Assembly: GCF_017068395.1 (NCBI RefSeq)
Contig: NZ_CP070619.1
Coordinates: 3,286,001 to 3,350,000, forward strand
Direction: 5' to 3'
DNA: 64,000 bases
Source: Rhodococcus pseudokoreensis
GTDB lineage: Bacteria; Actinomycetota; Actinomycetes; Mycobacteriales; Mycobacteriaceae
The notes beneath the pieces are model-generated. The model was not told where the DNA came from and searched no databases. It was given only the letters and a program-made list of their open reading frames with translations. A program made the translations under genes and the position numbers. Below are positions 1-64,000 of this stretch, piece after piece (the stretch's first letter is position 1; every line of letters begins with the position of its first letter).

Positions 1-1
1 G

Positions 2-363
2 GACGTTGTGGGCCAGGTTCGCCGGGCCGTCGAGGAATCACTGCACGCTGGAGACTGCAGCGTCGACCAGGTGGCGCAGCTGTTCTCGTCCACCGCATCT
101 CCGAGTATCGGCACCTCGCTCGCGCCGGAACGACGTTCGAGTCGGTGGTCGACGAGACCCGCCGCGACCTCGCGGAACAGTTCCTGTCCCAGACGGACCT
201 GCCGCTCGTCGAGGTGAGCCGGCTGCTCGGCTACCGGCACCAAAGCGCGTTCAGCCGCGCATTTCGGCGTTGGCACGACATCCCGCCGCTGCAGTGGCGC
301 CGCGGTCGCACCCACGACGCCAACCCAGGAAGCGTGTCAGCAGCGTTCCAGCCCTCACTGTGA
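2..363 (+). pseudogene. AraC-family regulator, C-terminal part, frameshifted
   Basis: The DNA-binding end of an AraC/XylS regulator, cut by the window edge. Bases 2 to about 95 read in frame 2 and give the first helix-turn-helix (EESLHAGDCSVDQVAQLFS). From about base 95 the family pattern continues in frame 1 (LARAGTTFESVVDETRRDL, then LSQTDLPLVEVSRLLGYRHQ and the typical SAFSRAFRRW) and ends at TGA 361-363. The shift equals one lost base, or two gained, around 90-115. It could be a true disruption or a sequencing error. If real, the protein lacks its second helix-turn-helix. The effector domain is outside the window, so its target is unknown. Confidence 0.7.
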
Positions 364-560
364 TCCCTGCATCGCGGTGAGCGAACTGACAATGCGGCGC
401 CAGCGGCTATGCGGTCCGACTGCGAGGCAGAGACTTTCGCCTCTCTGATCCGCGGCTTGGCAGCAATCCGGCCGATGACGGTGTCGATCGGGGGTGGTGA
501 GGGCGACGACCTCGCCCGGCGTCGCACGGGTCCCGGCAGAGCGACGCCGGTCGTGCGCGG

Positions 561-3500
561 TCAGGGTGATCGGTGTTCGACGACCCAGGCCGCAATCTGG
601 GCGCGGGAGGTGAAGCCCAGCTTCGTCAGGACGTGCTCCACGTGGCCCGCGGCGGTGCGTGGGGAGATGACCAGGCGGGCGGCGATCGCCCTGTTTGTCA
701 GTCCCTCGGCGACGAGGTCGGCCACCTCCCGTTCCCGCCTGGTCAGCTCGGTCGACGGGCCCGCGGTAGGCGGCGTGGTGGTGGGTTCCTCGCCGAGGGC
801 GTAGGCGATGGCGGCATCGAGGTCGAGCGACCGGCCTTCGTTGTGGGCGGCCTCGAACACCCGCGGACCGAGCGCCCGGCGCGTGGTCCGCTCACACTCG
901 TCATGGTGAACGAGCAGGTTCGGGAACACCACGGTGGTGGCGCCCGTCACCTGGTGCAGGGCCTGCGCCGCGCCCATGAGCACCGCGGCGCGCCGGGCGT
1001 CGCCCTCGGCGGCCGTAAACCACGCCATCACCTCGAGACACGTCGCGGTCACGAACGGGTCCCTGCGGCGACGGACGAGGACAAGCGCCTGCTGCAGCAG
1101 GTCCAGTGCTTGGTCGCGCTCCCCCTGGTGCCACACGGCGACCGCGGCGGACCACAGTGCGTATGACCGCCACACCGATTCGCCGTGGGATTCGGTGATC
1201 GCGAGGATCTTCTCGTAGCACTCGAGGGCCCCCGCGGTGTCCTGCTTCAGTTCCCGCGCCCATCCGAGGGTGAGGAGCACCAGGACCTGCGCGAGGAGGT
1301 CGCCCCGGGCGGCGAATATGTCACGAGTACGTTCCAGGCGCGCGCTCGCGGGGGCGAGGTCGCCGACGTAGATATCGTGGAGGCCCTCGGTGAACTCCAC
1401 GAATGCGTGCGCGAGCGGGTCCGCGGTCCGTTCGGCGAGGGCGCGGGCCTCGACGACCAGGGCCTCCGCGGCTGCGCGGTCTCCCTGGGAATCGGCCAGC
1501 GCGACGTCGCGGTACAAGGCCTTGGCCCGGACCGCGGGCGCGGCGCCGGGTGCGGCGGCGAGGGTCCGGTCGATCCAGTGCCGTCCTTCACCGAGTTGGC
1601 CGCGCGAGACCCAGAACGGTTGCAGCGCTGCTGCGAAGGCCACCGCGGAGTCGGATCCCCCGTCGTCGGTGAGGGCGAACTCAAGGGCCTCACGGAGATT
1701 GGGCTGTTCGCGGTCGAGACGGTCGATCCAGTCGAGCTGCCGGGCACTGATCCATCCGGTCTCCACGTCGAGAGCGAGCTGCCGGTACCAGCGCAGGTGC
1801 CGTCGCCGCAGCTCCGGCAACTCGTCGGACTCGCGCACCCTCTCGCGGCCGAAATCGCGCAGCGTCTCGAGCATCCGGAACCGCACCGCGGTACCCGACT
1901 CCTCCCGGATCAGGATGGACTTGTCGACCAGGGAGGCCAGCACGTCGAGCAGGCCATCCGCCTCGATATCGCACCGGCATACCTGTTCGGCGGCATCGAG
2001 TTCGAAGGGACCGGCGAACACCGACAACTGCGCCCAGAGCTGCTGTTCGGGCCGGGTGCACAACTCGTAGCTCCAGTCGATGCACAGGAGCAGGGTCTGC
2101 TGACGGGTCGGCGCGCCCCGGCTGCTGCGCGCGAGCAGTTTGAAGCGGTCGGTCAGCCGCGCCAGGATCTGCTCGGGCGAGAGCGCCCGCAACCGCGCGG
2201 CTGCGAGCTCGATCGCCAGCGGCAGCCCCTCCACGCGGGCGCAGATCCCCGCCACGCTGGCCGCGTTGTTCTCGGTCAGTTCGAAGCCCGGCAGCGCGGA
2301 TGAGGCGCGTTCGACGAACAAGCGGACCCCGTCGTAACTGGGCAGGCCATCCATGGACGACGCCTCCGGAACCGGAACCCTCAGCGGAGGCACCCGCAGC
2401 ACCGCCTCCCCCCCGACGGTCAGTGCCTCGCGGCTGGTGGCGAGAATCCGCAGACCCGGGCAGGCGCGCAGGAGAGTCTCAGCCAGCTGCGCCGCCGCAT
2501 CGACCACCTGTTCGCAGTTGTCGAGGACCAGCAGCACCTCCCGCGATGCCAGGAAGTCCATCAGGACCTCCGGCACCGGCCGTGTCGAGTGGGGACGTAG
2601 CCCCAGCGCGGCGGCGATCACGTCTGCCAGCAGCGCCCCGTCCCCCAACTCGCCCAACTCGACCAGCCACACCCCGTCCGTGAACACACGTCGCGCGTTC
2701 GCCGCAATCCGCAGGGCCAGGCGGGTCTTGCCCACGCCACCGATCCCGATCAACGTCACCAGCCGGGACGACGCCAGTAGCTGCTTCGCCTCGGTCAGCT
2801 CGGTGCGGCGGCCGACGAAGGTGGTTAGCTCGGCCGGGAGGTTCCCCCCACCGCCCGACGAGCCCCCGATGGACGAGGCCGGACGGCCGGTGGTCAACGG
2901 CACCGGCGCCGCCGCGCCCCCCGTCTGCTCCTCGGCAGTCGGTTCGGCGCGCAGCGCCATCTCGTCGACCGGAAACCCGCTCCGCGCCTGCAACTGTTGG
3001 AGCCGTTCCCCGAGCACCACCGCCGAGGGCCGGGCATCCGGTGTGCGGGCCATGGCGTGCTCGATCACCGCGGCCACCTCGTCGTCGACGCCGTGCTCGC
3101 GCAGGTCGGGCACCGGCTGTGCGGTGATCCTCAGGAACTGCGCCACCACCTGCTCGCCGCTGCGACGCTCAAACGCCGCATGCCCGGTCAACGCGGCGAA
3201 CAGGGTGGCGCCGAGCCCGTACACGTCCGCGGCAGGCGACGGCGGATCCCCACCCAGCACCTCCGGGGCGGTGAAGGCCGGCGACCCGGAGACCGTGCCA
3301 GTTGCAGTCGTGAATCCACCGACGATGTGCGCGATACCGAAATCGGTCAACACCGGCTCCCCAAAATCGGTGAGCACAATGTTCGCCGGCTTGACATCCC
3401 GGTGCAAGATGCCGGCCCGGTGCGCGGTCTCGACCGCCGCCGCCATCTTCACCCCCAGTCGCAGCACCTCCTCCCGCGTGAGCGGGCCGTGCCGCCGGAT

Positions 3501-3836
3501 CCGCGCGTCGAGGGAACCCTGCCGGTAGTACGGCATCACCAGATAGGGCCGACCACTGTTGGTGGACCCGACCTGCAGCGCCCCCGCGATGTTCGGATGC
3601 CCGGTCAGCCTGCCCATCGCCCGCTGCTCCCGAAAGAACCGCTCCCGATTCTCTTCGTCCAATTCGGCGGTGAGGACCTTCACCGCCACCATTCGCTCCA
3701 GCACACTTTGGGTGCAGCGATACACCACACCGAAGCCCCCACGCCCGATCTCCTCGGCCTCGTCGAACCCCACCGCACCCAACTCGGCCGCGGTTGTCAC
3801 GTCACGTTGGGTTCGGAACGGATCGCTGTCAGTCAT
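561..3836 (-). CDS. Ser/Thr protein kinase - NB-ARC ATPase - LuxR fusion regulator
   Basis: A 1091-residue three-part signalling protein. The N-terminal Hanks-type kinase (about 25-285) has the glycine loop IGRGGFGVVY, VAVK lysine (K53), HRDVKPAN (145-152), DFG (165-167) and the APE motif. A Gly/Pro-rich linker leads to an NB-ARC/STAND ATPase with Walker A GIGGVGKT (364-371) and the LVLDNCEQV Walker B-type segment, then TPR-like helical repeats. A LuxR helix-turn-helix closes it (LTRREREVADLVAEGLTNRA, last ~65 residues). The kinase is probably active; the substrate is unknown. ATG 3836 was chosen over an upstream TTG because GGAGAG lies about 12 bases before it. No transmembrane segment is seen, so it is cytoplasmic. 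It stands alone, and the AraC remnant is downstream. Confidence 0.9.
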   Translation of the reverse strand: MTDSDPFRTQRDVTTAAELGAVGFDEAEEIGRGGFGVVYRCTQSVLERMVAVKVLTAELDEENRERFFREQRAMGRLTGHPNIAGALQVGSTNSGRPYLVMPYYRQGSLDARIRRHGPLTREEVLRLGVKMAAAVETAHRAGILHRDVKPANIVLTDFGEPVLTDFGIAHIVGGFTTATGTVSGSPAFTAPEVLGGDPPSPAADVYGLGATLFAALTGHAAFERRSGEQVVAQFLRITAQPVPDLREHGVDDEVAAVIEHAMARTPDARPSAVVLGERLQQLQARSGFPVDEMALRAEPTAEEQTGGAAAPVPLTTGRPASSIGGSSGGGGNLPAELTTFVGRRTELTEAKQLLASSRLVTLIGIGGVGKTRLALRIAANARRVFTDGVWLVELGELGDGALLADVIAAALGLRPHSTRPVPEVLMDFLASREVLLVLDNCEQVVDAAAQLAETLLRACPGLRILATSREALTVGGEAVLRVPPLRVPVPEASSMDGLPSYDGVRLFVERASSALPGFELTENNAASVAGICARVEGLPLAIELAAARLRALSPEQILARLTDRFKLLARSSRGAPTRQQTLLLCIDWSYELCTRPEQQLWAQLSVFAGPFELDAAEQVCRCDIEADGLLDVLASLVDKSILIREESGTAVRFRMLETLRDFGRERVRESDELPELRRRHLRWYRQLALDVETGWISARQLDWIDRLDREQPNLREALEFALTDDGGSDSAVAFAAALQPFWVSRGQLGEGRHWIDRTLAAAPGAAPAVRAKALYRDVALADSQGDRAAAEALVVEARALAERTADPLAHAFVEFTEGLHDIYVGDLAPASARLERTRDIFAARGDLLAQVLVLLTLGWARELKQDTAGALECYEKILAITESHGESVWRSYALWSAAVAVWHQGERDQALDLLQQALVLVRRRRDPFVTATCLEVMAWFTAAEGDARRAAVLMGAAQALHQVTGATTVVFPNLLVHHDECERTTRRALGPRVFEAAHNEGRSLDLDAAIAYALGEEPTTTPPTAGPSTELTRREREVADLVAEGLTNRAIAARLVISPRTAAGHVEHVLTKLGFTSRAQIAAWVVEHRSP

Positions 3837-4267
3837 CGGGCACAAACTCTCTCCGCCGCCCCCACCCCGACAGCCGGGCGGACATGCTTTACGCCTTGCG
3901 GGAATGCCCGTCCATCATATGCCGGGCTCATCCGATCGGCCGCTGGTTACCGCACCGACGGATCTGCCCCGACGAAGCCACCTCGGGCGGTGTACGGCCA
4001 GGAATGGTCGGGAATGGACGAACCACTCAGGAAGTCCGGCGTCACAGTCCTCGTCGACGATCTGTGGTCGCACCAATCACCGAGCAAAGCCGACCTCGCT
4101 GCGCCCAGGCTCTTGGCAGCGACGACGTAACCGAAAGCCGTCCCGGACGTCCCCACGACCAGAGCGTCGAGATCCGCGCATTAAAGGCAGCCTTGGCGAT
4201 CTACAACGCCATGGCCTGTCCGGCCTGAGTTTCTTGCGCGTCGCCATGAAGGGAGCCGTCGGCAAAA

Positions 4268-4287
4268 CTGCACTGCACTGCACTGCA
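4268..4287. repeat. Pentanucleotide tandem repeat (CTGCA)x4
   Basis: Four perfect copies of CTGCA in noncoding DNA upstream of the kinase-LuxR gene. Repeats of this kind can change copy number by slippage. No function can be assigned. Confidence 0.9.
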
Positions 4288-4442
4288 CAGGCCACGGGAC
4301 GCTGTCGAGTAACTGTTAATCGACGGCGTTCAATTGATCGCGCCGCCCCCGTACTCGAAGATTCCGGGTCCTTCTTAGGCAAAGATCTTCGGCAACCCAC
4401 GTTGACGATGTGTGATCTGTAATCAAGTCCACGAAATTGGAC

Positions 4443-4508
4443 AGCCAGCCACTGAATGAGCCCCGGACCGGGCTGAGGGCGGGCCCGGGGCTCATCCAGT
4501 GACTGGCT
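4443..4508 (-). terminator. Large hairpin, probable 3' end of the leftward regulon A operon
   Basis: The arms at 4443-4468 and 4483-4508 are inverted copies with about three mismatches in 26 bases, separated by a 14-base loop. The hairpin lies about 115 bases past the stop of the last gene of the nine-gene leftward operon. There is no T-tract, so it would be a non-canonical terminator, an mRNA-stabilising hairpin or a small palindromic repeat element. Confidence 0.5.
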
Positions 4509-4622
4509 CGCTGATTCTGACGCTCGTCGGGGCGATCGCAGGATGTCAGTAATTGCTGTTCGACGACGAGTGCGATAGTCGCCGCGGTGACGATCGACCA
4601 CAGACGTGCGGTGCGCCGAACC

Positions 4623-5393
4623 TCAGCGCCCAACGAACCGTGGTGTGGTCCGGTCGCGACTGGCCGCAATCCCGATGCGGCAGTCTTCGGTCGACCATTG
4701 CACGCCTTGCTCGCTCAGTTCACGCTCGGTCGCCGCCGCAACCTCTTCGCAGAGACCGGCCGTCATTGTGGCCTTCATCGACCTCACGGTCAGCGGTGCC
4801 GACGCCGCGATCTCCTGGGCGAAGGCGACCGCGGCCGGTAGCGGGTCGTCCCCGTCTGCGAGGCGGTCCGCCAACCCGATCTCGACAGCTTCGGCGCCAC
4901 CGACCTTCCGCGCGGTGTAGAGCAGTTCGGTCGCCTTCTGCCGCCCAACGAGCCGCGGCAGGGTGGCGCTTAGAGCGAAGCCCTGATGGAATCCGAGTGC
5001 GGCGAAGTTGGCGTGGAAGCGGGCCGAGGCGGCGGTTACCCTGAAGTCCGCTGAGCATGCCAGGCCCAACCCGCCGCCGACCGCCGCCCCTTGCACCGCG
5101 GCGACGACGGGCATTCCGATCCGAAACAGGCGCAACGCCTCGTGGTAGAGCTGCCTCGAGGCCGCGGCGCGATCGTCGATCGCGCCTCCCCCACCGAAAT
5201 CCGCTCCCGCGCAGAAATGTTTTCCTTCGGAGGCGAGCACAGCAGCTCTGCATTTCTGTGAGTCGAGTTCCTCGAGTGCGTCGGCCAGCTCTCGGATCAA
5301 GGCGAGGTCGAAGTAGTTTGCCGGGGGACGGTGCATTGTCACCACCGCGACGTATTCACGGTGGTCGACCGTGACGACTTTTTTGTCTGTCAT
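4623..5393 (-). CDS. Enoyl-CoA hydratase/isomerase family protein (crotonase)
   Basis: 256 residues, normal for the crotonase fold. KHFCAGADFGGGG matches the first oxyanion-hole segment, and AAVQGAAVGGGLGLACSADF matches the second. The family hydrates enoyl-CoA or isomerises, dehalogenates or cleaves acyl-CoA substrates, and the exact reaction cannot be read from the sequence. It is the last gene of the leftward operon that starts at 14772, 42 bases after the ABM-like gene. Together with four acyl-CoA dehydrogenase subunits and an SDR it completes a beta-oxidation-like set. The start MTDKKVV is preceded by a GAGGAGAA-type ribosome site. Confidence 0.9.
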   Translation of the reverse strand: MTDKKVVTVDHREYVAVVTMHRPPANYFDLALIRELADALEELDSQKCRAAVLASEGKHFCAGADFGGGGAIDDRAAASRQLYHEALRLFRIGMPVVAAVQGAAVGGGLGLACSADFRVTAASARFHANFAALGFHQGFALSATLPRLVGRQKATELLYTARKVGGAEAVEIGLADRLADGDDPLPAAVAFAQEIAASAPLTVRSMKATMTAGLCEEVAAATERELSEQGVQWSTEDCRIGIAASRDRTTPRFVGR

Positions 5394-5435
5394 CGTTCTC
5401 CTCTACCGATGCAAGTCTGTTTCCATCGAGTGGTG

Positions 5436-5774
5436 TCAGCGGGAGACCGAGCGAAACGGCGTGTAGGAGACCTTGACACCGAAGGTATCCCGGAACTTCT
5501 CGCTCACCTCACCGAGAATGACGTTCGTCAACAGCTCAGCGGAAGAAGCGAAGTCCTCCTGGCCGGCGGCGGTCCGCTCCATATGCTTCCAGATGGCGTC
5601 CTCGTTCTCGTACTGCTCATGCTGGTAGTAGGTACCGTCGTCGCCGTGGAAGATCTCGTATCCGAGGACGTAGGGCTCCTCGGCCTCGGTGATCGGGAAG
5701 ACCTTGTCCAGGTACGCCTGGTAGCGGTCCTCCATACCGGGCCTGACGCGGTAGCTGAAGAGTGCATCGATCAT
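5436..5774 (-). CDS. Small ABM-like (dimeric alpha/beta barrel) protein
   Basis: 112 residues with the look of the antibiotic-biosynthesis-monooxygenase / EthD-like ferredoxin fold: an N-terminal strand (IDALFSYRVRPG), a helix with YQAYLDKVFP, then EIFHGDDGTYYQHEQYENED and a helix ending FASSAELLTNV. Such proteins act as small cofactor-free oxygenases, isomerases or stress proteins. No catalytic role can be fixed here. It sits between a molybdopterin oxidoreductase and a crotonase in the same leftward operon, with 35- and 42-base gaps, so it is probably part of the same pathway. Confidence 0.6.
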   Translation of the reverse strand: MIDALFSYRVRPGMEDRYQAYLDKVFPITEAEEPYVLGYEIFHGDDGTYYQHEQYENEDAIWKHMERTAAGQEDFASSAELLTNVILGEVSEKFRDTFGVKVSYTPFRSVSR

Positions 5775-5809
5775 TCTGGTACTCCTTGTCTTTGCGGTTA
5801 GGGAATCGG

Positions 5810-8065
5810 TTACTGGGTCATTTGCGGGTCAATGTCAGCGCTCCCGCCTCGCGAACGGGGCGTGACTTCGACCAGGGTCCCGTTGGGTGCGGCGTTTCCA
5901 CTCCCGACGTCGACGCGGCGCGGCGACATCAACTCGTTCACGTTCGCGCCCTCGAGCCTCGACGCGACGCCCATCGGCGTCCTCTGGTGCCCCCACCCGT
6001 GGGGTGCGCATACGACACCCGGCATGATGTCTTCGGTCAACTCGACGTCGAGCGTGATGACACAGTCCGGTGTGGACACGTCGACCTGGTCTTCGTTCCG
6101 GATCCCACGCGGGTGGGCATCGAGGGGGTTCATCAGTAGAGAGCACCGGTTCCCGGTCCCCACGAGTCGAGATACGTTGTGCATCCATGAATTATTCGAC
6201 CGCTGGTGGCGGCGCCCGATCAGCTGCAGTCCCTCGAGCCGCTCATTGAGAACTCGTCGAATATGCGGGGCCAGTTCCGCTACGCGCTCGGGGAGAAGCT
6301 CGATGTGCTGGTCCGCGGTCCGGACGATGTCCGGCAGCAACGGGACCATCGGGCCGAAGTCGATTCCGTGCTCTGCGGCGGCGACTCGTGTGAGATTGAT
6401 GCCGTCCCCGTCTCCGAACTGGTCGCCGAACGGCCCTGTGCGGAAGTAGAGATCGAGCAGTCGCTCTGGATCGGTGTCGCCGTGGAGCATGGACAGCAAG
6501 TCTTCGGGATCCCGACCGTACACGTCACTGTCCGGGTTGTCCGTGAATCCTCGGATCGTTTTGAGCAGCACGTTTTGTCGCAGCGTGGCGACATCACCGG
6601 GAGGGTCGGTGACCATGGCGCCGATGCGCATCAAGATTTCGTCGTCGCCCGGTTGGCCTTGGGCCCGGGGACGCATCGGCGGCGAGAAACGAGCGTACGA
6701 GCGTGCGGCGAACTGTTGGCTGTAGTACGGGTAGAACGCGCGCTCCAGACCCGCCGGGGAAGGAAGGATTACGTCTGCATGGCGGGTCGTCTCGTTGATG
6801 TAGGTGTCGAGGCACACCACGAGATCGAGATCGTCCAGAGCACGCTCGAGGCGAGAGCCTGCCCCGGGGACCGACAGCACGGGGTTGGCGCTGTGCGTGA
6901 TCAACGCCCGTATCTGCCCCGGCCCGGGGGTCACCATCTCCTCGAGCATCGCCACGGCTGGAAACTCCCCGAAAACCTCGCGGTGCCCGCTGATTCGGCT
7001 GTGCCACCGACCCAGCGCGGGAGGACGCCCGAGCGGTACCCTTGAAGCGTTGAGGCCGGTCGCCGGGCGACAGAACATCGCGCCCCCGGGCCGGTCGATG
7101 CTCCCGGTAAGGATGTTGACGACGTTCAGGCCCCAGGCGGATACCATGGCCAGCTCCTGCAGGGCCACCCCCACTCGTCCGTACACCACCGAGCGTTCTG
7201 TCCCTGCGAGCCGGTGCGCCAGCTCCCGGATCCAGGTGGCGCTGACCCCGGACCTCTCGCTCACGACCTCCGGTGCGAAGTCCGCGGCGAAATCACGAAC
7301 GCGATCGACGCCGTTCACCATCCCGGTGGCTGCCCTCAGGTCGACCAGGTCGTCGTCGAACAGGGTGTGGATGAGGGCAAGCATCACCAATGAGTCTGTG
7401 CCTGGGCGGATGAAGACATGCTCGCTCACTAGACGACTGGTCTCATTGGCGCGTGGGTCGAGCAGGATGACGTCGCCGCCGCGTTCTCGGATTCTGGTGA
7501 TCCGCTTGGCCCATCCGGGCGCGGTTGCCAGGCTGCCGTTGGAGATTGCCGGATTGGCTCCGAAGACGACGAGTAGATCAGTCCGGTCGATGTCCGGAAT
7601 CTGCAGGTCACCTTGGTGGCCGTACATGAGCAATGCCGCAAGTTGTTGCGGCCAAGCGTCGACCGAGCCTGCGGAGTAGCGGTTCTTGGTCTTCAGGAGC
7701 CGGAGGAGCTGTGGAACATACATGCTCGCGGCAAGATTGTGCGAGTGCGGATTGCCGACAAAGGTTGCCACTGCGTCCGGCCCGTGCTCCGAAATGATCC
7801 TCGGAAGCCGGTCCTGGATGACTTGGAAGGCATCGTCCCAGCTCGCGGGTACGAGTCGGCCCTCAACCCGTATCATCGGCCGGCGCAGTCGGTCCGGGTC
7901 CGCATCGACCTCAGCCAGCAGGGCACCCTTGGGACAAATGTGGCCCGCGCTGACGACGTCGAGTCGATCAGGCGTCACCTCGAGCCGACCCTGCCGGCCC
8001 GGCGCGACCAGCAGACCGCACCCGGCCTCGCACAGGTGGCAGTTCCGACCATGCACGTCGCTCAT
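5810..8065 (-). CDS. Molybdopterin (bis-PGD) oxidoreductase 1
   Basis: 751 residues, a DMSO-reductase/formate-dehydrogenase family catalytic subunit. A 4Fe-4S site near the N-terminus is made by C9, C12, C16 and C44 (CHLCEAGC ... GHICPKGAL). The molybdopterin domains follow (VVFGANPAISNGS, DPRANETSRLVSEH, RPGTDSLVMLAL), and a C-terminal dinucleotide-binding barrel contains SLLMNPLDAHPRG and VVCAPHGWGHQR. At the usual metal-ligand position the sequence reads GSVDAWPQ (D136), with no Cys or Sec. No Tat signal is present, so it is cytoplasmic. The ATG has a perfect GGAGGTGT site. The FprB-like gene is immediately upstream, suggesting NADPH/ferredoxin coupling. The substrate is unknown. Confidence 0.9.
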   Translation of the reverse strand: MSDVHGRNCHLCEAGCGLLVAPGRQGRLEVTPDRLDVVSAGHICPKGALLAEVDADPDRLRRPMIRVEGRLVPASWDDAFQVIQDRLPRIISEHGPDAVATFVGNPHSHNLAASMYVPQLLRLLKTKNRYSAGSVDAWPQQLAALLMYGHQGDLQIPDIDRTDLLVVFGANPAISNGSLATAPGWAKRITRIRERGGDVILLDPRANETSRLVSEHVFIRPGTDSLVMLALIHTLFDDDLVDLRAATGMVNGVDRVRDFAADFAPEVVSERSGVSATWIRELAHRLAGTERSVVYGRVGVALQELAMVSAWGLNVVNILTGSIDRPGGAMFCRPATGLNASRVPLGRPPALGRWHSRISGHREVFGEFPAVAMLEEMVTPGPGQIRALITHSANPVLSVPGAGSRLERALDDLDLVVCLDTYINETTRHADVILPSPAGLERAFYPYYSQQFAARSYARFSPPMRPRAQGQPGDDEILMRIGAMVTDPPGDVATLRQNVLLKTIRGFTDNPDSDVYGRDPEDLLSMLHGDTDPERLLDLYFRTGPFGDQFGDGDGINLTRVAAAEHGIDFGPMVPLLPDIVRTADQHIELLPERVAELAPHIRRVLNERLEGLQLIGRRHQRSNNSWMHNVSRLVGTGNRCSLLMNPLDAHPRGIRNEDQVDVSTPDCVITLDVELTEDIMPGVVCAPHGWGHQRTPMGVASRLEGANVNELMSPRRVDVGSGNAAPNGTLVEVTPRSRGGSADIDPQMTQ

Positions 8066-8121
8066 CCGATTACACCTCCTCGATCACGGTCTGACATGTT
8101 GGGGCCTCGCGACCGGACACG

Positions 8122-9822
8122 TCACCACGGCGCCATCCGGTCGGTTCCTCGCGCCGGTACGTCGATCGCCGCCCCGGCCGTCGCCAATTCAACGAGCTTC
8201 GGCCAGTCCACGACCTTCTCGCGTGGTCGCTCACGCCCCCCCGCGGACCGCTCGTAGGCATCGATCGCGAGCCAGCCGTCCCAGCCGAACGCCTCGACGC
8301 CGACCGCAGGCGGGGGGGAGGACGGTGTGGACAGCAGGCCCGACAGATAGTCGTCGACGATGGCGTTCACGGTCTCGGCGGCGCACGTCTTGTTCGTACC
8401 GATCACGCCGGAGGGGCCTCGCTTGATCCAACCGGCCGTGTATATCCCGGGAATCGTTTCACCCCGAGGATCCACGACCCTGCCCGACTCGTTCGGAATG
8501 CGCCGGGTTGCAACGTCGAACGGGACACCCGGGACAGGGTCCCCACTGTAGCCGATCGAGCGCAATACTAGTCCGCAGTCGATCTGCTCGATCTCACCGG
8601 TGCCGACTGCCCGATGGTTGCCCGCGTCGTCGCGGATCTCGTTGCGCTCCAAACGGATCCCCGTCACCCGATCGCTTCCGAGGATCTCCACCGGGGACGC
8701 GAGATAGCGCAGAGTTATCGCCTTCCGCTCAGGTGACCGCACCCGACCTGCGTAACGCTGGGCGATGTCGATCTTGAAGCGAAGCTGCTCGTTGCCGTGC
8801 TTGTTGAGAGCGACGGAGGTCGCCGCGTCCACTGTTGTCTCACGCGAATGTGCGAGTACGTTCACGCCTGCCAGGTGATCGAGCTCGACGAGTTCCTTCG
8901 TCGTGTAAGCGGAGTGCTCGACGCCACGGCGCCCGACGACGAGCACCTCCTCGACGGCGCTCTGCGCAAGCAGTCCGAGCGCACGGCCGCTGATGTCCGT
9001 CCGCCGTAGCGAATCCACATCGGAAACGAGAATGCGTGCCACATCGAGGGCGACGTTCCCGTTGCCGATGACCACCGCGCGCGGGTGCGACAAATTGAAC
9101 TCGTGACCGCTGTGGTCAGGATGTCCGTTGTACCAACCGACGAAGTGCGTCGCCGGATGGCTCCCCGGCAGGTCCTCACCCGGTACCTCCAGCCTTCGGT
9201 CGGATGGGGCACCTACCGCGTACAGCACCGCGTGATGGCTCGTTGCCAACTGCTCATGGGTAATGTCCCGGCCAACGCGGGTGTTGAAGTGAAACGTCAC
9301 CCCGCGCCGCGAGGCCGCGCGTTCGAACTGCCCGATGACCCGCTTCGTCCGCAGGTGGTCGGGTGCCACCCCGAATCGGGCTAGTCCGTAGGGCACCGGC
9401 AACCGTTCGTACACGTCCACGGTCGCCTCGAGGCCGCGGCGCGAGAGGATTGACTCGACGGCGAACATCGCCGCCGGACCTGCCCCCACGACCGCGACGC
9501 GGAGCGGTTCCCGCTCGGTCACTGTCATCGGCGCCGGCGGGAGCGGGAGATCCCTCCGGGGGTATGAGCGCCCGCTGAAGTGGAGGCGATTCAGCTCGAT
9601 GAACGCCCGACTCTCCTCTCCGAGAGCAGCATCGGGCGATATGGCGTCGACTGGGCAGACGTCGACACAGGCCCCGCAATCGACGCATGTCGCCGGATCG
9701 ATGTAGAGCATCTCGGCGGTGCGGTAGCCTGGTTCACCCGGTGACGGATGGATACAGTCCACCGGGCACGCCGACACGCAGGCAGCGTCGTTGCAACAGG
9801 ACTGGGTTATGACGTGAGGCAC
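8122..9822 (-). CDS. Ferredoxin-NADP reductase with N-terminal ferredoxin domain (FprB-like)
   Basis: 566 residues. The N-terminal 7Fe/8Fe-type ferredoxin carries C9/C10, C15, C19, C23 and C46, C49, C52, C56 (CVDCGACVDVCP). An adrenodoxin-reductase-like module follows, with FAD motif VAVVGAGPAAMFAVES, NADP motif VIGNGNVALDVARIL and the late GIYTAGWIKRGPSGVIGTNK segment. This is the layout of mycobacterial FprB, which moves electrons between NADPH and ferredoxin. Translation starts at GTG (MPHVITQ) behind a GGGAG site. Lying next to molybdopterin oxidoreductase 1, it is the likely redox partner of one or both molybdoenzymes (inference from context). The direction of electron flow is unknown. 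Confidence 0.9.
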   Translation of the reverse strand: MPHVITQSCCNDAACVSACPVDCIHPSPGEPGYRTAEMLYIDPATCVDCGACVDVCPVDAISPDAALGEESRAFIELNRLHFSGRSYPRRDLPLPPAPMTVTEREPLRVAVVGAGPAAMFAVESILSRRGLEATVDVYERLPVPYGLARFGVAPDHLRTKRVIGQFERAASRRGVTFHFNTRVGRDITHEQLATSHHAVLYAVGAPSDRRLEVPGEDLPGSHPATHFVGWYNGHPDHSGHEFNLSHPRAVVIGNGNVALDVARILVSDVDSLRRTDISGRALGLLAQSAVEEVLVVGRRGVEHSAYTTKELVELDHLAGVNVLAHSRETTVDAATSVALNKHGNEQLRFKIDIAQRYAGRVRSPERKAITLRYLASPVEILGSDRVTGIRLERNEIRDDAGNHRAVGTGEIEQIDCGLVLRSIGYSGDPVPGVPFDVATRRIPNESGRVVDPRGETIPGIYTAGWIKRGPSGVIGTNKTCAAETVNAIVDDYLSGLLSTPSSPPPAVGVEAFGWDGWLAIDAYERSAGGRERPREKVVDWPKLVELATAGAAIDVPARGTDRMAPW

Positions 9823-9883
9823 GATGCACTCCCTGCTGAACCGCCACGTACTGCGACCGCGGCGACTGTTTTGCGCGTACCTG

Positions 9884-10984
9884 TCACGGAGTCAGCTCGA
9901 GATCGAGATTCAGTGACGCGACCGTTCGACGGTGGCTGCCGGCGCTGCCTAGAAGCTCCTTATCAACCTGGGCGCGACGCCAATACAGGTGCGCGTCGTG
10001 CTCCCAGGTGAACCCGACGCCCCCGTGTGTATGGATCAGCGTCTGGGCGGATCGGTTCAGTACGTCTGCCGCGTACGCGGCGGCGGACGCCGCGTAGAGC
10101 CTGAGGCTCTCCGGCTGGGCATCGGCCGACCAGGCGGCCAACCACACGAGCGAGCGCAGCTGCTCCTCGCCGACGTAGGCTTCGACCAAAGCGTGCTTGA
10201 CCGCCTGGAAACTGCCGATCTGGCGATTGAAACTCTGCCTGGTCAACGCGTAGGCGCGGGCCAGCTCATTTGCCTGAGTCGCTGCCCCCAAGTCCTCCGC
10301 GGCCAGCAGGACCAGTGCCACGTTCTTGGCCCGGTCCCAGGCAGGAACGACTGAAGCGCCAGCCGACAGCACGTGCGCCGCTGCTCCCCTGAACTCGAAA
10401 ACTGCGAGGCCCCGCGTGGCATCGAGAGGCTTCGGGTCCACACGCCGAACCGCCGGGCTGGAGCTCGTCACCTCGACGGCGACCACAACCGGGCCGGTAT
10501 CGGTCTCGGCCAGAACAATGAGGTCCGTCGCCGCGACGCCGTCGAGCACAGGCGCCGTACGCCCGTGGACCGCGCCCGAGGGATCTAGGCGAAGCCGGTC
10601 GGCCGAATCCCGGGTGCTGTCCGCGACGGCCACGGTCCTGCCACCGTTGAGACCAGCCTCGAGCAGTGTCACCGCTTCGGGCGAGCCGAGCGCTTCCAGG
10701 AGAGTGACTGCCCGGCCGGCGAAGCTCACCAGCCGTGCGGGAGTCAGATGCTTACCCGACTGCTCTGCAACGACCACAAGGTCCAGAACCGTTCCCCCGC
10801 CGCCGCGTGACTCGTCGGCGAGCAACTCCATGACTCCGAGCGACGCCCACGGCTCACCGGTGGGGAAGGGAAGATCACTATCGTCGAGGGCCCCACGGGC
10901 GTACTCGAGCCCCGAGCGCTTGGCGAAGGCCTGCCCGGCGACCTTACCGAACTCGATCTGGTCGTCCGAAAGACTGAATTTCAT
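9884..10984 (-). CDS. Acyl-CoA dehydrogenase, short beta-like subunit
   Basis: 366 residues with an acyl-CoA dehydrogenase fold. The N-terminal and middle domains are divergent, and the C-terminal HTHGGVGFTWEHDAHLYWRR segment is typical of the FadE proteins that form alpha2beta2 enzymes in actinobacterial steroid-type pathways. Its ATG overlaps the stop of the upstream acyl-CoA dehydrogenase gene by one base (TGATG), implying translational coupling and 1:1 assembly. It would introduce a 2,3 double bond into a ring- or branched-chain acyl-CoA, passing electrons to ETF. The substrate is unknown. Confidence 0.88.
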   Translation of the reverse strand: MKFSLSDDQIEFGKVAGQAFAKRSGLEYARGALDDSDLPFPTGEPWASLGVMELLADESRGGGGTVLDLVVVAEQSGKHLTPARLVSFAGRAVTLLEALGSPEAVTLLEAGLNGGRTVAVADSTRDSADRLRLDPSGAVHGRTAPVLDGVAATDLIVLAETDTGPVVVAVEVTSSSPAVRRVDPKPLDATRGLAVFEFRGAAAHVLSAGASVVPAWDRAKNVALVLLAAEDLGAATQANELARAYALTRQSFNRQIGSFQAVKHALVEAYVGEEQLRSLVWLAAWSADAQPESLRLYAASAAAYAADVLNRSAQTLIHTHGGVGFTWEHDAHLYWRRAQVDKELLGSAGSHRRTVASLNLDLELTP

Positions 10985-12207
10985 CAGGCACCATCCCGAG
11001 ATGCGGTGGGTGAAGTGGTCAAGGCGGGAGAGGCAGTCACTCGCGGTTCGGGCGGAAGACCGAGAATCCGTTCGCCGAGAATGTTTTTCATGACCTCCGG
11101 CGTTCCTCCGGCCAGTGAAAGTCCAGGCGCGAACATCGCAACGTTCTGCCAGTGATTCGTGCCATCGGGAGCTGCGGCGAACACAGCGGTCTCCCCCTGC
11201 AGAGACAGTCCGAGACTGCCGACTCGCTTGAGTAGCGCTCCGAGCGCGAGCTTCCCGACGCTTCCCTCGGGACCAGGCTCCCCGCCCTGGGACACTCGGG
11301 AGATCAGTCGATTGCCGGTCATCCGGCAGGCCAGGGCCTCGATCCAGCAGGCCGCGTACTCCTGGAGCACGAGCTCGCGGCTGCTCTCCGAAAGTTGCGG
11401 CAGGGCCTTACGCACCTCGGAGGTCAGGGCGCCGGGCCCTGCGCCGTAAGTCGACCCGTCACCTCCCACGACGAACCGCTCGTTCATGAGCATCGTCAGA
11501 GCAACCGCCCAGCCCTGCCCAACCTCACCGAGCACGGCGTTCGCCGGAAGCTCGACGTCCTCCAGGAAGACCTCGTTGAACGCGGCGTGGCCGGTCATCT
11601 CCCGCAGAGGACGTACGGTCACGCCCGGGGCCGACATATCGACGACGAATGCGGTGAGACCCCGGTGGCGATCCTCGGGACTACCTGTCCGCGCGAGTGC
11701 CACCCCGTAGTCGGACCAGTGAGCGCCCGTGTTCCAGACCTTCTGGCCGCGCAGCACCCAACCGTCCTCCGTGGGGACGGCCTTGGTCGCCACCGCCGCG
11801 AGGTCACTACCCGCCCCGGGCTCGCTGAACAGCTGGCACCAGATCTCCTCCCCCGTGAGGATATTCGTCAAGTATCGACTCTTCTGCTCACCGGTGCCGT
11901 GGGTGATGATCGCCGGCCCGCACAGGCCCACGCCCATCCACCCGATCAGCCGGGGAGCCTGGGCGCGGTCCAGCTCCTCGTTGATGATCAGCTGCTGGAC
12001 GACAGTCCCGCCGGCGCCGCCATACTCCTTCGGCCAAGTCACCCCCACGAGTCCGCCGGAGTAGAGAACCGATTGCGCATGTTTGAGAGTGTCCACGTTG
12101 TCCGCGGACGCTCCGCGCGAGGACACCAGCGAGTGCAGGTTGTCTTCGATGAATTGGCGCACGGTGACGCGGAAGGTGCTTTCTTCAGGGCTGTCACTGA
12201 TGTCCAT
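10984..12207 (-). CDS. Acyl-CoA dehydrogenase, alpha-like subunit
   Basis: 407 residues, a full acyl-CoA dehydrogenase. WCQLFSEPGAGSDLAAVAT is the FAD/substrate segment, GQKVWNTGAHWSDYGVALAR follows, and the C-terminus has GGTPEVMKNILGERILGLPP. It pairs with the following gene through a one-base TGATG overlap, the pattern of heterotetrameric FadE pairs. The gap to the upstream SDR is 11 bases. A homologue of the same type is at 20016-21299. The start MDISDSPEE gives a normal family N-terminus. Confidence 0.9.
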   Translation of the reverse strand: MDISDSPEESTFRVTVRQFIEDNLHSLVSSRGASADNVDTLKHAQSVLYSGGLVGVTWPKEYGGAGGTVVQQLIINEELDRAQAPRLIGWMGVGLCGPAIITHGTGEQKSRYLTNILTGEEIWCQLFSEPGAGSDLAAVATKAVPTEDGWVLRGQKVWNTGAHWSDYGVALARTGSPEDRHRGLTAFVVDMSAPGVTVRPLREMTGHAAFNEVFLEDVELPANAVLGEVGQGWAVALTMLMNERFVVGGDGSTYGAGPGALTSEVRKALPQLSESSRELVLQEYAACWIEALACRMTGNRLISRVSQGGEPGPEGSVGKLALGALLKRVGSLGLSLQGETAVFAAAPDGTNHWQNVAMFAPGLSLAGGTPEVMKNILGERILGLPPEPRVTASPALTTSPTASRDGA

Positions 12208-12218
12208 TGGTCCCCCGC

Positions 12219-12995
12219 TCAGCGGTAGCGAAGGCGCGCGGCTGCATCGAGCCGAACGACCTCACCATTCATGTAGGTGTTCTCGAGCAGGTGCAGGGTC
12301 AGCGCCGCAAACTCGTCGGCCCGCCCGAGTCGGGCAGGAAAGACGACGTCTCGCGCCAACTTCTCCTTGAAGGCCACCGGGTCGGCGACCTTGTTGTAGA
12401 TCGGGGTGTCGATGAGACCGGGGGCGATGGCGTTGACCCGGATGCCGGCGGGTGCGAGGTCACGCGCAGCAGGAAGGGTCATCCCCACGATCCCGGCTTT
12501 GGAGGCAGAGTAGGCCACCTGGCCGATCTGGCCGTCGAACGCCGCGACCGACGCGGTATTGACGATTGCGCCGCGCTCGTCGTTCTCGTCCGGCTCGTTG
12601 GTCGACATGACAGTTGCGGCAATGCGCATGCAGTTGAATGTGCCGATCAGGTTGGTGGTGATGATGCGTGTGTAGCGCTCGAGTGAGTACGCGCTGTCGT
12701 AAGTGCCGTCGCGGCCGATGATCCGGGCGGACCCACCGAACCCGGCGCAGTTGACGAGCGCCCGCAGTTCTCCGACCTCGCGGGCCCGCTCGACCGCAGC
12801 GATGACCTGGTCCTCGCTTGTGACGTCCGTGCTCACGAAATGCGAGCCGGACTCCTGTGCGACCGTGTCGCCCTTGTCCTTCTGGACATCGGCAATCACG
12901 ACCTGGACCCCGCGGCTCGCCAGGGAGCGCACAACACTTTCTCCCAGGCCGGATGCACCGCCAGTGACCACCGCTGAAGCACCGGTGAACTTCAT
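12219..12995 (-). CDS. SDR-family 3-hydroxyacyl-CoA dehydrogenase-like oxidoreductase
   Basis: 258 residues, classical short-chain dehydrogenase. [10 protein letters not shown] is the NAD(P)-binding glycine motif near residue 12, and [10 protein letters not shown] holds the catalytic Tyr and Lys. The sequence resembles type-2 3-hydroxyacyl-CoA dehydrogenases ([20 protein letters not shown] end). The start was placed at ATG 12995 because AAGGAG lies five bases upstream; the alternative GTG at 13001 overlaps that ribosome site. It sits in the leftward operon and probably oxidises a hydroxyl made by the crotonase. Confidence 0.88.
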
Positions 12996-13154
12996 GAACA
13001 CTCCTTAGCAAGATGATGATGCCCGAGCCGTCTTCCGGTCTCGTGGCTAGTGGGCGCGCCCTAGGATGCCTTCGAGGGTTTTCTGCGCGCCCGCGAATTG
13101 GTTGGTTGTCGGAAAGGGCTCAGCCCAGGTGTTCCCGGGCGGAATTCGACGGGT

Positions 13155-13571
13155 CTATTTCCCCGTTTGCCTGTCCCGCTCCTCGATCTCGTCCGGCAGT
13201 AGCCGAACCGAACTGACCCCTGCATGCTCGATCAGGTCGCCGCGGAAGTGGAAGATCCACCGCAGCCGAACCGTGTCGTCCGAAGACATCGCGTTCTCGT
13301 ACTTCGAGTATCCCGGCACCGAGATCCGCCCATACGCTGCGAGACGGCGGTCGTTGCCCTGCAGCCATCGCTCCGGCTCGCCGAAGTCGATGCCCGCAGG
13401 CCGCGAGTCGCCGAACGCACGCAGGCCCGCATGCCCCTCGGTGTGTCGGCCGCTGCCGTCGTCGATCACGCCGTCGTCGGTGAACAGCGATGCAAGACCC
13501 TCACCATCGCGATTCGCCAGACACCGGAAATACGTCCGTGCGGTCTCCCGCTGGCTCTCCCGAACCTCCAC
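13155..13571 (-). CDS. SnoaL/NTF2-like protein
   Basis: 138 residues with the cone-shaped alpha+beta NTF2/SnoaL pattern: helices ending in YFRCLANRDGEGLASLFTDDGVIDDGSG, then strands such as VRLRWIFHFRGDLIEHAG. Members are ketosteroid-isomerase-like enzymes, polyketide cyclases or hydratases; several actinobacterial examples hydrate steroid side-chain enoyl-CoAs. No reaction can be assigned. It is the second gene of the leftward operon, 31 bases after the first acyl-CoA dehydrogenase. A second SnoaL-like gene lies at 18400-18834 under a copy of the same operator. Confidence 0.75.
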   Translation of the reverse strand: MEVRESQRETARTYFRCLANRDGEGLASLFTDDGVIDDGSGRHTEGHAGLRAFGDSRPAGIDFGEPERWLQGNDRRLAAYGRISVPGYSKYENAMSSDDTVRLRWIFHFRGDLIEHAGVSSVRLLPDEIEERDRQTGK

Positions 13572-13602
13572 CTTTCAACTCCTTCGTCTCAGACTTGCTC
13601 GA

Positions 13603-14772
13603 TCAGGCGACCCGGCTTGCCTGGTGTGGTTGATCCACTGGCGCGGCGAGCTCACTCGGAAGACCGATGAGGCTCAAGAATCTCTCCCGGTGCCGCGCTG
13701 GAGATCCCAGGAAGAACTCACTCGACTTTGCCCGCTTGAAGTAGAGATGCGCGTCGTGTTCCCAGGTGAAGCCAACACCGCCGTGGACCTGGATAGTCAT
13801 TGCAGCGGTGGCGACGAACGCGTCCGAGCACAACGCTTTGGCCATGCTTGCGTGTGCGGGGAACTCGTCGGCACCAGTAGCCGCATCCCACGCCGCACGA
13901 TAAGCGGCCGACCGCGCCGATTCGACCTCCAGGAGCGCATCCGCACACATGTGCTTGATCGCCTGGAACGACCCGATCGCACGCCCGAATTGGTGCCGCA
14001 CCTTGGCGTACTCGACGCTCATGTCCAGACACTGCTGCGCGCCACCGACCTGCTCCGCTGCCAATGCGACGGCCGCCAGGTCGAGGACCCGCTGCAGCAC
14101 CGGCTCGGCCGCTCCCTCCTCACCCACGAGGACGGCCGGGGTGTCACTGAGCATCACGCCGGCGAGGCGACGGGTTGAGTCCAGCGCCTCCTGAGGTTTG
14201 CGGACCAGCCCCGGCGCTGCACCATCACAGGCGAAGAGTGACACCCCCCGCCGGGTACGCGCCGCTACGAGAATCAGGTCCGCGGCCATGCCGTCGACCA
14301 CGAAGCACTTTTCACCATGAAGCCGCCATTCGCCGCCACTCTCCACAGCCGACGCACGCACATCACCCGGTACCCATGAGCCCGTGGGCTCGGCCAGCGC
14401 GAGCGTCACCACCGTGCTGCCGTCGGCAATCGACGGCAGATGCGTGCGCTGCGCAGTCTCGTCACCGGATTCCATCAGCGCGGTGGCACCGAGCGCGACA
14501 GTCGCGAAGAAGGGGGCGGACAGCAACGACCGACCCATCTCTTCGGACGCGACCAGCAGTTCGACCCACCCACATCCGGCGCCCCCGAATTCCTCGGGGA
14601 TATGCAACCCATGGAGACCGAGCTCCCCGGCCATCTGCGCCCAGACACCCGAGTCGTAACCCGAGGGATCACCGATCAGGCGCCGAGCCTCGGCGGGTCC
14701 AGACTTCGCGGAGAGAAAGCGCCGAAGCGCTGCCCGGAAGTCCTCTTGCTCACTACTGAATTCGAAGATCAC
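13603..14772 (-). CDS. Acyl-CoA dehydrogenase, beta-like subunit, first gene of the leftward operon
   Basis: 389 residues from GTG 14772 (VIFEFSSEQEDFRAALRRF), chosen because GGAGG lies seven bases upstream and the family N-terminus begins there; the longer frame to 14901 would run through the operator and promoter. The C-terminus has QVHGGVGFTWEHDAHLYFKR, matching the beta-like gene at 9884-10984. An alpha-like partner could be the protein at 20016-21299 or 10984-12207. Its start overlaps the stop of a seven-codon leader frame (GTGA). This gene opens a nine-gene transcription unit that ends near 4450. Confidence 0.88.
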   Translation of the reverse strand: MIFEFSSEQEDFRAALRRFLSAKSGPAEARRLIGDPSGYDSGVWAQMAGELGLHGLHIPEEFGGAGCGWVELLVASEEMGRSLLSAPFFATVALGATALMESGDETAQRTHLPSIADGSTVVTLALAEPTGSWVPGDVRASAVESGGEWRLHGEKCFVVDGMAADLILVAARTRRGVSLFACDGAAPGLVRKPQEALDSTRRLAGVMLSDTPAVLVGEEGAAEPVLQRVLDLAAVALAAEQVGGAQQCLDMSVEYAKVRHQFGRAIGSFQAIKHMCADALLEVESARSAAYRAAWDAATGADEFPAHASMAKALCSDAFVATAAMTIQVHGGVGFTWEHDAHLYFKRAKSSEFFLGSPARHRERFLSLIGLPSELAAPVDQPHQASRVA

Positions 14773-14792
14773 AGCACCGCCTCCACTCTCAT
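14769..14792 (-). CDS. Seven-codon leader ORF (MRVEAVL), probably leaderless
   Basis: ATG 14792 begins six bases after the TACGCT -10 box (14799-14804), where transcription is expected to start. The frame runs seven codons, and its TGA overlaps the GTG of the acyl-CoA dehydrogenase gene. It contains the GGAGG used by that gene. Geometry relative to the -10 box is the same as for the leaderless GTG at 20016. Whether it is translated is untested. Confidence 0.4.
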   Translation of the reverse strand: MRVEAVL

Positions 14793-14798
14793 GCCGCG

Positions 14799-14827
14799 AG
14801 CGTAACCCAATTCGACATACATGTCGA
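14799..14827 (-). promoter_or_regulatory. Operator A1 and promoter of the leftward operon
   Basis: The perfect inverted repeat TCGACATNNATGTCGA occupies 14812-14827. Reading leftward, seven bases separate it from TACGCT (14799-14804), a TANNNT -10 box. The operator therefore covers the -35 region, as expected for TetR repression. The same arrangement occurs at three other places in the window. Confidence 0.8.
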
Positions 14828-14902
14828 GTGACGGCCGGCGACCCACATTCCCGCGCGTTCACATTCCCTGCGGGCAAGCCCCCGCTCAGCCGATTCGGCA
14901 AG

Positions 14903-14932
14903 TCGACAATGATGTCGATAAGCGGTTATGCT
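14903..14932 (+). promoter_or_regulatory. Operator A2 and promoter of molybdopterin oxidoreductase 2
   Basis: TCGACAATGATGTCGA (14903-14918) differs from the consensus half-sites by one base. Eight bases later comes TATGCT (14927-14932), and GTG 14940 follows after seven bases, where transcription should begin. This makes a leaderless message likely. It lies 75 bases from operator A1 in the divergent spacer. Confidence 0.75.
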
Positions 14933-14939
14933 GCGGAAT

Positions 14940-17168
14940 GTGAGCGACAGAGCGGAACACGACACCAGCTCGGACGTCCTTCGAGAGCCACAGCACCAGG
15001 CTTCAACAGGACGCACTCGAAGCCGGGCGGAGCCACAGGCGACCACGGTTCCCACGTTCTGCAGAATCTGCCCTGGCATGTGCGGCCTACTCGTCACGAT
15101 CGAGGACGGGGCCGCCGTGGGCTCGATGGGCGACCGGGACCATGCCGCGACCGAGGGGTACTGCTGCCGCAAAGGGCGCAACATCCATAAGCTGCACACC
15201 AAACCGGACCGCTTCCTCCAGTCGCAGCGCGGCAACCGTCGAGGAGGCTTCGTCCCGATCGAGACCGCGACTGCGATCGATGAAATCGGTGAGCGCCTGA
15301 GCGAGATTCGCGAAAAGCACGGACCCGACTCCATCGGCCTCTTCCTGGGTACTCAGGCATACCAGGCCACCCCGACTATCCCCGTGGTCAAGGCATGGCT
15401 GCGCGCCATCGGCACGCGAAAGTACTTTCGGACGGTCTCGATAGACCAATCCGCCAAGGTCATTGCGACGGGTCGTCTAGGAGCTTGGGCGGCGGGAAAC
15501 CAACGCTTCGACGAGTCGGACGTGTGGCTGTTCGCCGGCACCAACCCGATCGTGTCGATGCAGGGCGGCCCCGCCAGCTTCCCGATTCACCGCGGACGAC
15601 GGGCCCTCCGCGAAGCCCGCGACCGCGGCATGTACATCATCGTCGCAGATCCCCGATTGACCGAGACCGCTCGCGAGGCAGACCTGCACCTGCCGCTACG
15701 TCCCGGCACCGACTCCCTGCTCGCCGCGGCGATCTTGCACGTCATCCTGGAGGAGAGGCTGCACGACGGGGAGTTCTGCCGCAACCACGTCACCGGCCTG
15801 GCGAACCTCGAGCGAGCACTCGCGCACGTCACTCCGGGCTCTGTCGCAGCAGACACCGGGATCGCCGCCGATGACATCGTGCTGGCAGCCCGCCGCTTCG
15901 CGACGGCCACCCGTGGCATGACCACGACCGGCACGGGCCCCGACATGAGTGTGTGGTCCAACCTCAACGAACACCTTTGGCAGCTACTCAACGTGATCTG
16001 CGGCCGTTTCCCCCGCGCAGGAGAGTTCCATGCCGAATACGGCGTACTCACCTCGAGTCAGTCCCACCGTGCCGAGGTCGCGCCTCCCGGTCGGCCGTGG
16101 GAATCGGGCTACCGCAGCCGACTGGGCTACGGCCTGCTCGCGGGCGACCTCCCCACCGCATCACTGCCTCGCGAAATCACCGAACCCGGGCCCGACCGGA
16201 TCCGAGCGCTGGTCGTGGTGGGCGGCAACCCCCTCGCGGCCCTTCCAGGACCGGCCTCGGTCCGAACGGCATTCCAGCAGCTCGACCTCCTCGTCGCGCT
16301 GGAGCCATTCCCGACCGAAACCGCGGAGCTGGCGGACTACGTGCTCGCCCCACGAATGATCCTCGAGCGGCCGGACGTCACCAAGATGTTCGACCAGTGG
16401 TACGACAAGCCGTTCGGGCAATACACACCCGCAGTGCTCGAGGGCCCAGAGGAGACGGTGGAGGACTGGCAGTACCTCGCGAGAATCGCGGGTGCCATGG
16501 GGCTTCCGTTGACCATCGGGTCGTTCGAGGTCAGTAACAGCCAGGGCGCCGTCACTACCGAGCAGCTTCTGGACCATCTGTCCCGCAAGGGGCAGGCGGA
16601 CCTGCAGGAGTTGAGGCGGCGGCCGCACGGGCACGTGTTCGACAACGCCGCACGCCCGATAATCGCGCCGGCTGGCGACTCTGCGGGACGCTTCGACTTG
16701 CTCCCGGACGACGTCGCCGGCGAGCTCCGCGCTGCGCTCCGCCGGGAGCGGATCACACTTTCGACCGCGGATCGCCGTCCGGACGAGGCCTTGCTCACCG
16801 TCCGGCGGACGCAGGGAGTCATGAACAGCCTCGGCCGGGACGTCCTCACCATGACGCGCACGCCCTACAACCCCTGTCACGTCAATCCGACGCAGCTGGA
16901 GGCGATCGAAGCAACGGCAGGTGACCTACTCCTGCTCGAGACACAGCACGGTCGAGTGATCGCTGTGGCCGAAGCGGACGACACGGTTCAGCCCGGCACG
17001 GTGTCATTAGCGCACTGCTTCCGTGGGCCGCGGGACGACGCCGATCCGCGGCACAGCGGCGCGAACCCCGGGGCATTGATTTCATTGCACGAGGTCACGG
17101 AGACGATCAACGCCATGCCCCGGCTCAGCGGAGTCCCGGTCCGCCTTGCGAAGTATCGCGTCGACTGA
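14940..17168 (+). CDS. Molybdopterin (bis-PGD) oxidoreductase 2
   Basis: 742 residues from GTG 14940. ATG 14928 was rejected because it overlaps the -10 box. After a ~35-residue hydrophilic N-terminal extension without a Tat motif comes a 4Fe-4S site (C41, C44, C48 and C75 or C76; FCRICPGMC). Molybdopterin domains follow (FAGTNPIVSMQGGPASF, DPRLTETAREADLHLPLRPG, VVVGGNPLAALPGP) and a C-terminal dinucleotide-binding barrel (MTRTPYNPCHVNPTQ). The metal-ligand position reads VSIDQSAK (D169). It resembles molybdopterin oxidoreductase 1 in size and domain order but is clearly not a recent copy. It is divergently transcribed from the nine-gene operon and probably uses the same FprB-like partner. 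The substrate is unknown. Confidence 0.9.
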   Translation: MSDRAEHDTSSDVLREPQHQASTGRTRSRAEPQATTVPTFCRICPGMCGLLVTIEDGAAVGSMGDRDHAATEGYCCRKGRNIHKLHTKPDRFLQSQRGNRRGGFVPIETATAIDEIGERLSEIREKHGPDSIGLFLGTQAYQATPTIPVVKAWLRAIGTRKYFRTVSIDQSAKVIATGRLGAWAAGNQRFDESDVWLFAGTNPIVSMQGGPASFPIHRGRRALREARDRGMYIIVADPRLTETAREADLHLPLRPGTDSLLAAAILHVILEERLHDGEFCRNHVTGLANLERALAHVTPGSVAADTGIAADDIVLAARRFATATRGMTTTGTGPDMSVWSNLNEHLWQLLNVICGRFPRAGEFHAEYGVLTSSQSHRAEVAPPGRPWESGYRSRLGYGLLAGDLPTASLPREITEPGPDRIRALVVVGGNPLAALPGPASVRTAFQQLDLLVALEPFPTETAELADYVLAPRMILERPDVTKMFDQWYDKPFGQYTPAVLEGPEETVEDWQYLARIAGAMGLPLTIGSFEVSNSQGAVTTEQLLDHLSRKGQADLQELRRRPHGHVFDNAARPIIAPAGDSAGRFDLLPDDVAGELRAALRRERITLSTADRRPDEALLTVRRTQGVMNSLGRDVLTMTRTPYNPCHVNPTQLEAIEATAGDLLLLETQHGRVIAVAEADDTVQPGTVSLAHCFRGPRDDADPRHSGANPGALISLHEVTETINAMPRLSGVPVRLAKYRVD

Positions 17169-17274
17169 TCGGGACGCATCCGGGCCGACGGAAAGCGGGT
17201 GTTCAAGGCACCCATTGGCGATGTCGAAATGCGCGCTATTGATGAGCTAGTCAAATCCAGGAGGAAGCAAAAGG

Positions 17275-18300
17275 ATGACACCTTCCCACGACCAAGCCCG
17301 AGGCACCATGCGCGCTTGGGTCATGCAGGAACCGGGCGAACCGGTCGAGGCGATGCGGATCGACGAGATACCCATTCCTGAACCCGGGCCCGGGCAAGTA
17401 CTGATCAGGGTGGCGGCTATCGGAATCAGCTATGGCGACCTGCTCTTGAGCCGCGGGGAGTACCAGGACGGCGCCGTGTTTCCCTTCACGCCGGGACAGG
17501 AGGTGGTTGGCGAAGTCGTGGCGGCTCATCGCAATACGACCACCCCGGTCGGCACGCGGGTCATCGCCTTGCGGAGCGGCGGGCTCGCAGAGTTCTGCGT
17601 AGCCGACGAAGCCGGGGTCTTCCCCGCCGGAGAAACCCTGACCGACGCCGATGCCGCGGGATTCCCCATTGCCTTCCACACCGCCTGGTTCGCCCTGCAT
17701 CGCCGCGCCATGGTCCAACCCGGAGAGACGGTTGTCGTGCATGCCGCTGCAGGCGGAATAGGCTCGGCCTGTGTCCAACTCGGCGTCGCGGCAGGGGCGC
17801 GGGTAATCGCGGTCGCAGGCGGTGAGACCAAGGTTGCGCTGTGCCGCAAGCTCGGAGCGCATGTCGTGGTCGACCGTCTGGTCGAGGACTTCGGCGAAAT
17901 CGTCCGACTGGAGACGGACGGGCGCGGCGCCGATGTCATCATCGACCCGGTGAATGGTGACGTCTTCGACCAGTCGCGGCGAGTGATCGCTTCGGAGGGG
18001 CGGCTCGTCGTCGCCGGCTTCGTGGCCAACCGCATCGCCGAGATGCGGACCAACCATGTGCTGCTCAAGAACTACTCGGTTACCGGCGTGAATCTGTCGT
18101 ACTACTACGACAACAGCAGCGCAATCGAGCTTGTCCGGGCGGCACACGCCGAGCTCCTCGAACTCCATCGGCGGGGCGCCATCGTGTCGCTGGTTCAGCG
18201 GGAAATTCCTTTCGAGGAAGCCGCCCAAGCGATTTCCGACATCCGGACGACCTCCACGTGGGGACGTACGATTGTGCGGCCCCCCACCCCGCGCCCGTAA
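17275..18300 (+). CDS. Zinc-independent MDR-family quinone/enoyl reductase-like protein
   Basis: 341 residues, medium-chain dehydrogenase/reductase of the NADPH:quinone oxidoreductase type. The N-terminal GroES-like domain has PEPGPGQVLIRVAAIGISYG and PFTPGQEVVGEVV; the NADPH motif is HAAAGGIGSACVQLG, followed by RGADVIIDPVNGD. Zinc ligands of alcohol dehydrogenases are absent. Family members reduce quinones or the double bond of enoyl-CoA and enones. It lies 106 bases after molybdopterin oxidoreductase 2 on the same strand with a good AGGAGGAAG site, so it is probably co-transcribed. A lone half-site resembling operator A is present at about 17218. Confidence 0.85.
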   Translation: MTPSHDQARGTMRAWVMQEPGEPVEAMRIDEIPIPEPGPGQVLIRVAAIGISYGDLLLSRGEYQDGAVFPFTPGQEVVGEVVAAHRNTTTPVGTRVIALRSGGLAEFCVADEAGVFPAGETLTDADAAGFPIAFHTAWFALHRRAMVQPGETVVVHAAAGGIGSACVQLGVAAGARVIAVAGGETKVALCRKLGAHVVVDRLVEDFGEIVRLETDGRGADVIIDPVNGDVFDQSRRVIASEGRLVVAGFVANRIAEMRTNHVLLKNYSVTGVNLSYYYDNSSAIELVRAAHAELLELHRRGAIVSLVQREIPFEEAAQAISDIRTTSTWGRTIVRPPTPRP

Positions 18301-18311
18301 TCACCGGACAC

Positions 18312-18341
18312 ACGTCGGCGGCGGGGACCCGCCGCCGACGT
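18312..18341. terminator. Bidirectional hairpin terminator
   Basis: A perfect 14-bp GC-rich stem (18312-18325 with 18328-18341) and a two-base loop, between the convergent genes 17275-18300 and 18400-18834. There is no strong T-tract. Confidence 0.7.
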
Positions 18342-18399
18342 CACCGGGTAGTTCAGTGCATGGGCGAGGCAACGTCATCTCCGCCGCGGACGTCTGGTG

Positions 18400-18834
18400 T
18401 TACGGCGTCCCGGATCGTGCCCGGTCGTTGAACAAGATGTCGGTGGCCTTGATGTCCAGGTACTCGCGGAGTTCGACGATCTTGCCGTCCCGACACACGA
18501 ACACAAAGTGGTAGACGTTTCGGTAGACGTCGCCGTTCTTCAGTGCGGCTGTGCTCTCGGCCTCGACGGCGAGGCGATCGCCGTCAATCGTGAACGCGAC
18601 CGCCTTGATGTCGATCTTCCCGTCGGCCGAGAGCGCGAAGAATCTTTGCAACCTCCGAGCAAAGTCGCTTCCAGGCAGTGTGCCCGGCAGGTCGACCGCA
18701 CCGATCCAGTAGCTGCTGTCCTCGCTCATGCACGCGTCGAGCCCGTTGACATCGCCCTGGGTCATCGCCTGCAGGAACCGCTCGACGATCTCCTTGTTGG
18801 CCAGCTCTTGCGCGTCGTACTCACTTCTCGGCAT
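18400..18834 (-). CDS. SnoaL/NTF2-like protein, regulon A
   Basis: 144 residues from ATG 18834 (MPRSEYDAQELANKEIVERF), behind GAGGAG. The longer frame from 18930 starts inside an operator palindrome and was rejected. The fold is SnoaL-like: an N-terminal helix, CMSEDSSYWIGAVDLPGT, then strands NVYHFVFVCRDGKIVELREY with the typical final EYLD segment. It has its own copy of operator A about 90 bases upstream, so it belongs to the same regulon as the molybdoenzyme operons. It could be an isomerase, hydratase or binding protein. Confidence 0.8.
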   Translation of the reverse strand: MPRSEYDAQELANKEIVERFLQAMTQGDVNGLDACMSEDSSYWIGAVDLPGTLPGSDFARRLQRFFALSADGKIDIKAVAFTIDGDRLAVEAESTAALKNGDVYRNVYHFVFVCRDGKIVELREYLDIKATDILFNDRARSGTP

Positions 18835-18909
18835 GGTTCCGCTCTCCTCGGCAGTCGGGACGCCCGCAATCCCGATGGTCAGATCAGTCACATCGAGCCA
18901 ATCGAACCC

Positions 18910-18939
18910 ACCGTATGCGATAGTCGACATTCATGTCGA
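18910..18939 (-). promoter_or_regulatory. Operator A3 and promoter of the SnoaL-like gene
   Basis: A perfect inverted repeat TCGACATNNATGTCGA lies at 18924-18939. Leftward after eight bases comes TACGGT (18910-18915), a TANNNT -10 box. Transcription would start near 18903, giving a leader of about 70 bases before ATG 18834. Confidence 0.75.
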
Positions 18940-18984
18940 GTTCAGTCGGCGACGATCACCACGCGCCCACCGCACACTTCAGCG

Positions 18985-19725
18985 TTACTCGTCCCGAAGC
19001 CCCGTCGCCCGGACCCAGATATCGGTAATGGCGGCAACAGGATCATCCGGACGCCCCGCTACGTCTCCGCCGACAAACCACCAGTAACACGAGTTGGATG
19101 TCAGCGACACGAGCACCGAGGCCGTCGTGGTCGCATCGATCGAGGTGTCGGCAAGGCCGCGACGCTGCCACCGAGCGATAGTGGCAGCCACGCGCTCGAC
19201 ATTTGCCCGCCGGCTCTCCAAGCGCTGCCGATGCACCTCGGGATCCATCGTGGCGACCTGCTCGATCAATCCGTACATCCGAGCATGGGCCCGATACACC
19301 TCCACGTACCGGCGGTTCGAGTTCGTCAACGCTCCTATGGCGCCAACGTTCGCGTCCTCCGCACGAGTCGAGACTGCGCTGTCGATTTCGACACGCACCT
19401 GCGAGGAGAGCTCGCGGAACACATCACTCTTCGTCGAGAAGTACGTGTAGAAGGTCCCGCGGGACACACCGAGGCGGGTAACGATGTCCTCGATGCTGAC
19501 GTCCACGTAGCCACGCTCCTCGAAGAGAGCCCGAGCAGCCGCGAGGATCGCAGATCTTGTGTTCTTGCCGCGATGAGTGCCGCGCTCCTCGTGCGCATTT
19601 CGACGACTGGCTGCAGTGCCGGTCGGAACCCATCCTCCGCGGGTACGGGGCGGCGTCGCCTCGCCGCCGTCCGGTTCCCCGGGGCTCGGCCGGCGAGCCG
19701 ACTGGTCTCGAGGACTGGCTTTCAT
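18985..19725 (-). CDS. TetR-family regulator, candidate repressor of regulon A
   Basis: 246 residues from ATG 19725 (MKASPRDQ), chosen for the GGAGGG site eight bases upstream. An unusually long, Arg/Pro-rich N-terminal stretch of about 50 residues precedes the TetR helix-turn-helix (SIEDIVTRLGVSRGTFYTYF). The C-terminal ligand domain shows no recognisable subfamily. It lies among the genes that carry the TCGACATNNATGTCGA palindrome and is the only TetR gene in that block, so it is the obvious candidate to bind it (inference). Its own start has only a weak match to the palindrome (19732-19747), so strong autoregulation is not evident. Confidence 0.88.
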   Translation of the reverse strand: MKASPRDQSARRPSPGEPDGGEATPPRTRGGWVPTGTAASRRNAHEERGTHRGKNTRSAILAAARALFEERGYVDVSIEDIVTRLGVSRGTFYTYFSTKSDVFRELSSQVRVEIDSAVSTRAEDANVGAIGALTNSNRRYVEVYRAHARMYGLIEQVATMDPEVHRQRLESRRANVERVAATIARWQRRGLADTSIDATTTASVLVSLTSNSCYWWFVGGDVAGRPDDPVAAITDIWVRATGLRDE

Positions 19726-19980
19726 CGGTGACCCTCCATACATGTCAGCTGCGTTTTCAACGTGCACCGTCTTTGCAGACTAGACGCCCTGGAGACCTCT
19801 CACACGTTCGGCGCCGACCGCAGTCCACACGTCCGCCAAGTGTCGACAAAGACGCCACGAACAGAATCGTCAGGCGACGACGACGCGTCGTACCTGCTCG
19901 GCCCGACGGTGCCATGCGACCGCCTCGACCCCGTCAATTACAACTCCCGCCCCGCGTCCACTGCCGCACGAAGAAGGTAA

Positions 19981-20009
19981 TCGACATCCATGTCGATTTC
20001 GGTTACGCT
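19981..20009 (+). promoter_or_regulatory. Operator A4 and leaderless promoter of acyl-CoA dehydrogenase
   Basis: A perfect inverted repeat TCGACATNNATGTCGA at 19981-19996 is followed after seven bases by TACGCT (20004-20009), and six bases later by the GTG start at 20016. The -35 region is inside the palindrome. No ribosome site lies between promoter and start, so the message is probably leaderless. Confidence 0.8.
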
Positions 20010-20015
20010 TGCCCC

Positions 20016-21299
20016 GTGAACGGAGAACGCAAAGCTGGTACGGGCGCAGACGAACAACAGGGCTCCGATGCGGGCGCACTGAGGGCGGAAGTCCGCAGCT
20101 GGCTTGCGCAGAATTGGGACCCGGACATGGCGTTGATCGACTGGCGACGACTGCTGATCGACGAGGGCTGGGGCGTTCCGTCGTATCCGCGTGAATGGCT
20201 CGGTCGCGGTCTACCCCGGTGGGCCGACGCGGTCGTCGCCGAGGAGATCGAGGCGGCTGGGGCCGTGGGCAACCCTCTCGGGGTCGGAGCCGGTCTTGCC
20301 GCCCCCACCATCCTCGCCCACGGCTCGGACGATCTGCGCACACGATTCCTCCGCCCCATCCTCACTGGCGAGCAGACGTGGTGTCAGCTGTTCAGTGAGC
20401 CAGGGGCGGGATCCGATCTCGCCGGCCTGGTCACCGGGGCTCACCTGGACGGCGACGAATGGGTGGTCTCCGGGCAGAAGGTGTGGAATACGAGCGCTGA
20501 TCACGCGGACTTCGGGCTACTGCTGGCGCGCACTGATACCTCGGTGCCAAAGCACCAAGGCCTCACCTACTTCGTACTCCCGATGCGGCAGCCCGGTGTC
20601 GAGGTACGTCCCCTGCGTCAGATGAACGGACACAGCTCGTTCAACGAGGTCTTCCTCTCCGAGGCGAGAATCCCGGTCGACCATGTTGTCGGCGAGGTGG
20701 GCGGGGGCTGGTCGGTTGCATCCACGACGCTGCAGTACGAGCGTCGATTCGGCGCCATGCGCCAGCACGACTTCGCCGGCCGCTCCGGGAAGGCCATTGA
20801 TGAGGCGAGGCGCGAAGCCAAGCGGCACGCCGAGACCTACAAGTGGTACCCGCAGCGAGCTGGCCGTGTCGACCTCGTGTTGGAACTCGCACGCAGCTTG
20901 GGCCAGGACCAGGACCCGATCCTCCGACAGGAGATTGCCAAACTGCTGTCCCTGCACCGGGCAAGCGCCTGGACCGCCGAGCGGGCGCGGATTGCGCTGA
21001 AGCGGGGGGCGCGACCGAGTGCAGAAGGATCGCTGGGCAAGCTGGCCAACAGCCAGATCGCTAGGCAGGCGGCCTCGGTGCACTCTCTCATCGCGGGCAC
21101 CCACTCGATGTTGACCGGTCCCGAAAGCCTCATGGGGGGTGTGATCGCGGAGGTGCTGGTGTCGACGCCCGCGCAGTCGATCGCAGGCGGAACCGACCAG
21201 ATCCAACGCAACATCGTGGGCGAGAAGATGCTGGGTCTTCCCAAAGAGCCGTCCGTCGAGACGGGACGCGCATTCCGCGACGTCCGCAGAAGCGGCTAG
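20016..21299 (+). CDS. Acyl-CoA dehydrogenase, alpha-like subunit
   Basis: 427 residues from GTG 20016 (MNGERKAGTGADE). The reading frame is open further left to 19557, but that part overlaps the operator and the TetR spacer. WCQLFSEPGAGSDLAGLVTG and GQKVWNTSADHADFGLLLAR match the alpha-like protein at 10984-12207; the C-terminus has GGTDQIQRNIVGEKMLGLPK. It has its own operator A4, so it is co-regulated with the nine-gene operon although separate from it. A natural partner is the beta-like subunit at 13603-14772 (inference). A strong hairpin follows nine bases after the stop. Confidence 0.88.
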   Translation: MNGERKAGTGADEQQGSDAGALRAEVRSWLAQNWDPDMALIDWRRLLIDEGWGVPSYPREWLGRGLPRWADAVVAEEIEAAGAVGNPLGVGAGLAAPTILAHGSDDLRTRFLRPILTGEQTWCQLFSEPGAGSDLAGLVTGAHLDGDEWVVSGQKVWNTSADHADFGLLLARTDTSVPKHQGLTYFVLPMRQPGVEVRPLRQMNGHSSFNEVFLSEARIPVDHVVGEVGGGWSVASTTLQYERRFGAMRQHDFAGRSGKAIDEARREAKRHAETYKWYPQRAGRVDLVLELARSLGQDQDPILRQEIAKLLSLHRASAWTAERARIALKRGARPSAEGSLGKLANSQIARQAASVHSLIAGTHSMLTGPESLMGGVIAEVLVSTPAQSIAGGTDQIQRNIVGEKMLGLPKEPSVETGRAFRDVRRSG

Positions 21300-21307
21300 A
21301 AGCGATT

Positions 21308-21359
21308 GCAACCGAGGGTTCGGGCAGCTGGTGCCCGGACCCTCGGTCTGTCTGTGTGC
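21308..21359 (+). terminator. Hairpin terminator, left copy of a repeat flanking whiB
   Basis: Stem CCGAGGGT / ACCCTCGG with an inner CGGGCA / TGCCCG stem, followed by TCTGTCTGTG. It shares 45 of 52 bases with 21727-21778. One stem pair differs as T-A here and C-G there, a compensatory change that supports a conserved RNA structure. Confidence 0.7.
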
Positions 21360-21403
21360 GGGGAGCACCCAACATGTATCAGCGAACAGGAGAGGAGAAG
21401 TAG

Positions 21404-21454
21404 ATGGCGGCCACTGAGCACACACTTCGCGGCGGCCAGGACGTCACGCGGTGA
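21404..21454 (+). CDS. Small leader ORF (16 residues) coupled to whiB
   Basis: ATG 21404 opens a 16-residue frame (MAATEHTLRGGQDVTR) behind AGGAGAGGAG. Its TGA overlaps the GTG start of the WhiB gene (GTGA). The ribosome site belongs to this frame, and none precedes the whiB GTG, so whiB translation may depend on it. The peptide resembles nothing known. Confidence 0.45.
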   Translation: MAATEHTLRGGQDVTR

Positions 21455-21750
21455 CAGACCTCGAATGGCAGCAGTTCGCACGCTGCAAGAACATAGGAGC
21501 CGACACCTTCTACCCGCCCGACAACGAGGAAATGGGCACCCGGCTACGCCGGGAGCGTGCCGCGAAACAAATCTGCGGCCCCTGCGTCGTAAGGATGCAA
21601 TGCCGAATGCACGCCCTGTTGGCCGCCGAGCGATACGGCGTATGGGGAGGGCTCACCGAATCGGAGCGTCGCCGCGTCAAGCGGCCCTACCGGTTCGAAC
21701 CGGATCTGGCAGCCACGACCGTGGGAGCAACCGAGGGCTCGGGCAGGTAA
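21451..21750 (+). CDS. WhiB-family iron-sulfur regulator
   Basis: 99 residues. The four WhiB cysteines are C12, C42, C45 and C51 (CGPCVVRMQC), followed by GVWGG (63-67) and a basic tail ESERRRVKRPYRF. WhiB proteins hold a 4Fe-4S cluster and act with the primary sigma factor or bind DNA, often as redox or nitric-oxide sensors. It starts at GTG overlapping a 16-residue ORF and ends inside the second flanking hairpin, which encodes its last six residues. No operator of either regulon lies in front of it. The target genes are unknown; proximity to Fe-S molybdoenzymes is suggestive only. Confidence 0.92.
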   Translation: MTDLEWQQFARCKNIGADTFYPPDNEEMGTRLRRERAAKQICGPCVVRMQCRMHALLAAERYGVWGGLTESERRRVKRPYRFEPDLAATTVGATEGSGR

Positions 21751-21778
21751 TTCCCGGGCCCTCGGTCTGTCTCTGTGC
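21727..21778 (+). terminator. Hairpin terminator, right copy, overlapping the whiB 3' end
   Basis: Stem CCGAGGGC / GCCCTCGG with an inner CGGG / CCCG stem, then TCTGTCTCTGTG. The left arm encodes the final codons and stop of whiB. It matches the left copy at 21308-21359 at 45 of 52 positions. Confidence 0.7.
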
Positions 21779-22022
21779 AATTCGCGACCTCGTGTGCAAA
21801 CTGCTGGATCCGGCCTATTCCGTCGAGGTTTGGGGATCCCAATAAGGGAACTACTGCTCCGCATCTTGCAGGGGTCTCCGTAGATCGACGCCGATTGGGA
21901 CGCCCGCCCGCCGATTCTGCGGCACTTGGCATTCCCGCTCGGCCATCGATCAAGTGCCACTCGTTGTCGGCGAGGCTGACGAGAGATTCATTTCGGGCGA
22001 TACTCAGCCGCTTGAGCTCCGG

Positions 22023-23504
22023 CTACTGACCTCCCGATGCGGCCGCCGGGAGATAGGTGGCGATTTCCGGGAAGAAGATCAGGAGAAGCGTCACCACGAG
22101 GGCCATCGGCATGAAGTACCAGGTCGAGTTGAACACGTCCGTCAGTCGGATGTTTACGCCCTGATTTACCTCAGGCTCCTTGGTGATCGAGTAGATAATG
22201 AAAGACAGAATTCCGACAGGCGGTGTCACGACCGCCAGTTCGCCCATGAAGACAGCGAAAACCCCATACCAGAGGAGATCGATGTCGAGTGTCACCAGCG
22301 TCGGCATCAGCACCGGAATCGTCAGCACCATCATCGGTAGCGGTTCCATGAAAGTTCCCAGCAGGACGTAGACCACCGTCATTGCGAGGAGGAAAGTCAC
22401 CCTGTTGAGATCCATGGACTCGACCCACTCAGCGAATCCAGTGCTGATGCCGGTCAACGAGTACATACGAGCAAGCGCCTCGACTCCGACCAGCATGAGG
22501 AAGATTGCACCAACGCTGCTGACGGCGATCGAAGAAGCCGATCCGACGGCCTTCCAGGGTGCATCGCGGCGCTTCAACCATAGAGCGACGATGACTGCGA
22601 GCAGCGCCGAAACGGCTCCCGCCTCGGTCGCGGTGAACGTACCGCTGAAAATTCCGAGCGCAATGGTCGCGATGATGAGCGGGACAGGCCAGACCCTCGC
22701 GAGGCTCACCAGACGTTCTCTCAGGCTGATCACTTCGGTGTTCTCGTCCTTCGGGGCCCACTTCCGGGCGAAAACCACGATCATGATCGTGAAAAGAACG
22801 GCGACCATGACTCCTGGAATGACTCCCGCGAGGAGTTGAGGACCGACGGGCACTTCCGCGATACCGGCAAAGATGACCAGCATGATGCTTGGGGGAATGA
22901 GTTGACCTGGAAGGCCGGCCACGATGACCGAGCCGATCGCGAGACGCTTATCGTAACCGGCTTTGAGCATTTCCGGAATTCCGATCCGCGCCAAGGCATA
23001 GGTAGTTCCCGCCGAGGAGCCGCTTACTGCCGCCAGACCGGCGCCGGCGACATTGGTCCCCACTGCGAGTCCACCGGGAACCCATCCGAGCCAACGCCGC
23101 GCCGCAATGTAGAGACTTTCGGTCAACCCGGCCTTCCACATGAGCAGTCCCATGAGGATGAACATAGGAATGGCGCTCAGCGTCCAGCTCGCCGCTTGGG
23201 TGTAAGGCAGCGTCGTGAGCGTTCCTTCAACGAGCGGAGTTCCTCGCAGCGCGTACATGCCGAGTAGTGAGGGAGCAATCATCGCAAACGCAACCGGCAC
23301 TCGAAGGAAAATGAGCGCCAGCATCAGCAGGCTCGCGAAGCCCCCCACTGCCGCGGGCTCGAGCGGTAGGAACAGCGCCACAACGCAGGAGGCGATGACT
23401 GCGCCGCAGATTGCAAACAGAATCCAGGACCCGCGGGTGTTGCTGTCCGTCGGAGACTCTCGAACGTCCGCTACATCCACGTCACTGAGCTGTTCAGTCG
23501 CCAT
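22023..23504 (-). CDS. TRAP transporter large permease (DctM-like)
   Basis: 493 residues with about twelve hydrophobic segments, the size and pattern of a DctM membrane subunit (AVSGSSAGTTYALARIGIPE and GLPGQLIPPSIMLVIFAG are family signatures). It imports a small organic anion with sodium or protons, together with the small permease and the periplasmic-type binding lipoprotein encoded just upstream (DctP-Q-M order). The gap to dctQ is three bases. An N-terminal cytoplasmic stretch of about 30 residues precedes the first membrane segment. Confidence 0.92.
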   Translation of the reverse strand: MATEQLSDVDVADVRESPTDSNTRGSWILFAICGAVIASCVVALFLPLEPAAVGGFASLLMLALIFLRVPVAFAMIAPSLLGMYALRGTPLVEGTLTTLPYTQAASWTLSAIPMFILMGLLMWKAGLTESLYIAARRWLGWVPGGLAVGTNVAGAGLAAVSGSSAGTTYALARIGIPEMLKAGYDKRLAIGSVIVAGLPGQLIPPSIMLVIFAGIAEVPVGPQLLAGVIPGVMVAVLFTIMIVVFARKWAPKDENTEVISLRERLVSLARVWPVPLIIATIALGIFSGTFTATEAGAVSALLAVIVALWLKRRDAPWKAVGSASSIAVSSVGAIFLMLVGVEALARMYSLTGISTGFAEWVESMDLNRVTFLLAMTVVYVLLGTFMEPLPMMVLTIPVLMPTLVTLDIDLLWYGVFAVFMGELAVVTPPVGILSFIIYSITKEPEVNQGVNIRLTDVFNSTWYFMPMALVVTLLLIFFPEIATYLPAAASGGQ

Positions 23505-23507
23505 GTG

Positions 23508-24068
23508 TCAATTAGTCCTATCGAAGTTGTGGTTGACATCGAGCTCGCTGAGGACGGCATCGGGACTGTCCGTTGCCGGCGCAATGGACTCGAGCCTGAC
23601 CAGCGCAGAGATCGACGCCCATGCGAACTGGACGGTCATGATCGAGAAGGCCAGGGTCGGAAGAAAATACGTAGGCCATGACGGAACCATCGTCACGCCT
23701 GCCGGGCGGCGGATTTCCATCGCCTTCATCGCCTCATGCCATCCGTAGCGCGCGAATCCGAAAGCGACGACCGCACAGAGGGCGAAAGTGGCCGCTGCGA
23801 CAAAACGCTTAGCTTGATGGGGCAACTTCTCGAAAAGTAGGTCGGCCGCAATGTGCTGCCCGCGGTGTTGGGCTGCAACGAAGCCGAGGAACACCAAGAT
23901 CGGCATGTACCAGTACTGGACGATCTCGAGAGTGTTCGGGAGGGAGTCGTTGAAGAAGGTGCGGAGCAACGCATTCGCCGAAATATGGAGCATCATCGTA
24001 AAAGTCACGGCTACTGCCGGTACTTCGATCAGCAGCTGGATGAGCCTCGACGTGGAAATTCGAGTCAT
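23508..24068 (-). CDS. TRAP transporter small permease (DctQ-like)
   Basis: 186 residues from ATG 24068 (MTRISTSRLIQLL), preceded by GAAGGA; ATG 24104 is an alternative, and the frame open to 24173 overlaps dctP. There are four hydrophobic helices with the DctQ pattern (NALLRTFFNDSLPNTLEIVQ, PILVFLGFVAAQHRGQHIAA). It bridges the binding protein and the large permease. Confidence 0.88.
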   Translation of the reverse strand: MTRISTSRLIQLLIEVPAVAVTFTMMLHISANALLRTFFNDSLPNTLEIVQYWYMPILVFLGFVAAQHRGQHIAADLLFEKLPHQAKRFVAAATFALCAVVAFGFARYGWHEAMKAMEIRRPAGVTMVPSWPTYFLPTLAFSIMTVQFAWASISALVRLESIAPATDSPDAVLSELDVNHNFDRTN

Positions 24069-24129
24069 GAGGATCCTTCGGGAGGGTTCGAGGGAGCGGT
24101 CCATGGTGGTGGATCGCTCCCCCGCGGGG

Positions 24130-25401
24130 TCAATGTGGACGGTGTGGAAGATAGATGTCTTCCATGACAGCATCGACCCAAGGCCGGATTTCGAACTCTC
24201 TGCGGGCGAACCACTCCTTGAAATCCGTCAAGGCAACGTCCTCGGCGCCGGTAAGCTCGGCCGACCTGGCTAGCCAGGCCTCGGACATCTTCCGTGCACC
24301 CTCAATCGCGGCCCGAGGGTCGGCCAATGCTGTGTTCTCACTCAGCGCATCCAGCTGATCCGCCTTGATCCCGGCGAGCTTGTCTCGAGCGTCGTCGGAC
24401 CAGGAGGCGACGGTGCCCCCGAACTTCTCGATTTCGCCGACCAAATTGCTGGCGTCCGGCCAGTTCATGTTCTCGATACTGGACTCGAGAAAGACATCCA
24501 CGCGATCCCGCAGCAGCTGCCTGGCGACGAGCGGGAGCGAGTCCCACCGGCTCACGCTGAAGCCGAACGCCGCTGATGCTGGGGAGAATCCGACCTGCTC
24601 GTCGAGGACGATGTACTTCGCCACCTGAAGCAGTCCGCCGGTCTGGATGGCTGTCAAAGAAGTGACCGTGCAGTCGATGACCCCGCGTTGGAGCCCCTCG
24701 AAGACTTCCGCGAAACTGAGGGACACCGCGGTAGCTCCAAGTCGCTCGACCTGCTCGCGCTGGGCCGCCGAACTCACGGAGATCTGTGCTCCTTTCACAT
24801 CGTTCAGGCTCACCCTCTTGTCCTTGCAGACCATTGCTGGTGGCCCGGTAACGAAGTATGGGGCCAGTGGCACGACGCCGGCGTTGCGGAACTCGGCCTC
24901 TATCTCGGGTGTCGAGAATGCGAGTTCGATCGGCGCAGAGTTCGCCTGCAGATTGCCCACAGCCAGGCCGGGACTTGCCACGGCTCCCGCCGAGTTAATC
25001 ACCGCGTTGTAGGCAGGGTACTCGGCAGGCTTGTAGACCGGGATCACGTTTGCGACGTCCAGGCGCCCGTCCACGAAGGCCTCGGCGGTCTCGTTGGGTG
25101 GCGCGATTGCGTTGGAATAGGAGATATCGAAGATGATCTTGCCCCCGGACCACTCGGTAACGGCCGCCAGGTAGTCCTCGGTCGGCTTACCACTCACCGA
25201 ACCTTTCGGCGCAAGAGTTTGGGCTGTGAGCGTGATCGGCCCTACCCCCTCGAACGCAGCTTGGTACTCCTCCTTGGTAGCTCCGAACTCGACACCGTCC
25301 CCGCCGGCGCCGCTCGACCCGCCCGAGATCTCGGCACATCCAGTCATCGCCATCGCCGTAGCCAACGCCAGGGCCGTGAAACCCGCACGCGTGGTGCGCA
25401 T
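24130..25401 (-). CDS. TRAP transporter solute-binding lipoprotein (DctP-like)
   Basis: 423 residues. The N-terminal signal ends at a lipobox-like AMTGC, so the mature protein is probably a membrane-anchored lipoprotein at C22. The DctP fold is visible: TEDYLAAVTEWSGGKIIFDI, GAQISVSSAAQREQVERLGA, SFAEVFEGLQRGVIDCTVTS. The ligand should be a carboxylate (family knowledge); the conserved carboxylate-binding arginine cannot be placed with certainty. It is first in the dctPQM operon, and a regulon B palindrome lies 47 bases upstream of the start, so uptake is probably induced with the catabolic genes. Confidence 0.9.
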   Translation of the reverse strand: MRTTRAGFTALALATAMAMTGCAEISGGSSGAGGDGVEFGATKEEYQAAFEGVGPITLTAQTLAPKGSVSGKPTEDYLAAVTEWSGGKIIFDISYSNAIAPPNETAEAFVDGRLDVANVIPVYKPAEYPAYNAVINSAGAVASPGLAVGNLQANSAPIELAFSTPEIEAEFRNAGVVPLAPYFVTGPPAMVCKDKRVSLNDVKGAQISVSSAAQREQVERLGATAVSLSFAEVFEGLQRGVIDCTVTSLTAIQTGGLLQVAKYIVLDEQVGFSPASAAFGFSVSRWDSLPLVARQLLRDRVDVFLESSIENMNWPDASNLVGEIEKFGGTVASWSDDARDKLAGIKADQLDALSENTALADPRAAIEGARKMSEAWLARSAELTGAEDVALTDFKEWFARREFEIRPWVDAVMEDIYLPHRPH

Positions 25402-25447
25402 CTTTACTCCCTCATCTCGAGTCTGGAATGCAATAGTCGAAGGAATT

Positions 25448-25463
25448 TATCGATCGTTCGACA
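25448..25463. promoter_or_regulatory. Operator B1 (regulon B palindrome)
   Basis: TATCGATCGTTCGACA, 14 of 16 matches to the consensus TATCGAACGTTCGATA. It lies 47 bases upstream of dctP. Confidence 0.6.
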
Positions 25464-25582
25464 CGGTGGCCTATGTCACTCAACTTGTCAAGCAGCTCTT
25501 GGTGATTCGCAGATTCCCCTTGCGGGGATAGAGGATGGAGATCGCAACCGCATTGACAGCAATCCTGGACCGCCGGTACGTT

Positions 25583-25598
25583 TATCGTACGTTCGAAC
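25583..25598. promoter_or_regulatory. Operator B2 (regulon B palindrome)
   Basis: TATCGTACGTTCGAAC, 13 of 16 matches to the consensus. It lies about 210 bases upstream of the iron-type alcohol dehydrogenase gene. Confidence 0.5.
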
Positions 25599-25809
25599 AG
25601 GGCGTCACTCTTCGGTGATGACCCCTACAGCTTCGCCAGTGATGCTCGAAGTATCGCTTTCGCGACGGACTTCCTCCAGAGGAGCAAGAATCAGTGCATG
25701 CAATAGATTTCAGGTGTGCGCCGCCTGCGATGGACTACCACGGGAATCGCTTTCGGGATGGTGGAACTCGGTATGGCTTCTATCGCCGCGGGCGGAAGGA
25801 AGCTGACTA

Positions 25810-26997
25810 GTGTCCGAGGCCCCTTTCCAAGTCCGCTCCTGGACGACAAGGGTTGTCAATGTCGGCGCGGCAACGTCCGACGTCCTCCCCGGCCTATTGG
25901 ACGAGCTCGGCGCAAAGCGGGTATTTCTTCTCGCAAGCGCTACGTTGAGCGGGATTGACGACGCGATGGCGCCGATCCGCCGCTCTCTCGGTAGCCGGCT
26001 CGTCGTGGAGTACTCGCGAATTCGACCCCACGTACCTTTCTCAGATCTAGTGAAAGCCGTGGCAGCACTACGATTCTCGCAAGCCGACATCGTCGTCGCG
26101 GTGGGTGGAGGATCGATCGGCGAAGCCGGGAAAGTGTTGCCATTGTGCCTCAAATACGGTGTGACATCGGATGACGATGCAGAAGGATTCCGCGCCGCTT
26201 ACCAGTGGGACGGAACCACTGTCCAGCGATCCGCGGAGACCGCGCCCGAGCTGCCCGTCATCTGCGTGCCGACTACCTTGTCCGGCGGCGAGTACAACCA
26301 TCGTCACGGTGTGACATGGCCTGATGTCGGCAAGCGCGGCATCGGCCACGAGCTGAGCGCGCCCTGGGCGGTGATCCAGGATCCGTACCTCGCGGCCTTC
26401 ACGCCTGATTGGGCCTGGCACTCGACCGGAATGCGAGCGGTCGACCACGCCGTCGAGGGCTTGGTCTCGCCTTGGACCAATAACTATTGGCGCACTTCTG
26501 GTGTCGCCGGGCTCGCGGCTTTGACCGACGGGCTACGAGCCGTCGCAGCGGACACGCGCGACACCGCCGGGCGAGAGTTGTCCCAACTCGGAGCCTGGCA
26601 GGTAATCACCCCCTTGCTGAACGGAGTGCCGTTCGGCCTGAGTCATGCAATCGGTCATTCACTGGGCGGCCTGTTCGATGTCCCGCACGGCTATTCCTCC
26701 TGCGCTGTAATGGCGGCCGTGCAGGAATGGAATGCCGAAATGGGTGTCGACGGCCTGAATGACGTCGCCCGAGCATTAGGGCGACCTGGTTATCCGGTGG
26801 ATCACTCCCTCAGGGAACTCATCCTCGAGCTCGGACTCCCCTCATCGCTCGGGGAGGTCGGGGTGGCACCTGGGCAGCACCGGGCAATCGCTGAGTCTGC
26901 GTTCGAAGATCGACCCAGCCGCACGAATCCCCGAGCCGTCGGTGGAGCGGACGACATTGTCGATGTCCTTCGACTCGCTCAAACACGTCGCAGTTAG
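25810..26997 (+). CDS. Iron-type alcohol dehydrogenase / maleylacetate reductase family
   Basis: 395 residues from GTG 25810. The NAD-binding motif is VAVGGGSIGEAGK; metal-site segments are MRAVDHAVEGLVSP and SHAIGHSLGGLFDVPHGYSS, the pattern of group III metal-dependent alcohol dehydrogenases, maleylacetate reductases and 4-hydroxybutyrate dehydrogenases. In a pathway that may pass through hydroxy acids, an alcohol or keto-acid dehydrogenase role fits, but the substrate cannot be read. The gene is divergent from dctP and shares its operator region. It is followed by a convergent MaoC-like gene. Confidence 0.85.
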   Translation: MSEAPFQVRSWTTRVVNVGAATSDVLPGLLDELGAKRVFLLASATLSGIDDAMAPIRRSLGSRLVVEYSRIRPHVPFSDLVKAVAALRFSQADIVVAVGGGSIGEAGKVLPLCLKYGVTSDDDAEGFRAAYQWDGTTVQRSAETAPELPVICVPTTLSGGEYNHRHGVTWPDVGKRGIGHELSAPWAVIQDPYLAAFTPDWAWHSTGMRAVDHAVEGLVSPWTNNYWRTSGVAGLAALTDGLRAVAADTRDTAGRELSQLGAWQVITPLLNGVPFGLSHAIGHSLGGLFDVPHGYSSCAVMAAVQEWNAEMGVDGLNDVARALGRPGYPVDHSLRELILELGLPSSLGEVGVAPGQHRAIAESAFEDRPSRTNPRAVGGADDIVDVLRLAQTRRS

Positions 26998-27129
26998 GCA
27001 GTGGAGGAATGCCTCAGCCACAGCGATGGTGTAATTCGTGTGGCGTGGCACCAGGAATTTGACGTCAGGACGAGAGTGACTGGCGCTCCGCGCATTCTCC
27101 CGATTCGGCAACGCGCTCCCATCTTCCCG

Positions 27130-27585
27130 TCAGCCCGGCGGGCGTCGTCGAATTACCGTCACGCCGGTCAGATCCAGAACCTGCTGTCCGTCCTGATTGA
27201 CCATGGACGCTCGGGTGGTCAGGTCCGCTCGTCCGTCACGGAGATCGATGGACACGATGGTGACATCGCAACTGAGTGTGTCGCCCGGCCTGACCGGGTG
27301 ATCCAGCCTCATCTCACGAATCCCTTTGCCGGCAACGATGGCGAGATGGGAGATGAACTTGCGAGACATGAGGCTCTGATTCATGGCCATCGTGTGGACA
27401 CCGCTGGCAATAAGCCCGCCGAACTGGCTGGAGGCCGCCTTGGACGGACAGGTGTGGATGGGAAGGTCGTCCCAACGTCGCCCGAACTCGAGCACTTCTT
27501 CCTCGGAGACCTCATACGTTCCGAGATGAATCCGGGTTCCGACCTCGAGATCTTCGGCGTAGATCGGAAAGGGTCCGTTCAGCAT
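27130..27585 (-). CDS. MaoC-like hot-dog dehydratase
   Basis: 151 residues from ATG 27585 (MLNGPFPIYAEDL), with AAGGAA upstream; the frame open to 27702 adds an unlikely Cys/Trp-rich N-terminus. The hot-dog fold shows FGRRWDDLPIHTCPSKAASS, where Asp and His fit the hydratase catalytic pair, and FGGLIASGVHTMAMN. It probably hydrates an enoyl-CoA or acts on a related thioester. It is 294 bases downstream of the alpha/beta hydrolase gene on the same strand, so it may be at the end of that operon or have its own promoter. Confidence 0.82.
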   Translation of the reverse strand: MLNGPFPIYAEDLEVGTRIHLGTYEVSEEEVLEFGRRWDDLPIHTCPSKAASSQFGGLIASGVHTMAMNQSLMSRKFISHLAIVAGKGIREMRLDHPVRPGDTLSCDVTIVSIDLRDGRADLTTRASMVNQDGQQVLDLTGVTVIRRRPPG

Positions 27586-27879
27586 TCGATTGAGGTTCCT
27601 TATGTGGGCTGAATTTTCCGTGACTTCGTCACGTACGACGGCCTGAGTGATGCACAGGCACCAGAACTCCGCTGTCCACATGGCCAAGGGTCTGAAGTCC
27701 ACAGAGTCCTCGTAGTTCGAGTCGCCTTCAAAGCAGGACTGCGTCGACTACGAATTCGACTTCCGTTCTTGCCCAGACTAATTGACAGTAGGCGTGGTTA
27801 GTGGGCGTGGGATAGTGGGACAACCATGATTGGTCGCGCTGCCGCGCCTATCCCGGCTCTGCAATCGACGACGGCGGGA

Positions 27880-28755
27880 TCACCCGCCGACTCGGGCGCA
27901 TTCTCCGAGAAATCCCAGAAGCTCTCGTGCGAACAGGTCGTTGTCGTCGCCGGCCACCATGTGACTCGCCCCGTCGATGTTGACCAACCTACCGTGTGGG
28001 ATCACGGCGAGCAGTTCCTGTGCGCTTTCAGGGCTGACGATCTGCGAGTTACTGGCGCGCACGAGCATAGTCGGGACCTTGAGGTTGGCGCCAGCGTCCA
28101 TTGCCCGACGGGTCCGGGCGTCGATCACCTCCGGCGTCAGGTCATCGAGCCGGGTGTCGAGGAACTTTGGATCCCAATGCCAGTACCAACGCCCGTCGCG
28201 CAGTCGCAGGTTCTTGCGCATGCCCTCAGGCCGTGGCGGGCGCTTTCGGCTCGGGTTGAAGGCAGTCACGGCTTCCGCCGCCTCTTCCAAGGATCCGAAC
28301 CCCTCGCTGCCCGAACGCATGAATGCGGCGACTTCGTCGCGCCCCTCGGCCTGGATACGAGGTGTGACGTCGACCAGCACGAGCCCGGACGCCAGAGCGG
28401 GATCTTCCCCTTGCGCCAGGAGTGATGTAATGCCTCCCAGAGAGGCGCCGACGAGCACGGGGCGTTCGCCGAGGGCGGCGACGACCGCACGTAAGTCGGC
28501 AATCATTGCGTCCGGGGTGTAGTCCGCATCGGATGCCCACGAGCTGTCGCCGTGGCCTCGCGCGTCCAGCGCAATAGCGGTCCAGCCATGCTCGGCGAGC
28601 CGCTCGGCCGTGCGCTTCCACGAATTGCGGGTTTGCCCGCCCCCGTGGAGGAGCAGCACAGTACCTAGGCGGCGATCGTCGGTCGACGGGGTCCAACGTT
28701 CTGCAGCCAGCGTGACGTCTTGACCGGCAAAGGTGAGCTGATCCTGAACAACCAT
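27880..28755 (-). CDS. Alpha/beta hydrolase
   Basis: 291 residues. The oxyanion-region VLLLHGGGQTRNSWK, nucleophile elbow LVGASLGG (S105), VLVDVTPRI and the late acid/His pair (IDGASHMVAGDDN) give a complete triad. It could be a lactonase, esterase, haloperoxidase-like enzyme or C-C hydrolase; the sequence does not decide. Its ATG is three bases after the stop of the acyl-CoA synthetase gene, so it is in the same operon. With the esterase at 30531-31463 it may open lactones formed from hydroxy acids (inference). Confidence 0.85.
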   Translation of the reverse strand: MVVQDQLTFAGQDVTLAAERWTPSTDDRRLGTVLLLHGGGQTRNSWKRTAERLAEHGWTAIALDARGHGDSSWASDADYTPDAMIADLRAVVAALGERPVLVGASLGGITSLLAQGEDPALASGLVLVDVTPRIQAEGRDEVAAFMRSGSEGFGSLEEAAEAVTAFNPSRKRPPRPEGMRKNLRLRDGRWYWHWDPKFLDTRLDDLTPEVIDARTRRAMDAGANLKVPTMLVRASNSQIVSPESAQELLAVIPHGRLVNIDGASHMVAGDDNDLFARELLGFLGECARVGG

Positions 28756-28758
28756 GAT

Positions 28759-30387
28759 CTATCCCCTCTTCACCGGCGCCGAGCGGCGCTGCACCGCGAG
28801 GTCGGTCTCTTCACGATCCCAGGTCGCCGGCGTTCGCCCCTCGTCGCGCAGCTCGAACTTCAGGACTCGGCCAACCATGTTCTTCGGCAACTCGCCGCGG
28901 AACTCGATGAAGCGCGGCACCGCATATGCCGGAACGTGGTCCATCGACCACCGACAGAATTCGTACTCCGTCACGGAAGCATCGTCATTCAGAACAATGG
29001 TTGCCTTGATCTCGTCCTCGGACAGCTCCGAGATCACCGCGTGCACTGCGACGTCGCGGACAGCCGGATGCTGGAGGAACGCACTCTCCATCTCGAAGCT
29101 CGAGATGTTCTCGCCGCCCTTCCGCAGGTAATCCTTGGCTCGATCGAGGAAGTAGAAGTAGCCGTCCTCGTCCAACTTCCCGATGTCGCCGGTGTTGAAC
29201 CAGCCGTCCCGGAACACGCGGGCGGTGGCTTCCGGGTTGTTCCAGTAGCCGTCCATCATCGCGTGGGGTACAGACGGCTTCACGAAGATCAGGCCGGGCA
29301 CGCCCGGCGGGCACTCGTTGTTGTCGTCGTCGACGATCTTGACGTCGAAGACTTCGAAGCGCTTCCCGGAGGAACCCGCCGGCGACGGCTCGGAGATCTT
29401 GTTCTGCGTCACGATGGATGCTTCAGTGATTCCATAGCCCGCGGGCCCCGCGTGCTGCACACCGAACCGCTCCTTGAACAGTTGCTGCTCCTCCTCCCCC
29501 AGCGGGGCACCATTGATCAACCGCAGCTGCCCCTTGCACCGAATCGAGGCCTCGCTGTCCGGCGCGTGCGCAACCAGAGTCACCATGGTGCTGATCAACA
29601 TCGCGATCGTCGCCCGGCTCCGCTCGATCGCGGGCCAGAAATCGCTCAACGAGAACTTGGGTGCGATCGCCACAGTCGATCCGGTGATCAGTGTTGGCAT
29701 TACGGCGGATGCGAGACATCCGAAGTGGTACATGGGCGCCGAAATCCAGAGGATGTCATCCTCGCGCAGCCCATAGCAGCCAACCATCGACGTGCCGCAC
29801 GTCGTGACATAGCCATGGCTTACGGTGCAGCCTTTGGATGGACCCGTCGTACCGGACGTATACATCAGCATTGCGGACGTCGCCGGGGTGATGTCCGAGT
29901 CATCCACCGGATCGGTGCTACCGGACTTGACCTCATCGAGGCCGAACACCTTCAAGCGACCCGCCCCTACCTGCTCGCCACGCACGATCACGGTGTGGAC
30001 GAGCGGTGCCCCCTCCGCAACAGCGACGAGCCGATCAATGTACCCGGACTCGGCGACCACGATCGACGCCTGGCTGTCAGCGATTTGATGGCGGAGAAAC
30101 TCCCCCTTGTACGCGGTGTTGATGGGTACAACGATCGCGCCGAGCCGCATCAGGCCCAGCCAGACGACCATGGTGTCCACGTGGTTGGCGAGCATGTAGG
30201 CAACACGCTGCCCGCGCTCGACGCCGAGAGACTTGAAGCCGTTCGCCGCCCGGGTCACGGCGCCATCCAGCATGCCGTAAGTCCACTGGTCGCCCGAGAA
30301 GTCGCAGAAGACATGATCAGCGCGGCGCGAAGCGTGGTGGGACAGAATCTGTGGTGCTGTGAGTGCACTCAGGTTGTCAACGGTCAT
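28759..30387 (-). CDS. Acyl-CoA synthetase (AMP-forming)
   Basis: 542 residues from ATG 30387 (MTVDNLSALT), with AAAGG upstream; the frame open to 30666 overlaps the esterase gene and was trimmed. AMP-binding motifs are MLMYTSGTTGPSKGCT, the GYGITEAS adenine segment, WFNTGDIGKLDEDGYFYFLD and YLRKGGENISSFEME. It activates a carboxylic acid to its CoA thioester. It is followed directly by an alpha/beta hydrolase and preceded by an esterase. A second synthetase lies at 31536-33116, so two different acids may be activated in one pathway. Confidence 0.92.
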   Translation of the reverse strand: MTVDNLSALTAPQILSHHASRRADHVFCDFSGDQWTYGMLDGAVTRAANGFKSLGVERGQRVAYMLANHVDTMVVWLGLMRLGAIVVPINTAYKGEFLRHQIADSQASIVVAESGYIDRLVAVAEGAPLVHTVIVRGEQVGAGRLKVFGLDEVKSGSTDPVDDSDITPATSAMLMYTSGTTGPSKGCTVSHGYVTTCGTSMVGCYGLREDDILWISAPMYHFGCLASAVMPTLITGSTVAIAPKFSLSDFWPAIERSRATIAMLISTMVTLVAHAPDSEASIRCKGQLRLINGAPLGEEEQQLFKERFGVQHAGPAGYGITEASIVTQNKISEPSPAGSSGKRFEVFDVKIVDDDNNECPPGVPGLIFVKPSVPHAMMDGYWNNPEATARVFRDGWFNTGDIGKLDEDGYFYFLDRAKDYLRKGGENISSFEMESAFLQHPAVRDVAVHAVISELSEDEIKATIVLNDDASVTEYEFCRWSMDHVPAYAVPRFIEFRGELPKNMVGRVLKFELRDEGRTPATWDREETDLAVQRRSAPVKRG

Positions 30388-30530
30388 GGTCGGCCTTTCT
30401 CGGGCATATGGGTGATCACTGAATGATGCGGCAGGGCCGGGCTGGAATGGGTGGCTCGTTACGGTGGCAAAGACTGTCGGAGCGCAACGCTCCGCGATCC
30501 GCGAGGTGCGCTCGACAGGACCATTCGCGG

Positions 30531-31463
30531 TCATGGTGCCGACATCCTCGAGGCCTCCTTCGCCGCTTTCCTGCTGCCCAACCACTCTGCGACGAGTCCG
30601 ATCGACTCGTCGGCCTCCGGCATGTTGCCGGCATAGAGCTGGTGCACGTGTGGCACCTCGTCCCATACCTTCAGATCGACGTCAACGCCCGACTTGGAAG
30701 CACGTTCCGCGAGATTGGTGGCATCGTCGAACAGAATGTCTTGCTGGCTGACCTCGATGTGGAGCGGCGGGAGGCCGTCCATTGCGGCCAATCCCGGCGA
30801 AATTTGCGGGTCGAAGGCGTCGCGGTCGCCGACGTAGAGATTGCGCGTCAGATCCAGCATTTCGGGTGTGGACGAAATATCTGCCTCCGCCCTTGCTTTG
30901 ATCGAGGGGTTGGTGAGCGTGAAATCGACGCACGGTGAGAGCAGGACGCAGCCGCCGCCGCAGATGCCCTTGTCGCGGAGCCTCTGAACCGTACCGAGCG
31001 CGAGCGAGGAACCGGCGCTGTCGCCGCCCACGACGATCTGATCGGCCGGGTAGCCCTGCGCCTCGAGCCAGCGGAACGCAGCCATAGCATCCTCGAGTCC
31101 AGCAGGATGAGGGTTTTCGGGCGCGAGGCGGTAGTCGAGGTTCAGCACCGGCCAGCCGGACCGGAGGGCCAGGTGCCCCAGCAAGCGCGACCAGCCTGCG
31201 GAGGTGCCTGTCACCAGTCCGCCTCCGTGGCAATGCAGGTAGACCCAGCCACTGCCACCCCCCTCGGGCTCGTGCAGGAGCGCAGGGGCGATTCCTGCGG
31301 TCACCTCGGTTGTCCGGATACCGGTGGGCTCGGTGGCGAGTCGGGCATTGGACAAGGACCGCTTCCGCAGGTCCTCGAGCGTGGGAACCCACCCACGCTC
31401 GACGAGCGTGGTGCGGTAGGCGGAAAGTCTTTCGTTGATGGCCTTGGCCTGCGGACTGACCAT
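30531..31463 (-). CDS. HSL-family esterase / alpha/beta hydrolase-3
   Basis: 310 residues. The hormone-sensitive-lipase hallmark CHGGG is at 78-82, the nucleophile is GGDSAGSSLA (S149), and the late HVHQLYAGNMPEADES carries the catalytic His. These enzymes hydrolyse short acyl esters or lactones in the cytoplasm. GGAGAGG precedes the ATG. The gene lies between two acyl-CoA synthetase genes of the same operon. Confidence 0.88.
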   Translation of the reverse strand: MVSPQAKAINERLSAYRTTLVERGWVPTLEDLRKRSLSNARLATEPTGIRTTEVTAGIAPALLHEPEGGGSGWVYLHCHGGGLVTGTSAGWSRLLGHLALRSGWPVLNLDYRLAPENPHPAGLEDAMAAFRWLEAQGYPADQIVVGGDSAGSSLALGTVQRLRDKGICGGGCVLLSPCVDFTLTNPSIKARAEADISSTPEMLDLTRNLYVGDRDAFDPQISPGLAAMDGLPPLHIEVSQQDILFDDATNLAERASKSGVDVDLKVWDEVPHVHQLYAGNMPEADESIGLVAEWLGSRKAAKEASRMSAP

Positions 31464-31535
31464 GTGGGTTCCTCTCCGGAATCAGGTATCGGTTGATGCG
31501 TTGTTGGCAATGGCTTCAGGCTCGGCCCGGCGGCG

Positions 31536-33116
31536 CTAGTCGGCCCGCTCTGCCAGGACCGATGCGCGCAGCGCGGACCGGTTGAGCTTGCCTGTGTCAG
31601 TCCGGCTCAAAGCCCGGAACTCAATGGACCTGGGCCGCTTGAACGACGCGAGTCTGTCCACCCAATGCGCTTCCAGATCGGACTGGAGTTGTGGCCCCGG
31701 GACGACGCCCTCGGCGGGCGAGATCACGGCGTGAACTCGGCTTCCCCACACCTCGTCGGGCAGTCCAACGACAGCCGCGTCGGACACCGCGGGATGCTCC
31801 AGCAGCACCGCCTCGATCTCGGCTGGATAGATGTTGACCCCACCCGAGATGATCAAGTCGGACCGTCGGTCGGCAAGGAAGAGCCAGCCGTCCTCGTCGA
31901 GGCGACCCATATCCCCCGCGGTGAAGAACTCGCCTTGTTGGGCCTCGGCGGTCTTCTCCGGCGCGTTGTGGTACATGAACCGCTCAGGGTTCCTGAAGAA
32001 GACCATGCCGACCTCACCGGGCGGCAGCTCGTTCCCGGCGTCGTCGAAGACCTTCACGTCGACGCCTTCCCACGCCCTGCCCACGGTGCCGGGATGGGCG
32101 ATCCAGTCCTGTGGCCCAACGGAGGTACCGCCGCCCTCGGTCGACGAATAGAACTCGTAAACCACCGGGCCCCACCAGTCGAGCATCGCCCGCTTCTCGT
32201 GCGGCGGGCACGGGGCCGCAGCGTGCACGACAAAGTTCAGCGAGGAGGTGTCGTACCGGCTGCGAATGTCCTCGGGCAAAGCAAGCAGTCGGTGAAACAT
32301 GGTGGGCACCATGAACGAAGAGGTGACATGATGTGCCTCGATGGTGCGGAGGCACTCCTCGGCATCCCACTTCCCCACCAGCACGACCTGGTATCCGCGC
32401 TGAAGTGCGCTGTACGCGTAATTGTTCGGTCCGGAGTGGTAGAGCGGCGCCGTCACCAGGTGGACACCAGGCGCGGCGGGCCAACCCATCCTGCGCGCCG
32501 TCAGTGGATGCCTCACTGCGAGGACCTCTTCGGGTGTCCTCGACGACGTCGGTCGCACCACGCCTTTGGGCCTGCCGGTGGTGCCGGATGTGTAGTACAT
32601 CGACTGGCCCATCACCCGACGGTGCGCATCGACCGGTCGGCTGTCGGGGAGGTCGGTCAGGCTTCGGAATCCTGTCAAGCCCGTGCCGGTCGCGAAGAGC
32701 CGCTCCGGGTCCATCGGGACCCGCTTGCCGACGTCAAGTACCAGGTCGGCGAGTTCGGCGTCGGTGAACAGCGCGGTCGCGCCACTGTCCCGCAGGATGT
32801 ATTCCACCTCGCCGGCAGTCTGGTGCCAGTTGATCGGAGTCAACACGATGCCGAGCTGCGACGTAGCCAGCTGCACGGCGAGCGAAGCCGGGACATTCGG
32901 GAACATGCTTGCGACAGTGTCCCCAGGCCCGTATCCCAGGCGGATCAGCTCATTGGCAATGGAGTCCGACCAGCGTCGCAACGCGCCGAACGACAACGTC
33001 GTGCCGTCGGCGGAGACGATTGCACCCCTGTCGGGCAGTTTCTCGGCGATCTCCCAGAATCCGAGCGCCCCCTCCACCAGGTATGGCAGTAGGTCGGGAG
33101 GATGAGACGTTGTCAT
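31536..33116 (-). CDS. Acyl-CoA synthetase (AMP-forming), second copy
   Basis: 526 residues. Motifs are MYYTSGTTGRPKGVV, YEFYSSTEGGG, FFTAGDMGRLDEDGWLFLAD, LIISGGVNIYPAEIE and a C-terminal lysine in RTDTGKLNR. Its overall pattern is that of FadD3/FadD13-like ligases rather than the gene at 28759, so the substrates probably differ. It follows the APH-like kinase gene by 30 bases in an operon that starts with an SDR at 36319. Confidence 0.92.
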   Translation of the reverse strand: MTTSHPPDLLPYLVEGALGFWEIAEKLPDRGAIVSADGTTLSFGALRRWSDSIANELIRLGYGPGDTVASMFPNVPASLAVQLATSQLGIVLTPINWHQTAGEVEYILRDSGATALFTDAELADLVLDVGKRVPMDPERLFATGTGLTGFRSLTDLPDSRPVDAHRRVMGQSMYYTSGTTGRPKGVVRPTSSRTPEEVLAVRHPLTARRMGWPAAPGVHLVTAPLYHSGPNNYAYSALQRGYQVVLVGKWDAEECLRTIEAHHVTSSFMVPTMFHRLLALPEDIRSRYDTSSLNFVVHAAAPCPPHEKRAMLDWWGPVVYEFYSSTEGGGTSVGPQDWIAHPGTVGRAWEGVDVKVFDDAGNELPPGEVGMVFFRNPERFMYHNAPEKTAEAQQGEFFTAGDMGRLDEDGWLFLADRRSDLIISGGVNIYPAEIEAVLLEHPAVSDAAVVGLPDEVWGSRVHAVISPAEGVVPGPQLQSDLEAHWVDRLASFKRPRSIEFRALSRTDTGKLNRSALRASVLAERAD

Positions 33117-33146
33117 GATTGCGTCCTTTGATCGTGTCCTGGCGGA

Positions 33147-34196
33147 TCAGCGTCGTTTGCTCAACTCCGCGGTGATCGCGTGCCCCTGTTCCACCAACGC
33201 CTGCGCCTTGCGGTGCAGGCTCCGGCCTACTTCGATGTCGCCCCGCCCCTGCATCGCCCGGACGTGGGAGCCCTCGAGAAGCACCGCCAGGCGATAGGAG
33301 GCGTATGCGTGGTACCACTCGATCCTGCCCTCGTCGGCGAACGTGCGGTCCCGGTAGTGGGTAATGATCTCCGCACGGGTAGGCAGCCCGGGCATGGGGC
33401 GGGCCGTCCCGTCGAACCTCGGATCGGGGGGGATCGGCCAGGAGCACAGCATGTGGCCGAGGTCCAGCAGAGGATCGCCCACCCTTGCGAGTTCCCAGTC
33501 GATGATGGCCTCGACACCGTGGTCCCGTTCGTTGAAGATCAGGTTGCCCATATGGAAATCTCCATGCGTCAGCAGGAATTCCTGGTCCTCGGGCATCGTC
33601 TGCTCCAGACGGTCGGCGATCGCCTCTATCCCGTCGAGCTCGGCTGGCGACCAGCCCTCGACCAACCCGTAGTCGGCGAACACGGCCCTCAGGCGCCCGA
33701 GCTGTCCTGGGACTCCGGTCGGGATTCGGCCTTTCCGGACGAGCCCGCAGGCGACTGGGTCGACGTCGCGTAGCGTGATCAGCGCGTCGACCATCGCCAG
33801 GCCCAACTTTCGTTGCTCCTCCGGATCGGCAGCCAGCGCGTCGGAGACCTCGAATCGGGGGCTGAAGCCGTCCACCGCGAGAGCGATGTAGAACGCGCGG
33901 CCGAGCACCTCCTCGGTGTCGCAGCTGGCAACGAGCTCGGCATGAGGCACCTGTGTGTCACGAAGCGCGGACAACAGCGCCGCCTCCCGTCGCATGGCCG
34001 CGCTGGCGCGTGGCCCGGCCCCTGGAGCCGGGCATCGAAGGACGTACGAGGTGTTCGACCTCTGGAACCGCACGAGAAGGTTCTGAGTCCCTCCCCCGAG
34101 TGTCCGCACGTCCTCGATGGGCCCGTGGCCGACGCTGTGCGCGTCCAGCCATGGTGTGAGGGCCGACCAGTCGACCTTCGACCCCGACGGGTGCAC
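33147..34196 (-). CDS. APH-family phosphotransferase, partner of ACAD10/11-type dehydrogenase
   Basis: 349 residues from GTG 34196, with AGGAG five bases upstream inside the end of the previous gene; GTG 34202, overlapping its stop as GTGA, is an alternative. The open frame extends to 35039 but that part is antisense-like noise. Kinase-like motifs are LTHGDFHMGNLIFNE (catalytic loop) and AIIDWELARVGDPLLDLGH (metal-binding Asp). Human ACAD10/11 and bacterial LvaA show this kinase type phosphorylates the hydroxyl of 4-hydroxyacyl-CoA. Direct coupling to the acyl-CoA dehydrogenase gene at 34199 supports that role here. Confidence 0.85.
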   Translation of the reverse strand: MHPSGSKVDWSALTPWLDAHSVGHGPIEDVRTLGGGTQNLLVRFQRSNTSYVLRCPAPGAGPRASAAMRREAALLSALRDTQVPHAELVASCDTEEVLGRAFYIALAVDGFSPRFEVSDALAADPEEQRKLGLAMVDALITLRDVDPVACGLVRKGRIPTGVPGQLGRLRAVFADYGLVEGWSPAELDGIEAIADRLEQTMPEDQEFLLTHGDFHMGNLIFNERDHGVEAIIDWELARVGDPLLDLGHMLCSWPIPPDPRFDGTARPMPGLPTRAEIITHYRDRTFADEGRIEWYHAYASYRLAVLLEGSHVRAMQGRGDIEVGRSLHRKAQALVEQGHAITAELSKRR

Positions 34197-34198
34197 CG

Positions 34199-35527
34199 TC
34201 ACTCCTGTTCCAGCGAAGTTGCCGCCCGAACTTCCGAGAGCTCGCGAGCAAACTTGGCCTCGGCTTCCTCCCGCAGACGCGGAAGGTGGTAGGACGGGAA
34301 CTGCTCGTTCCAGGGCTCGACGTTGCGCATCAACTGTCGCGCCAGACCAACCTTGTGGACCTCGGTGGCGCCATCGGCCAACGCGTGGTGGTAGCTCTCC
34401 ATGAGCCATTTGCCGAGTACGAGCTCCTTCGACACCCCGAGTGATCCATGGATCTGAATCGCGCGGGAGGTGATGTCGTGTAAGACCTTCGGCAGCGCGA
34501 TCTTGACGGCGGCGATGTCCTTGATGACCTTCTTGTAGTCGTTCTCCTTGTCGATGCGCCAAGCCGTCCGCAGCACCAGCAGTCGGAACTGCTCGAGTTC
34601 GATCCACGAGTCGGCGAGCATGCCCTGGACGAATTGCTGGTCTCCGAGCCGGCCGCCGCGCGTCTGCCGTGAGGCGGCGCGCTCGAGCGACATCTCCAGG
34701 GCTTTGGTCGCCTTGCCGACAGTGCGCATCGCATGGTGCACACGCCCGCCGCCAAGCCTGGTCTGGGCGACATGGAAGCCGTCGCCCACTCCACCGAGGA
34801 TGTGGTCGCTCGGGACGCGCACGTCCTCCCACCGCGCATAGGCATGGGTGCCTTCGGCGTAGTCGTGGCCCCACACACCGGTGTTTCGGACGATCGTGAT
34901 GCCCGGGGCGTCCTTCGGGACAACGAACATCGACAGCCGCCGGTGCGGTGCCGCGTCCGGGTCTGTCACAGCCATGATGATGAAGAAGTCGGCGAAGCGC
35001 TGGTTCGAGGCGAACCACTTCTCGCCGTTGATGACCCATTCGTCGCCGACCAGTTTCGCGGTGGTGGTGAACTCGGTCGGATTAGAACCGCCCTGGGGTT
35101 CGGTCATCGTGAAGCACGACACGATCTCGTTTGCGATGAGCGGTTCGAGATAGCGCTTTTTCAGCTCCGGCGTACCGAAGTGGGCCAGGATCTCCGAGTT
35201 GCCGGAGTCCGGTGCCTGCGTCCCGAACACGATCGGTCCACTGTGCGTGCGGCCCAGAATCTCATTGATCAGGCTCAACTGCATCTGCCCGAATCCGGCG
35301 CCGCCCAGTTCGGGCGTCAGGTGCGTCGCCCAGAGGCCTCGCTCCTTGACGATCTGCTGCAGGGGCGGAATCAACTTCTGCCGAAGAGGATCCGACATGT
35401 CCCAGGCATGAGTGATTACCCGGTCCACCGGTTCGATCTCACTGGTGACGAAATCGTCGATCCAGTCGAGTGTCTTCTGGAACTCGGGATCTGTGTCGAA
35501 CTGCCAACTCACGCTCGTGCCTTCCAT
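34199..35527 (-). CDS. Acyl-CoA dehydrogenase, ACAD10/11-like
   Basis: 442 residues. FTMTEPQGGSNPTEFTTTAK and GEKWFASNQRFADFFIIMAV are the FAD segments; IQIHGSLGVSKELVLGKWL replaces the usual catalytic-end motif and is typical of the group linked to APH kinases. Such enzymes convert phosphorylated 4-hydroxyacyl-CoA to the enoyl-CoA in the lva (levulinate) route. A GTG at 35512 (VSWQFDTDPEF) with GGAAGG upstream is an equally good start. The gene overlaps or abuts the kinase gene and follows an SDR by 24 bases. Confidence 0.9.
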   Translation of the reverse strand: MEGTSVSWQFDTDPEFQKTLDWIDDFVTSEIEPVDRVITHAWDMSDPLRQKLIPPLQQIVKERGLWATHLTPELGGAGFGQMQLSLINEILGRTHSGPIVFGTQAPDSGNSEILAHFGTPELKKRYLEPLIANEIVSCFTMTEPQGGSNPTEFTTTAKLVGDEWVINGEKWFASNQRFADFFIIMAVTDPDAAPHRRLSMFVVPKDAPGITIVRNTGVWGHDYAEGTHAYARWEDVRVPSDHILGGVGDGFHVAQTRLGGGRVHHAMRTVGKATKALEMSLERAASRQTRGGRLGDQQFVQGMLADSWIELEQFRLLVLRTAWRIDKENDYKKVIKDIAAVKIALPKVLHDITSRAIQIHGSLGVSKELVLGKWLMESYHHALADGATEVHKVGLARQLMRNVEPWNEQFPSYHLPRLREEAEAKFARELSEVRAATSLEQE

Positions 35528-35551
35528 TCAGGACGTTGTCGAAAGGGAAAT

Positions 35552-36319
35552 TCAGCCGATAGAGGTGCGGCCGCCGTCAACGGCCAGGATCGTCCCCGTC
35601 GTGTACGACGACATGGGGCTTGCCAAGAAGAGAGCGGCACCGACGATCTCTTCCGGGGAACCAGCACGCCTGAGCGGGTAACGCTCAAGGTTCTTCGCCG
35701 CCTTCTCCATGTTCCAGTGCCGGCTCACATCGGTGAGAAACGGCCCGGCCATGATCGCGTTGACGCGCACTTTCGGCCCATATGCCTGTGCGAAGCCCTT
35801 CGTAATGATGTTGAGCCCTGCCTTCGCTGCCGCGTAGGGAAGCTCCACCGGCGTCGGTCGTTCGGCCGCTACAGAGCTCACATTGATGATCGAGCCACCG
35901 TCGCCGTCTCGCATGTGAGCGCCAACGATCGCCGAAAGCCGGAACGCTCCCTTCAGATTTACGTCGATGACCTTGTCGAAGAGTGCTTCAGTGACAGACT
36001 CGAGGGAGTCGTACAAGGGTGAGAGACCGGCATTGTTCACCAAGATGTCCAGCCGGCCGAACTCATCGAGGGTCTTCGCCAGCGCCCCCGGGAGGCTGTC
36101 CCAGTCCCCGACGTGGCACTGCAGCGCGAGCGCGCGACGCCCAGTCCGCTCGCGCACCTCGGCCGCGATCTTCTCGCAGGAGTCGAGGTTCCTGCTGGCG
36201 ATTACGACGTCGGCCCCGGCATGGGCGAATCCCAACACGATCTCGCGACCCAGACCCCGACTACCACCGGTGACCAGCGCGACTTTGCCTTCGAGGGAGA
36301 AATCTCGTTGAGGCGTCAT
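35552..36319 (-). CDS. SDR-family oxidoreductase
   Basis: 255 residues from ATG 36319 (MTPQRDFSLEGKVALVTGGS), with AGGAAG upstream. TGGSRGLGRE is the cofactor motif, NNAG is present, and YAAAKAG has the catalytic Tyr and Lys. ALVTGGSRGLG plus an Arg-rich second strand end (SRNLDS) suggests NADP or NAD use is open. It could oxidise a ring hydroxyl or a 3-hydroxyacyl-CoA. It is first in the seven-gene operon running to 27880, with an operator B site 56 bases upstream. Confidence 0.88.
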   Translation of the reverse strand: MTPQRDFSLEGKVALVTGGSRGLGREIVLGFAHAGADVVIASRNLDSCEKIAAEVRERTGRRALALQCHVGDWDSLPGALAKTLDEFGRLDILVNNAGLSPLYDSLESVTEALFDKVIDVNLKGAFRLSAIVGAHMRDGDGGSIINVSSVAAERPTPVELPYAAAKAGLNIITKGFAQAYGPKVRVNAIMAGPFLTDVSRHWNMEKAAKNLERYPLRRAGSPEEIVGAALFLASPMSSYTTGTILAVDGGRTSIG

Positions 36320-36374
36320 GGTTATCCAACTTCCTGATCCACTGGTGCACCTCGCCAAGACGAGAAACCCAGAT

Positions 36375-36390
36375 TCTCGAACGATCGATA
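36375..36390 (-). promoter_or_regulatory. Operator B3 (regulon B palindrome)
   Basis: TCTCGAACGATCGATA, 14 of 16 matches to the consensus TATCGAACGTTCGATA. It lies upstream of the SDR-led operon. Confidence 0.65.
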
Positions 36391-36483
36391 GAATTTGTGT
36401 GCTTGCCGGTGACCGTTGAGGTGCGCGAAGTATGCGCGGGACGCCCAGCCGGTCACTCCATCAACGAGCGGCGCGCAAGCAGT

Positions 36484-37656
36484 TTACGCCAATACCAGGT
36501 TCTCGACGATGGTTGCGTTCGCCATTCCGCCCGCCTCGCACATGGTCTGCAGCCCGTACCGGAGCCCGTTGTCCCGGAGGTGGTGCACCAGGGTGGTCAT
36601 CAGCCGGGCGCCGGAGCCACCAAGCGGATGCCCCAGAGCGATCGCACCGCCGAGCGGGTTGACGCGCGCTGGATCTGCACCCGTCTCGTTGAGCCACGCT
36701 GCGGGGACGCTGGCGAACGCCTCATTCACCTCGAACGCGTCGATGTCGTGCACGCCGAGGCCTGTCTTGCGCAGCACCTTCTCGGTGGCGGGAATCGGTG
36801 CGGACAGCATCAGGATCGGATTGACGGCGGCGAGCGCTCCTGCGTGGTAACGGGCGATCGGACGCAGACCCAGCTGGGCCGCCTTTTCGGAGGTGGTGAT
36901 CAGCAGGGCCGCGGCTCCGTCGGAGATCTGGGACGAATTGCCCGCCGTGATGACGCCGTCCTCGGCGAAGGCCGGCTTCAGACGCCCGAGGGCTTCGAGC
37001 GAAGAGCCCGCGCGGATGCCCTGGTCGTGGAACATCTTGAACGTCTTGCCGTCTGCGTCGAGTCCTTCGAGAGGAGCGATCTGGCCGGCGAACGCTCCAC
37101 TCTCGGTCGCGGCGGCGGCCCGTACATGCGACTCGAGCGCGAACTCGTCGAGCGCTGCGCGAGACAATTTCCACTTCTCGGCCATCATTTCCGCACCGAC
37201 GCCCTGGTTGAATCGCGACTGACCGTACCGCGCGGTGATCGTCGGGCCATAGGGCTCGCCGGGACCGTTGTTCTTGTTGGATCCCATCGGAACTCGGGTC
37301 ATCGACTCGACACCGCCTGCGACGACAAGGTCGTAGGTACCGGCGATGACGCCCGCAGCAGCGAAGTCGAGCGCCTGCTGCGACGACCCGCACGCCCGAT
37401 CCACAATCGTGCCCGGGATGCTCTCGGGCCATCCGGCGGCCAGAGCCGCGAACCGACCAACATTGCCCGATTGCTCACCGGCCGTCGTCACGCAGCCCCA
37501 GATAACGTCCTCGATCAGGACCGGATCCAGCGAGTTCCTGTCAACCAGCGCCTTCAGGACGTGCGCCGAAAGGTCGACCGGGTGCCACTCCCGCAGTGCG
37601 CCGTTCCGCTTGCCCACCGGAGTCCGTATAGCGTCGACAATCACAGCATCGCGCAT
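36484..37656 (-). CDS. Thiolase (acetyl-CoA acyltransferase)
   Basis: 390 residues, normal thiolase length. The acyl-accepting cysteine is C89 (DRACGSSQQAL); GHPLGGSGARL gives the catalytic His, and the final motif is MCEAGGMANA, a variant of the CxGGG signature with the second active Cys kept. It cleaves 3-ketoacyl-CoA to acetyl- or propionyl-CoA. It is downstream of the 6-oxocamphor-hydrolase-like gene by 101 bases and probably co-transcribed with it. Confidence 0.92.
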   Translation of the reverse strand: MRDAVIVDAIRTPVGKRNGALREWHPVDLSAHVLKALVDRNSLDPVLIEDVIWGCVTTAGEQSGNVGRFAALAAGWPESIPGTIVDRACGSSQQALDFAAAGVIAGTYDLVVAGGVESMTRVPMGSNKNNGPGEPYGPTITARYGQSRFNQGVGAEMMAEKWKLSRAALDEFALESHVRAAAATESGAFAGQIAPLEGLDADGKTFKMFHDQGIRAGSSLEALGRLKPAFAEDGVITAGNSSQISDGAAALLITTSEKAAQLGLRPIARYHAGALAAVNPILMLSAPIPATEKVLRKTGLGVHDIDAFEVNEAFASVPAAWLNETGADPARVNPLGGAIALGHPLGGSGARLMTTLVHHLRDNGLRYGLQTMCEAGGMANATIVENLVLA

Positions 37657-37757
37657 TCCAAAGCCTTTCTTTCACAATTTCTCGAGGTCGGTCACGCATT
37701 GAGGTTGCGACAGGAAGTCCGCGACCGGTTGGCACCTTCCTGGCGCGATGAGTCCGC

Positions 37758-38540
37758 TCACTCCGGAGAGTCGTTGCGCCCCATGGCCGCAAGGCCCTCG
37801 TAGGCGAAGCCCATGCCGAGTAGATCGACCATCTGCTTACGAATCGGCTGAATCAGCAATGCGCGCGTGAAACGCCGGGCGATATCCGGTTTCGCCGCGA
37901 TCTGATCTGCAATCTCTCTGGCCCTTGGCAAGACATCTCGCTGCGGGAGAACTTCGGCCACCAGGCCCAGCCGCAATGCCTCTGCGGCATCGATGGCATT
38001 ACCGGTGTACATGAACGCGCGGGCCCGGTTCGCTCCCATGAGCATCGTGGCGACAACATGGATGCCGTCGCCCGGCACGAGGTTCTGCAGGTGGAAATGC
38101 GCGGAGTCCTCGAAGGACGCCGTCTCCGACGCGACGATCACGTCGGACAGGAGTGCAGTCTCGCAGTGTCGTCGAACTGGTCCGTTGACCGCACAGATCA
38201 CCGGCACCGGGATGTCGAGGATGGCATTCACCATCTCGCGACCGTCACTGAACGCTTCACGCTCCCAGTAGGTCGCGTTGCGGTCGGGTGTGGCGGTCTG
38301 CCCGCCGGCCTCGCTGGCTCGTGGGCCCAGGAATTCGTCGCCGGCCCCGGTCAGGAGCACGACTGAATTGCCCCGATCGAGTGCGATGTCCCGGAACGCG
38401 CGCGTCAGGCAACGGTGCGCCGCTGTGCCCCATCGCAGCGATCCGCCCTCCGTGTGCAGGACTACCTCCAGGACGCCGTTCTCCGCGCGCGTCATCTGGA
38501 CGAACTCGTGACGATCGAAGTAGTTCTCGACCGATGACAT
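37758..38540 (-). CDS. 6-oxocamphor hydrolase-like beta-diketone hydrolase (crotonase fold)
   Basis: 260 residues from ATG 38540, behind GGAGGAG; the frame open to 38654 runs through the operator and was trimmed. The first oxyanion-loop lacks the usual crotonase AG.D pattern (GDEFLGPRASEAGG). Instead the protein carries H42, H125, H148, D158 (VPGDGIH) and E248. As I recall it, the enzyme from Rhodococcus sp. NCIMB 9784 uses H45, H122, H145, D154 and E244, and VLHTEGGSL, VNGPV and FAYEGLAA also line up. That enzyme cleaves a bicyclic beta-diketone by a retro-Claisen reaction. The match strongly suggests the same chemistry here. Operator B4 lies 57 bases upstream. Confidence 0.8.
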   Translation of the reverse strand: MSSVENYFDRHEFVQMTRAENGVLEVVLHTEGGSLRWGTAAHRCLTRAFRDIALDRGNSVVLLTGAGDEFLGPRASEAGGQTATPDRNATYWEREAFSDGREMVNAILDIPVPVICAVNGPVRRHCETALLSDVIVASETASFEDSAHFHLQNLVPGDGIHVVATMLMGANRARAFMYTGNAIDAAEALRLGLVAEVLPQRDVLPRAREIADQIAAKPDIARRFTRALLIQPIRKQMVDLLGMGFAYEGLAAMGRNDSPE

Positions 38541-38596
38541 GCTTTCTCCTCCACTTCGATGTGGGTGTTCGAGACCTCCGCCGCAAGACCGCTTGT

Positions 38597-38612
38597 GTCT
38601 CGAACGTTCGTT
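38597..38612 (-). promoter_or_regulatory. Operator B4 (regulon B palindrome)
   Basis: TCTCGAACGTTCGTTA, 14 of 16 matches to the consensus. It lies upstream of the beta-diketone-hydrolase-like gene. Confidence 0.7.
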
Positions 38613-38712
38613 AAACATAAACATCGCCGGGCGATTGGTCAAGATCCATCGCAATCAGAGCCCGGCGACGACGGAGAACTAGCGTCCAGGCCGCCCGGAC
38701 GCCCGGCTCGAA

Positions 38713-39363
38713 TCAGCCTGCGGATGCGACCACGTTGCCGCCTCCGTGGTACCCCACGAGGCTGTGCGCGCAGTGCAAGCACCGCTTCACAACCTCATCC
38801 AGCGACAGCTCCCCCTGGGGGTCGTACCACTGCGCGATGGAGTTGCACATCGCCCACACCGCTCGCCTGGCTTCGTCCGGATAGGGCGTGTCGAACACAC
38901 CCATCTCCCGACCTGCTTCGATCACCGATGCCATCTTGATCGTGGCGTCCCGCTGCGGCTTCGTCAGCTCCTCCTGCGCCGACGGCTCGAGGTACCGCAG
39001 CTCGGTGAGCATCAGCCTGCTCTCGATCTGGTGCGTTGCCCGGTACTCGATCAGTCCCGAAGTGAGTGCGTCGAACTGTGCGACGGGCCCCTCCGCGGCT
39101 CCGCTGAGGCGTCGATCGAGGATCCGCCGATAGTCGTCGATCCCTTCGCTGAGGATCGACTTCAACAAGTCGTGCTTGTTCGCGTAGTAGTAGTACAGCG
39201 CCGAGAGGCTCATATCCGTACGCTTGGCGATGTCACGGATCGACAGCCCGTGGTAACCGAGCTCCGCGAACGCTGTCTTCGCTACCTCGGTGATCACCGC
39301 CCCACCATCACCCCGGACCCGAGGCGGTGTATCTGCGACCGTGGAGTGGTTTCGTTGCGTCAT
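38713..39363 (-). CDS. TetR-family regulator (KstR2-like), candidate repressor of regulon B
   Basis: 216 residues from ATG 39363 (MTQRNHSTVA), with GAGGGAG upstream; the frame open to 39687 is noncoding beyond that. The helix-turn-helix is SIRDIAKRTDMSLSALYYYY, and the C-terminal domain (CNSIAQWYDPQGELSLDEVV) is of the type found in KstR2/PaaR-like regulators that bind CoA thioesters. A palindrome sits 52 bases upstream of its start, implying autoregulation, and further copies sit before most genes of the block. The ligand is probably an acyl-CoA intermediate (inference). Confidence 0.9.
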   Translation of the reverse strand: MTQRNHSTVADTPPRVRGDGGAVITEVAKTAFAELGYHGLSIRDIAKRTDMSLSALYYYYANKHDLLKSILSEGIDDYRRILDRRLSGAAEGPVAQFDALTSGLIEYRATHQIESRLMLTELRYLEPSAQEELTKPQRDATIKMASVIEAGREMGVFDTPYPDEARRAVWAMCNSIAQWYDPQGELSLDEVVKRCLHCAHSLVGYHGGGNVVASAG

Positions 39364-39414
39364 CTCGGCTCCCTCAACTTTCGGCCTGCCAGCACCCTGG
39401 GACCGGAACTGTGT

Positions 39415-39430
39415 AACTGAACGTTCGATA
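39415..39430 (-). promoter_or_regulatory. Operator B5, upstream of the TetR gene
   Basis: AACTGAACGTTCGATA, 13 of 16 matches, with the right half perfect. It probably mediates autoregulation. Confidence 0.6.
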
Positions 39431-39538
39431 AAAACATACATGCTAGTGATCGAACCTTCGCTCTGTCGACCAAGCGGGCGCAATGGATCCGCGCCCAGCT
39501 GAACACGCAGATACCCGCCGATCGACCTCCAGCGGTTC

Positions 39539-39712
39539 TCACAGGTAGTCCGCATTCTCGCGCTGCCACTTCGCCATGAGCAGAATTTCTTCATGGTCGT
39601 AGCTGCGGCCCGGGTGCTGTTGACCGAGGTGGTCCAGCGCGCGCCGTACGAGATCGTCGGAATCCTCCCCCACGATCGTCTCTCCACATGGGCATCCCAG
39701 CCGAGTCTCCAT
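39539..39712 (-). CDS. DUF1059-like small protein
   Basis: 57 residues from ATG 39712, behind GGAGGAG. METRLGCPCGETIVGEDSDD has a CxCG pair, and ALDHLGQQHPGRSYDHEEI has His residues, as in small DUF1059 proteins. Function is unknown. It is divergent from the P450 gene, with operator B6 between them, so it is likely a member of regulon B. The open frame to 39760 would overlap the operator. Confidence 0.75.
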   Translation of the reverse strand: METRLGCPCGETIVGEDSDDLVRRALDHLGQQHPGRSYDHEEILLMAKWQRENADYL

Positions 39713-39734
39713 AACTTTTCTCCTCCACCTTCTA

Positions 39735-39750
39735 GATCGAACGTTCGAAA
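39735..39750. promoter_or_regulatory. Operator B6, P450 / DUF1059 divergent promoter
   Basis: GATCGAACGTTCGAAA, 14 of 16 matches, with a perfect 12-base core TCGAACGTTCGA. It lies 53 bases upstream of the P450 ATG and 23 bases from the DUF1059 start. Confidence 0.75.
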
Positions 39751-39802
39751 GATGATTCAATGCTAACCGTCCCTGTTACCCACGCCACACCAGGATGAGG
39801 AC

Positions 39803-41011
39803 ATGAACGCCTTCGATACCATCCCCGCGCATGTACCGCGCGACCTCGTCGTCGACCTCGATCTGTACAACCTCGAGGGCGGTAGTAATGACCCCCAGCT
39901 GTCTTGGAAGCGAAACTTCGGAGCAGTAGACAAGGGCCCCCTGCTGTACTCCCCCCACAATGGCGGCCACTGGGTGGCCACGCGCCCCGAAGACATCGCC
40001 GACATCTATCGAAACAGCAAGGAATGGTCTAGTCAGGACGTCACCGCCCCGAAGCACGTGGGCGATCGTTTCCTCCCCCTCGAGTCTGACGCCCCAGATC
40101 ACACCGCCTACCGAAAAGCGATTCTCGGGCTGCTGTCGAACAAGGCCCTCCGTGAGATCGAACCGCCCGCTCGCACGCTGGCGGTCGACCTGATCGAGGG
40201 CCTGCAGGACGGGGGCCGCTGCGACTTCATCAGCGACTTCGCATTGAAGTTCCCGCTCACCGTCTTCCTGAACATCATGGGCCTCCCTGCGGAGGACGGC
40301 GTCATGATTAACAACTGGCTGGACGCGTACGTGCGCACCAACAACGTCGAAGAAAAGATCGGCGTCGGCGGAAAGATCGCAGCATACGTACACGCTCAGG
40401 TCGACGATCGGATCGAGAACCCGCGCAATGACGGGCTTACCAACATCACCCAAGGACAGGTTGGTGATCGCCCACTGACTCGTCAGGAGATCTACAATCT
40501 CGCTCAGATGCTCACCATGGGCGGGATCGACACCGTCGCCATGCACCTGAGTTTCATCGTGATCCACCTCGCACAGAACCCTGACAAGCGCGAGTACGTA
40601 CGAAACAATCTCGACTCGCTCGACCGCGTCATCACCGAGTACGGCCGTCGCTACTTCCTCAACAACATGTTTCGTACCGTCAGCGAGGACCGCGAGTTCC
40701 ACGGAGTCCAACTGAAGGCGGGCGAGCTGATCGCCGTGAACGCCGGCCTCTACAACTTCGACGAAACACTCTTCCCCCACCCGGAGGAGATCGACTTCGA
40801 ACGGCCGGCAAAGCTCAACCTCTCGTTCGGGGCCGGCCCGCACGCCTGCCCGGGTGCCGCCCTCACCCGCCTGGAGGTCAAGATCTTCCTACAGGAATGG
40901 CTGACGCGGATCCCGGACTTCGAGATCGACCCTGACACCCCGATCGCCCTTCGTGCGAGCCAGATGCATGGCGTCAGCGAATTGGCCGTGCGCTGGCCTA
41001 CCAAGGAATGA
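39803..41011 (+). CDS. Cytochrome P450, P450cam (CYP101)-like
   Basis: 402 residues, soluble bacterial P450. The N-terminus HVPRDLVVDLDLYN and GGHWVATR closely follow P450cam (HVPEHLVFDFDMYN, GGHWIATR). I-helix GGIDT is at 240-244 with the Asp-Thr pair, ExxR is E279/R282 (TEYGRRYF), and the heme loop FGAGPHACPGAAL has C349. It hydroxylates a terpenoid-type ring substrate using the reductase and ferredoxin encoded directly downstream. No membrane anchor. CAGGATGAGG precedes the ATG. A camphor-like substrate is suggested by the hydrolase at 37758, but cineole, ionone or another cyclic terpenoid remains possible. Confidence 0.93.
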   Translation: MNAFDTIPAHVPRDLVVDLDLYNLEGGSNDPQLSWKRNFGAVDKGPLLYSPHNGGHWVATRPEDIADIYRNSKEWSSQDVTAPKHVGDRFLPLESDAPDHTAYRKAILGLLSNKALREIEPPARTLAVDLIEGLQDGGRCDFISDFALKFPLTVFLNIMGLPAEDGVMINNWLDAYVRTNNVEEKIGVGGKIAAYVHAQVDDRIENPRNDGLTNITQGQVGDRPLTRQEIYNLAQMLTMGGIDTVAMHLSFIVIHLAQNPDKREYVRNNLDSLDRVITEYGRRYFLNNMFRTVSEDREFHGVQLKAGELIAVNAGLYNFDETLFPHPEEIDFERPAKLNLSFGAGPHACPGAALTRLEVKIFLQEWLTRIPDFEIDPDTPIALRASQMHGVSELAVRWPTKE

Positions 41012-41100
41012 TCCACATGCGGCCCAGCAATCGAAGCCGACTCGACTGCAAGCCAACCACATCTCACTCGCCGAGCGGCCTCACGGCTCTCAGCAGTTCC

Positions 41101-41116
41101 CCTCGAATGTTCGACA
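41101..41116 (+). promoter_or_regulatory. Weak operator B7
   Basis: CCTCGAATGTTCGACA, 12 of 16 matches. It lies 32 bases before the ferredoxin reductase start, in the 136-base gap after the P450 gene. Confidence 0.4.
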
Positions 41117-41147
41117 AGAACGACTGTGAAAGTGCATGGAAAGAAAC

Positions 41148-42410
41148 ATGAGCAACGACGACGCCGTCGTGGTCATCGGCGCGGGGCAGGGCGGCTTCCA
41201 AGCCGCACACTCACTTCGATCGGGCGGATTCACCGGGACCATCGACCTCGTCGGCGACGAGACGCACCTGCCGTACCAACGTCCCCCTCTGTCCAAGGAC
41301 TATCTGCGCGGTTCGACGACGACCGAAAAGCTCCGGCTCGCGGACGAGTCCTTCTTCGCTGACAAGCGAATCCGCTTGCACCGCAATGATCGCGCCGTTG
41401 ACGTGGACAGATCAACGCAGCGTGTACTCCTCGAATCCGGGACCCGCCTTCCCTACTCGAACCTGGTGTTCGCCACCGGCGCCCGGCCGCGAGCCCTGCC
41501 GGTACCCGGGTCCGACCTCCAAGGGGTCGGTTACCTACGTGGCATCGATGATGCGGACACACTCCGCGAGCTCCGCGCCGAGAGCGCACACGTCGTGGTC
41601 ATCGGTGGCGGGTTCATCGGCCTCGAGTTCGCCGCGGTCGAGCGAGCGGCAGGCCGCTCGGTCACCATCGTCGAGGGCCTCGATCGGCCATTGGCGCGGG
41701 CGCTGTCGCCAGAGATGTCCGCCCACCTCGCGAGCATCCACACCGAACGTGGCACACGTTTGCTGCTGGGCCGAACCGTCAGTGCCCTCCACGGCCGAAA
41801 CGGATCGGTCACCGAGGTCGAACTCGACGACGGGACCCGTGTTCGAGCTGACATCGTGGTCATCGGCATCGGCGTGGTCCCAAACGTAGAACTCGCTGCG
41901 AGAGCCGGCTTGACAATCGACAACGGCATCGTCGTCGACGAACAGCTCCGGACCTCGGATCCATCCATCACCGCGCTCGGCGACTGTGCCGTGTTCCCGG
42001 CCGTGCACGCGGAGGATCGACTCGTCCGACTTGAGTCGGTCCAGAACGCAGTGGACCAGGCGAAGTTCGTTGCAGCCGGGATCAATGGCACTCCAGGTGA
42101 TCGATACGACAGTGTCCCCTGGTTCTGGTCGCACCAGTTCGATCGTAAGGTCCAGATGGCGGGCCTGCCTACGCCGGATGACCAACGAATCATCCACGGC
42201 GACATCGACTCCGGACGATTCTCGGTGCTACGGTTCGATGGGGATCGCGTGGTGTGCGTCGAATCCGTCAACCGCCCGGCAGACCACATGGCCGCTCGCA
42301 AGATCCTCGCAAGCCCCCTGCGCCCGACCCCGGCAGACGCCGAGAACCCCGAGTTCACCCTGCAGACTTTCGCCAAGGGCGGCGGTCGTGCCCCCTTCAG
42401 CGCCGCGTGA
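41148..42410 (+). CDS. FAD-dependent ferredoxin reductase (putidaredoxin reductase-like)
   Basis: 420 residues from ATG 41148, with GGAAAG upstream; ATG 41136 is an alternative. FAD motif VVVIGAGQGGFQAAHSL, LPYQRPPLSKDYLRG, the second NADH motif VVVIGGGFIGLEFAAVE and ITALGDCAVFP show the oxygenase-coupled reductase family. It moves electrons from NADH to the 2Fe-2S ferredoxin at 42450 and on to the P450. The order P450, reductase, ferredoxin matches the camphor hydroxylase system of Pseudomonas. Confidence 0.93.
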   Translation: MSNDDAVVVIGAGQGGFQAAHSLRSGGFTGTIDLVGDETHLPYQRPPLSKDYLRGSTTTEKLRLADESFFADKRIRLHRNDRAVDVDRSTQRVLLESGTRLPYSNLVFATGARPRALPVPGSDLQGVGYLRGIDDADTLRELRAESAHVVVIGGGFIGLEFAAVERAAGRSVTIVEGLDRPLARALSPEMSAHLASIHTERGTRLLLGRTVSALHGRNGSVTEVELDDGTRVRADIVVIGIGVVPNVELAARAGLTIDNGIVVDEQLRTSDPSITALGDCAVFPAVHAEDRLVRLESVQNAVDQAKFVAAGINGTPGDRYDSVPWFWSHQFDRKVQMAGLPTPDDQRIIHGDIDSGRFSVLRFDGDRVVCVESVNRPADHMAARKILASPLRPTPADAENPEFTLQTFAKGGGRAPFSAA

Positions 42411-42449
42411 CTCGGCGAAACACACAATTTCTTGACCATAGGAGCGTCC

Positions 42450-42773
42450 ATGTCCCCCGTCGTAAACGTCACAACCCGAGAGGGCAACGTCTTGCGGCTC
42501 GAGTGCCGCGAGGGAGACTCGTTGATGGAGGTCCTTCGGGACGCCGAGATCGACGATGAGCTCGGGACCTGCGGCGGATGCCTCTCGTGCGCGTCCTGCC
42601 ATGTATGGGTAGACGACGCCGATTCCGACGCGCTCCCGCCGTCGTCGGAAGATGAGGAGGACATGCTCGACAGCCTCGACTCGCGCTGCCCTCGATCTCG
42701 GCTCGGCTGCCAGGTCCTGCTCGGCGGCGCCCTCCAAGAGATCACGGTCTCGATGCCTCCCAGCGAGTTCTGA
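42450..42773 (+). CDS. 2Fe-2S ferredoxin (putidaredoxin-like)
   Basis: 107 residues from ATG 42450, behind AGGAGCG. Cluster ligands follow the vertebrate/putidaredoxin spacing C-x5-C-x2-C in CGGCLSCASC, with the distal Cys in SRLGCQVLLGG; CHVWVD matches CHVYV of putidaredoxin. An additional Cys lies inside the loop. It shuttles electrons from the FAD reductase to the P450. Confidence 0.93.
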   Translation: MSPVVNVTTREGNVLRLECREGDSLMEVLRDAEIDDELGTCGGCLSCASCHVWVDDADSDALPPSSEDEEDMLDSLDSRCPRSRLGCQVLLGGALQEITVSMPPSEF

Positions 42774-42827
42774 AAATTCCTCACCCTCAACCCATCTCGA
42801 CACGACGACAACTAGGGAGTAGCGGGC

Positions 42828-43613
42828 ATGACGTTCGACGGCAAGATCGCCCTCATAGTAGGGGGCTCGAGCGGTATCGGTGCCGCCACCGCCAGGCAGC
42901 TCGCGGCGGCCGGGGCCACGATTGTAGTGGCTGCCCCTCTCCCTGCCTCGGAGATGCAGGACCTGATCGAGAAGATCGAGAAGGGCGGTGGCCGGGCAGA
43001 GGCAATCACCTGCGACATCACGGACCGCGCGAGTGTCGCCTCCCTGTTCGATGGAATCATCGCGCAGTATGGGCGCCTCGATGTCGTCGTCAATTCGGCG
43101 GGCACTTATGCCCCGACGCCCGTGTTCGCGCCCGATGCAGCGGTTATCGACAGGTTGGTTGCGGTGAACCTCGTCGGAGCGTTCACCGTCAGTTTCGCAG
43201 CAGCTGCCGCGATGCGGCCGACCGGCGGAGTCCTCGTCAACGTGACCTCCACTCAGGCGGTGCTCGCCGAGCCGGACTCCCCCGTCTATGCGGCGACCAA
43301 GGCTGGGCTCGCCCACTTCACCGCATCATTAGCACCTGAACTGCGCCGCAGCGGCATTCGCGTTGTCGCGTTCGCGCCAGGCGCAACGAGAACACCGATG
43401 ACCGCCGCCCTCGCTTTCCCGGAAAATGCGGAAACGGCAGCCGCACTAGCGCATCTCGAAGAGACGAGCAGCGGGCCCTATGGCGACTTCTTCCTGGATG
43501 CCGAAGATATGGCTCGCGTCATCGTCTTCCTGTCTTCCGACGACGCCCGAGCCATTCATGCCACCAGTGTCGTCGCCGATCAGGGCCACACCTCGGCGCT
43601 GTTCGGTCGCTGA
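42828..43613 (+). CDS. SDR-family dehydrogenase, candidate hydroxyterpenoid dehydrogenase
   Basis: 261 residues. GGSSGIGAAT is the cofactor motif, NSAG is present, and VYAATKAGLAHF has the catalytic Tyr and Lys. AGGGAG precedes the ATG. As the last gene of the P450-reductase-ferredoxin unit, it is the natural candidate to oxidise the alcohol made by the P450 to a ketone, which in a camphor-like pathway gives the beta-diketone needed by the hydrolase at 37758. That order is inferred. Confidence 0.88.
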   Translation: MTFDGKIALIVGGSSGIGAATARQLAAAGATIVVAAPLPASEMQDLIEKIEKGGGRAEAITCDITDRASVASLFDGIIAQYGRLDVVVNSAGTYAPTPVFAPDAAVIDRLVAVNLVGAFTVSFAAAAAMRPTGGVLVNVTSTQAVLAEPDSPVYAATKAGLAHFTASLAPELRRSGIRVVAFAPGATRTPMTAALAFPENAETAAALAHLEETSSGPYGDFFLDAEDMARVIVFLSSDDARAIHATSVVADQGHTSALFGR

Positions 43614-43984
43614 ACAGCCCGTCGTGATACCGGTCGTCGCCGACGCTAGCTCGTCGACGGCAGCCGAGCGGCTCGGAATGGGTCGAACCGAATCGAGTTG
43701 TTCTACAAGAATCCACATCACAGGCTCTCACCGCACCGCTGAATCTTACGGCTTCAGGTCGAGCTGATTACTTCGAGTCAGGCGATGGCCGCCATACCCG
43801 TCGGTGGCAAGGAACTGCACGTTCCTCCAGCCCAATCACCCCCTACTTCACCGTAACCGTTGACGGCGCGCAGGCTCGAATCGAGCCATCGCTGACACGA
43901 GCAACAGCACTTATCCAGATCTTGCCGAAGTTCGAGTCCATAACCCCCTTCGCCCCACCCATGACCCCCTTAGGAAGGTGCGCC
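43614..43984. other. Intergenic region before the MFS gene
   Basis: 371 bases without a supported gene. A perfect 7-bp inverted repeat (GGCTCGA, one base, TCGAGCC) at 43873-43887 lies about 100 bases before the MFS start and could be an operator of another regulator. It lacks the regulon B core. Confidence 0.5.
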
Positions 43985-45319
43985 ATGAGCAGCGTGACAC
44001 CCGACTCCAAGAGTTACACCGATCCAGAAGTGAGATCCGAGGCACTCGAGAAGTCGACAATCCGTGCGGTGTCGATTCGCGTCCTCCCGATCATGTTCTT
44101 GTTGTACTTCTTCGCTTTCGTCGACCGCGCCTCGCTAGGCTTTGCACAGCTGCACATGGGCACGGAACTGTCGATCGACCCAGCCATCTTCGGTCTGGCC
44201 GCCAGCGCCTTCTTTGTCGGATACATCCTGCTCGAGATACCCAGCAGCGTATTGCTCGACAAGTTCGGCGCCCGAATCTGGATGACCCGAATCGGTGTCT
44301 CCTGGGGAATAGTCACGATCCTGACCGGCTTCGTTCAGAATCACACCCAGCTCATCGTGGCACGGGTTCTGCTGGGTGTAGCAGAAGCCGGCCTCGCGGC
44401 TGGCATCTACCTCTTCACGATGAAGCTCTACCCAATGCGACACCGGGCGAAGGCGACTGCACTCATCCTCCTCGGTGCCCCGATCGCAGGTGCCCTCACC
44501 GGGCCCATCTCCGGCGTCATCCTCGACCATGCCGATTGGTTCGGCATCTCCAGCTGGCGCTGGATCTTCATCCTGACCGGTATTCCCCCCCTGCTACTGG
44601 GCATCGTCACCTACAAGTGGCTGACCGACAGGCCGAGCGAGATGCCTTGGTTGACCGACGAGCAGCGCTCCTGGCTGGTCGCGGCAGTCGAAGCCGACCC
44701 CACGACATCGGCACACAAGGGAAACCCGATCGTCGCAGCGCTGCGCAATCGCACCGTCCTATTGCTCGGCCTGGTCCAGTTCCTTACTGCCAGTGCGACT
44801 TACGGTCTGGTGTACTGGACGCCTCAGATCATGAAGGGACTGGCGGGCAATGTCTCCGCGACGACACTTGGCCTTCTCGTTTTCGTACCCGCAGCGTGTG
44901 GGGCCGTGATGATGTATGTAAATGGATGGCATTCTGACCGCACGGGAGAACGACTCTTCCACACCACTTTCTGCCAGATCGTTGCCGCGTCATCACTACT
45001 GCTTCTGCCATTGGCTGCGGCTCATAGCTACTCTCTGGCATTCTTGCTGTTGATTTTGGCTACAGCCGCCATCTACGCATTCGCCCCGTCCTTCTGGGCG
45101 ATCCCGCAGAAAATCTTCAACGGACCCCGCGCCGCGACACTGATAGCCAGCGTTACCACGATCGGCCAACTCAGCGGCCTCCTCTCGCCGTACATTTTCG
45201 GACTCTTCACCAAGAGCACCGGCAACACTAATGCCGGCGTGATCTACCTCGGAGCAGGAGTACTCGTCGCCGCCGCGCTCCTCCTCGCGTTTCGCCGGCG
45301 ATGGCAAGTTGTCGCGTGA
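43985..45319 (+). CDS. MFS transporter, anion:cation symporter type
   Basis: 444 residues from ATG 43985 (MSSVTPDSK), behind AGGAAGG; the frame open to 43922 was trimmed. About twelve hydrophobic segments are visible. LLYFFAFVDRASLGFAQ in the first segment and the RIGVSWGIVTILTGF / RVLLGVAEAGLAAGI pattern are typical of the ACS family (phthalate, hydroxyphenylacetate, glucarate permeases). It probably imports an organic acid. No operator B site was seen directly in front. Confidence 0.9.
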   Translation: MSSVTPDSKSYTDPEVRSEALEKSTIRAVSIRVLPIMFLLYFFAFVDRASLGFAQLHMGTELSIDPAIFGLAASAFFVGYILLEIPSSVLLDKFGARIWMTRIGVSWGIVTILTGFVQNHTQLIVARVLLGVAEAGLAAGIYLFTMKLYPMRHRAKATALILLGAPIAGALTGPISGVILDHADWFGISSWRWIFILTGIPPLLLGIVTYKWLTDRPSEMPWLTDEQRSWLVAAVEADPTTSAHKGNPIVAALRNRTVLLLGLVQFLTASATYGLVYWTPQIMKGLAGNVSATTLGLLVFVPAACGAVMMYVNGWHSDRTGERLFHTTFCQIVAASSLLLLPLAAAHSYSLAFLLLILATAAIYAFAPSFWAIPQKIFNGPRAATLIASVTTIGQLSGLLSPYIFGLFTKSTGNTNAGVIYLGAGVLVAAALLLAFRRRWQVVA

Positions 45320-45536
45320 TGCCGCTGGAGGCCGGAAGATTCACGCTGAGTGACACGACGCCAAGTCGAACATTTACGTCGTGCCCCACACCATTGATCC
45401 GCAGTCGCATCCCGACGTGAGAACGGCGGTCGCTCGCGCCCTCATTCTGCTCGTTGACGGCGCTACTGTAATTGTTTGCGCCGGCAAGGGCACGTCCCGG
45501 AGAACATGGCAGGTGGCGTCGGAAATTGGGTGAGCG

Positions 45537-45582
45537 ACTCCTGGTAGGTCAGTAAGCATCAGCTCACTGACCTACCAGGAGT
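45537..45582. repeat. Perfect 17-bp inverted repeat
   Basis: ACTCCTGGTAGGTCAGT (45537-45553) is mirrored exactly at 45566-45582 with a 12-base loop. It could be a mobile-element end, a protein site or a factor-independent terminator for the MFS gene 218 bases upstream. No transposase is nearby. Confidence 0.75.
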
Positions 45583-45730
45583 TCACGTGCCGCCCAGGCG
45601 ATCCACCGAGCCTAACGTGGACGCGCCGACTGGAGTCGCTGGGATGGCACGCCATCGACTACGTCCAAACCGCATAGAACTGACAGCATCGAGGATCCGG
45701 ACTCCGTGCAGACAGGCGCGAGCGCATGCT

Positions 45731-45746
45731 GTACGATCGTTCGATT
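45731..45746 (+). promoter_or_regulatory. Operator B8
   Basis: GTACGATCGTTCGATT, 11 of 16 matches to the full consensus, with an intact right half. It lies 128 bases upstream of the crotonase gene. Confidence 0.45.
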
Positions 45747-45874
45747 AGCATACGATATGCGCCCCGAGTGGTCGGAGACGACCATGTGACCTTTCGCGCG
45801 ACGGTCAAAGCCATTCCTACGCACCCGAGATCGCGCGCATGAGACTTGGCGCTTCGCCACGAAAGGATTCCGCA

Positions 45875-46684
45875 ATGCCGCAGGTCACCCTTCAGGTCGA
45901 TGATGCCGTTGCCACCATCACGCTGGACCAGCCTGCTCGCCTCAATGCCATGACACTGCCGATGTGGCAAGCCTTCCGTGGCCTGCTCGAAGAGGTCGCC
46001 GACAGCAGTGAGATCCGCGCGCTGGTCCTCACCGGTGCCGGTGAGAATTTCTGTTCCGGCATGGATGTGGTGGGTAGTGCTGTCGAAGCGCATCCGATGC
46101 GCCGTCTTCAGGTGACCAACCGGGCCGTTCTCGCGCTGCACAACCTTCGGGTTCCGACCATCGCTCGTCTCGACGGGGTCGCAGTCGGAGCCGGCGCCAA
46201 TCTCGCGTTGGGGTGCGATCTGGTGATCGCCTCGAATCGGGCTCGTTTGTCGCAAATCTTTACGCATCGAGCCTTGTCGGTCGATTCAGGTGGCTCGTGG
46301 ATCCTTCCGCGGCTCATCGGGTTACACCGAGCAAAGGAACTCTGCTTCCTAGGTGACATGATTTCCGCTGAGCGCGCTCGAGAACTGGGCTTGTACGCGA
46401 ACGTGGTGCCGGCGGCGGAGCTGGACGAGGCGGTGGCCGAGTTGGCGGCTCGCCTCGCTGCTGCACCGCCGGTCGCGTTGCAGCAGACGAAGCGTCTGCT
46501 CAACGAAGGTTACTCGGCGACTTTCGAACAGGCGCTGGAAAGCGAACTCCGCTCGCAGAGTACCAATCTGCAGGGCGAGGACTCGGCCGAGGCATTCGAC
46601 GCGTTCCGCACCAAACGAACTCCGACCTTCACAGGCGGTGGGTACCGCAACAACGCGCCATCGCTACGCACCGAGATCGGCTGA
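45875..46684 (+). CDS. Enoyl-CoA hydratase/isomerase family protein
   Basis: 269 residues from ATG 45875 (MPQVTLQVDD), with GAAAGG upstream. ENFCSGMDVVG and LDGVAVGAGANLALGCDL form the two oxyanion-hole segments. The position normally holding the first catalytic Glu reads IFTHRALSVDSGGSW, which resembles isomerase-like members rather than classical hydratases. It stands alone with operator B8 upstream, so it belongs to the terpenoid regulon. Confidence 0.88.
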   Translation: MPQVTLQVDDAVATITLDQPARLNAMTLPMWQAFRGLLEEVADSSEIRALVLTGAGENFCSGMDVVGSAVEAHPMRRLQVTNRAVLALHNLRVPTIARLDGVAVGAGANLALGCDLVIASNRARLSQIFTHRALSVDSGGSWILPRLIGLHRAKELCFLGDMISAERARELGLYANVVPAAELDEAVAELAARLAAAPPVALQQTKRLLNEGYSATFEQALESELRSQSTNLQGEDSAEAFDAFRTKRTPTFTGGGYRNNAPSLRTEIG

Positions 46685-46820
46685 GCGAGAACAACGCACA
46701 TCCCGAAGGTTTTCGTGGCCGCTCTCGTTTCATTTGCGAGCACTCCAGGCCGGCCTCGAAATCGAACCGACTCGATTGAGCAGGCCCAGTCTTGACGGAG
46801 CAGACGCGAGTCGGATAACT

Positions 46821-46836
46821 TATCGAACGTTCGAGT
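46821..46836 (+). promoter_or_regulatory. Operator B9
   Basis: TATCGAACGTTCGAGT, 14 of 16 matches, with the left half and core perfect. It lies 208 bases upstream of the crotonase at 47045. The rest of this 360-base spacer holds no gene. Confidence 0.7.
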
Positions 46837-47044
46837 GTATTGGTTGATCGAGGCTATGGCGCACCGTCCACCAGAAGGGAGCCGGTCGTCCCTTCGAGAG
46901 CGCGAAAGCAGTGCAGGGACACGCGGCCCCGAGTAGGCCTGCCGAGGCTCCCATCGAACTGAGACACAAGGCCTAGACGTCCCCATGCGGGCGGCGTTGC
47001 CACGAAAGTCACCACCTTGGAGCGGATCGAATGAGGACTGAACA

Positions 47045-47818
47045 ATGACTGAACTTGCCGACGAGGTCCTGACCGAGTTCGCGGACGGCATCGCGCTGAT
47101 CACGATCAATCGGCCGAAGGCGAAGAATGCGATGACCGCCGCGGCGGCGGCCGCGATCGCGGACGCGATCGACACGCTGGAGCAGCGAGCCGACCTCACC
47201 GTCGGCATCATCACCGGCGCGGGCGGCGTGTTCTGCGCGGGAATGGATCTGAAGGCCTTCACTCGTGGCGAGTCGCCGAGCATCGCGGGCCGTGGTTTCG
47301 GCGGGCTCACCGAATCGCCCCCGACCAAACCCCTGATCGCCGCGATCGAGGGCTGGGCTCTGGCCGGCGGATGCGAACTTGCGCTCAGCGCCGACCTCGT
47401 GGTGGCCGCGCGTACCGCCCGGTTTGGGCTCCCCGAAGTCAAGCGCGGGCTCGTCGCTACCGCAGGGGGGCTTTTGCGGCTGCCGAAGGCACTGCCCTAC
47501 CCGGTCGCGATGCGGATCGCGCTAACGGGTGAACCGATCAGTGCGGAGGAGGCTGAGCGCTTCGGGCTCGTCTCCATCCTGTGCGAGGAGGGGGAAGCCT
47601 TGTCGGCCGCCAAAGACCTCGCGGCGACGATCGCTGCCAATGGGCCTCTCGCAGTGCGGGCGACCAAGCAGATCGTCAGCGAGGCTGCCGGTTGGACCGA
47701 CGCCGACGCGTTCGAATCTCAGCGCGCTATCGCCAGGCCGGCGATGAAATCCGCCGACGCCCGGGAAGGCGCGTTGGCTTTCGCGGAGAAACGTTCCCCA
47801 GTCTGGCGGGGCGAATGA
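47045..47818 (+). CDS. Enoyl-CoA hydratase (crotonase)
   Basis: 257 residues. GVFCAGMDLKAF and IEGWALAGGCELALSADLVV form the oxyanion hole; FGLPEVKRGLVATAGGLLRL keeps the catalytic Glu of LPE. It is a more classical hydratase than the crotonases at 37758 and 45875. A 76-base gap separates it from the acyl-CoA dehydrogenase gene, which is probably co-transcribed under operator B9. Confidence 0.9.
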   Translation: MTELADEVLTEFADGIALITINRPKAKNAMTAAAAAAIADAIDTLEQRADLTVGIITGAGGVFCAGMDLKAFTRGESPSIAGRGFGGLTESPPTKPLIAAIEGWALAGGCELALSADLVVAARTARFGLPEVKRGLVATAGGLLRLPKALPYPVAMRIALTGEPISAEEAERFGLVSILCEEGEALSAAKDLAATIAANGPLAVRATKQIVSEAAGWTDADAFESQRAIARPAMKSADAREGALAFAEKRSPVWRGE

Positions 47819-47894
47819 CGTACGTAAAGGCTCTCTCCACGGCCAGGTTCGGCAGTACAGGCGAAGCCCCCATGATGTATCGATTGGAGTTCAC

Positions 47895-49118
47895 GTGACC
47901 AGGCTCGGACTAACCGCCGGACTAACTGACGTGCAGATGGAGATTCTGTCCACCGTACGATCATTTGTCGACAAGGAAATCATCCCGCATGCGCAGGAGT
48001 TGGAGCATGCAGACGCTTACCCCACAGACATCGTCGAGGGTATGAAGGAGATGGGTCTGTTCGGGCTCACCGTTCCCGAAGAGTTCGGTGGGCTGGGCGA
48101 ATCGTTGCTGATGTACGCGTTGGTCGTGGAGGAGATCGCTCGCGGGTGGATGAGCGTGTCGGGAGTGATCAACACGCACTTCATCGTGGCGCACATGATC
48201 TCCCGGCACGGCACCCCGGAGCAGAAGCAGAACTACTTGCCGAGGATGGCGACAGGCGAGGTCCGCGGCTCTTTCTCGATGTCCGAGCCTGACCTGGGTT
48301 CAGACGTGGCGGCGATCAAGACGCGTGCCAGGCGCGACGGCGACGACTACGTGATCGACGGCGCCAAGATGTGGCTTACCAACGGCGGTTCGTCCAACCT
48401 GATCGCGTTGCTCGTCAAGACCGACGAAGGCGCGGAGAAGGCGCACCAGAACCTGACGACCTTCCTGGTCGAGAAGCCCGAGGGGTTCGGCGAAGTCGTA
48501 CCGGGCCTGACGATCTCGAGCAAGATCGACAAGATGGGTTACAAGGGCGTCGACACCACAGAAGCGGTGTTCGACGGGTTCCGCATCCCAGCTGCGCAGG
48601 TGCTCGGCGCGTCGCCGGGCAAGGGCTTCGCTTTCATGATGGACGGCATCGAAGTAGGGCGGGTCAACGTTGCCGCCCGCGCGTGCGGCGTGGCGAACCG
48701 CGCGTTCGAGTTGGCCATCGCATACGCACAGCAGCGCAGGACGTTCGGCAAGCCGATCGCCGAGCATCAGGCAATCGCGTTCCGACTTGCGGAAATGGCC
48801 ACGAAGGTCGAGGCCGCGCACCAGATGATGGTCACCGCCGCCCGATTGAAGGACACCGGTGAGCGAAATGATGTCGTTGCGGGGATGGCGAAGCTGATCG
48901 CCTCCGAGTACTGCGCGGAGGTCACCCAAGACGCGTTTCGTATCCACGGCGGCTACGGCTACTCCAAGGAGTACGAGATCGAGCGCCTGATGCGCGAGGC
49001 CCCGTTCCTTCTCATCGGCGAGGGAACCAGCGACATCCAGAAGATGATCATCAGCCGCGGCCTGCTGAGCGACTACTCGCTTGCCGCCGGCGGAGGATCC
49101 GCAAGACGCGCTGTCTAA
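47895..49118 (+). CDS. Acyl-CoA dehydrogenase, homotetrameric type
   Basis: 407 residues from GTG 47895, with GGAG upstream. SFSMSEPDLGSDVAAIKTRA and RIHGGYGYSKEYEIERLMRE match short/medium-chain or (alkyl)succinyl-type acyl-CoA dehydrogenases, unlike the split alpha/beta-like pairs of regulon A. It oxidises an acyl-CoA to enoyl-CoA with ETF as acceptor, feeding the crotonase encoded just upstream. A hairpin terminator follows nine bases after the stop. Confidence 0.92.
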   Translation: MTRLGLTAGLTDVQMEILSTVRSFVDKEIIPHAQELEHADAYPTDIVEGMKEMGLFGLTVPEEFGGLGESLLMYALVVEEIARGWMSVSGVINTHFIVAHMISRHGTPEQKQNYLPRMATGEVRGSFSMSEPDLGSDVAAIKTRARRDGDDYVIDGAKMWLTNGGSSNLIALLVKTDEGAEKAHQNLTTFLVEKPEGFGEVVPGLTISSKIDKMGYKGVDTTEAVFDGFRIPAAQVLGASPGKGFAFMMDGIEVGRVNVAARACGVANRAFELAIAYAQQRRTFGKPIAEHQAIAFRLAEMATKVEAAHQMMVTAARLKDTGERNDVVAGMAKLIASEYCAEVTQDAFRIHGGYGYSKEYEIERLMREAPFLLIGEGTSDIQKMIISRGLLSDYSLAAGGGSARRAV

Positions 49119-49126
49119 CTCCCGTA

Positions 49127-49164
49127 CCGGTCGTGGCTCCAAGGATGACAGAGACCACGACCGG
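49127..49164 (+). terminator. Hairpin terminator of the crotonase-ACAD unit
   Basis: A perfect 10-bp stem CCGGTCGTGG / CCACGACCGG with an 18-base loop, directly after the acyl-CoA dehydrogenase stop codon. There is no T-tract. Confidence 0.65.
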
Positions 49165-49685
49165 CACGACCCAGCCAGTCCGAACAAGGCAACACTTCAG
49201 AAGGATGATTTCGAAGCCGAGTTTGACCAAGATCGGGACCTAGTACGTCACTGCAACGACCTTATTAACCAACATATCTGAGCTCTCAATTCCAACCCGC
49301 CGGTAACGGTGCGCCGTCATCGCGGGCACCGGTCCCGCACGGGCGGCTGCGGCTACAGACAAACCTCTTGGGTCACTCACGACAAAACTCGTTCTGACAA
49401 ATCGAGTGGCAACGGTCGCTACTGAATCGAGCCCTCCGGGCATGCTGCCCGCAGCAACCGTATACCAGGTCCATTCGCGCGACGTAAGCTTCCGCGGATA
49501 CATGATCTCGAAGGAGTTGAAACCCCTTGACATACAGTCAATACCCGTCGAACGGAAGTCGAAACGAAGGAGCGACTTCCATCACGAATGACGATCTGAA
49601 GACCGTCATCCAGACTCTCACTGGCGAGAGAATCCCAACTGACGGCTCGCGCGCCATCCATGGAAAACAGGTACCACGGGCGTGA
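49165..49685. other. Intergenic region, no gene seen
   Basis: 521 bases without a supported gene. G+C content looks lower in parts (AT-rich 49236-49270 and 49500-49550). The missing N-terminal two thirds of the proline racemase remnant are not recognisable here. Confidence 0.5.
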
Positions 49686-50069
49686 ATGTCCATACGGGGC
49701 ATCACCCAGACCGAATTCGTCGGTCCACTGTCCCGCCACGAGGGCGTCCTGACCGCCCGAAACGCCGTCGTGGTCTCGCCGGGGCGCCTGGATCGTTCTC
49801 CTTGCGACACCGGCACGTCCGCCCGTCTTGCGGTCCTGAAGGCGAAAGGCCTGATCGAGGTGGATGAGACCTTCGTCCACGAATCCGTGATCGGCAGCCG
49901 ATTCACCAGCCGCATCGACCGGCTCACCAGTGTGGGGCACTACGAGGCGGTCGTACCCCGCGTCACCGGGCAGGCGTACATCACCGAACTCAGCCAGGTC
50001 GGCCTCGACCCTGCCGACCCCTTCCCCACCGGCTACCCACTGTCCGACAACTGGCCGACCGGACAGTGA
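49686..50069 (+). pseudogene. Proline racemase / hydroxyproline epimerase family, C-terminal remnant
   Basis: 127 residues match only the last third of the ~330-residue family: ITQTEFVGPL, VVVSPGRLDRSPC, TSARLAVLKAKG, FVHESVIGSRF, DPADPFPTGYPLSD. The second catalytic Cys is kept, but conserved Gly residues are changed (SPCDTGTS for SPCGTGTS, RFTSRI for RFTGRI, ITELSQ for ITGLxQ). An in-frame stop sits just before the first ATG, and the domain with the first catalytic Cys is absent. It is a decaying fragment. Confidence 0.85.
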
Positions 50070-50080
50070 CCAGGTGAGTG

Positions 50081-50106
50081 GGAAAGCGTGCCGGGACACG
50101 CTTTCC
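50081..50106. terminator. Hairpin between convergent pseudogenes
   Basis: A perfect 10-bp stem GGAAAGCGTG / CACGCTTTCC with a six-base loop, between the proline racemase remnant and the kinase pseudogene. Confidence 0.7.
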
Positions 50107-50109
50107 ATC

Positions 50110-50661
50110 TCACATTCGGATTTGACGGTCACGCATCGAGCAGCCGTTTGACGTCCCGGCCGGGACGCGCTCGCCGGAGATGATGACCGATGCCCGCGCC
50201 CACGGGCGGTCGTCATTGAGGAACGGATTCTCCTGCGCCATCCACTCCTCAATAAACGCGGGCGGATCGATCCCGCGCTCGACACATCTGCGGTAGGCGA
50301 CCACCGGGTTGGTGGATACCCAGATCGTGGCGTCGAACCATCCGGCTACGTCGCAGTGGGTTGCCCCATTCCTTCGACGAAGACCACGTTCGCGGTATCC
50401 GAAATCCGTCGGCAAGAAGATGGTGCCAACCGAAAAAGGAGTGGTGGCAGGCTATGTCATCGGTATGGACGATGACGCTGTCACCGGTCGCTGCAGCGAG
50501 TCGAGCGGCAACGGTGGACCTTCCGACCCACTCCGGCCATCGATTCCGATGACGATCGGGCGGTTCGTATTCATCTGTCGTGTTTCGCAGAGGCGGGCGA
50601 GCAGTTCGTCAGGAGTCGTCTCGACCCAATCGAGGACCGTGGCTTCGTTGTCACTCGTCAT
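50110..50661 (-). pseudogene. P-loop uridine kinase-like gene, frameshifted and internally deleted
   Basis: The start ATG 50661 (MTSDNEATVLDWVETTPDEL, behind GGAGGAT) leads to a P-loop VIGIDGRSGS, where a one-base loss breaks GKST. In the next frame the family continues with SVIVHTDDIACHHSFFGWHH and LLADGF. After an apparent internal deletion, VVFVEGMGQPTAT lies in that same shifted frame, then a further shift gives DVAGWFDATIWVSTNPVVAY and ERGIDPPAFIEEWMAQENPF to the end. At least two frameshifts and a missing middle make it non-functional. The intact family phosphorylates nucleosides or sugars. Confidence 0.8.
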
Positions 50662-51019
50662 TGCGGGGATCCTCCTCCATGATGTCGAGGAGCGCACGCG
50701 CAGCTTCGGTTCCGAGCGCGTCCACCTTTCGCCGCAGCGGCAAAGTATCGAGAACGGCGACGACCTCGACGCTTGAATCGACGCGGGGCACGACAACGGC
50801 GACACGGTCGTTTCTGCCGCGTGCGAGAGCGGACGCGTCTCCGGACACCTGGTACCGGTTGTCCTCCGCGATCCGGCGAATGCGCCGCCGAGTCGCGGTG
50901 GAAACTCCGCTCCGGCCGCTGAGCGCACGGGACACTGTCGCGATCGATACTCCGGCTTCTCGTGCGATGTCCGCCATGCGCACCGAGTCTCGCAGCGGAG
51001 ATGTCGTTCTCGAATGCAT
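50651..51019 (-). pseudogene. LacI-family regulator with internal deletion
   Basis: The frame from ATG 51019 encodes a complete LacI helix-turn-helix (MADIAREAGVSIATVSRALS) and the hinge (DASALARGRNDRVAVVVPR), then jumps to a C-terminal tail (LPLRRKVDALGTEAARALLD). The total is 122 residues against the usual 330-350, so nearly all of the ligand-binding domain is lost in frame. It may still fold as a DNA-binding stub. Its end overlaps the start of the kinase pseudogene. Confidence 0.8.
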
Positions 51020-51037
51020 CTGCTCTTCTTCACGACG

Positions 51038-51079
51038 CTGATGCGGTTCAGCACCCTGTCGAGTGCTGAACCGCATCAG
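51038..51079. terminator. Perfect 17-bp hairpin between MFS gene and LacI remnant
   Basis: CTGATGCGGTTCAGCAC (51038-51054) is mirrored exactly at 51063-51079 with an eight-base loop, 18 bases past the MFS stop and 18 bases before the LacI ATG. It could end MFS transcription or be the LacI operator. Confidence 0.65.
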
Positions 51080-51097
51080 TGGTTCGGTCGGGCCGGG

Positions 51098-52393
51098 TCA
51101 GCCGGCCGCGATGGGTCGTTGCTCGTTGTGTGCCTCGTCGACCGGCTTGTGGTAGCGCGGCACCAGGCGCATCAAGGCGGGACCGCCGATTGCGATCAGC
51201 GCGAGGAGGATGGCCGGCAGCAGTGGCATCCATTCGATACCGAGGTTGTCGACGACGACGGTGATCGCCGCAGGCCCGACGAGCATGCCCACGTAGCCGA
51301 TCGCGTTGACGAGACCGATGTTCCGTCCCGCATTCTCCGGATCGCGTCGCCCGGCCGCCGACAGCATGAGCGGCGCCATGCAGGCCAGGCCGAGACCCAG
51401 CAGCACGAAGCCGGTGAGTGCGAGCGGCGCCGAGCCGCCCAGCATCGCGAGAAGAGCACCGGCGGCACCGATGACACCGCTCGCGCCGACGATGAGGCGG
51501 GCGCCGAAGTACTCGGCCAGCCTGTCGCCGAACAACCGGCCGACGAACTGCGCACCCGAGTAGAGCGTCACTGCCGTCGCCGCCAGCCCCGCCGTGGTGC
51601 CGACCGCACGGCGAACGAACTCCTGGCCCCAGTCCAGGACCGCGCCCTCGCTCAACATCGACCCGAGCAGGAGCACGCCGAATCCGATCATCACGAGCAG
51701 CGTCGCGGTGGTGGCCGACCGCTTCCCCGGGTGGGCGGGGTCGGCTGCGCCCGGAATCTCGTCCTGCTCAGGGGGCAGCAACTCGTCGAGGGAGAGGAGC
51801 CACTTGCCGAAGACGAAACCGAGGACCGACAACACCACGCCGATCGAGATGTAGGAGACGGCCGGGCTGTCGGTGAAGTGCCGGGCCAGCGCGCTGCCGA
51901 CGAGACCGAGAACGAAGCCACCCGCCGGGTAGGCGGCGTGGAACGCGGACATGATGGGTCGCCCGTAGTACCGCTCGACCTGCACACCGTGGGTGTTGAA
52001 CGCCGTGTCGAACGCGCCGCGGAGCAGTCCGATGAGCACGCCGATCGCCATCGCTCCGATCAGTCCGTCGAGGAACGCGAGGGGGATGTAACAGAGCGGG
52101 TAGATCACCATCGTGGGCATGGCCGTGTTTCGCGGGCCGTACCGATCGATGAACGGGCCGATGGCGAAGCAACCGACGGCAGCGCCGATGCCGATCGACA
52201 GCGCGAGGAGGCCGAACTGCGAGTCGCCGCCGTCGCCTTCCCATCCGAGGTGACCACGCAACGAAGTGGTGCTCGTCGACCACATCAACATCACGGCGCC
52301 CAACTGGAAGAAGCCGAAAAATGTTGCGATTCGCGCCTTTCGCACGCGTGTATGGTCGAGCACGGGAGCGGTGCCTGCTCCATGTGTTGCCAT
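51098..52393 (-). CDS. MFS transporter
   Basis: 431 residues with about twelve hydrophobic segments; FIDRYGPRNTAM is the loop 2-3 signature, and GAFDTAFNTHGVQVERYYGRP resembles the YbjJ/FucP-like branch of the family. The substrate is unknown. It lies upstream of the LacI and kinase remnants on the same strand and may have served the same lost sugar or nucleoside pathway. Confidence 0.88.
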   Translation of the reverse strand: MATHGAGTAPVLDHTRVRKARIATFFGFFQLGAVMLMWSTSTTSLRGHLGWEGDGGDSQFGLLALSIGIGAAVGCFAIGPFIDRYGPRNTAMPTMVIYPLCYIPLAFLDGLIGAMAIGVLIGLLRGAFDTAFNTHGVQVERYYGRPIMSAFHAAYPAGGFVLGLVGSALARHFTDSPAVSYISIGVVLSVLGFVFGKWLLSLDELLPPEQDEIPGAADPAHPGKRSATTATLLVMIGFGVLLLGSMLSEGAVLDWGQEFVRRAVGTTAGLAATAVTLYSGAQFVGRLFGDRLAEYFGARLIVGASGVIGAAGALLAMLGGSAPLALTGFVLLGLGLACMAPLMLSAAGRRDPENAGRNIGLVNAIGYVGMLVGPAAITVVVDNLGIEWMPLLPAILLALIAIGGPALMRLVPRYHKPVDEAHNEQRPIAAG

Positions 52394-52615
52394 GATTTCG
52401 TCCTTGCCGTAGGTCTCGGACCGCCGCAGGCGCCTACGGGGGTAGGCATCCGTTCAGCGAGTAGCGAGTGCGTGAACTTTCGATCAACACCGACTGGATG
52501 GCCGGAATCTTGGTGAAAACACTACGAAGGTGACGCGCCGCACAACAGGTACAGACCGTGTACCTCCCGCGCGCAGACTGCACAGAGTGAGAAGGCAGCG
52601 CGATCCTCGCCGCAC

Positions 52616-54157
52616 TCATGGTCGCCCGCTCCGGCGCGCCGCGACCGACGACCCCTCGAGCAGGTCCAGCCCCTTCACCGCGAGCAGCAGGCTCTGCCGG
52701 GTGGCGGCGTCGTCCAGGGATTTACCCAGGATCGTGGCGATGCGGTCGAGCCGGTTGTACAGCGTCCGGCGCTGGATGAAGAGTTTGTCCGCCGCTTCGG
52801 TCTTACGGCCGTCGACGGCGAGGAAGGCCCGCAACGTGGGGAGCAGCGGCGTCGTGGACCGTGCGTCCTTCGTGAGCAGTGGGCCGAGTTCGTCCTCGAC
52901 GAAGCTGGCTAGTTCGGGACCCTGCGCCAACGTGACGAGCAGACGTTCGACGCCGAGATCGTCGAAGTGCAGCATCGGTGAGGCGGGCAGGGAGCGCGAC
53001 ACCGCGGCGGCACTCTTCGCCTGCGTGACCGCGACCTGCAGCATCGAGGCGGGCACCGCGCGGCTCATGCCGCCCCCGTGCTCCATCTTCCCGAGCAGAC
53101 CCGCGAGTTCGGCGCGGGTTCGCCCGGATTCCGCCGCCACCGCCACGACGTAGTCGCCCATGTCGGCGTTGATCGCCCCGGTGTCGATCTGGCGGCCCCC
53201 GCGCGGAGCGGACGACTCGTCGCGGCCGTCCTTGTTCGCGATGACGACGACAATGTGTCCCGACCCCAGCTGATACCCGAGTCTGCCTGCCTGGTCGACG
53301 AATTCGGCTCCGGAGAGGTCGCCGATCAGCAGTCGCGTGATCAGGGCCGTGCTCCGCTGGTCGTCCCGCGCTTCCCGGCTCCGGTCGGTCAGCAGGGAGA
53401 TCGCGACGGACGCGGCGGCGCGCTCCGCCGCGAACGCAGCGGTGGAGCGTGCGGTCGCGGGCCGGTCGGTGAAGACGTGGATCCAGCCCCACGGCTGACC
53501 TCGCATCAGAACCGGCCTGCGAACGCATCCGTCGTCGTCGCTGTGGAGGCCCCGCGCGTGCTTGTCCCAGTCCTCGATGCCGGCCTCCTCGTCGAACTCG
53601 CCGACGTACGCCATCACGCGGTGCGCGATGTTCTCGAGCACCACCGTGCTGTCGGTGAGTTCGGCCAGCGTCTGCACGATCGACAGGTAGTCGGCGCCGT
53701 CGAGCAGCAGGTTCGAGAACGTGGACTCGACTTCCCGCTCGTAGGTGAGCGCCTGCAGGCGCTTGTCGGTCAGGATCTCGTGCACCTGCGCCGAGACACC
53801 GGCGAACGGCACCTCGCGGGCGAGGGCGATGATCGGCAGGTCGCAGGCCTGCCCTTCAGCGACTACGGCATCCGGTACGCGGTCGAACATCCGTCCCGAC
53901 TCCTCGATGACGAGAGCGGCGGCCCCGGCATGAGCGGCTGCGCGCACGAACACCTGCTGAAGGGCGCCCGTGTTGCCCATTCCGAGCCCGGCGGTCAGGA
54001 GTAATTCTCCACCCCGGAGGAAGCGGGCGATATCCGAGATCTCGGAGGAATGCACCCAGCGGACCTCACGGTCGAGGCTGCCCGATCCGGTCAGGACACG
54101 GGCTCCCGCGTCCCTGAGGAGATCGATTTCGAGGGCATCGGCGACGGTGAAGACCAT
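52616..54157 (-). CDS. PucR-family transcriptional regulator
   Basis: 513 residues from ATG 54157 (MVFTVADALEIDLLRDAGAR); the frame to 54274 adds a Cys-rich stretch without a ribosome site. An N-terminal PucR domain (RWVHSSEISDIARFLRGGELLLTAG), a middle GGDEF-like region and a C-terminal HTH_30 (TEAADKLFIQRRTLYNRLDR) are present. PucR/CdaR proteins usually activate catabolic genes. It is divergent from the hisD-like gene, so that operon is its likely target. Confidence 0.9.
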   Translation of the reverse strand: MVFTVADALEIDLLRDAGARVLTGSGSLDREVRWVHSSEISDIARFLRGGELLLTAGLGMGNTGALQQVFVRAAAHAGAAALVIEESGRMFDRVPDAVVAEGQACDLPIIALAREVPFAGVSAQVHEILTDKRLQALTYEREVESTFSNLLLDGADYLSIVQTLAELTDSTVVLENIAHRVMAYVGEFDEEAGIEDWDKHARGLHSDDDGCVRRPVLMRGQPWGWIHVFTDRPATARSTAAFAAERAAASVAISLLTDRSREARDDQRSTALITRLLIGDLSGAEFVDQAGRLGYQLGSGHIVVVIANKDGRDESSAPRGGRQIDTGAINADMGDYVVAVAAESGRTRAELAGLLGKMEHGGGMSRAVPASMLQVAVTQAKSAAAVSRSLPASPMLHFDDLGVERLLVTLAQGPELASFVEDELGPLLTKDARSTTPLLPTLRAFLAVDGRKTEAADKLFIQRRTLYNRLDRIATILGKSLDDAATRQSLLLAVKGLDLLEGSSVAARRSGRP

Positions 54158-54194
54158 GAACAATGGTACACAGAATGTGCACGAAGAGACGCAA

Positions 54195-54216
54195 ACAGTT
54201 CCCACAATGCAACTGT
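54195..54216. promoter_or_regulatory. Possible PucR site in the divergent spacer
   Basis: The inverted repeat ACAGTT / AACTGT with a 10-base spacer lies in the 132-base gap between pucR and hisD-like genes. The only support is symmetry and position. Confidence 0.3.
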
Positions 54217-54289
54217 CGGAAACGGTGTGGCACCGCGATGCTGAATGACAACAGATCCAGCCCCCCTCGCTCATCCGAAGGAAGCACCC

Positions 54290-55615
54290 ATGTCATTCGT
54301 TCTCAAGGCCGCCGTCGGTGAACCAGCGCAGCGGGCGAGCAACCCCGCCGTGGTCGACACCGTCGCCGCCGTCATCGCCGACGTCCGCGCGAACGGCGAC
54401 GATGCCGTCCGGAAGTACTCGGAAAAGTTCGACGGCTGGTCCCCCGAGTCGTTCCGGCTGAGCGAGGACCAGGTTGCGGAGATCGTGAAGTCCGTACCGG
54501 AGACCGTCCTCGATGACCTGCGGTTCGCGCAGCGCCAGATCCGTAACTTCGCCCAGGCGCAGCGCGACTCGATCCAGGACATCGAGGTCGAGACCCTGCC
54601 TGGCGTCTTCCTCGGCCACCGCAACGTCCCGATCGACGCCGCGGCCGCCTACGTGCCCGGCGGACGCTACCCACTCACCGCGTCCGCGCACATGACCGTG
54701 CTCACCGCGAAGGTCGCCGGCGTCGAACGCGTCGCCGCGACGACCCCGCCGAACGCGGGCGAGGCGCCGCCGATCAGCGTCGCCGCCATGCACCTGGCCG
54801 GCGCCGACGAGATCTTCGTCCTCGGCGGCGTGCAGGCGATCGCCGCGCTGGCACTGGGCACCGACACCATCGACCCGGTCTCGATCCTGACCGGCCCCGG
54901 CAACGCCTTCGTGGCCGAGGCCAAGCGGCAACTGTTCGGTGAGGTCGGGATCGACCTGTTCGCCGGACCGACCGAGACGCTCATCGTCGCCGACGACCAC
55001 GCCGACCCGTTCACCATCGCCGTCGACCTGCTGTCGCAGGCCGAGCACGGCCCCGATTCCCCGTGCGTACTGATCACCACGTCCGAGGCGGTCGGCCGGG
55101 CCACCCTCGACCACATCGAGGCCCTGCTTCCGGGCCTGGTGACCAACGCCATCGCCGGCCCGGCGTGGCGCGATCACGGCCAGGTCCACATCGTCGACAC
55201 CCTCGCCGAGGCCTACACCCTCGCCGACAAGTTCGCGTCCGAGCACGTCCAGATCCTCACCGAGGACCCCCGTCAGGCCCTGACCTCCATGCGGAACTAT
55301 GGCGCCCTGTTCCTCGGCGAAGGCACGTGTGTTCCATACGGCGACAAGCTGATCGGCACCAACCACGTCCTCCCGACCCTGGGTGCCGCCAACTACACCG
55401 GCGGTCTGTGGGTGGGCAAGTTCCTCAAGACCCTCACCTACCAGGAGGTCCGCAATCTCGACACCAGCGCCCAGTTGGGTGAGATCTGCGGACGGGTCTC
55501 GCGGCTCGAGAAGTTCGAGGGCCACGCCCGGTCCGGCGACCTGCGGGCAGCCAAGTTCGGCAACGCCCCGCTGGCGTGGGGCGACATCCCGACCCGGGTG
55601 ACGTCGGACCGATGA
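54290..55615 (+). CDS. Histidinol dehydrogenase-family alcohol dehydrogenase
   Basis: 441 residues from ATG 54290, behind GAAGGAAG. VPGGRYPLTASAHMTVLTAK, LTGPGNAFVAEAKRQLFGEV, IDLFAGPTETLIVADD and LLSQAEHGPDS follow histidinol dehydrogenase closely, including the zinc/catalytic region. No other his gene is nearby, so it is probably a catabolic relative, such as the HpsN-type enzymes that oxidise an alcohol to an acid in two steps. Its stop overlaps the next gene (ATGA), and the PucR gene is divergent. Confidence 0.88.
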   Translation: MSFVLKAAVGEPAQRASNPAVVDTVAAVIADVRANGDDAVRKYSEKFDGWSPESFRLSEDQVAEIVKSVPETVLDDLRFAQRQIRNFAQAQRDSIQDIEVETLPGVFLGHRNVPIDAAAAYVPGGRYPLTASAHMTVLTAKVAGVERVAATTPPNAGEAPPISVAAMHLAGADEIFVLGGVQAIAALALGTDTIDPVSILTGPGNAFVAEAKRQLFGEVGIDLFAGPTETLIVADDHADPFTIAVDLLSQAEHGPDSPCVLITTSEAVGRATLDHIEALLPGLVTNAIAGPAWRDHGQVHIVDTLAEAYTLADKFASEHVQILTEDPRQALTSMRNYGALFLGEGTCVPYGDKLIGTNHVLPTLGAANYTGGLWVGKFLKTLTYQEVRNLDTSAQLGEICGRVSRLEKFEGHARSGDLRAAKFGNAPLAWGDIPTRVTSDR

Positions 55616-57006
55616 CCCGACTCGAGCACGACCTTCTCGGCGACCGGGAAGTTCCTTCCGACGCCTACTACGGCATCCACACGCTGCGGGCGACCGAGAA
55701 CTTCCCGATCACCGGCATTCCACTGTCCAGCCATCCCGACCTCGTGTCGGCGCTGGCCGCAGTGAAACAAGCAGCAGCACAAGCCAATGCGAACCTCGGC
55801 CTGCTCCCATTGCGCGAGGCCGGGGCGATTGCCCGGGCCTGTGAAGAGATTCGGGCCGGCGCCCTGCGGGACCAGTTCGTCGTGGACGTCATCCAGGGCG
55901 GTGCCGGCACCTCCAGCAACATGAACGCCAACGAGGTGGTGGCCAACCGGGCCCTGGAACTGCTCGGCCACGCCCGCGGCAGCTACCAGCACCTCCATCC
56001 GCTCGAGCACGTGAACCTGAGTCAGAGCACCAACGACGTCTACCCCACCGCGATCAAGGCCGGCCTGCAAGCCGCCCTGACCAGGCTACGGGCGTCGATG
56101 CAGGACCTGGCGGGCGCGTTCGCGGTGAAGTCGACCGAGTTCGCCGACGTCCTCAAGGTCGGGCGCACCCAACTGCAGGATGCGGTCCCGATGACCCTGG
56201 GGCAGGAGATCGCGACGTTCGCGCTGATGATCGACGAGGATTCGCAGCGGCTCGGCGAGGCAGCGACCCTCATCTCCGAGATCAACCTCGGCGGAACCGC
56301 GATCGGGACCGGACTCAACGCGCACCACGAGTACGCGTGGCGGGTACGCGAGCATCTCGCCGCGATCACCGGGATCGAGGTGACGACGGCGTCCGACCTG
56401 ATCGAAGCCACCCAGGACGTCGGGGCATTCGTCCAGCTGTCCGGGGTACTCAAGCGCACCGCGGTGAAGCTGTCCAAGATCTGCAACGACCTCCGGCTGC
56501 TGTCGTCGGGGCCGCGCGCCGGCTTCGGTGAGATCACACTGCCGCCCGTGCAGGCCGGCTCGTCGATCATGCCGGGCAAGGTGAATCCGGTGATCCCGGA
56601 GGTCGTGAACCAGATCGCCTTTCGGGTGATCGGGAACGACCTGACCGTCACGATGGCCGCCGAGGGCGGCCAGCTGCAGCTCAACGCGTTCGAGCCGATC
56701 ATCGCGCACAGCCTGTTCGAGACGATCGAACTGCTCACCCGTGGATGCGCGGTACTCCGCGAGCGGTGTGTCGTGGGGATCGGTGCGAACGTCGAGCACC
56801 TGAAGAACACCGTCGACGCGTCCATCGGCGTGGTCACGGCCCTCAACCCGCACATCGGGTACACCGCCGCCACCGCGATCGCGGCGGACGCACTGGCGAC
56901 GGGCCGCACTGTCGCAGCGCTCGTGCTCGAACGGGGTCTGCTCAGCCGGGAACAGCTCGACGACGTGCTGCGGCCGGAGAACCTCACCCGCCCGCTCGTG
57001 CCCTGA
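55612..57006 (+). CDS. Aspartase/fumarase-family lyase (aspartate ammonia-lyase-like)
   Basis: 464 residues from ATG 55612, overlapping the hisD-like stop by four bases. YYGIHTLRATENFPITG, GGAGTSSNMNANEV and LSQSTNDVYPTA are the substrate motifs, and GSSIMPGKVNPVIPE is the family signature loop. The whole sequence reads as aspartate ammonia-lyase (aspA type), releasing ammonia from aspartate to give fumarate. Co-translation with a dehydrogenase suggests a catabolic use of an amino or amino-alcohol compound (inference). A terminator follows. Confidence 0.9.
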   Translation: MTRLEHDLLGDREVPSDAYYGIHTLRATENFPITGIPLSSHPDLVSALAAVKQAAAQANANLGLLPLREAGAIARACEEIRAGALRDQFVVDVIQGGAGTSSNMNANEVVANRALELLGHARGSYQHLHPLEHVNLSQSTNDVYPTAIKAGLQAALTRLRASMQDLAGAFAVKSTEFADVLKVGRTQLQDAVPMTLGQEIATFALMIDEDSQRLGEAATLISEINLGGTAIGTGLNAHHEYAWRVREHLAAITGIEVTTASDLIEATQDVGAFVQLSGVLKRTAVKLSKICNDLRLLSSGPRAGFGEITLPPVQAGSSIMPGKVNPVIPEVVNQIAFRVIGNDLTVTMAAEGGQLQLNAFEPIIAHSLFETIELLTRGCAVLRERCVVGIGANVEHLKNTVDASIGVVTALNPHIGYTAATAIAADALATGRTVAALVLERGLLSREQLDDVLRPENLTRPLVP

Positions 57007-57012
57007 CCGCGG

Positions 57013-57051
57013 CGGGCAACTCGTCCCCCACCGGGATGAGTTGCCCGTTTT
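57013..57051 (+). terminator. Intrinsic terminator
   Basis: A 10-bp stem CGGGCAACTC / GAGTTGCCCG followed by TTTT, seven bases after the aspartase-like stop. It separates this operon from the GMC operon. Confidence 0.8.
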
Positions 57052-57085
57052 CGGTTGACATCCGCCACACTGCCGCTACCCTTGA

Positions 57086-57099
57086 GTTATACGTATAAC
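57086..57099 (+). promoter_or_regulatory. Palindromic operator of the GMC operon
   Basis: GTTATACGTATAAC is a perfect 14-base palindrome with a central CG, 79 bases before the GMC start. LacI-family operators often have a central CG, and a LacI gene ends this gene run, so it is the candidate binder. A GntR-type regulator is the alternative. Confidence 0.55.
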
Positions 57100-57177
57100 C
57101 AACTTATCGACTGTCTGTTCGTGTCGACCGCACGACCGAACATTGACACCACTCTCTACGACCGAGGAGCAGGACCC

Positions 57178-58764
57178 ATGAGAGACGCATCCGTGGGGGA
57201 GCCCACAGGCCCGAGCAAGCACAGCTACGACGTCGTCATCGTCGGCAGCGGAATGGGCGGTGGCACACTCGCCTACGCGCTCGCGGACTCGGGAGTCGAT
57301 GTGCTTCTGATCGAGCGCGGCGACTTCCTGCCGCAGGAAAAGCAGAACTGGAGCCCGCAGGAGGTCTTCGAGGGACACCGGTACGCGAACGCCGAGCAGT
57401 GGTACGACACCGAGGGCAGACCGTTCAGCCCCGGCACGTACTACTACGTCGGCGGGAACACCAAACTCTACGGCTCCTCACTGGTGCGGTTCCGCCGGGA
57501 AGACTTCCAGTCGACGCAGCACGAGGCCGGCGAATCACCCGAGTGGCCCTTCTCGTACGACGACTTCGCCCCGTATTACGCACGCGCAGAACAGGTGTAC
57601 CGGGTCCACGGCGACCATAACGACGACCCGACCCTGCCCCGCGACGAACCGTTCCCCTACCCGGCGATCGGACACGAACCGCCGGTGCAGGAGGCCGCCG
57701 ACGCCCTGCGCCGCCTCGGCTACACCCCGTCGAACATTCCGCTGGGCATCGACCTCCGCGAGGGCGGCGGCTGCATTCGATGTCGGACCTGCGACGGGTT
57801 CCCCTGTCGCGTGCTTGCCAAGTCCGATGCGGACGTGCGCTGCGTGCGTCCCGCCGTGGCCTCCGGCACGGTGGAATTGCTGACCAACGCCTACGTCGAA
57901 CAGGTCCTGACCGACGACACCGGCAAGCAGGCCACCGGAGTTCGGCTGCGGCACCGCAGGACCGAACTCGTCGTCGAGGCAGCCACGGTGGTGGTCTCGT
58001 GCGGCGCCGTCAACTCCGCGGCGCTGCTACTGCGGTCGGCGAACCCTGCGCACCCGGACGGTCTCGCCAACTCCTCCGGCGTGGTCGGACGAAACTACAT
58101 GGTGCACAACAACTCCATCATGGTCGGCATCAACCCGCTGAAGAAGAACACCGCCGAGTTCCAGAAGACGCTGTACCTCAACGATTTCTACACTCACGGC
58201 ACCGCGGACCACCCCTATCCGCTCGGGCACGTGCAGCTGATCGGGAAACTGCAGGGCGAGATGATCAAGGGCCAACGGCCGCTGATCCCCAAGTGGGCGC
58301 TGAGCCAGGCGACGGCCCGCAGCATCGACTGGTGGCTGTTCACCGAGGACCTTCCCGATCCGGACAACCGCGTCACCCTCACCGCCGACGGCAACATCCA
58401 GATCGCGTGGACCCCCAACAACACGCGCGCCCACGAGGTCCTGGTCCGGGAGATGCGCAAGATCCTCCGCAAGATCGGGTACCCGTTCGTCTTCAGCGAG
58501 GGCACCGGCATCGAGGTCAACTCCCACCAGGCCGGCACCGTCCGCGCCGGAACCGATCCCACGACCTCCGTGCTCGACGCCGATTGCCGCGCCCACGACG
58601 TGCACAACCTCTACGTCGTCGACTCGTCTTTCTTCCCGTCCCTGCCCGTGATGAACCCCGCCCTGTCCATCGCGGCCAACGCCTTCCGCGTCGCCGAGGC
58701 GATCACCGCACAGCACCGCACGACCGCAGGCCGGACCTCCCCGGCCGAGCCCACGTCCGTCTGA
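57178..58764 (+). CDS. GMC-family FAD oxidoreductase with cysteine cluster
   Basis: 528 residues from ATG 57178, behind GAGGAG. FAD motif DVVIVGSGMGGGTLAYAL is near the N-terminus, and the C-terminal NLYVVDSSFFPSLPVMNP / SIAANAFRVAEA is the GMC end. Residues 199-210 read C-x2-C-x2-C-x4-C, with another Cys at 222; FAD-dependent glucose dehydrogenases of this family carry a 3Fe-4S cluster in such a region. It probably oxidises a sugar, polyol or alcohol. It opens an operon with a ThDP enzyme and a TIM-barrel isomerase. No secretion signal was seen. Confidence 0.88.
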   Translation: MRDASVGEPTGPSKHSYDVVIVGSGMGGGTLAYALADSGVDVLLIERGDFLPQEKQNWSPQEVFEGHRYANAEQWYDTEGRPFSPGTYYYVGGNTKLYGSSLVRFRREDFQSTQHEAGESPEWPFSYDDFAPYYARAEQVYRVHGDHNDDPTLPRDEPFPYPAIGHEPPVQEAADALRRLGYTPSNIPLGIDLREGGGCIRCRTCDGFPCRVLAKSDADVRCVRPAVASGTVELLTNAYVEQVLTDDTGKQATGVRLRHRRTELVVEAATVVVSCGAVNSAALLLRSANPAHPDGLANSSGVVGRNYMVHNNSIMVGINPLKKNTAEFQKTLYLNDFYTHGTADHPYPLGHVQLIGKLQGEMIKGQRPLIPKWALSQATARSIDWWLFTEDLPDPDNRVTLTADGNIQIAWTPNNTRAHEVLVREMRKILRKIGYPFVFSEGTGIEVNSHQAGTVRAGTDPTTSVLDADCRAHDVHNLYVVDSSFFPSLPVMNPALSIAANAFRVAEAITAQHRTTAGRTSPAEPTSV

Positions 58765-58794
58765 CACCGTCACCGAAAGCTAGGAACCACCGAC

Positions 58795-60594
58795 ATGACA
58801 ACACAGCAACTCACCGGCGGACAGATGGTCGTCGACTTCCTGATCCGCGAGGGAGTCGAGAAGGTCTTCGCGATCCCCGGCCACGGCAACACCGCACTCC
58901 TCGACGCGTTCGTCGACCGCGCCGACGAGATCGAACTGGTCCCCGCCATGCACGAGCAGGGCGCCGCCCACATGGCCGACGGCTACTACCGGGCCTCGGG
59001 CAAGATCGCCGCGATCTGTACCTCCATCGGCCCGGGCGCCACCAACACCCTCACCGGGTTGGCGACCGCGTTCGCCGACTCGATGCCGATGCTCCTGATC
59101 ACCGGCGCCGTGCACACCTACATGGAGAACCGGGGTGTGCTGCAGGAGATCGACCGCCCGCACGGCAACAACTTCCCCCGCATGGTCGAACCGGTCGTCA
59201 AGCGCTGGTGGCAGCCCAGCCGCCTCGAACAGCTTCCGGTGGCGCTCGCCCAGGCGTTCAACACCATGCACGAGGGCCGGCGCGGACCGGTGCTCGTCGA
59301 CATTCCGCAGGACCTGCAGGCCGAATACGGCGACTACACCCCCGACACCGGCACCCGCAGGCCCGCCACCCGCGCAACCGGTGACCCGGCCGTGATCGCC
59401 GAGGCCGCCCGCCTGCTCGCCGGCGCGAAGCGTCCGGTCATCGTCGCCGGCGGCGGCGTCATCCACGCCGAGGCCGCCGCGGAGTTGATGGCCGTCGCCG
59501 AGTACCTCGGGGCACCGGTCACGCACTCGTTCCAGGGCAAGGGCGCCTTCCCCGCCGACCACGACCTCTACGCCTGGCCGTGCGGCGACATGGGTTCGAT
59601 CCCGGGCAACGGCGTCACCCGCACCGCCGACGTGATCCTCGCCGTCGGCTGCCGGTTCAGCGACCGCATCACCTCCTCGTACCGCCCCGGCGTCACGTTC
59701 GACATCCCGAACACCAAACTGGTGCAGATCGACATCGACGGATTCGAGATCGGCCGCAACTACCCCGTCGAGGTGGGTGTCGTCGGCGACGCGAAAACGT
59801 CCCTGCAGTCCCTGCAGAACGCCCTCACCGACCTCGGGCCCGGCCGCGACTACCGCAGCACCGACTACTTCGCCGAACTACAGAACCTCAAGGCGCAGTG
59901 GGACGAGCACCTGCGGCCGATGCGGACCACCGACTACCTGCCCATGACCAACTCGCGGGCCATGGTCGAGATCCGCAAGGCCCTGCCCCGCGAGGGCATC
60001 CTCGTCACCGACTCGTCCAACCCCGCCAACCAGGCGTTCAACGAGTTCCCGATCTACGGCCCGAAGACCAACATCGTCGCCGGCGGGTTCTCCGGCATCG
60101 GATTCGGTGTGCCCGCCGCGATCGGCGCGCAGATCGGCGCCCCCGACACCCCCGTCCTGGCGATGGTCGGCGACGGCAGCTTCCTGCAGACCGGCACCGA
60201 AATCGCGACCGCCGCCATGCTCGGCGTGCCGCTGGTGATCGTCGTCCTCAACAACGGCGGCTGGGAAGCGATCAAAGACCTCCAGATCAGCCTGTTCGGT
60301 GAGGAACGCGAAATCATCTCCGGATGGAAGAACCTCGACGGGACACCGTATTTCGCCGACATCACCCGGTTCGCCCAGTCGCTCGGCTGCAGCGCCGAAC
60401 GCGTCGAGGACCCGGAGAAGCTGGCCGACGCGATCGAGCGGGCGTTCGCGACACCGGGCCCGGTGATCATCGAGGCGATGAGCGCACACGAACTGCCCTG
60501 GACCGAGATGCACCCCACCGGCTGGTGGGACATCACCGTCCCCGCCTACCACGGCGAGGTCCGCGACGACTACGTCGCCCAGCGCGGATTCTGA
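58795..60594 (+). CDS. Thiamine-diphosphate enzyme, acetolactate synthase large subunit-like
   Basis: 599 residues. The catalytic Glu lies in AMHEQGAAHMADGY (E54), the central domain in VIVAGGGVIHAEAAAELM, and the ThDP motif starts at MVGDGSFLQTG and ends at VVLNNGGW. No small regulatory subunit is encoded nearby, so it is more likely a catabolic carboligase, decarboxylase or IolD-like hydrolase than a biosynthetic acetolactate synthase. It lies 30 bases after the GMC gene and 12 bases before the TIM-barrel gene, so all three probably act in one sugar or polyol pathway. Confidence 0.88.
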   Translation: MTTQQLTGGQMVVDFLIREGVEKVFAIPGHGNTALLDAFVDRADEIELVPAMHEQGAAHMADGYYRASGKIAAICTSIGPGATNTLTGLATAFADSMPMLLITGAVHTYMENRGVLQEIDRPHGNNFPRMVEPVVKRWWQPSRLEQLPVALAQAFNTMHEGRRGPVLVDIPQDLQAEYGDYTPDTGTRRPATRATGDPAVIAEAARLLAGAKRPVIVAGGGVIHAEAAAELMAVAEYLGAPVTHSFQGKGAFPADHDLYAWPCGDMGSIPGNGVTRTADVILAVGCRFSDRITSSYRPGVTFDIPNTKLVQIDIDGFEIGRNYPVEVGVVGDAKTSLQSLQNALTDLGPGRDYRSTDYFAELQNLKAQWDEHLRPMRTTDYLPMTNSRAMVEIRKALPREGILVTDSSNPANQAFNEFPIYGPKTNIVAGGFSGIGFGVPAAIGAQIGAPDTPVLAMVGDGSFLQTGTEIATAAMLGVPLVIVVLNNGGWEAIKDLQISLFGEEREIISGWKNLDGTPYFADITRFAQSLGCSAERVEDPEKLADAIERAFATPGPVIIEAMSAHELPWTEMHPTGWWDITVPAYHGEVRDDYVAQRGF

Positions 60595-60606
60595 TCGGGG
60601 ACCGGC

Positions 60607-61446
60607 ATGGGAGAGATCAAACTCGGCCTGAACCTGGAGTTCGCCCGCTTCGAGAACGGCTCCTTCGACTGGGCCATGGACCAGGCCGCCGAGATCGGCT
60701 ACAAGTACGTCGAACCGATGGTCTACTGGGGCCGCGAACTGCTGAGCACCGCCGGGTACTTCCACACCCGATCGATGCTCGACGACCCGCTGATCATCCG
60801 GGACGCCGCCGAATCCCGGGGGCTGTCCATCTCGTCGCTGTCCAGCCACGCCCCGCTGGCCAAACCGGACGTGTCGGTCGACTACCTCAAGCAGTCGATC
60901 CGCTACGCCGCCGAGGTCGGGTCCCCAATGATCATGATCGACGACGGCCCGCTGCCGACGTGGACCACCGAGGCGGAGAATTACACGCTGATGCGGTACA
61001 CCCTGCAGGAGGCCGCGAAGGTGGCCGAACCGCGCGGCATCAAGATCGCGATCGAGACGCACGGCGAATACACCGCCACTCCGGAGCGGCTCGAGAAGAT
61101 CATGAACCTGATCGACAGCCCCGCGCTGACGATCAACCTCGACACCGGCAACAGCTACCTCAGCGAGAACGACCCGCACGAGTGGCTCGAGCAGATCATC
61201 GGGGACGTCACCCACCTGCACGCCAAGGACATCGGCGTCGACGACGCGAAACGGCTGCGCGGCAAGGTCCGCGGCATGCTCGGCTGCGCCTGCGGCGACG
61301 GCGTCATCGATTGGGAGCGGATCGTGAAAACCCTCCACCAGGCGGACCACGACGTCGTCCTGTCCGTCGAATGCGGTGGCCTCGACGCCGCGAAGAAGAG
61401 CTACACCTATCTCACAGATCTGATCACCCGCATCCAGGCCGGCTGA
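60607..61446 (+). CDS. TIM-barrel sugar (phosphate) isomerase/epimerase
   Basis: 279 residues of the xylose-isomerase-like AP endonuclease 2 fold. Metal-site segments are IAIETHGEYTA, LTINLDTGNSYLS, VTHLHAKDIG and VVLSVECGGLD. The family includes sugar epimerases, hydroxypyruvate isomerase and IolE/IolI-type enzymes; the sequence does not distinguish them. The start ATG 60607 follows the ThDP gene stop by 12 bases. Confidence 0.87.
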   Translation: MGEIKLGLNLEFARFENGSFDWAMDQAAEIGYKYVEPMVYWGRELLSTAGYFHTRSMLDDPLIIRDAAESRGLSISSLSSHAPLAKPDVSVDYLKQSIRYAAEVGSPMIMIDDGPLPTWTTEAENYTLMRYTLQEAAKVAEPRGIKIAIETHGEYTATPERLEKIMNLIDSPALTINLDTGNSYLSENDPHEWLEQIIGDVTHLHAKDIGVDDAKRLRGKVRGMLGCACGDGVIDWERIVKTLHQADHDVVLSVECGGLDAAKKSYTYLTDLITRIQAG

Positions 61447-61530
61447 CAACGGCGTCACCGGTCCCGCAGGTGGTCCCACGACACGCTGGATCCTGAACCG
61501 ACATTCGAGTCTCCGGTGCGTCGTCTCCAC

Positions 61531-61569
61531 AGCGTGCCGCCCGACACCCCGTGTGCCGGGCGGCACGCT
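61531..61569 (+). terminator. Hairpin terminator of the GMC operon
   Basis: A perfect 13-bp stem AGCGTGCCGCCCG / CGGGCGGCACGCT with a 13-base loop, about 85 bases after the TIM-barrel stop. It suggests that the following LacI gene has its own promoter. Confidence 0.7.
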
Positions 61570-61739
61570 TCACCCCTACCAGGTGGTCGCGCAACGTCCT
61601 GGGCAAACTCGTTCTCCTCGACCGGTGTGAGGACGACGATGACGTCGTTGTCGCCAGGGCGAGCTGACACCCGCAAGAACAGCACGGTCCGGCCGATAGG
61701 CTGGGCTCGACAACCGTGCGACGGAGAGGATCGGCATTC

Positions 61740-62804
61740 GTGACCACGATGCACGACGTCGCCCGAGCGGCAGGCGTGTCCCAGGCGGCGGTCTCGTACG
61801 CGTACAACCAGCCCCACAAGCTGTCCGCAGCGCGGCGCGCCCACATCTTCCAGGTGGCCGCGGAACTCGGCTATGCCGGCCCCAACCCCGCAGGCCGCAA
61901 TCTCCGCACCGGGCAGGTCGGTGCGCTGGGGCTGATGATCACCGACTCATTGCGGTACGCCTTCGATGATCCCGCCACCTCACAGTTGCTCAAGGGCATC
62001 TCGGAGGTCGGCGAACTCGCCGAGGTCGCACTGACACTGCTTCCCTGCCCACTCGAGTCCACCCGGGTGGCCGAGGGTTCCGGTGTGCTGGTGCGCGGCG
62101 CCGTGGACGGCTTCCTTGCGTACGCGATGCCGGACGGCCATCCCGGGATGCAGACGGCGATGAGCCGGCGGCTGCCGATCGTGGTGATCGACGGCCATAA
62201 TCCGGGCGGGCTGCCGCGGGTCGGAATCCAGGATCGGCAGGCCGCCAAGGAGATCGCGGAGCACGTGCTCTCCCTCGGACACCGGCACGTCGGGTTTCTC
62301 GTCGACCGCCTCGTGCCCGACGGCAAGGGCGGGCGCGTCGACGCCGCCCGCACCCGGGCCGCCCGCGACCACGTGATGAAGGAACGACTCGCCGGATACG
62401 CGTCCGCCTGCCGGAAACACAAGGTGCCGTGGTCGTCCGCCGTCGTCGTCGAAGCAGGCGGATTCGACTACGAGTTGTCCCGCACCGCCGTCGAGACTCT
62501 GCTCGACGCCGGACCCGTGACCGCCGTCGTCGCCGCCTCCGACCTGCTGGCCCTCGCCGCGATCGACGTCGCCCGGGAACGCGGCCTCCGGGTGCCGGAG
62601 GATCTGTCGGTGGTCGGTTTCGACGACATTCCCGCGGCCCGCGCCGCCGGACTCACGACGGTCCGGCAACCCCTCGTCGACAAGGGCCGCGAGGCCGCAC
62701 AACTGCTGCTTGACATCATCGGCGGCGGACCCGGACGCGAGATCACGCTGCCCACCGAACTCGTCGTCCGCGAGAGCACCGGTCCCGCGCCCGCCGATCA
62801 GTGA
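61740..62804 (+). CDS. LacI-family transcriptional regulator
   Basis: 354 residues from GTG 61740 (VTTMHDVARAAGVSQAAVSY); ATG 61749 is an alternative. A full helix-turn-helix and hinge (AELGYAGPNPAGRNLRTGQV) are followed by a periplasmic-binding-protein-like domain with VVGFDDIPAARAAGLTTVRQ at the end. It is the likely repressor of the GMC-ThDP-isomerase operon through the palindrome at 57086-57099. Its stop is one base from the stop of the convergent LysR gene. Confidence 0.9.
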   Translation: MTTMHDVARAAGVSQAAVSYAYNQPHKLSAARRAHIFQVAAELGYAGPNPAGRNLRTGQVGALGLMITDSLRYAFDDPATSQLLKGISEVGELAEVALTLLPCPLESTRVAEGSGVLVRGAVDGFLAYAMPDGHPGMQTAMSRRLPIVVIDGHNPGGLPRVGIQDRQAAKEIAEHVLSLGHRHVGFLVDRLVPDGKGGRVDAARTRAARDHVMKERLAGYASACRKHKVPWSSAVVVEAGGFDYELSRTAVETLLDAGPVTAVVAASDLLALAAIDVARERGLRVPEDLSVVGFDDIPAARAAGLTTVRQPLVDKGREAAQLLLDIIGGGPGREITLPTELVVRESTGPAPADQ

Positions 62805-62805
62805 G

Positions 62806-63699
62806 TCACCTTGCTGCGCCGCGTAGTTCGGGATTGCCGTCGACGATGGAGTAGAGCGCCTCGGTGATCGCCTTGACCCGCGCGAGTCGGGTCAGTTCCC
62901 GCGGCACGACCAGCCAGTAGGTGCGGTGGGCGATGAAGTCGTCGGTGAGGATCGGCACGAGATCGTCGTCGAGCGCCCCGATGTAACTCGGCAGTGGCGC
63001 GATCCCGACGCCGTGTTTCACGGCCTGGTAGTGGCCGGCGATGTTGTTGGTCTGGATCTGCGCCTGGAAATCCGGAATCAGCGCGTCGAGGATGCGCAGC
63101 GGTTCGACGTCCAGGAACGCGTCCACGTACCAGATGAGCGTGTGATGGCGCAGATCCTCCAGTGCCGTGATGGGGCCGTGCTCGCTCAGGTAGTGCCGCG
63201 ACGCGTACAGGCGGAGGTCGTACTCCGCCAGTTTGCGGACCACCACGGACCGCGGCGACGGTCGTTCGAGGGTGACGGCGATGTCGAAGTCGCGCCCGGT
63301 CAGCAGGTCGTGGGTAGTCGACGTGACGAGTTCGGTGAACAGATCGGGGTGCTCGGACCGCACCTCCGCGAGACCCGGCACCAGCACGAACGACCCGAAA
63401 CCGTCGGGCGTGATGATCCGGACGGTGCCGGTCAGCCCGCCCCTCGACGACGTTTCGTCGAGCGCGGCGAGGACCGCGGTCTCCACCGCTTCCGCGTGGG
63501 GAACCAGCCGTCTGCCCGCTTCGGTGAGCTGCCATCCCGACACCCCGCGATCGAAAAGCCTGGTGCCCGTGTCTTTCTCGAGTCGGGTAATTCTCCGCGA
63601 GACGGTTGTGTGATCGACACCGAGTCGCTTCGCTGCGTCGGCGAGGCGACCGGTTCTCGACAGCTCCAGGAGGTAACGCATGTTGTCTGCGGTAAACAT
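62806..63699 (-). CDS. LysR-family transcriptional regulator
   Basis: 297 residues from ATG 63699 (MFTADNMRYLLELSRTGRLA); GTG 63708 is an alternative. The winged helix-turn-helix (AAKRLGVDHTTVSRRITRLE) and the LysR substrate-binding domain are complete. It is divergent from the methylmalonate-semialdehyde dehydrogenase gene at 63810, with a 110-base gap, and probably controls it. Confidence 0.9.
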   Translation of the reverse strand: MFTADNMRYLLELSRTGRLADAAKRLGVDHTTVSRRITRLEKDTGTRLFDRGVSGWQLTEAGRRLVPHAEAVETAVLAALDETSSRGGLTGTVRIITPDGFGSFVLVPGLAEVRSEHPDLFTELVTSTTHDLLTGRDFDIAVTLERPSPRSVVVRKLAEYDLRLYASRHYLSEHGPITALEDLRHHTLIWYVDAFLDVEPLRILDALIPDFQAQIQTNNIAGHYQAVKHGVGIAPLPSYIGALDDDLVPILTDDFIAHRTYWLVVPRELTRLARVKAITEALYSIVDGNPELRGAAR

Positions 63700-63809
63700 C
63701 GCCCTCACCCTCGTGCAAATGTGCAGTCCGAAGTGCCATTTTACTCGTTGACGCAGGCATTGTTGCCCAGCAGACTCGTGGTCACCCCACCTTTCCAGGA
63801 GTACATCCC

Positions 63810-64000
63810 ATGGCCGTCATCTCCCATTGGTTCGACAACAAGACCTTCCCCGGCACCAGCGGCAACACCGCCCCCGTCACCAACCCGGCCACCGGCGCCG
63901 TCACCGGACAGGTCGCCCTCGCCAGCGTCGAGGACGCCCGCGCCGTCATCGACGCCGCAGCCGCAGCCTTCCCCACCTGGCGCGACACCTCCCTCGCCAA
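63810..64000 (+). CDS. mmsA: Methylmalonate-semialdehyde dehydrogenase, N-terminal part (cut by window)
   Basis: The frame from ATG 63810, behind CAGGAG, is open to the window end. ISHWFDNKTFPGTSGNTAPV and TNPATGAVTGQVALASVEDA are characteristic of the CoA-acylating dehydrogenase that converts methylmalonate semialdehyde to propionyl-CoA in valine breakdown. Only 63 residues are visible, so the catalytic domain cannot be checked. Confidence 0.8.
   Translation, partial: MAVISHWFDNKTFPGTSGNTAPVTNPATGAVTGQVALASVEDARAVIDAAAAAFPTWRDTSLA

Follow-up and report, generated by a model that had tools for sequence, protein, structure and literature searches.

The window, i.e. the whole stretch of 64,000 nucleotides from Rhodococcus pseudokoreensis analyzed here, contains a gene for a TetR-family regulator of 246 amino acids (18985..19725, minus strand) among putative catabolic genes. 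A leftward run of nine genes starts with an acyl-CoA dehydrogenase (ACAD) gene (13603..14772, minus strand; GTG start at approximately 14772, with a GGAGG motif). It continues at 4623..13571 with genes for a SnoaL-like protein, an SDR, two ACADs, a ferredoxin-NADP reductase-like protein, molybdopterin oxidoreductase 1, an ABM-domain protein, and an enoyl-CoA hydratase. The SnoaL1 and SDR genes of this run are separated by a gap of approximately 150 bp. Encoded on the plus strand are molybdopterin oxidoreductase 2, a formate dehydrogenase/acetylene hydratase-like protein (14940..17168), and downstream of it an MDR-type zinc-binding-dehydrogenase-like protein (17275..18300), whose gene is probably cotranscribed. 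The genes adjoining that of the regulator code for a SnoaL-like protein (18400..18834, minus strand) and a lone ACAD (20016..21299, plus strand). A second TetR gene, the product of which has a TetR_C_24 domain, is located at 38713-39687.

Four palindromes are present at 14812-14827, 14903-14918, 18924-18939, and 19981-19996, with zero, one, zero, and zero mismatches, respectively. All four are intergenic and are followed, at the fixed spacings N7, N8, N8, and N7, by a TANNNT box in the direction of the gene that the site faces. Re-reading of the sequence thus reproduced exactly the coordinates, the three perfect palindromes, and the TANNNT box 7-8 bases after each of them that an earlier note on this DNA had claimed. 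The 16-bp operator length given there was too short, as the palindrome extends to approximately 20-22 bp in the form A-N-TCGACAT-NN-ATGTCGA-N-T, with the outer A/T found in seven of eight half-sites. The predicted operator is accordingly written as a 20-22 bp element with the consensus (T)ANTCGACATNNATGTCGANT(A).

In each case the upstream half-site TCGACA can also be read as a −35 hexamer, the spacer to the −10 box being 17-18 bases. Operator 1 (14810..14829, minus strand, ACTCGACATGTATGTCGAAT) is oriented toward the nine-gene run, with the −35 hexamer at 14827-14822 and the −10 box TACGCT at 14799..14804 (minus strand, 17 bp spacer). Operator 2 (14901..14920, plus strand, AGTCGACAATGATGTCGATA, one core mismatch) precedes molybdopterin oxidoreductase 2, with the −35 hexamer at 14903-14908 and TATGCT at 14927..14932 (18 bp spacer); this transcript is probably leaderless because an in-frame GTG at 14940 lies just past the −10 box. 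Operator 3 (18922..18941, ACTCGACATGAATGTCGACT on the minus strand) is found before the SnoaL-like gene at 18400..18834, with TACGGT at 18915-18910 (18 bp spacer). Operator 4 (19979..19998, plus strand, AATCGACATCCATGTCGATT) precedes the lone ACAD, with the −35 hexamer at 19981-19986, TACGCT at 20004-20009 (17 bp spacer), and a GTG at 20016; the transcript is probably leaderless as well. A palindromic operator overlapping the target promoters, a trait of the TetR family, is therefore read from the sequence at all four places. The promoter reading relies on this shared geometry and not on consensus strength, since a generic sigma-70 scan of 12900-22100 recognized site 2 alone (one found versus 0.7 expected from shuffles). 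A terminator scan of the same region gave two hits versus 4.3 expected.

In the motif search of the complete genome (9,866,560 bases) that the earlier note had proposed, the promoter-operator composite TCGACANNNNTGTCGA-N6-9-TANNNT was not scattered: all four matches in 9.87 Mb were in the window, and the backwards control gave none. The 16-bp core had three exact matches, all within the window; six further cores with one mismatch were all inside ORFs. With the 20-bp operator form and at most one mismatch, six matches were obtained in the genome, comprising the four window sites and two within ORFs that we named WhiB-like from their translations. Cores with up to two mismatches numbered 168 per strand versus 14 for the backwards control in the whole genome. 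Weaker sites may exist elsewhere in the genome, as judged among the two-mismatch cores listed, since such cores are common and those listed are only part of them.

The resident regulator is composed of an N-terminal arm (TRGG..G..A.RR), a TetR_N helix-turn-helix (PF00440, E 4.4e-17, residues 60-106), and an EthR_C domain (29.2 bits versus the Pfam cut-off of 27). Its AlphaFold model has an all-helical TetR fold with a mean pLDDT of 86.3, and the first 50 residues are of low confidence (pLDDT block means 47-58). EthR from Mycobacterium tuberculosis was the best profile match among PDB sequences and the closest solved fold (target-normalized TM 0.83-0.86, 24-27% identity), followed by the flavonoid regulator FrrA and then by the acyl-CoA-sensing FasR/FadR, the entry titles of which name acyl-CoA ligands and which match more weakly than EthR. 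Because of the place of FrrA ahead of FasR, the fold is not specific evidence for acyl-CoA as ligand. The neighbors and targets differ from those of EthR: the EthR gene lies beside ethA, encoding a Baeyer-Villiger monooxygenase, whereas no ethA was found beside the resident TetR, the adjoining genes being those for the ACAD and the SnoaL-like protein. Several EthR dimers together occupy one long operator, in contrast to the single 20-22 bp palindromes found here.

Relatives of the regulator with 38-53% identity were found in seven genomes from six genera. A site with zero or one mismatch was present within approximately 10 kb of the TetR gene in all seven of these genomes, and within 1.5 kb at seven of eight loci, the resident one included, whereas at 25 loci of TetR paralogs no site with 0-2 mismatches was found within 1.5 kb. 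The four sites thus very probably bind the resident TetR because the same palindrome accompanies its relatives in other bacteria, in line with the tie between sites and regulator that the earlier note had claimed. Exact sites numbered 12 in eight genomes, eight of them within 20 kb of the TetR gene (P ~5e-16 under random placement); the remaining four were outside TetR clusters and all within ORFs. Sites with one mismatch were in many cases scattered over the relatives' genomes; among off-cluster sites in the seven relatives, the reading covered the four exact ones. In 81 genomes (own included), the composite was found four times in G000 and once each in G252, G272, and G015. The first three are the genomes with a close TetR ortholog, G015 is one other, and the status of the 78 genomes without a known ortholog was judged among the matches listed.

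A position matrix built from 20 non-window sites ranked the window sites 1-4 at 28-33 bits, the next best reaching 13.8 bits; the training sites were hand-picked without a fixed rule from 31 distinct non-window cluster sites, themselves found by likeness to the window core. Left out were three sites of L048, a near-copy of L047, and eight weak or intragenic sites (L047 9376; L049 13458; L054 15407 and 16338; L055 13211 and 17985; L056 6711 and 11091), and L073 9766 was kept despite its position in a called ORF. The sequence logo, separate from the matrix, included the four window sites. In a count of all hexamer palindromes at six ortholog loci, TCGACA-N4-TGTCGA ranked 66th of 36,864, and TCG/CGA codon-phase words dominated. 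A homolog on a Rhodococcus ruber plasmid (39% identity), which is without the TRGG arm, was not accepted as a relative. The 18.6-kb stretch of this plasmid had no site with 0-2 mismatches and seven with three mismatches versus a shuffle mean of 1.2, and may carry a diverged operator. A wider contig search with the TetR protein yielded 16 loci (14 titled spirochaetes, two Gracilibacillus), none of which was used.

Another regulator, encoded elsewhere or by the second TetR gene of the window, could bind the four palindromes, with the resident TetR controlling something else. The presence of that second gene speaks for this, as does the start of the resident TetR gene, where no operator of its own was recognizable (best matrix score 1.7 bits in 19700-19990, site-4 overlaps excluded). 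However, the association with the relatives of the resident TetR and its absence from the paralog loci render this improbable, and in five of seven relatives a site lies close upstream of the TetR gene itself, two of these being near-copies with two mismatches.

We consider it highly likely that the resident TetR acts as a homodimeric local repressor at four promoters with 20-22 bp palindromes and is released by a pathway intermediate. In the mechanism that we infer, which comprises binding, repression, the class of inducer, the function of the arm, and a single pathway, the TetR dimer on its operator would keep RNA polymerase off the promoter, since TCGACA serves both as −35 hexamer and as upstream half-site. 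With its N-terminal arm, which is conserved and disordered, the protein probably gains additional hold on the A/T-rich flanks. As inducer, a pathway intermediate that is hydrophobic or a CoA thioester, perhaps an acyl-CoA, would be accommodated in an EthR-like pocket. Its binding would free the repressor and switch on together four transcripts: the nine-gene operon, presumably a single transcript; molybdopterin oxidoreductase 2 with the MDR gene; the SnoaL-like gene; and the lone ACAD. Of the 14-gene regulon proposed in the earlier note, 13 putative catabolic genes on these four transcripts are retained and would form one pathway; the TetR gene itself drops out, given its score of 1.7 bits.

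The TetR might instead activate transcription, or modulate it jointly with a second factor. TANNNT at N7/N8 was found at 4/4 window sites, at 7/31 other cluster sites (P ~3e-6), and at 0/10 off-cluster sites; the −35 overlap is thus not general, as 24 of the 31 non-window cluster sites are without the box, and the position relative to the promoter is variable or uncertain. On the other hand, the palindrome covers the −35 hexamer at all four window sites and at the G235 ortholog of the lone ACAD (62% identity), where the operator, the 17-bp spacer, and the −10 box are kept and the start codon follows seven bases on by our own count. A dimer bound there would block the polymerase, and activation appears marginally less probable still than a different binding protein. 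It is hardly credible that GTCGA-rich words arising by chance or from codons account for the palindromes: TCGA-rich matches with up to two mismatches are common, many one-mismatch sites of the relatives are scattered, and codon words swamp the hexamer count, but each of the four sites lies between genes and has a −10 box at fixed spacing, their composite is unique in the genome, a matrix trained without the window separates them by 14 bits, and the paralog loci are devoid of sites.

The proposed repression resembles the working mode of KstR and KstR2, which govern steroid catabolism in mycolic-acid actinobacteria; there, too, a TetR repressor acts locally on an acyl-CoA pathway, several promoters of which have a short palindrome. 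As a further likeness, Mce, Ltp-like thiolase, and ChsH2-like genes are found in some clusters of the relatives. Compared by eye, the operator ANTCGACATNNATGTCGANT differs from those of KstR (TNNAACNNGTTNNA) and KstR2 (ANCAAGNNCTTGNT); a second difference is that molybdopterin oxidoreductases would belong to the regulon here. It is evenly poised whether TRGG-armed EthR-like TetRs represent a distinct actinobacterial family that recognizes an operator of its own, TANTCGACATNNATGTCGANTA, and moves between genera along with varying gene sets (acyl-CoA genes of steroid- or terpenoid-like type, Mce uptake genes, and here two molybdopterin oxidoreductases). If so, the family would add to KstR and KstR2 another regulatory code that marks unrecognized catabolic clusters. 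The regulator-operator pair, readable from sequence, would place 13 genes in four transcription units under one common signal and could be used to search other genomes for related clusters. For the present cluster, which includes two molybdopterin oxidoreductases and steroid-type ACADs, the inducer would name the substrate.

The nearest solved chain of the first operon ACAD is Tcur3481 and that of the lone ACAD is Tcur3483, both contained in the PDB entries 6wy8/6wy9, which we take to be a steroid-type heteromeric acyl-CoA dehydrogenase with two subunit types. The two targets thus resemble the two subunits of one such enzyme, a predicted complex. Both ACAD genes carry the operator on separate promoters in a second genus also, and the two proteins are predicted to be partners in one enzyme. 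Homologs of molybdopterin oxidoreductase 2 were not seen on TetR-ortholog contigs among the listed places compared, except for the window's own chromosome; they occur in 26 of 301 family genomes, the own one included, with 37-46% identity when the gene itself is excluded.

All four palindromes reported in the earlier note are present in the window, at 14812-14827 (site 1), 14903-14918 (site 2), 18924-18939 (site 3), and 19981-19996 (site 4); three are perfect, and that at 14903 carries one mismatch at the seventh base. Each is followed after 7 or 8 bases by a TANNNT box directed toward the proposed target, i.e., the nine-gene leftward run, molybdopterin oxidoreductase 2, a SnoaL-like gene, and a lone acyl-CoA dehydrogenase (ACAD, 20016-21299), respectively. 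The upstream half-site is TCGACA at all four sites, which matches five of the six bases of the textbook −35 element; read as such, it leaves spacers of 17, 18, 18, and 17 bases to the −10 box (sites 1-4), and the operator would thus lie on the −35 element. A scan with a generic sigma-70 consensus picked site 2 only (1 match versus 0.7 from shuffled sequences), and the promoter reading therefore rests on the repeated geometry. An in-frame GTG located 7-8 bases past the −10 box of molybdopterin oxidoreductase 2 and of the lone ACAD suggests that these two transcripts are probably leaderless. Judged from the sequence, a short leader containing GGAGG precedes the first operon gene, and that of the SnoaL-like gene is longer. 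A gap of approximately 150 bp (13001-13155) was observed inside the supposed nine-gene operon and may contain an internal promoter.

The exact 16-base core of the palindromes occurred three times in the 9,866,560-base genome, each time within this four-site module. A composite of the loosened core and a downstream TANNNT box gave four matches genome-wide, all within the module, and none in a backwards control, so the random scatter envisaged in the earlier note as a refutation was not found for this composite. An extended 20-base form (A-N-core-N-T, ≤1 mismatch) matched six times, at the four sites and twice inside WhiB-like ORFs; six further cores with one mismatch lay inside ORFs. Cores with two mismatches were covered among the matches listed, and weaker operators may exist elsewhere in the genome. 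In a script-based search for perfect palindromes with half-sites of ≥7 bases in the intergenic gaps of approximately 3.8-47.9 kb of the window, the core word was found three times, and no other palindrome word recurred at separate places.

The proposed repressor is the resident TetR-family protein (18985-19725, minus strand). Relatives in five other genomes (G272, G252, G235, G057, and G338) showed 45-53% identity, clearly above paralogs (≤40%). Those in G812 and G1087 (39-40%) overlap with the paralogs in identity but have higher scores and possess the shared N-terminal arm; their orthology is less sure. The 20-kb stretches around these seven relatives contained 24 sites with ≤2 mismatches in total, versus a shuffle mean of 0.06-0.15 per stretch, and each of the seven had a site with 0-1 mismatch. 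Such a site lay within 1.5 kb of the TetR gene at seven of eight loci, the window included, the exception being G057. Across the complete genomes of the seven relatives, five of nine exact sites fell within 20 kb of the TetR gene; the remainder, two from G272 and a single one from each of G252 and G235, were inside ORFs. No site, even at two mismatches, was detected at 25 paralog loci (89 kb). Among 81 genomes, the composite was found in the three known to contain a close ortholog, plus one match in G015. A site close upstream of the TetR gene itself was present in five of the seven relatives, and none was recognisable at the resident gene. TANNNT at the 7- or 8-base distance was missing from 24 of 31 cluster sites outside the window, and promoter geometry thus differs among clusters.

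For scoring, a 22-base matrix was built from 20 hand-chosen sites of other genomes, with the window sites left out. The four window sites scored 32.8, 31.3, 30.2, and 28.1 bits, the fifth-best position within the 64 kb 13.8 bits; as the matrix sites had been located by likeness to the window core, this cross-validation is in part circular with respect to the core. An A flanking the core, at position −2, played no part in locating these sites and was found in 28 of 40 non-window, 7 of 8 window, and 3 of 20 off-cluster half-sites. This retention outside the core points to an operator of approximately 20-22 bases. Co-occurrence and the matrix together thus support the main inference of the earlier note that one local TetR would control four operator-bearing promoters. 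Its 14-gene pathway is revised: the four promoters stand, with 13 structural genes. In type, the proposed system is an ordinary bacterial repressor regulon; the operator-regulator pairing, its cross-genus conservation, and the predicted gene set appear new, as judged without the literature.

The resident TetR contains a TetR_N and a weak EthR_C domain. Confidence in its predicted fold is low at the N-terminus and high beyond about residue 50; the fold resembles EthR best, followed by a mixed group of FrrA, a flavonoid regulator, and the acyl-CoA-binding FasR and FadR. T28, R29, G30, G31, G36, A39, R41, and R42 of the N-terminal arm are invariant across eight aligned TetRs. That this arm is disordered yet conserved and precedes the recognition domain suggests that it contacts DNA beyond the core, at the A/T preference. 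A TetR homolog on the Rhodococcus ruber plasmid NZ_CP145320.1 (39% identity) lacks the arm, and no core match with 0-2 mismatches was found in its stretch. Seven 3-mismatch matches occurred there (1.2 expected from shuffles); the operator around this homolog has perhaps diverged.

Pfam assignments for the targets, with NCBIfam for the first ten genes, gave four ACADs, an enoyl-CoA hydratase, an SDR, an MDR, two SnoaL-like proteins, two molybdopterin oxidoreductases, a ferredoxin-NADP reductase-like protein, and an ABM-domain protein, a set predicted to serve CoA-thioester degradation. The nearest solved chains of the lone ACAD and of the first operon ACAD (13603-14772) were Tcur3483 and Tcur3481, respectively; since these are chains of the same PDB entries, the two ACADs may be subunits of one enzyme expressed from separate promoters. 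Their G235 relatives (62% and 53% identity, respectively) each have their own site, and the lone-ACAD relative shows the same spacer as in the window, a similar −10 box, and, by manual count, an equal distance to the start codon.

In G252 and G235, an enzyme 51% like the window enoyl-CoA hydratase directly follows a site. Other clusters contain Ltp-like thiolases, ChsH2-like OB-fold proteins, CoA transferases, and MaoC-like hydratases. A perfect site in G057 immediately precedes an MlaE gene of an Mce-type run (locus L050, 10541-19042; L074, 2507-2564), inside a gap of approximately 58 bp behind another same-strand ORF; MlaE or MlaD domains were found in five of six genes scanned, and the TetR relative lies at the opposite end of this run. 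From this gene content, the substrate may be steroid- or terpenoid-like.

A second TetR (TetR_C_24, 38713-39687) adjoins a set of genes for a P450, a ferredoxin reductase, and a 2Fe-2S ferredoxin, and a TRAP transporter with DctM and DctP domains (22023-25401) adjoins the regulon; at neither did the matrix scan give a high score for this operator type. The small gene between the DctM and DctP genes fits a DctQ. An AMP-dependent ligase (31536-33116) and a thiolase (36484-37656) of the window lie outside the regulon; the ligase shares 54-59% identity with genes from the TetR clusters of G272, G252, and G338, and the thiolase 64% with genes from those of G272 and G252. Both were possibly rewired to the second TetR. 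A perfect GC-rich hairpin, GTCGGCGGCGGGGACCCGCCGCCGAC (18314-18339), lies in the gap where the MDR and SnoaL-like genes converge and is a possible two-way terminator.
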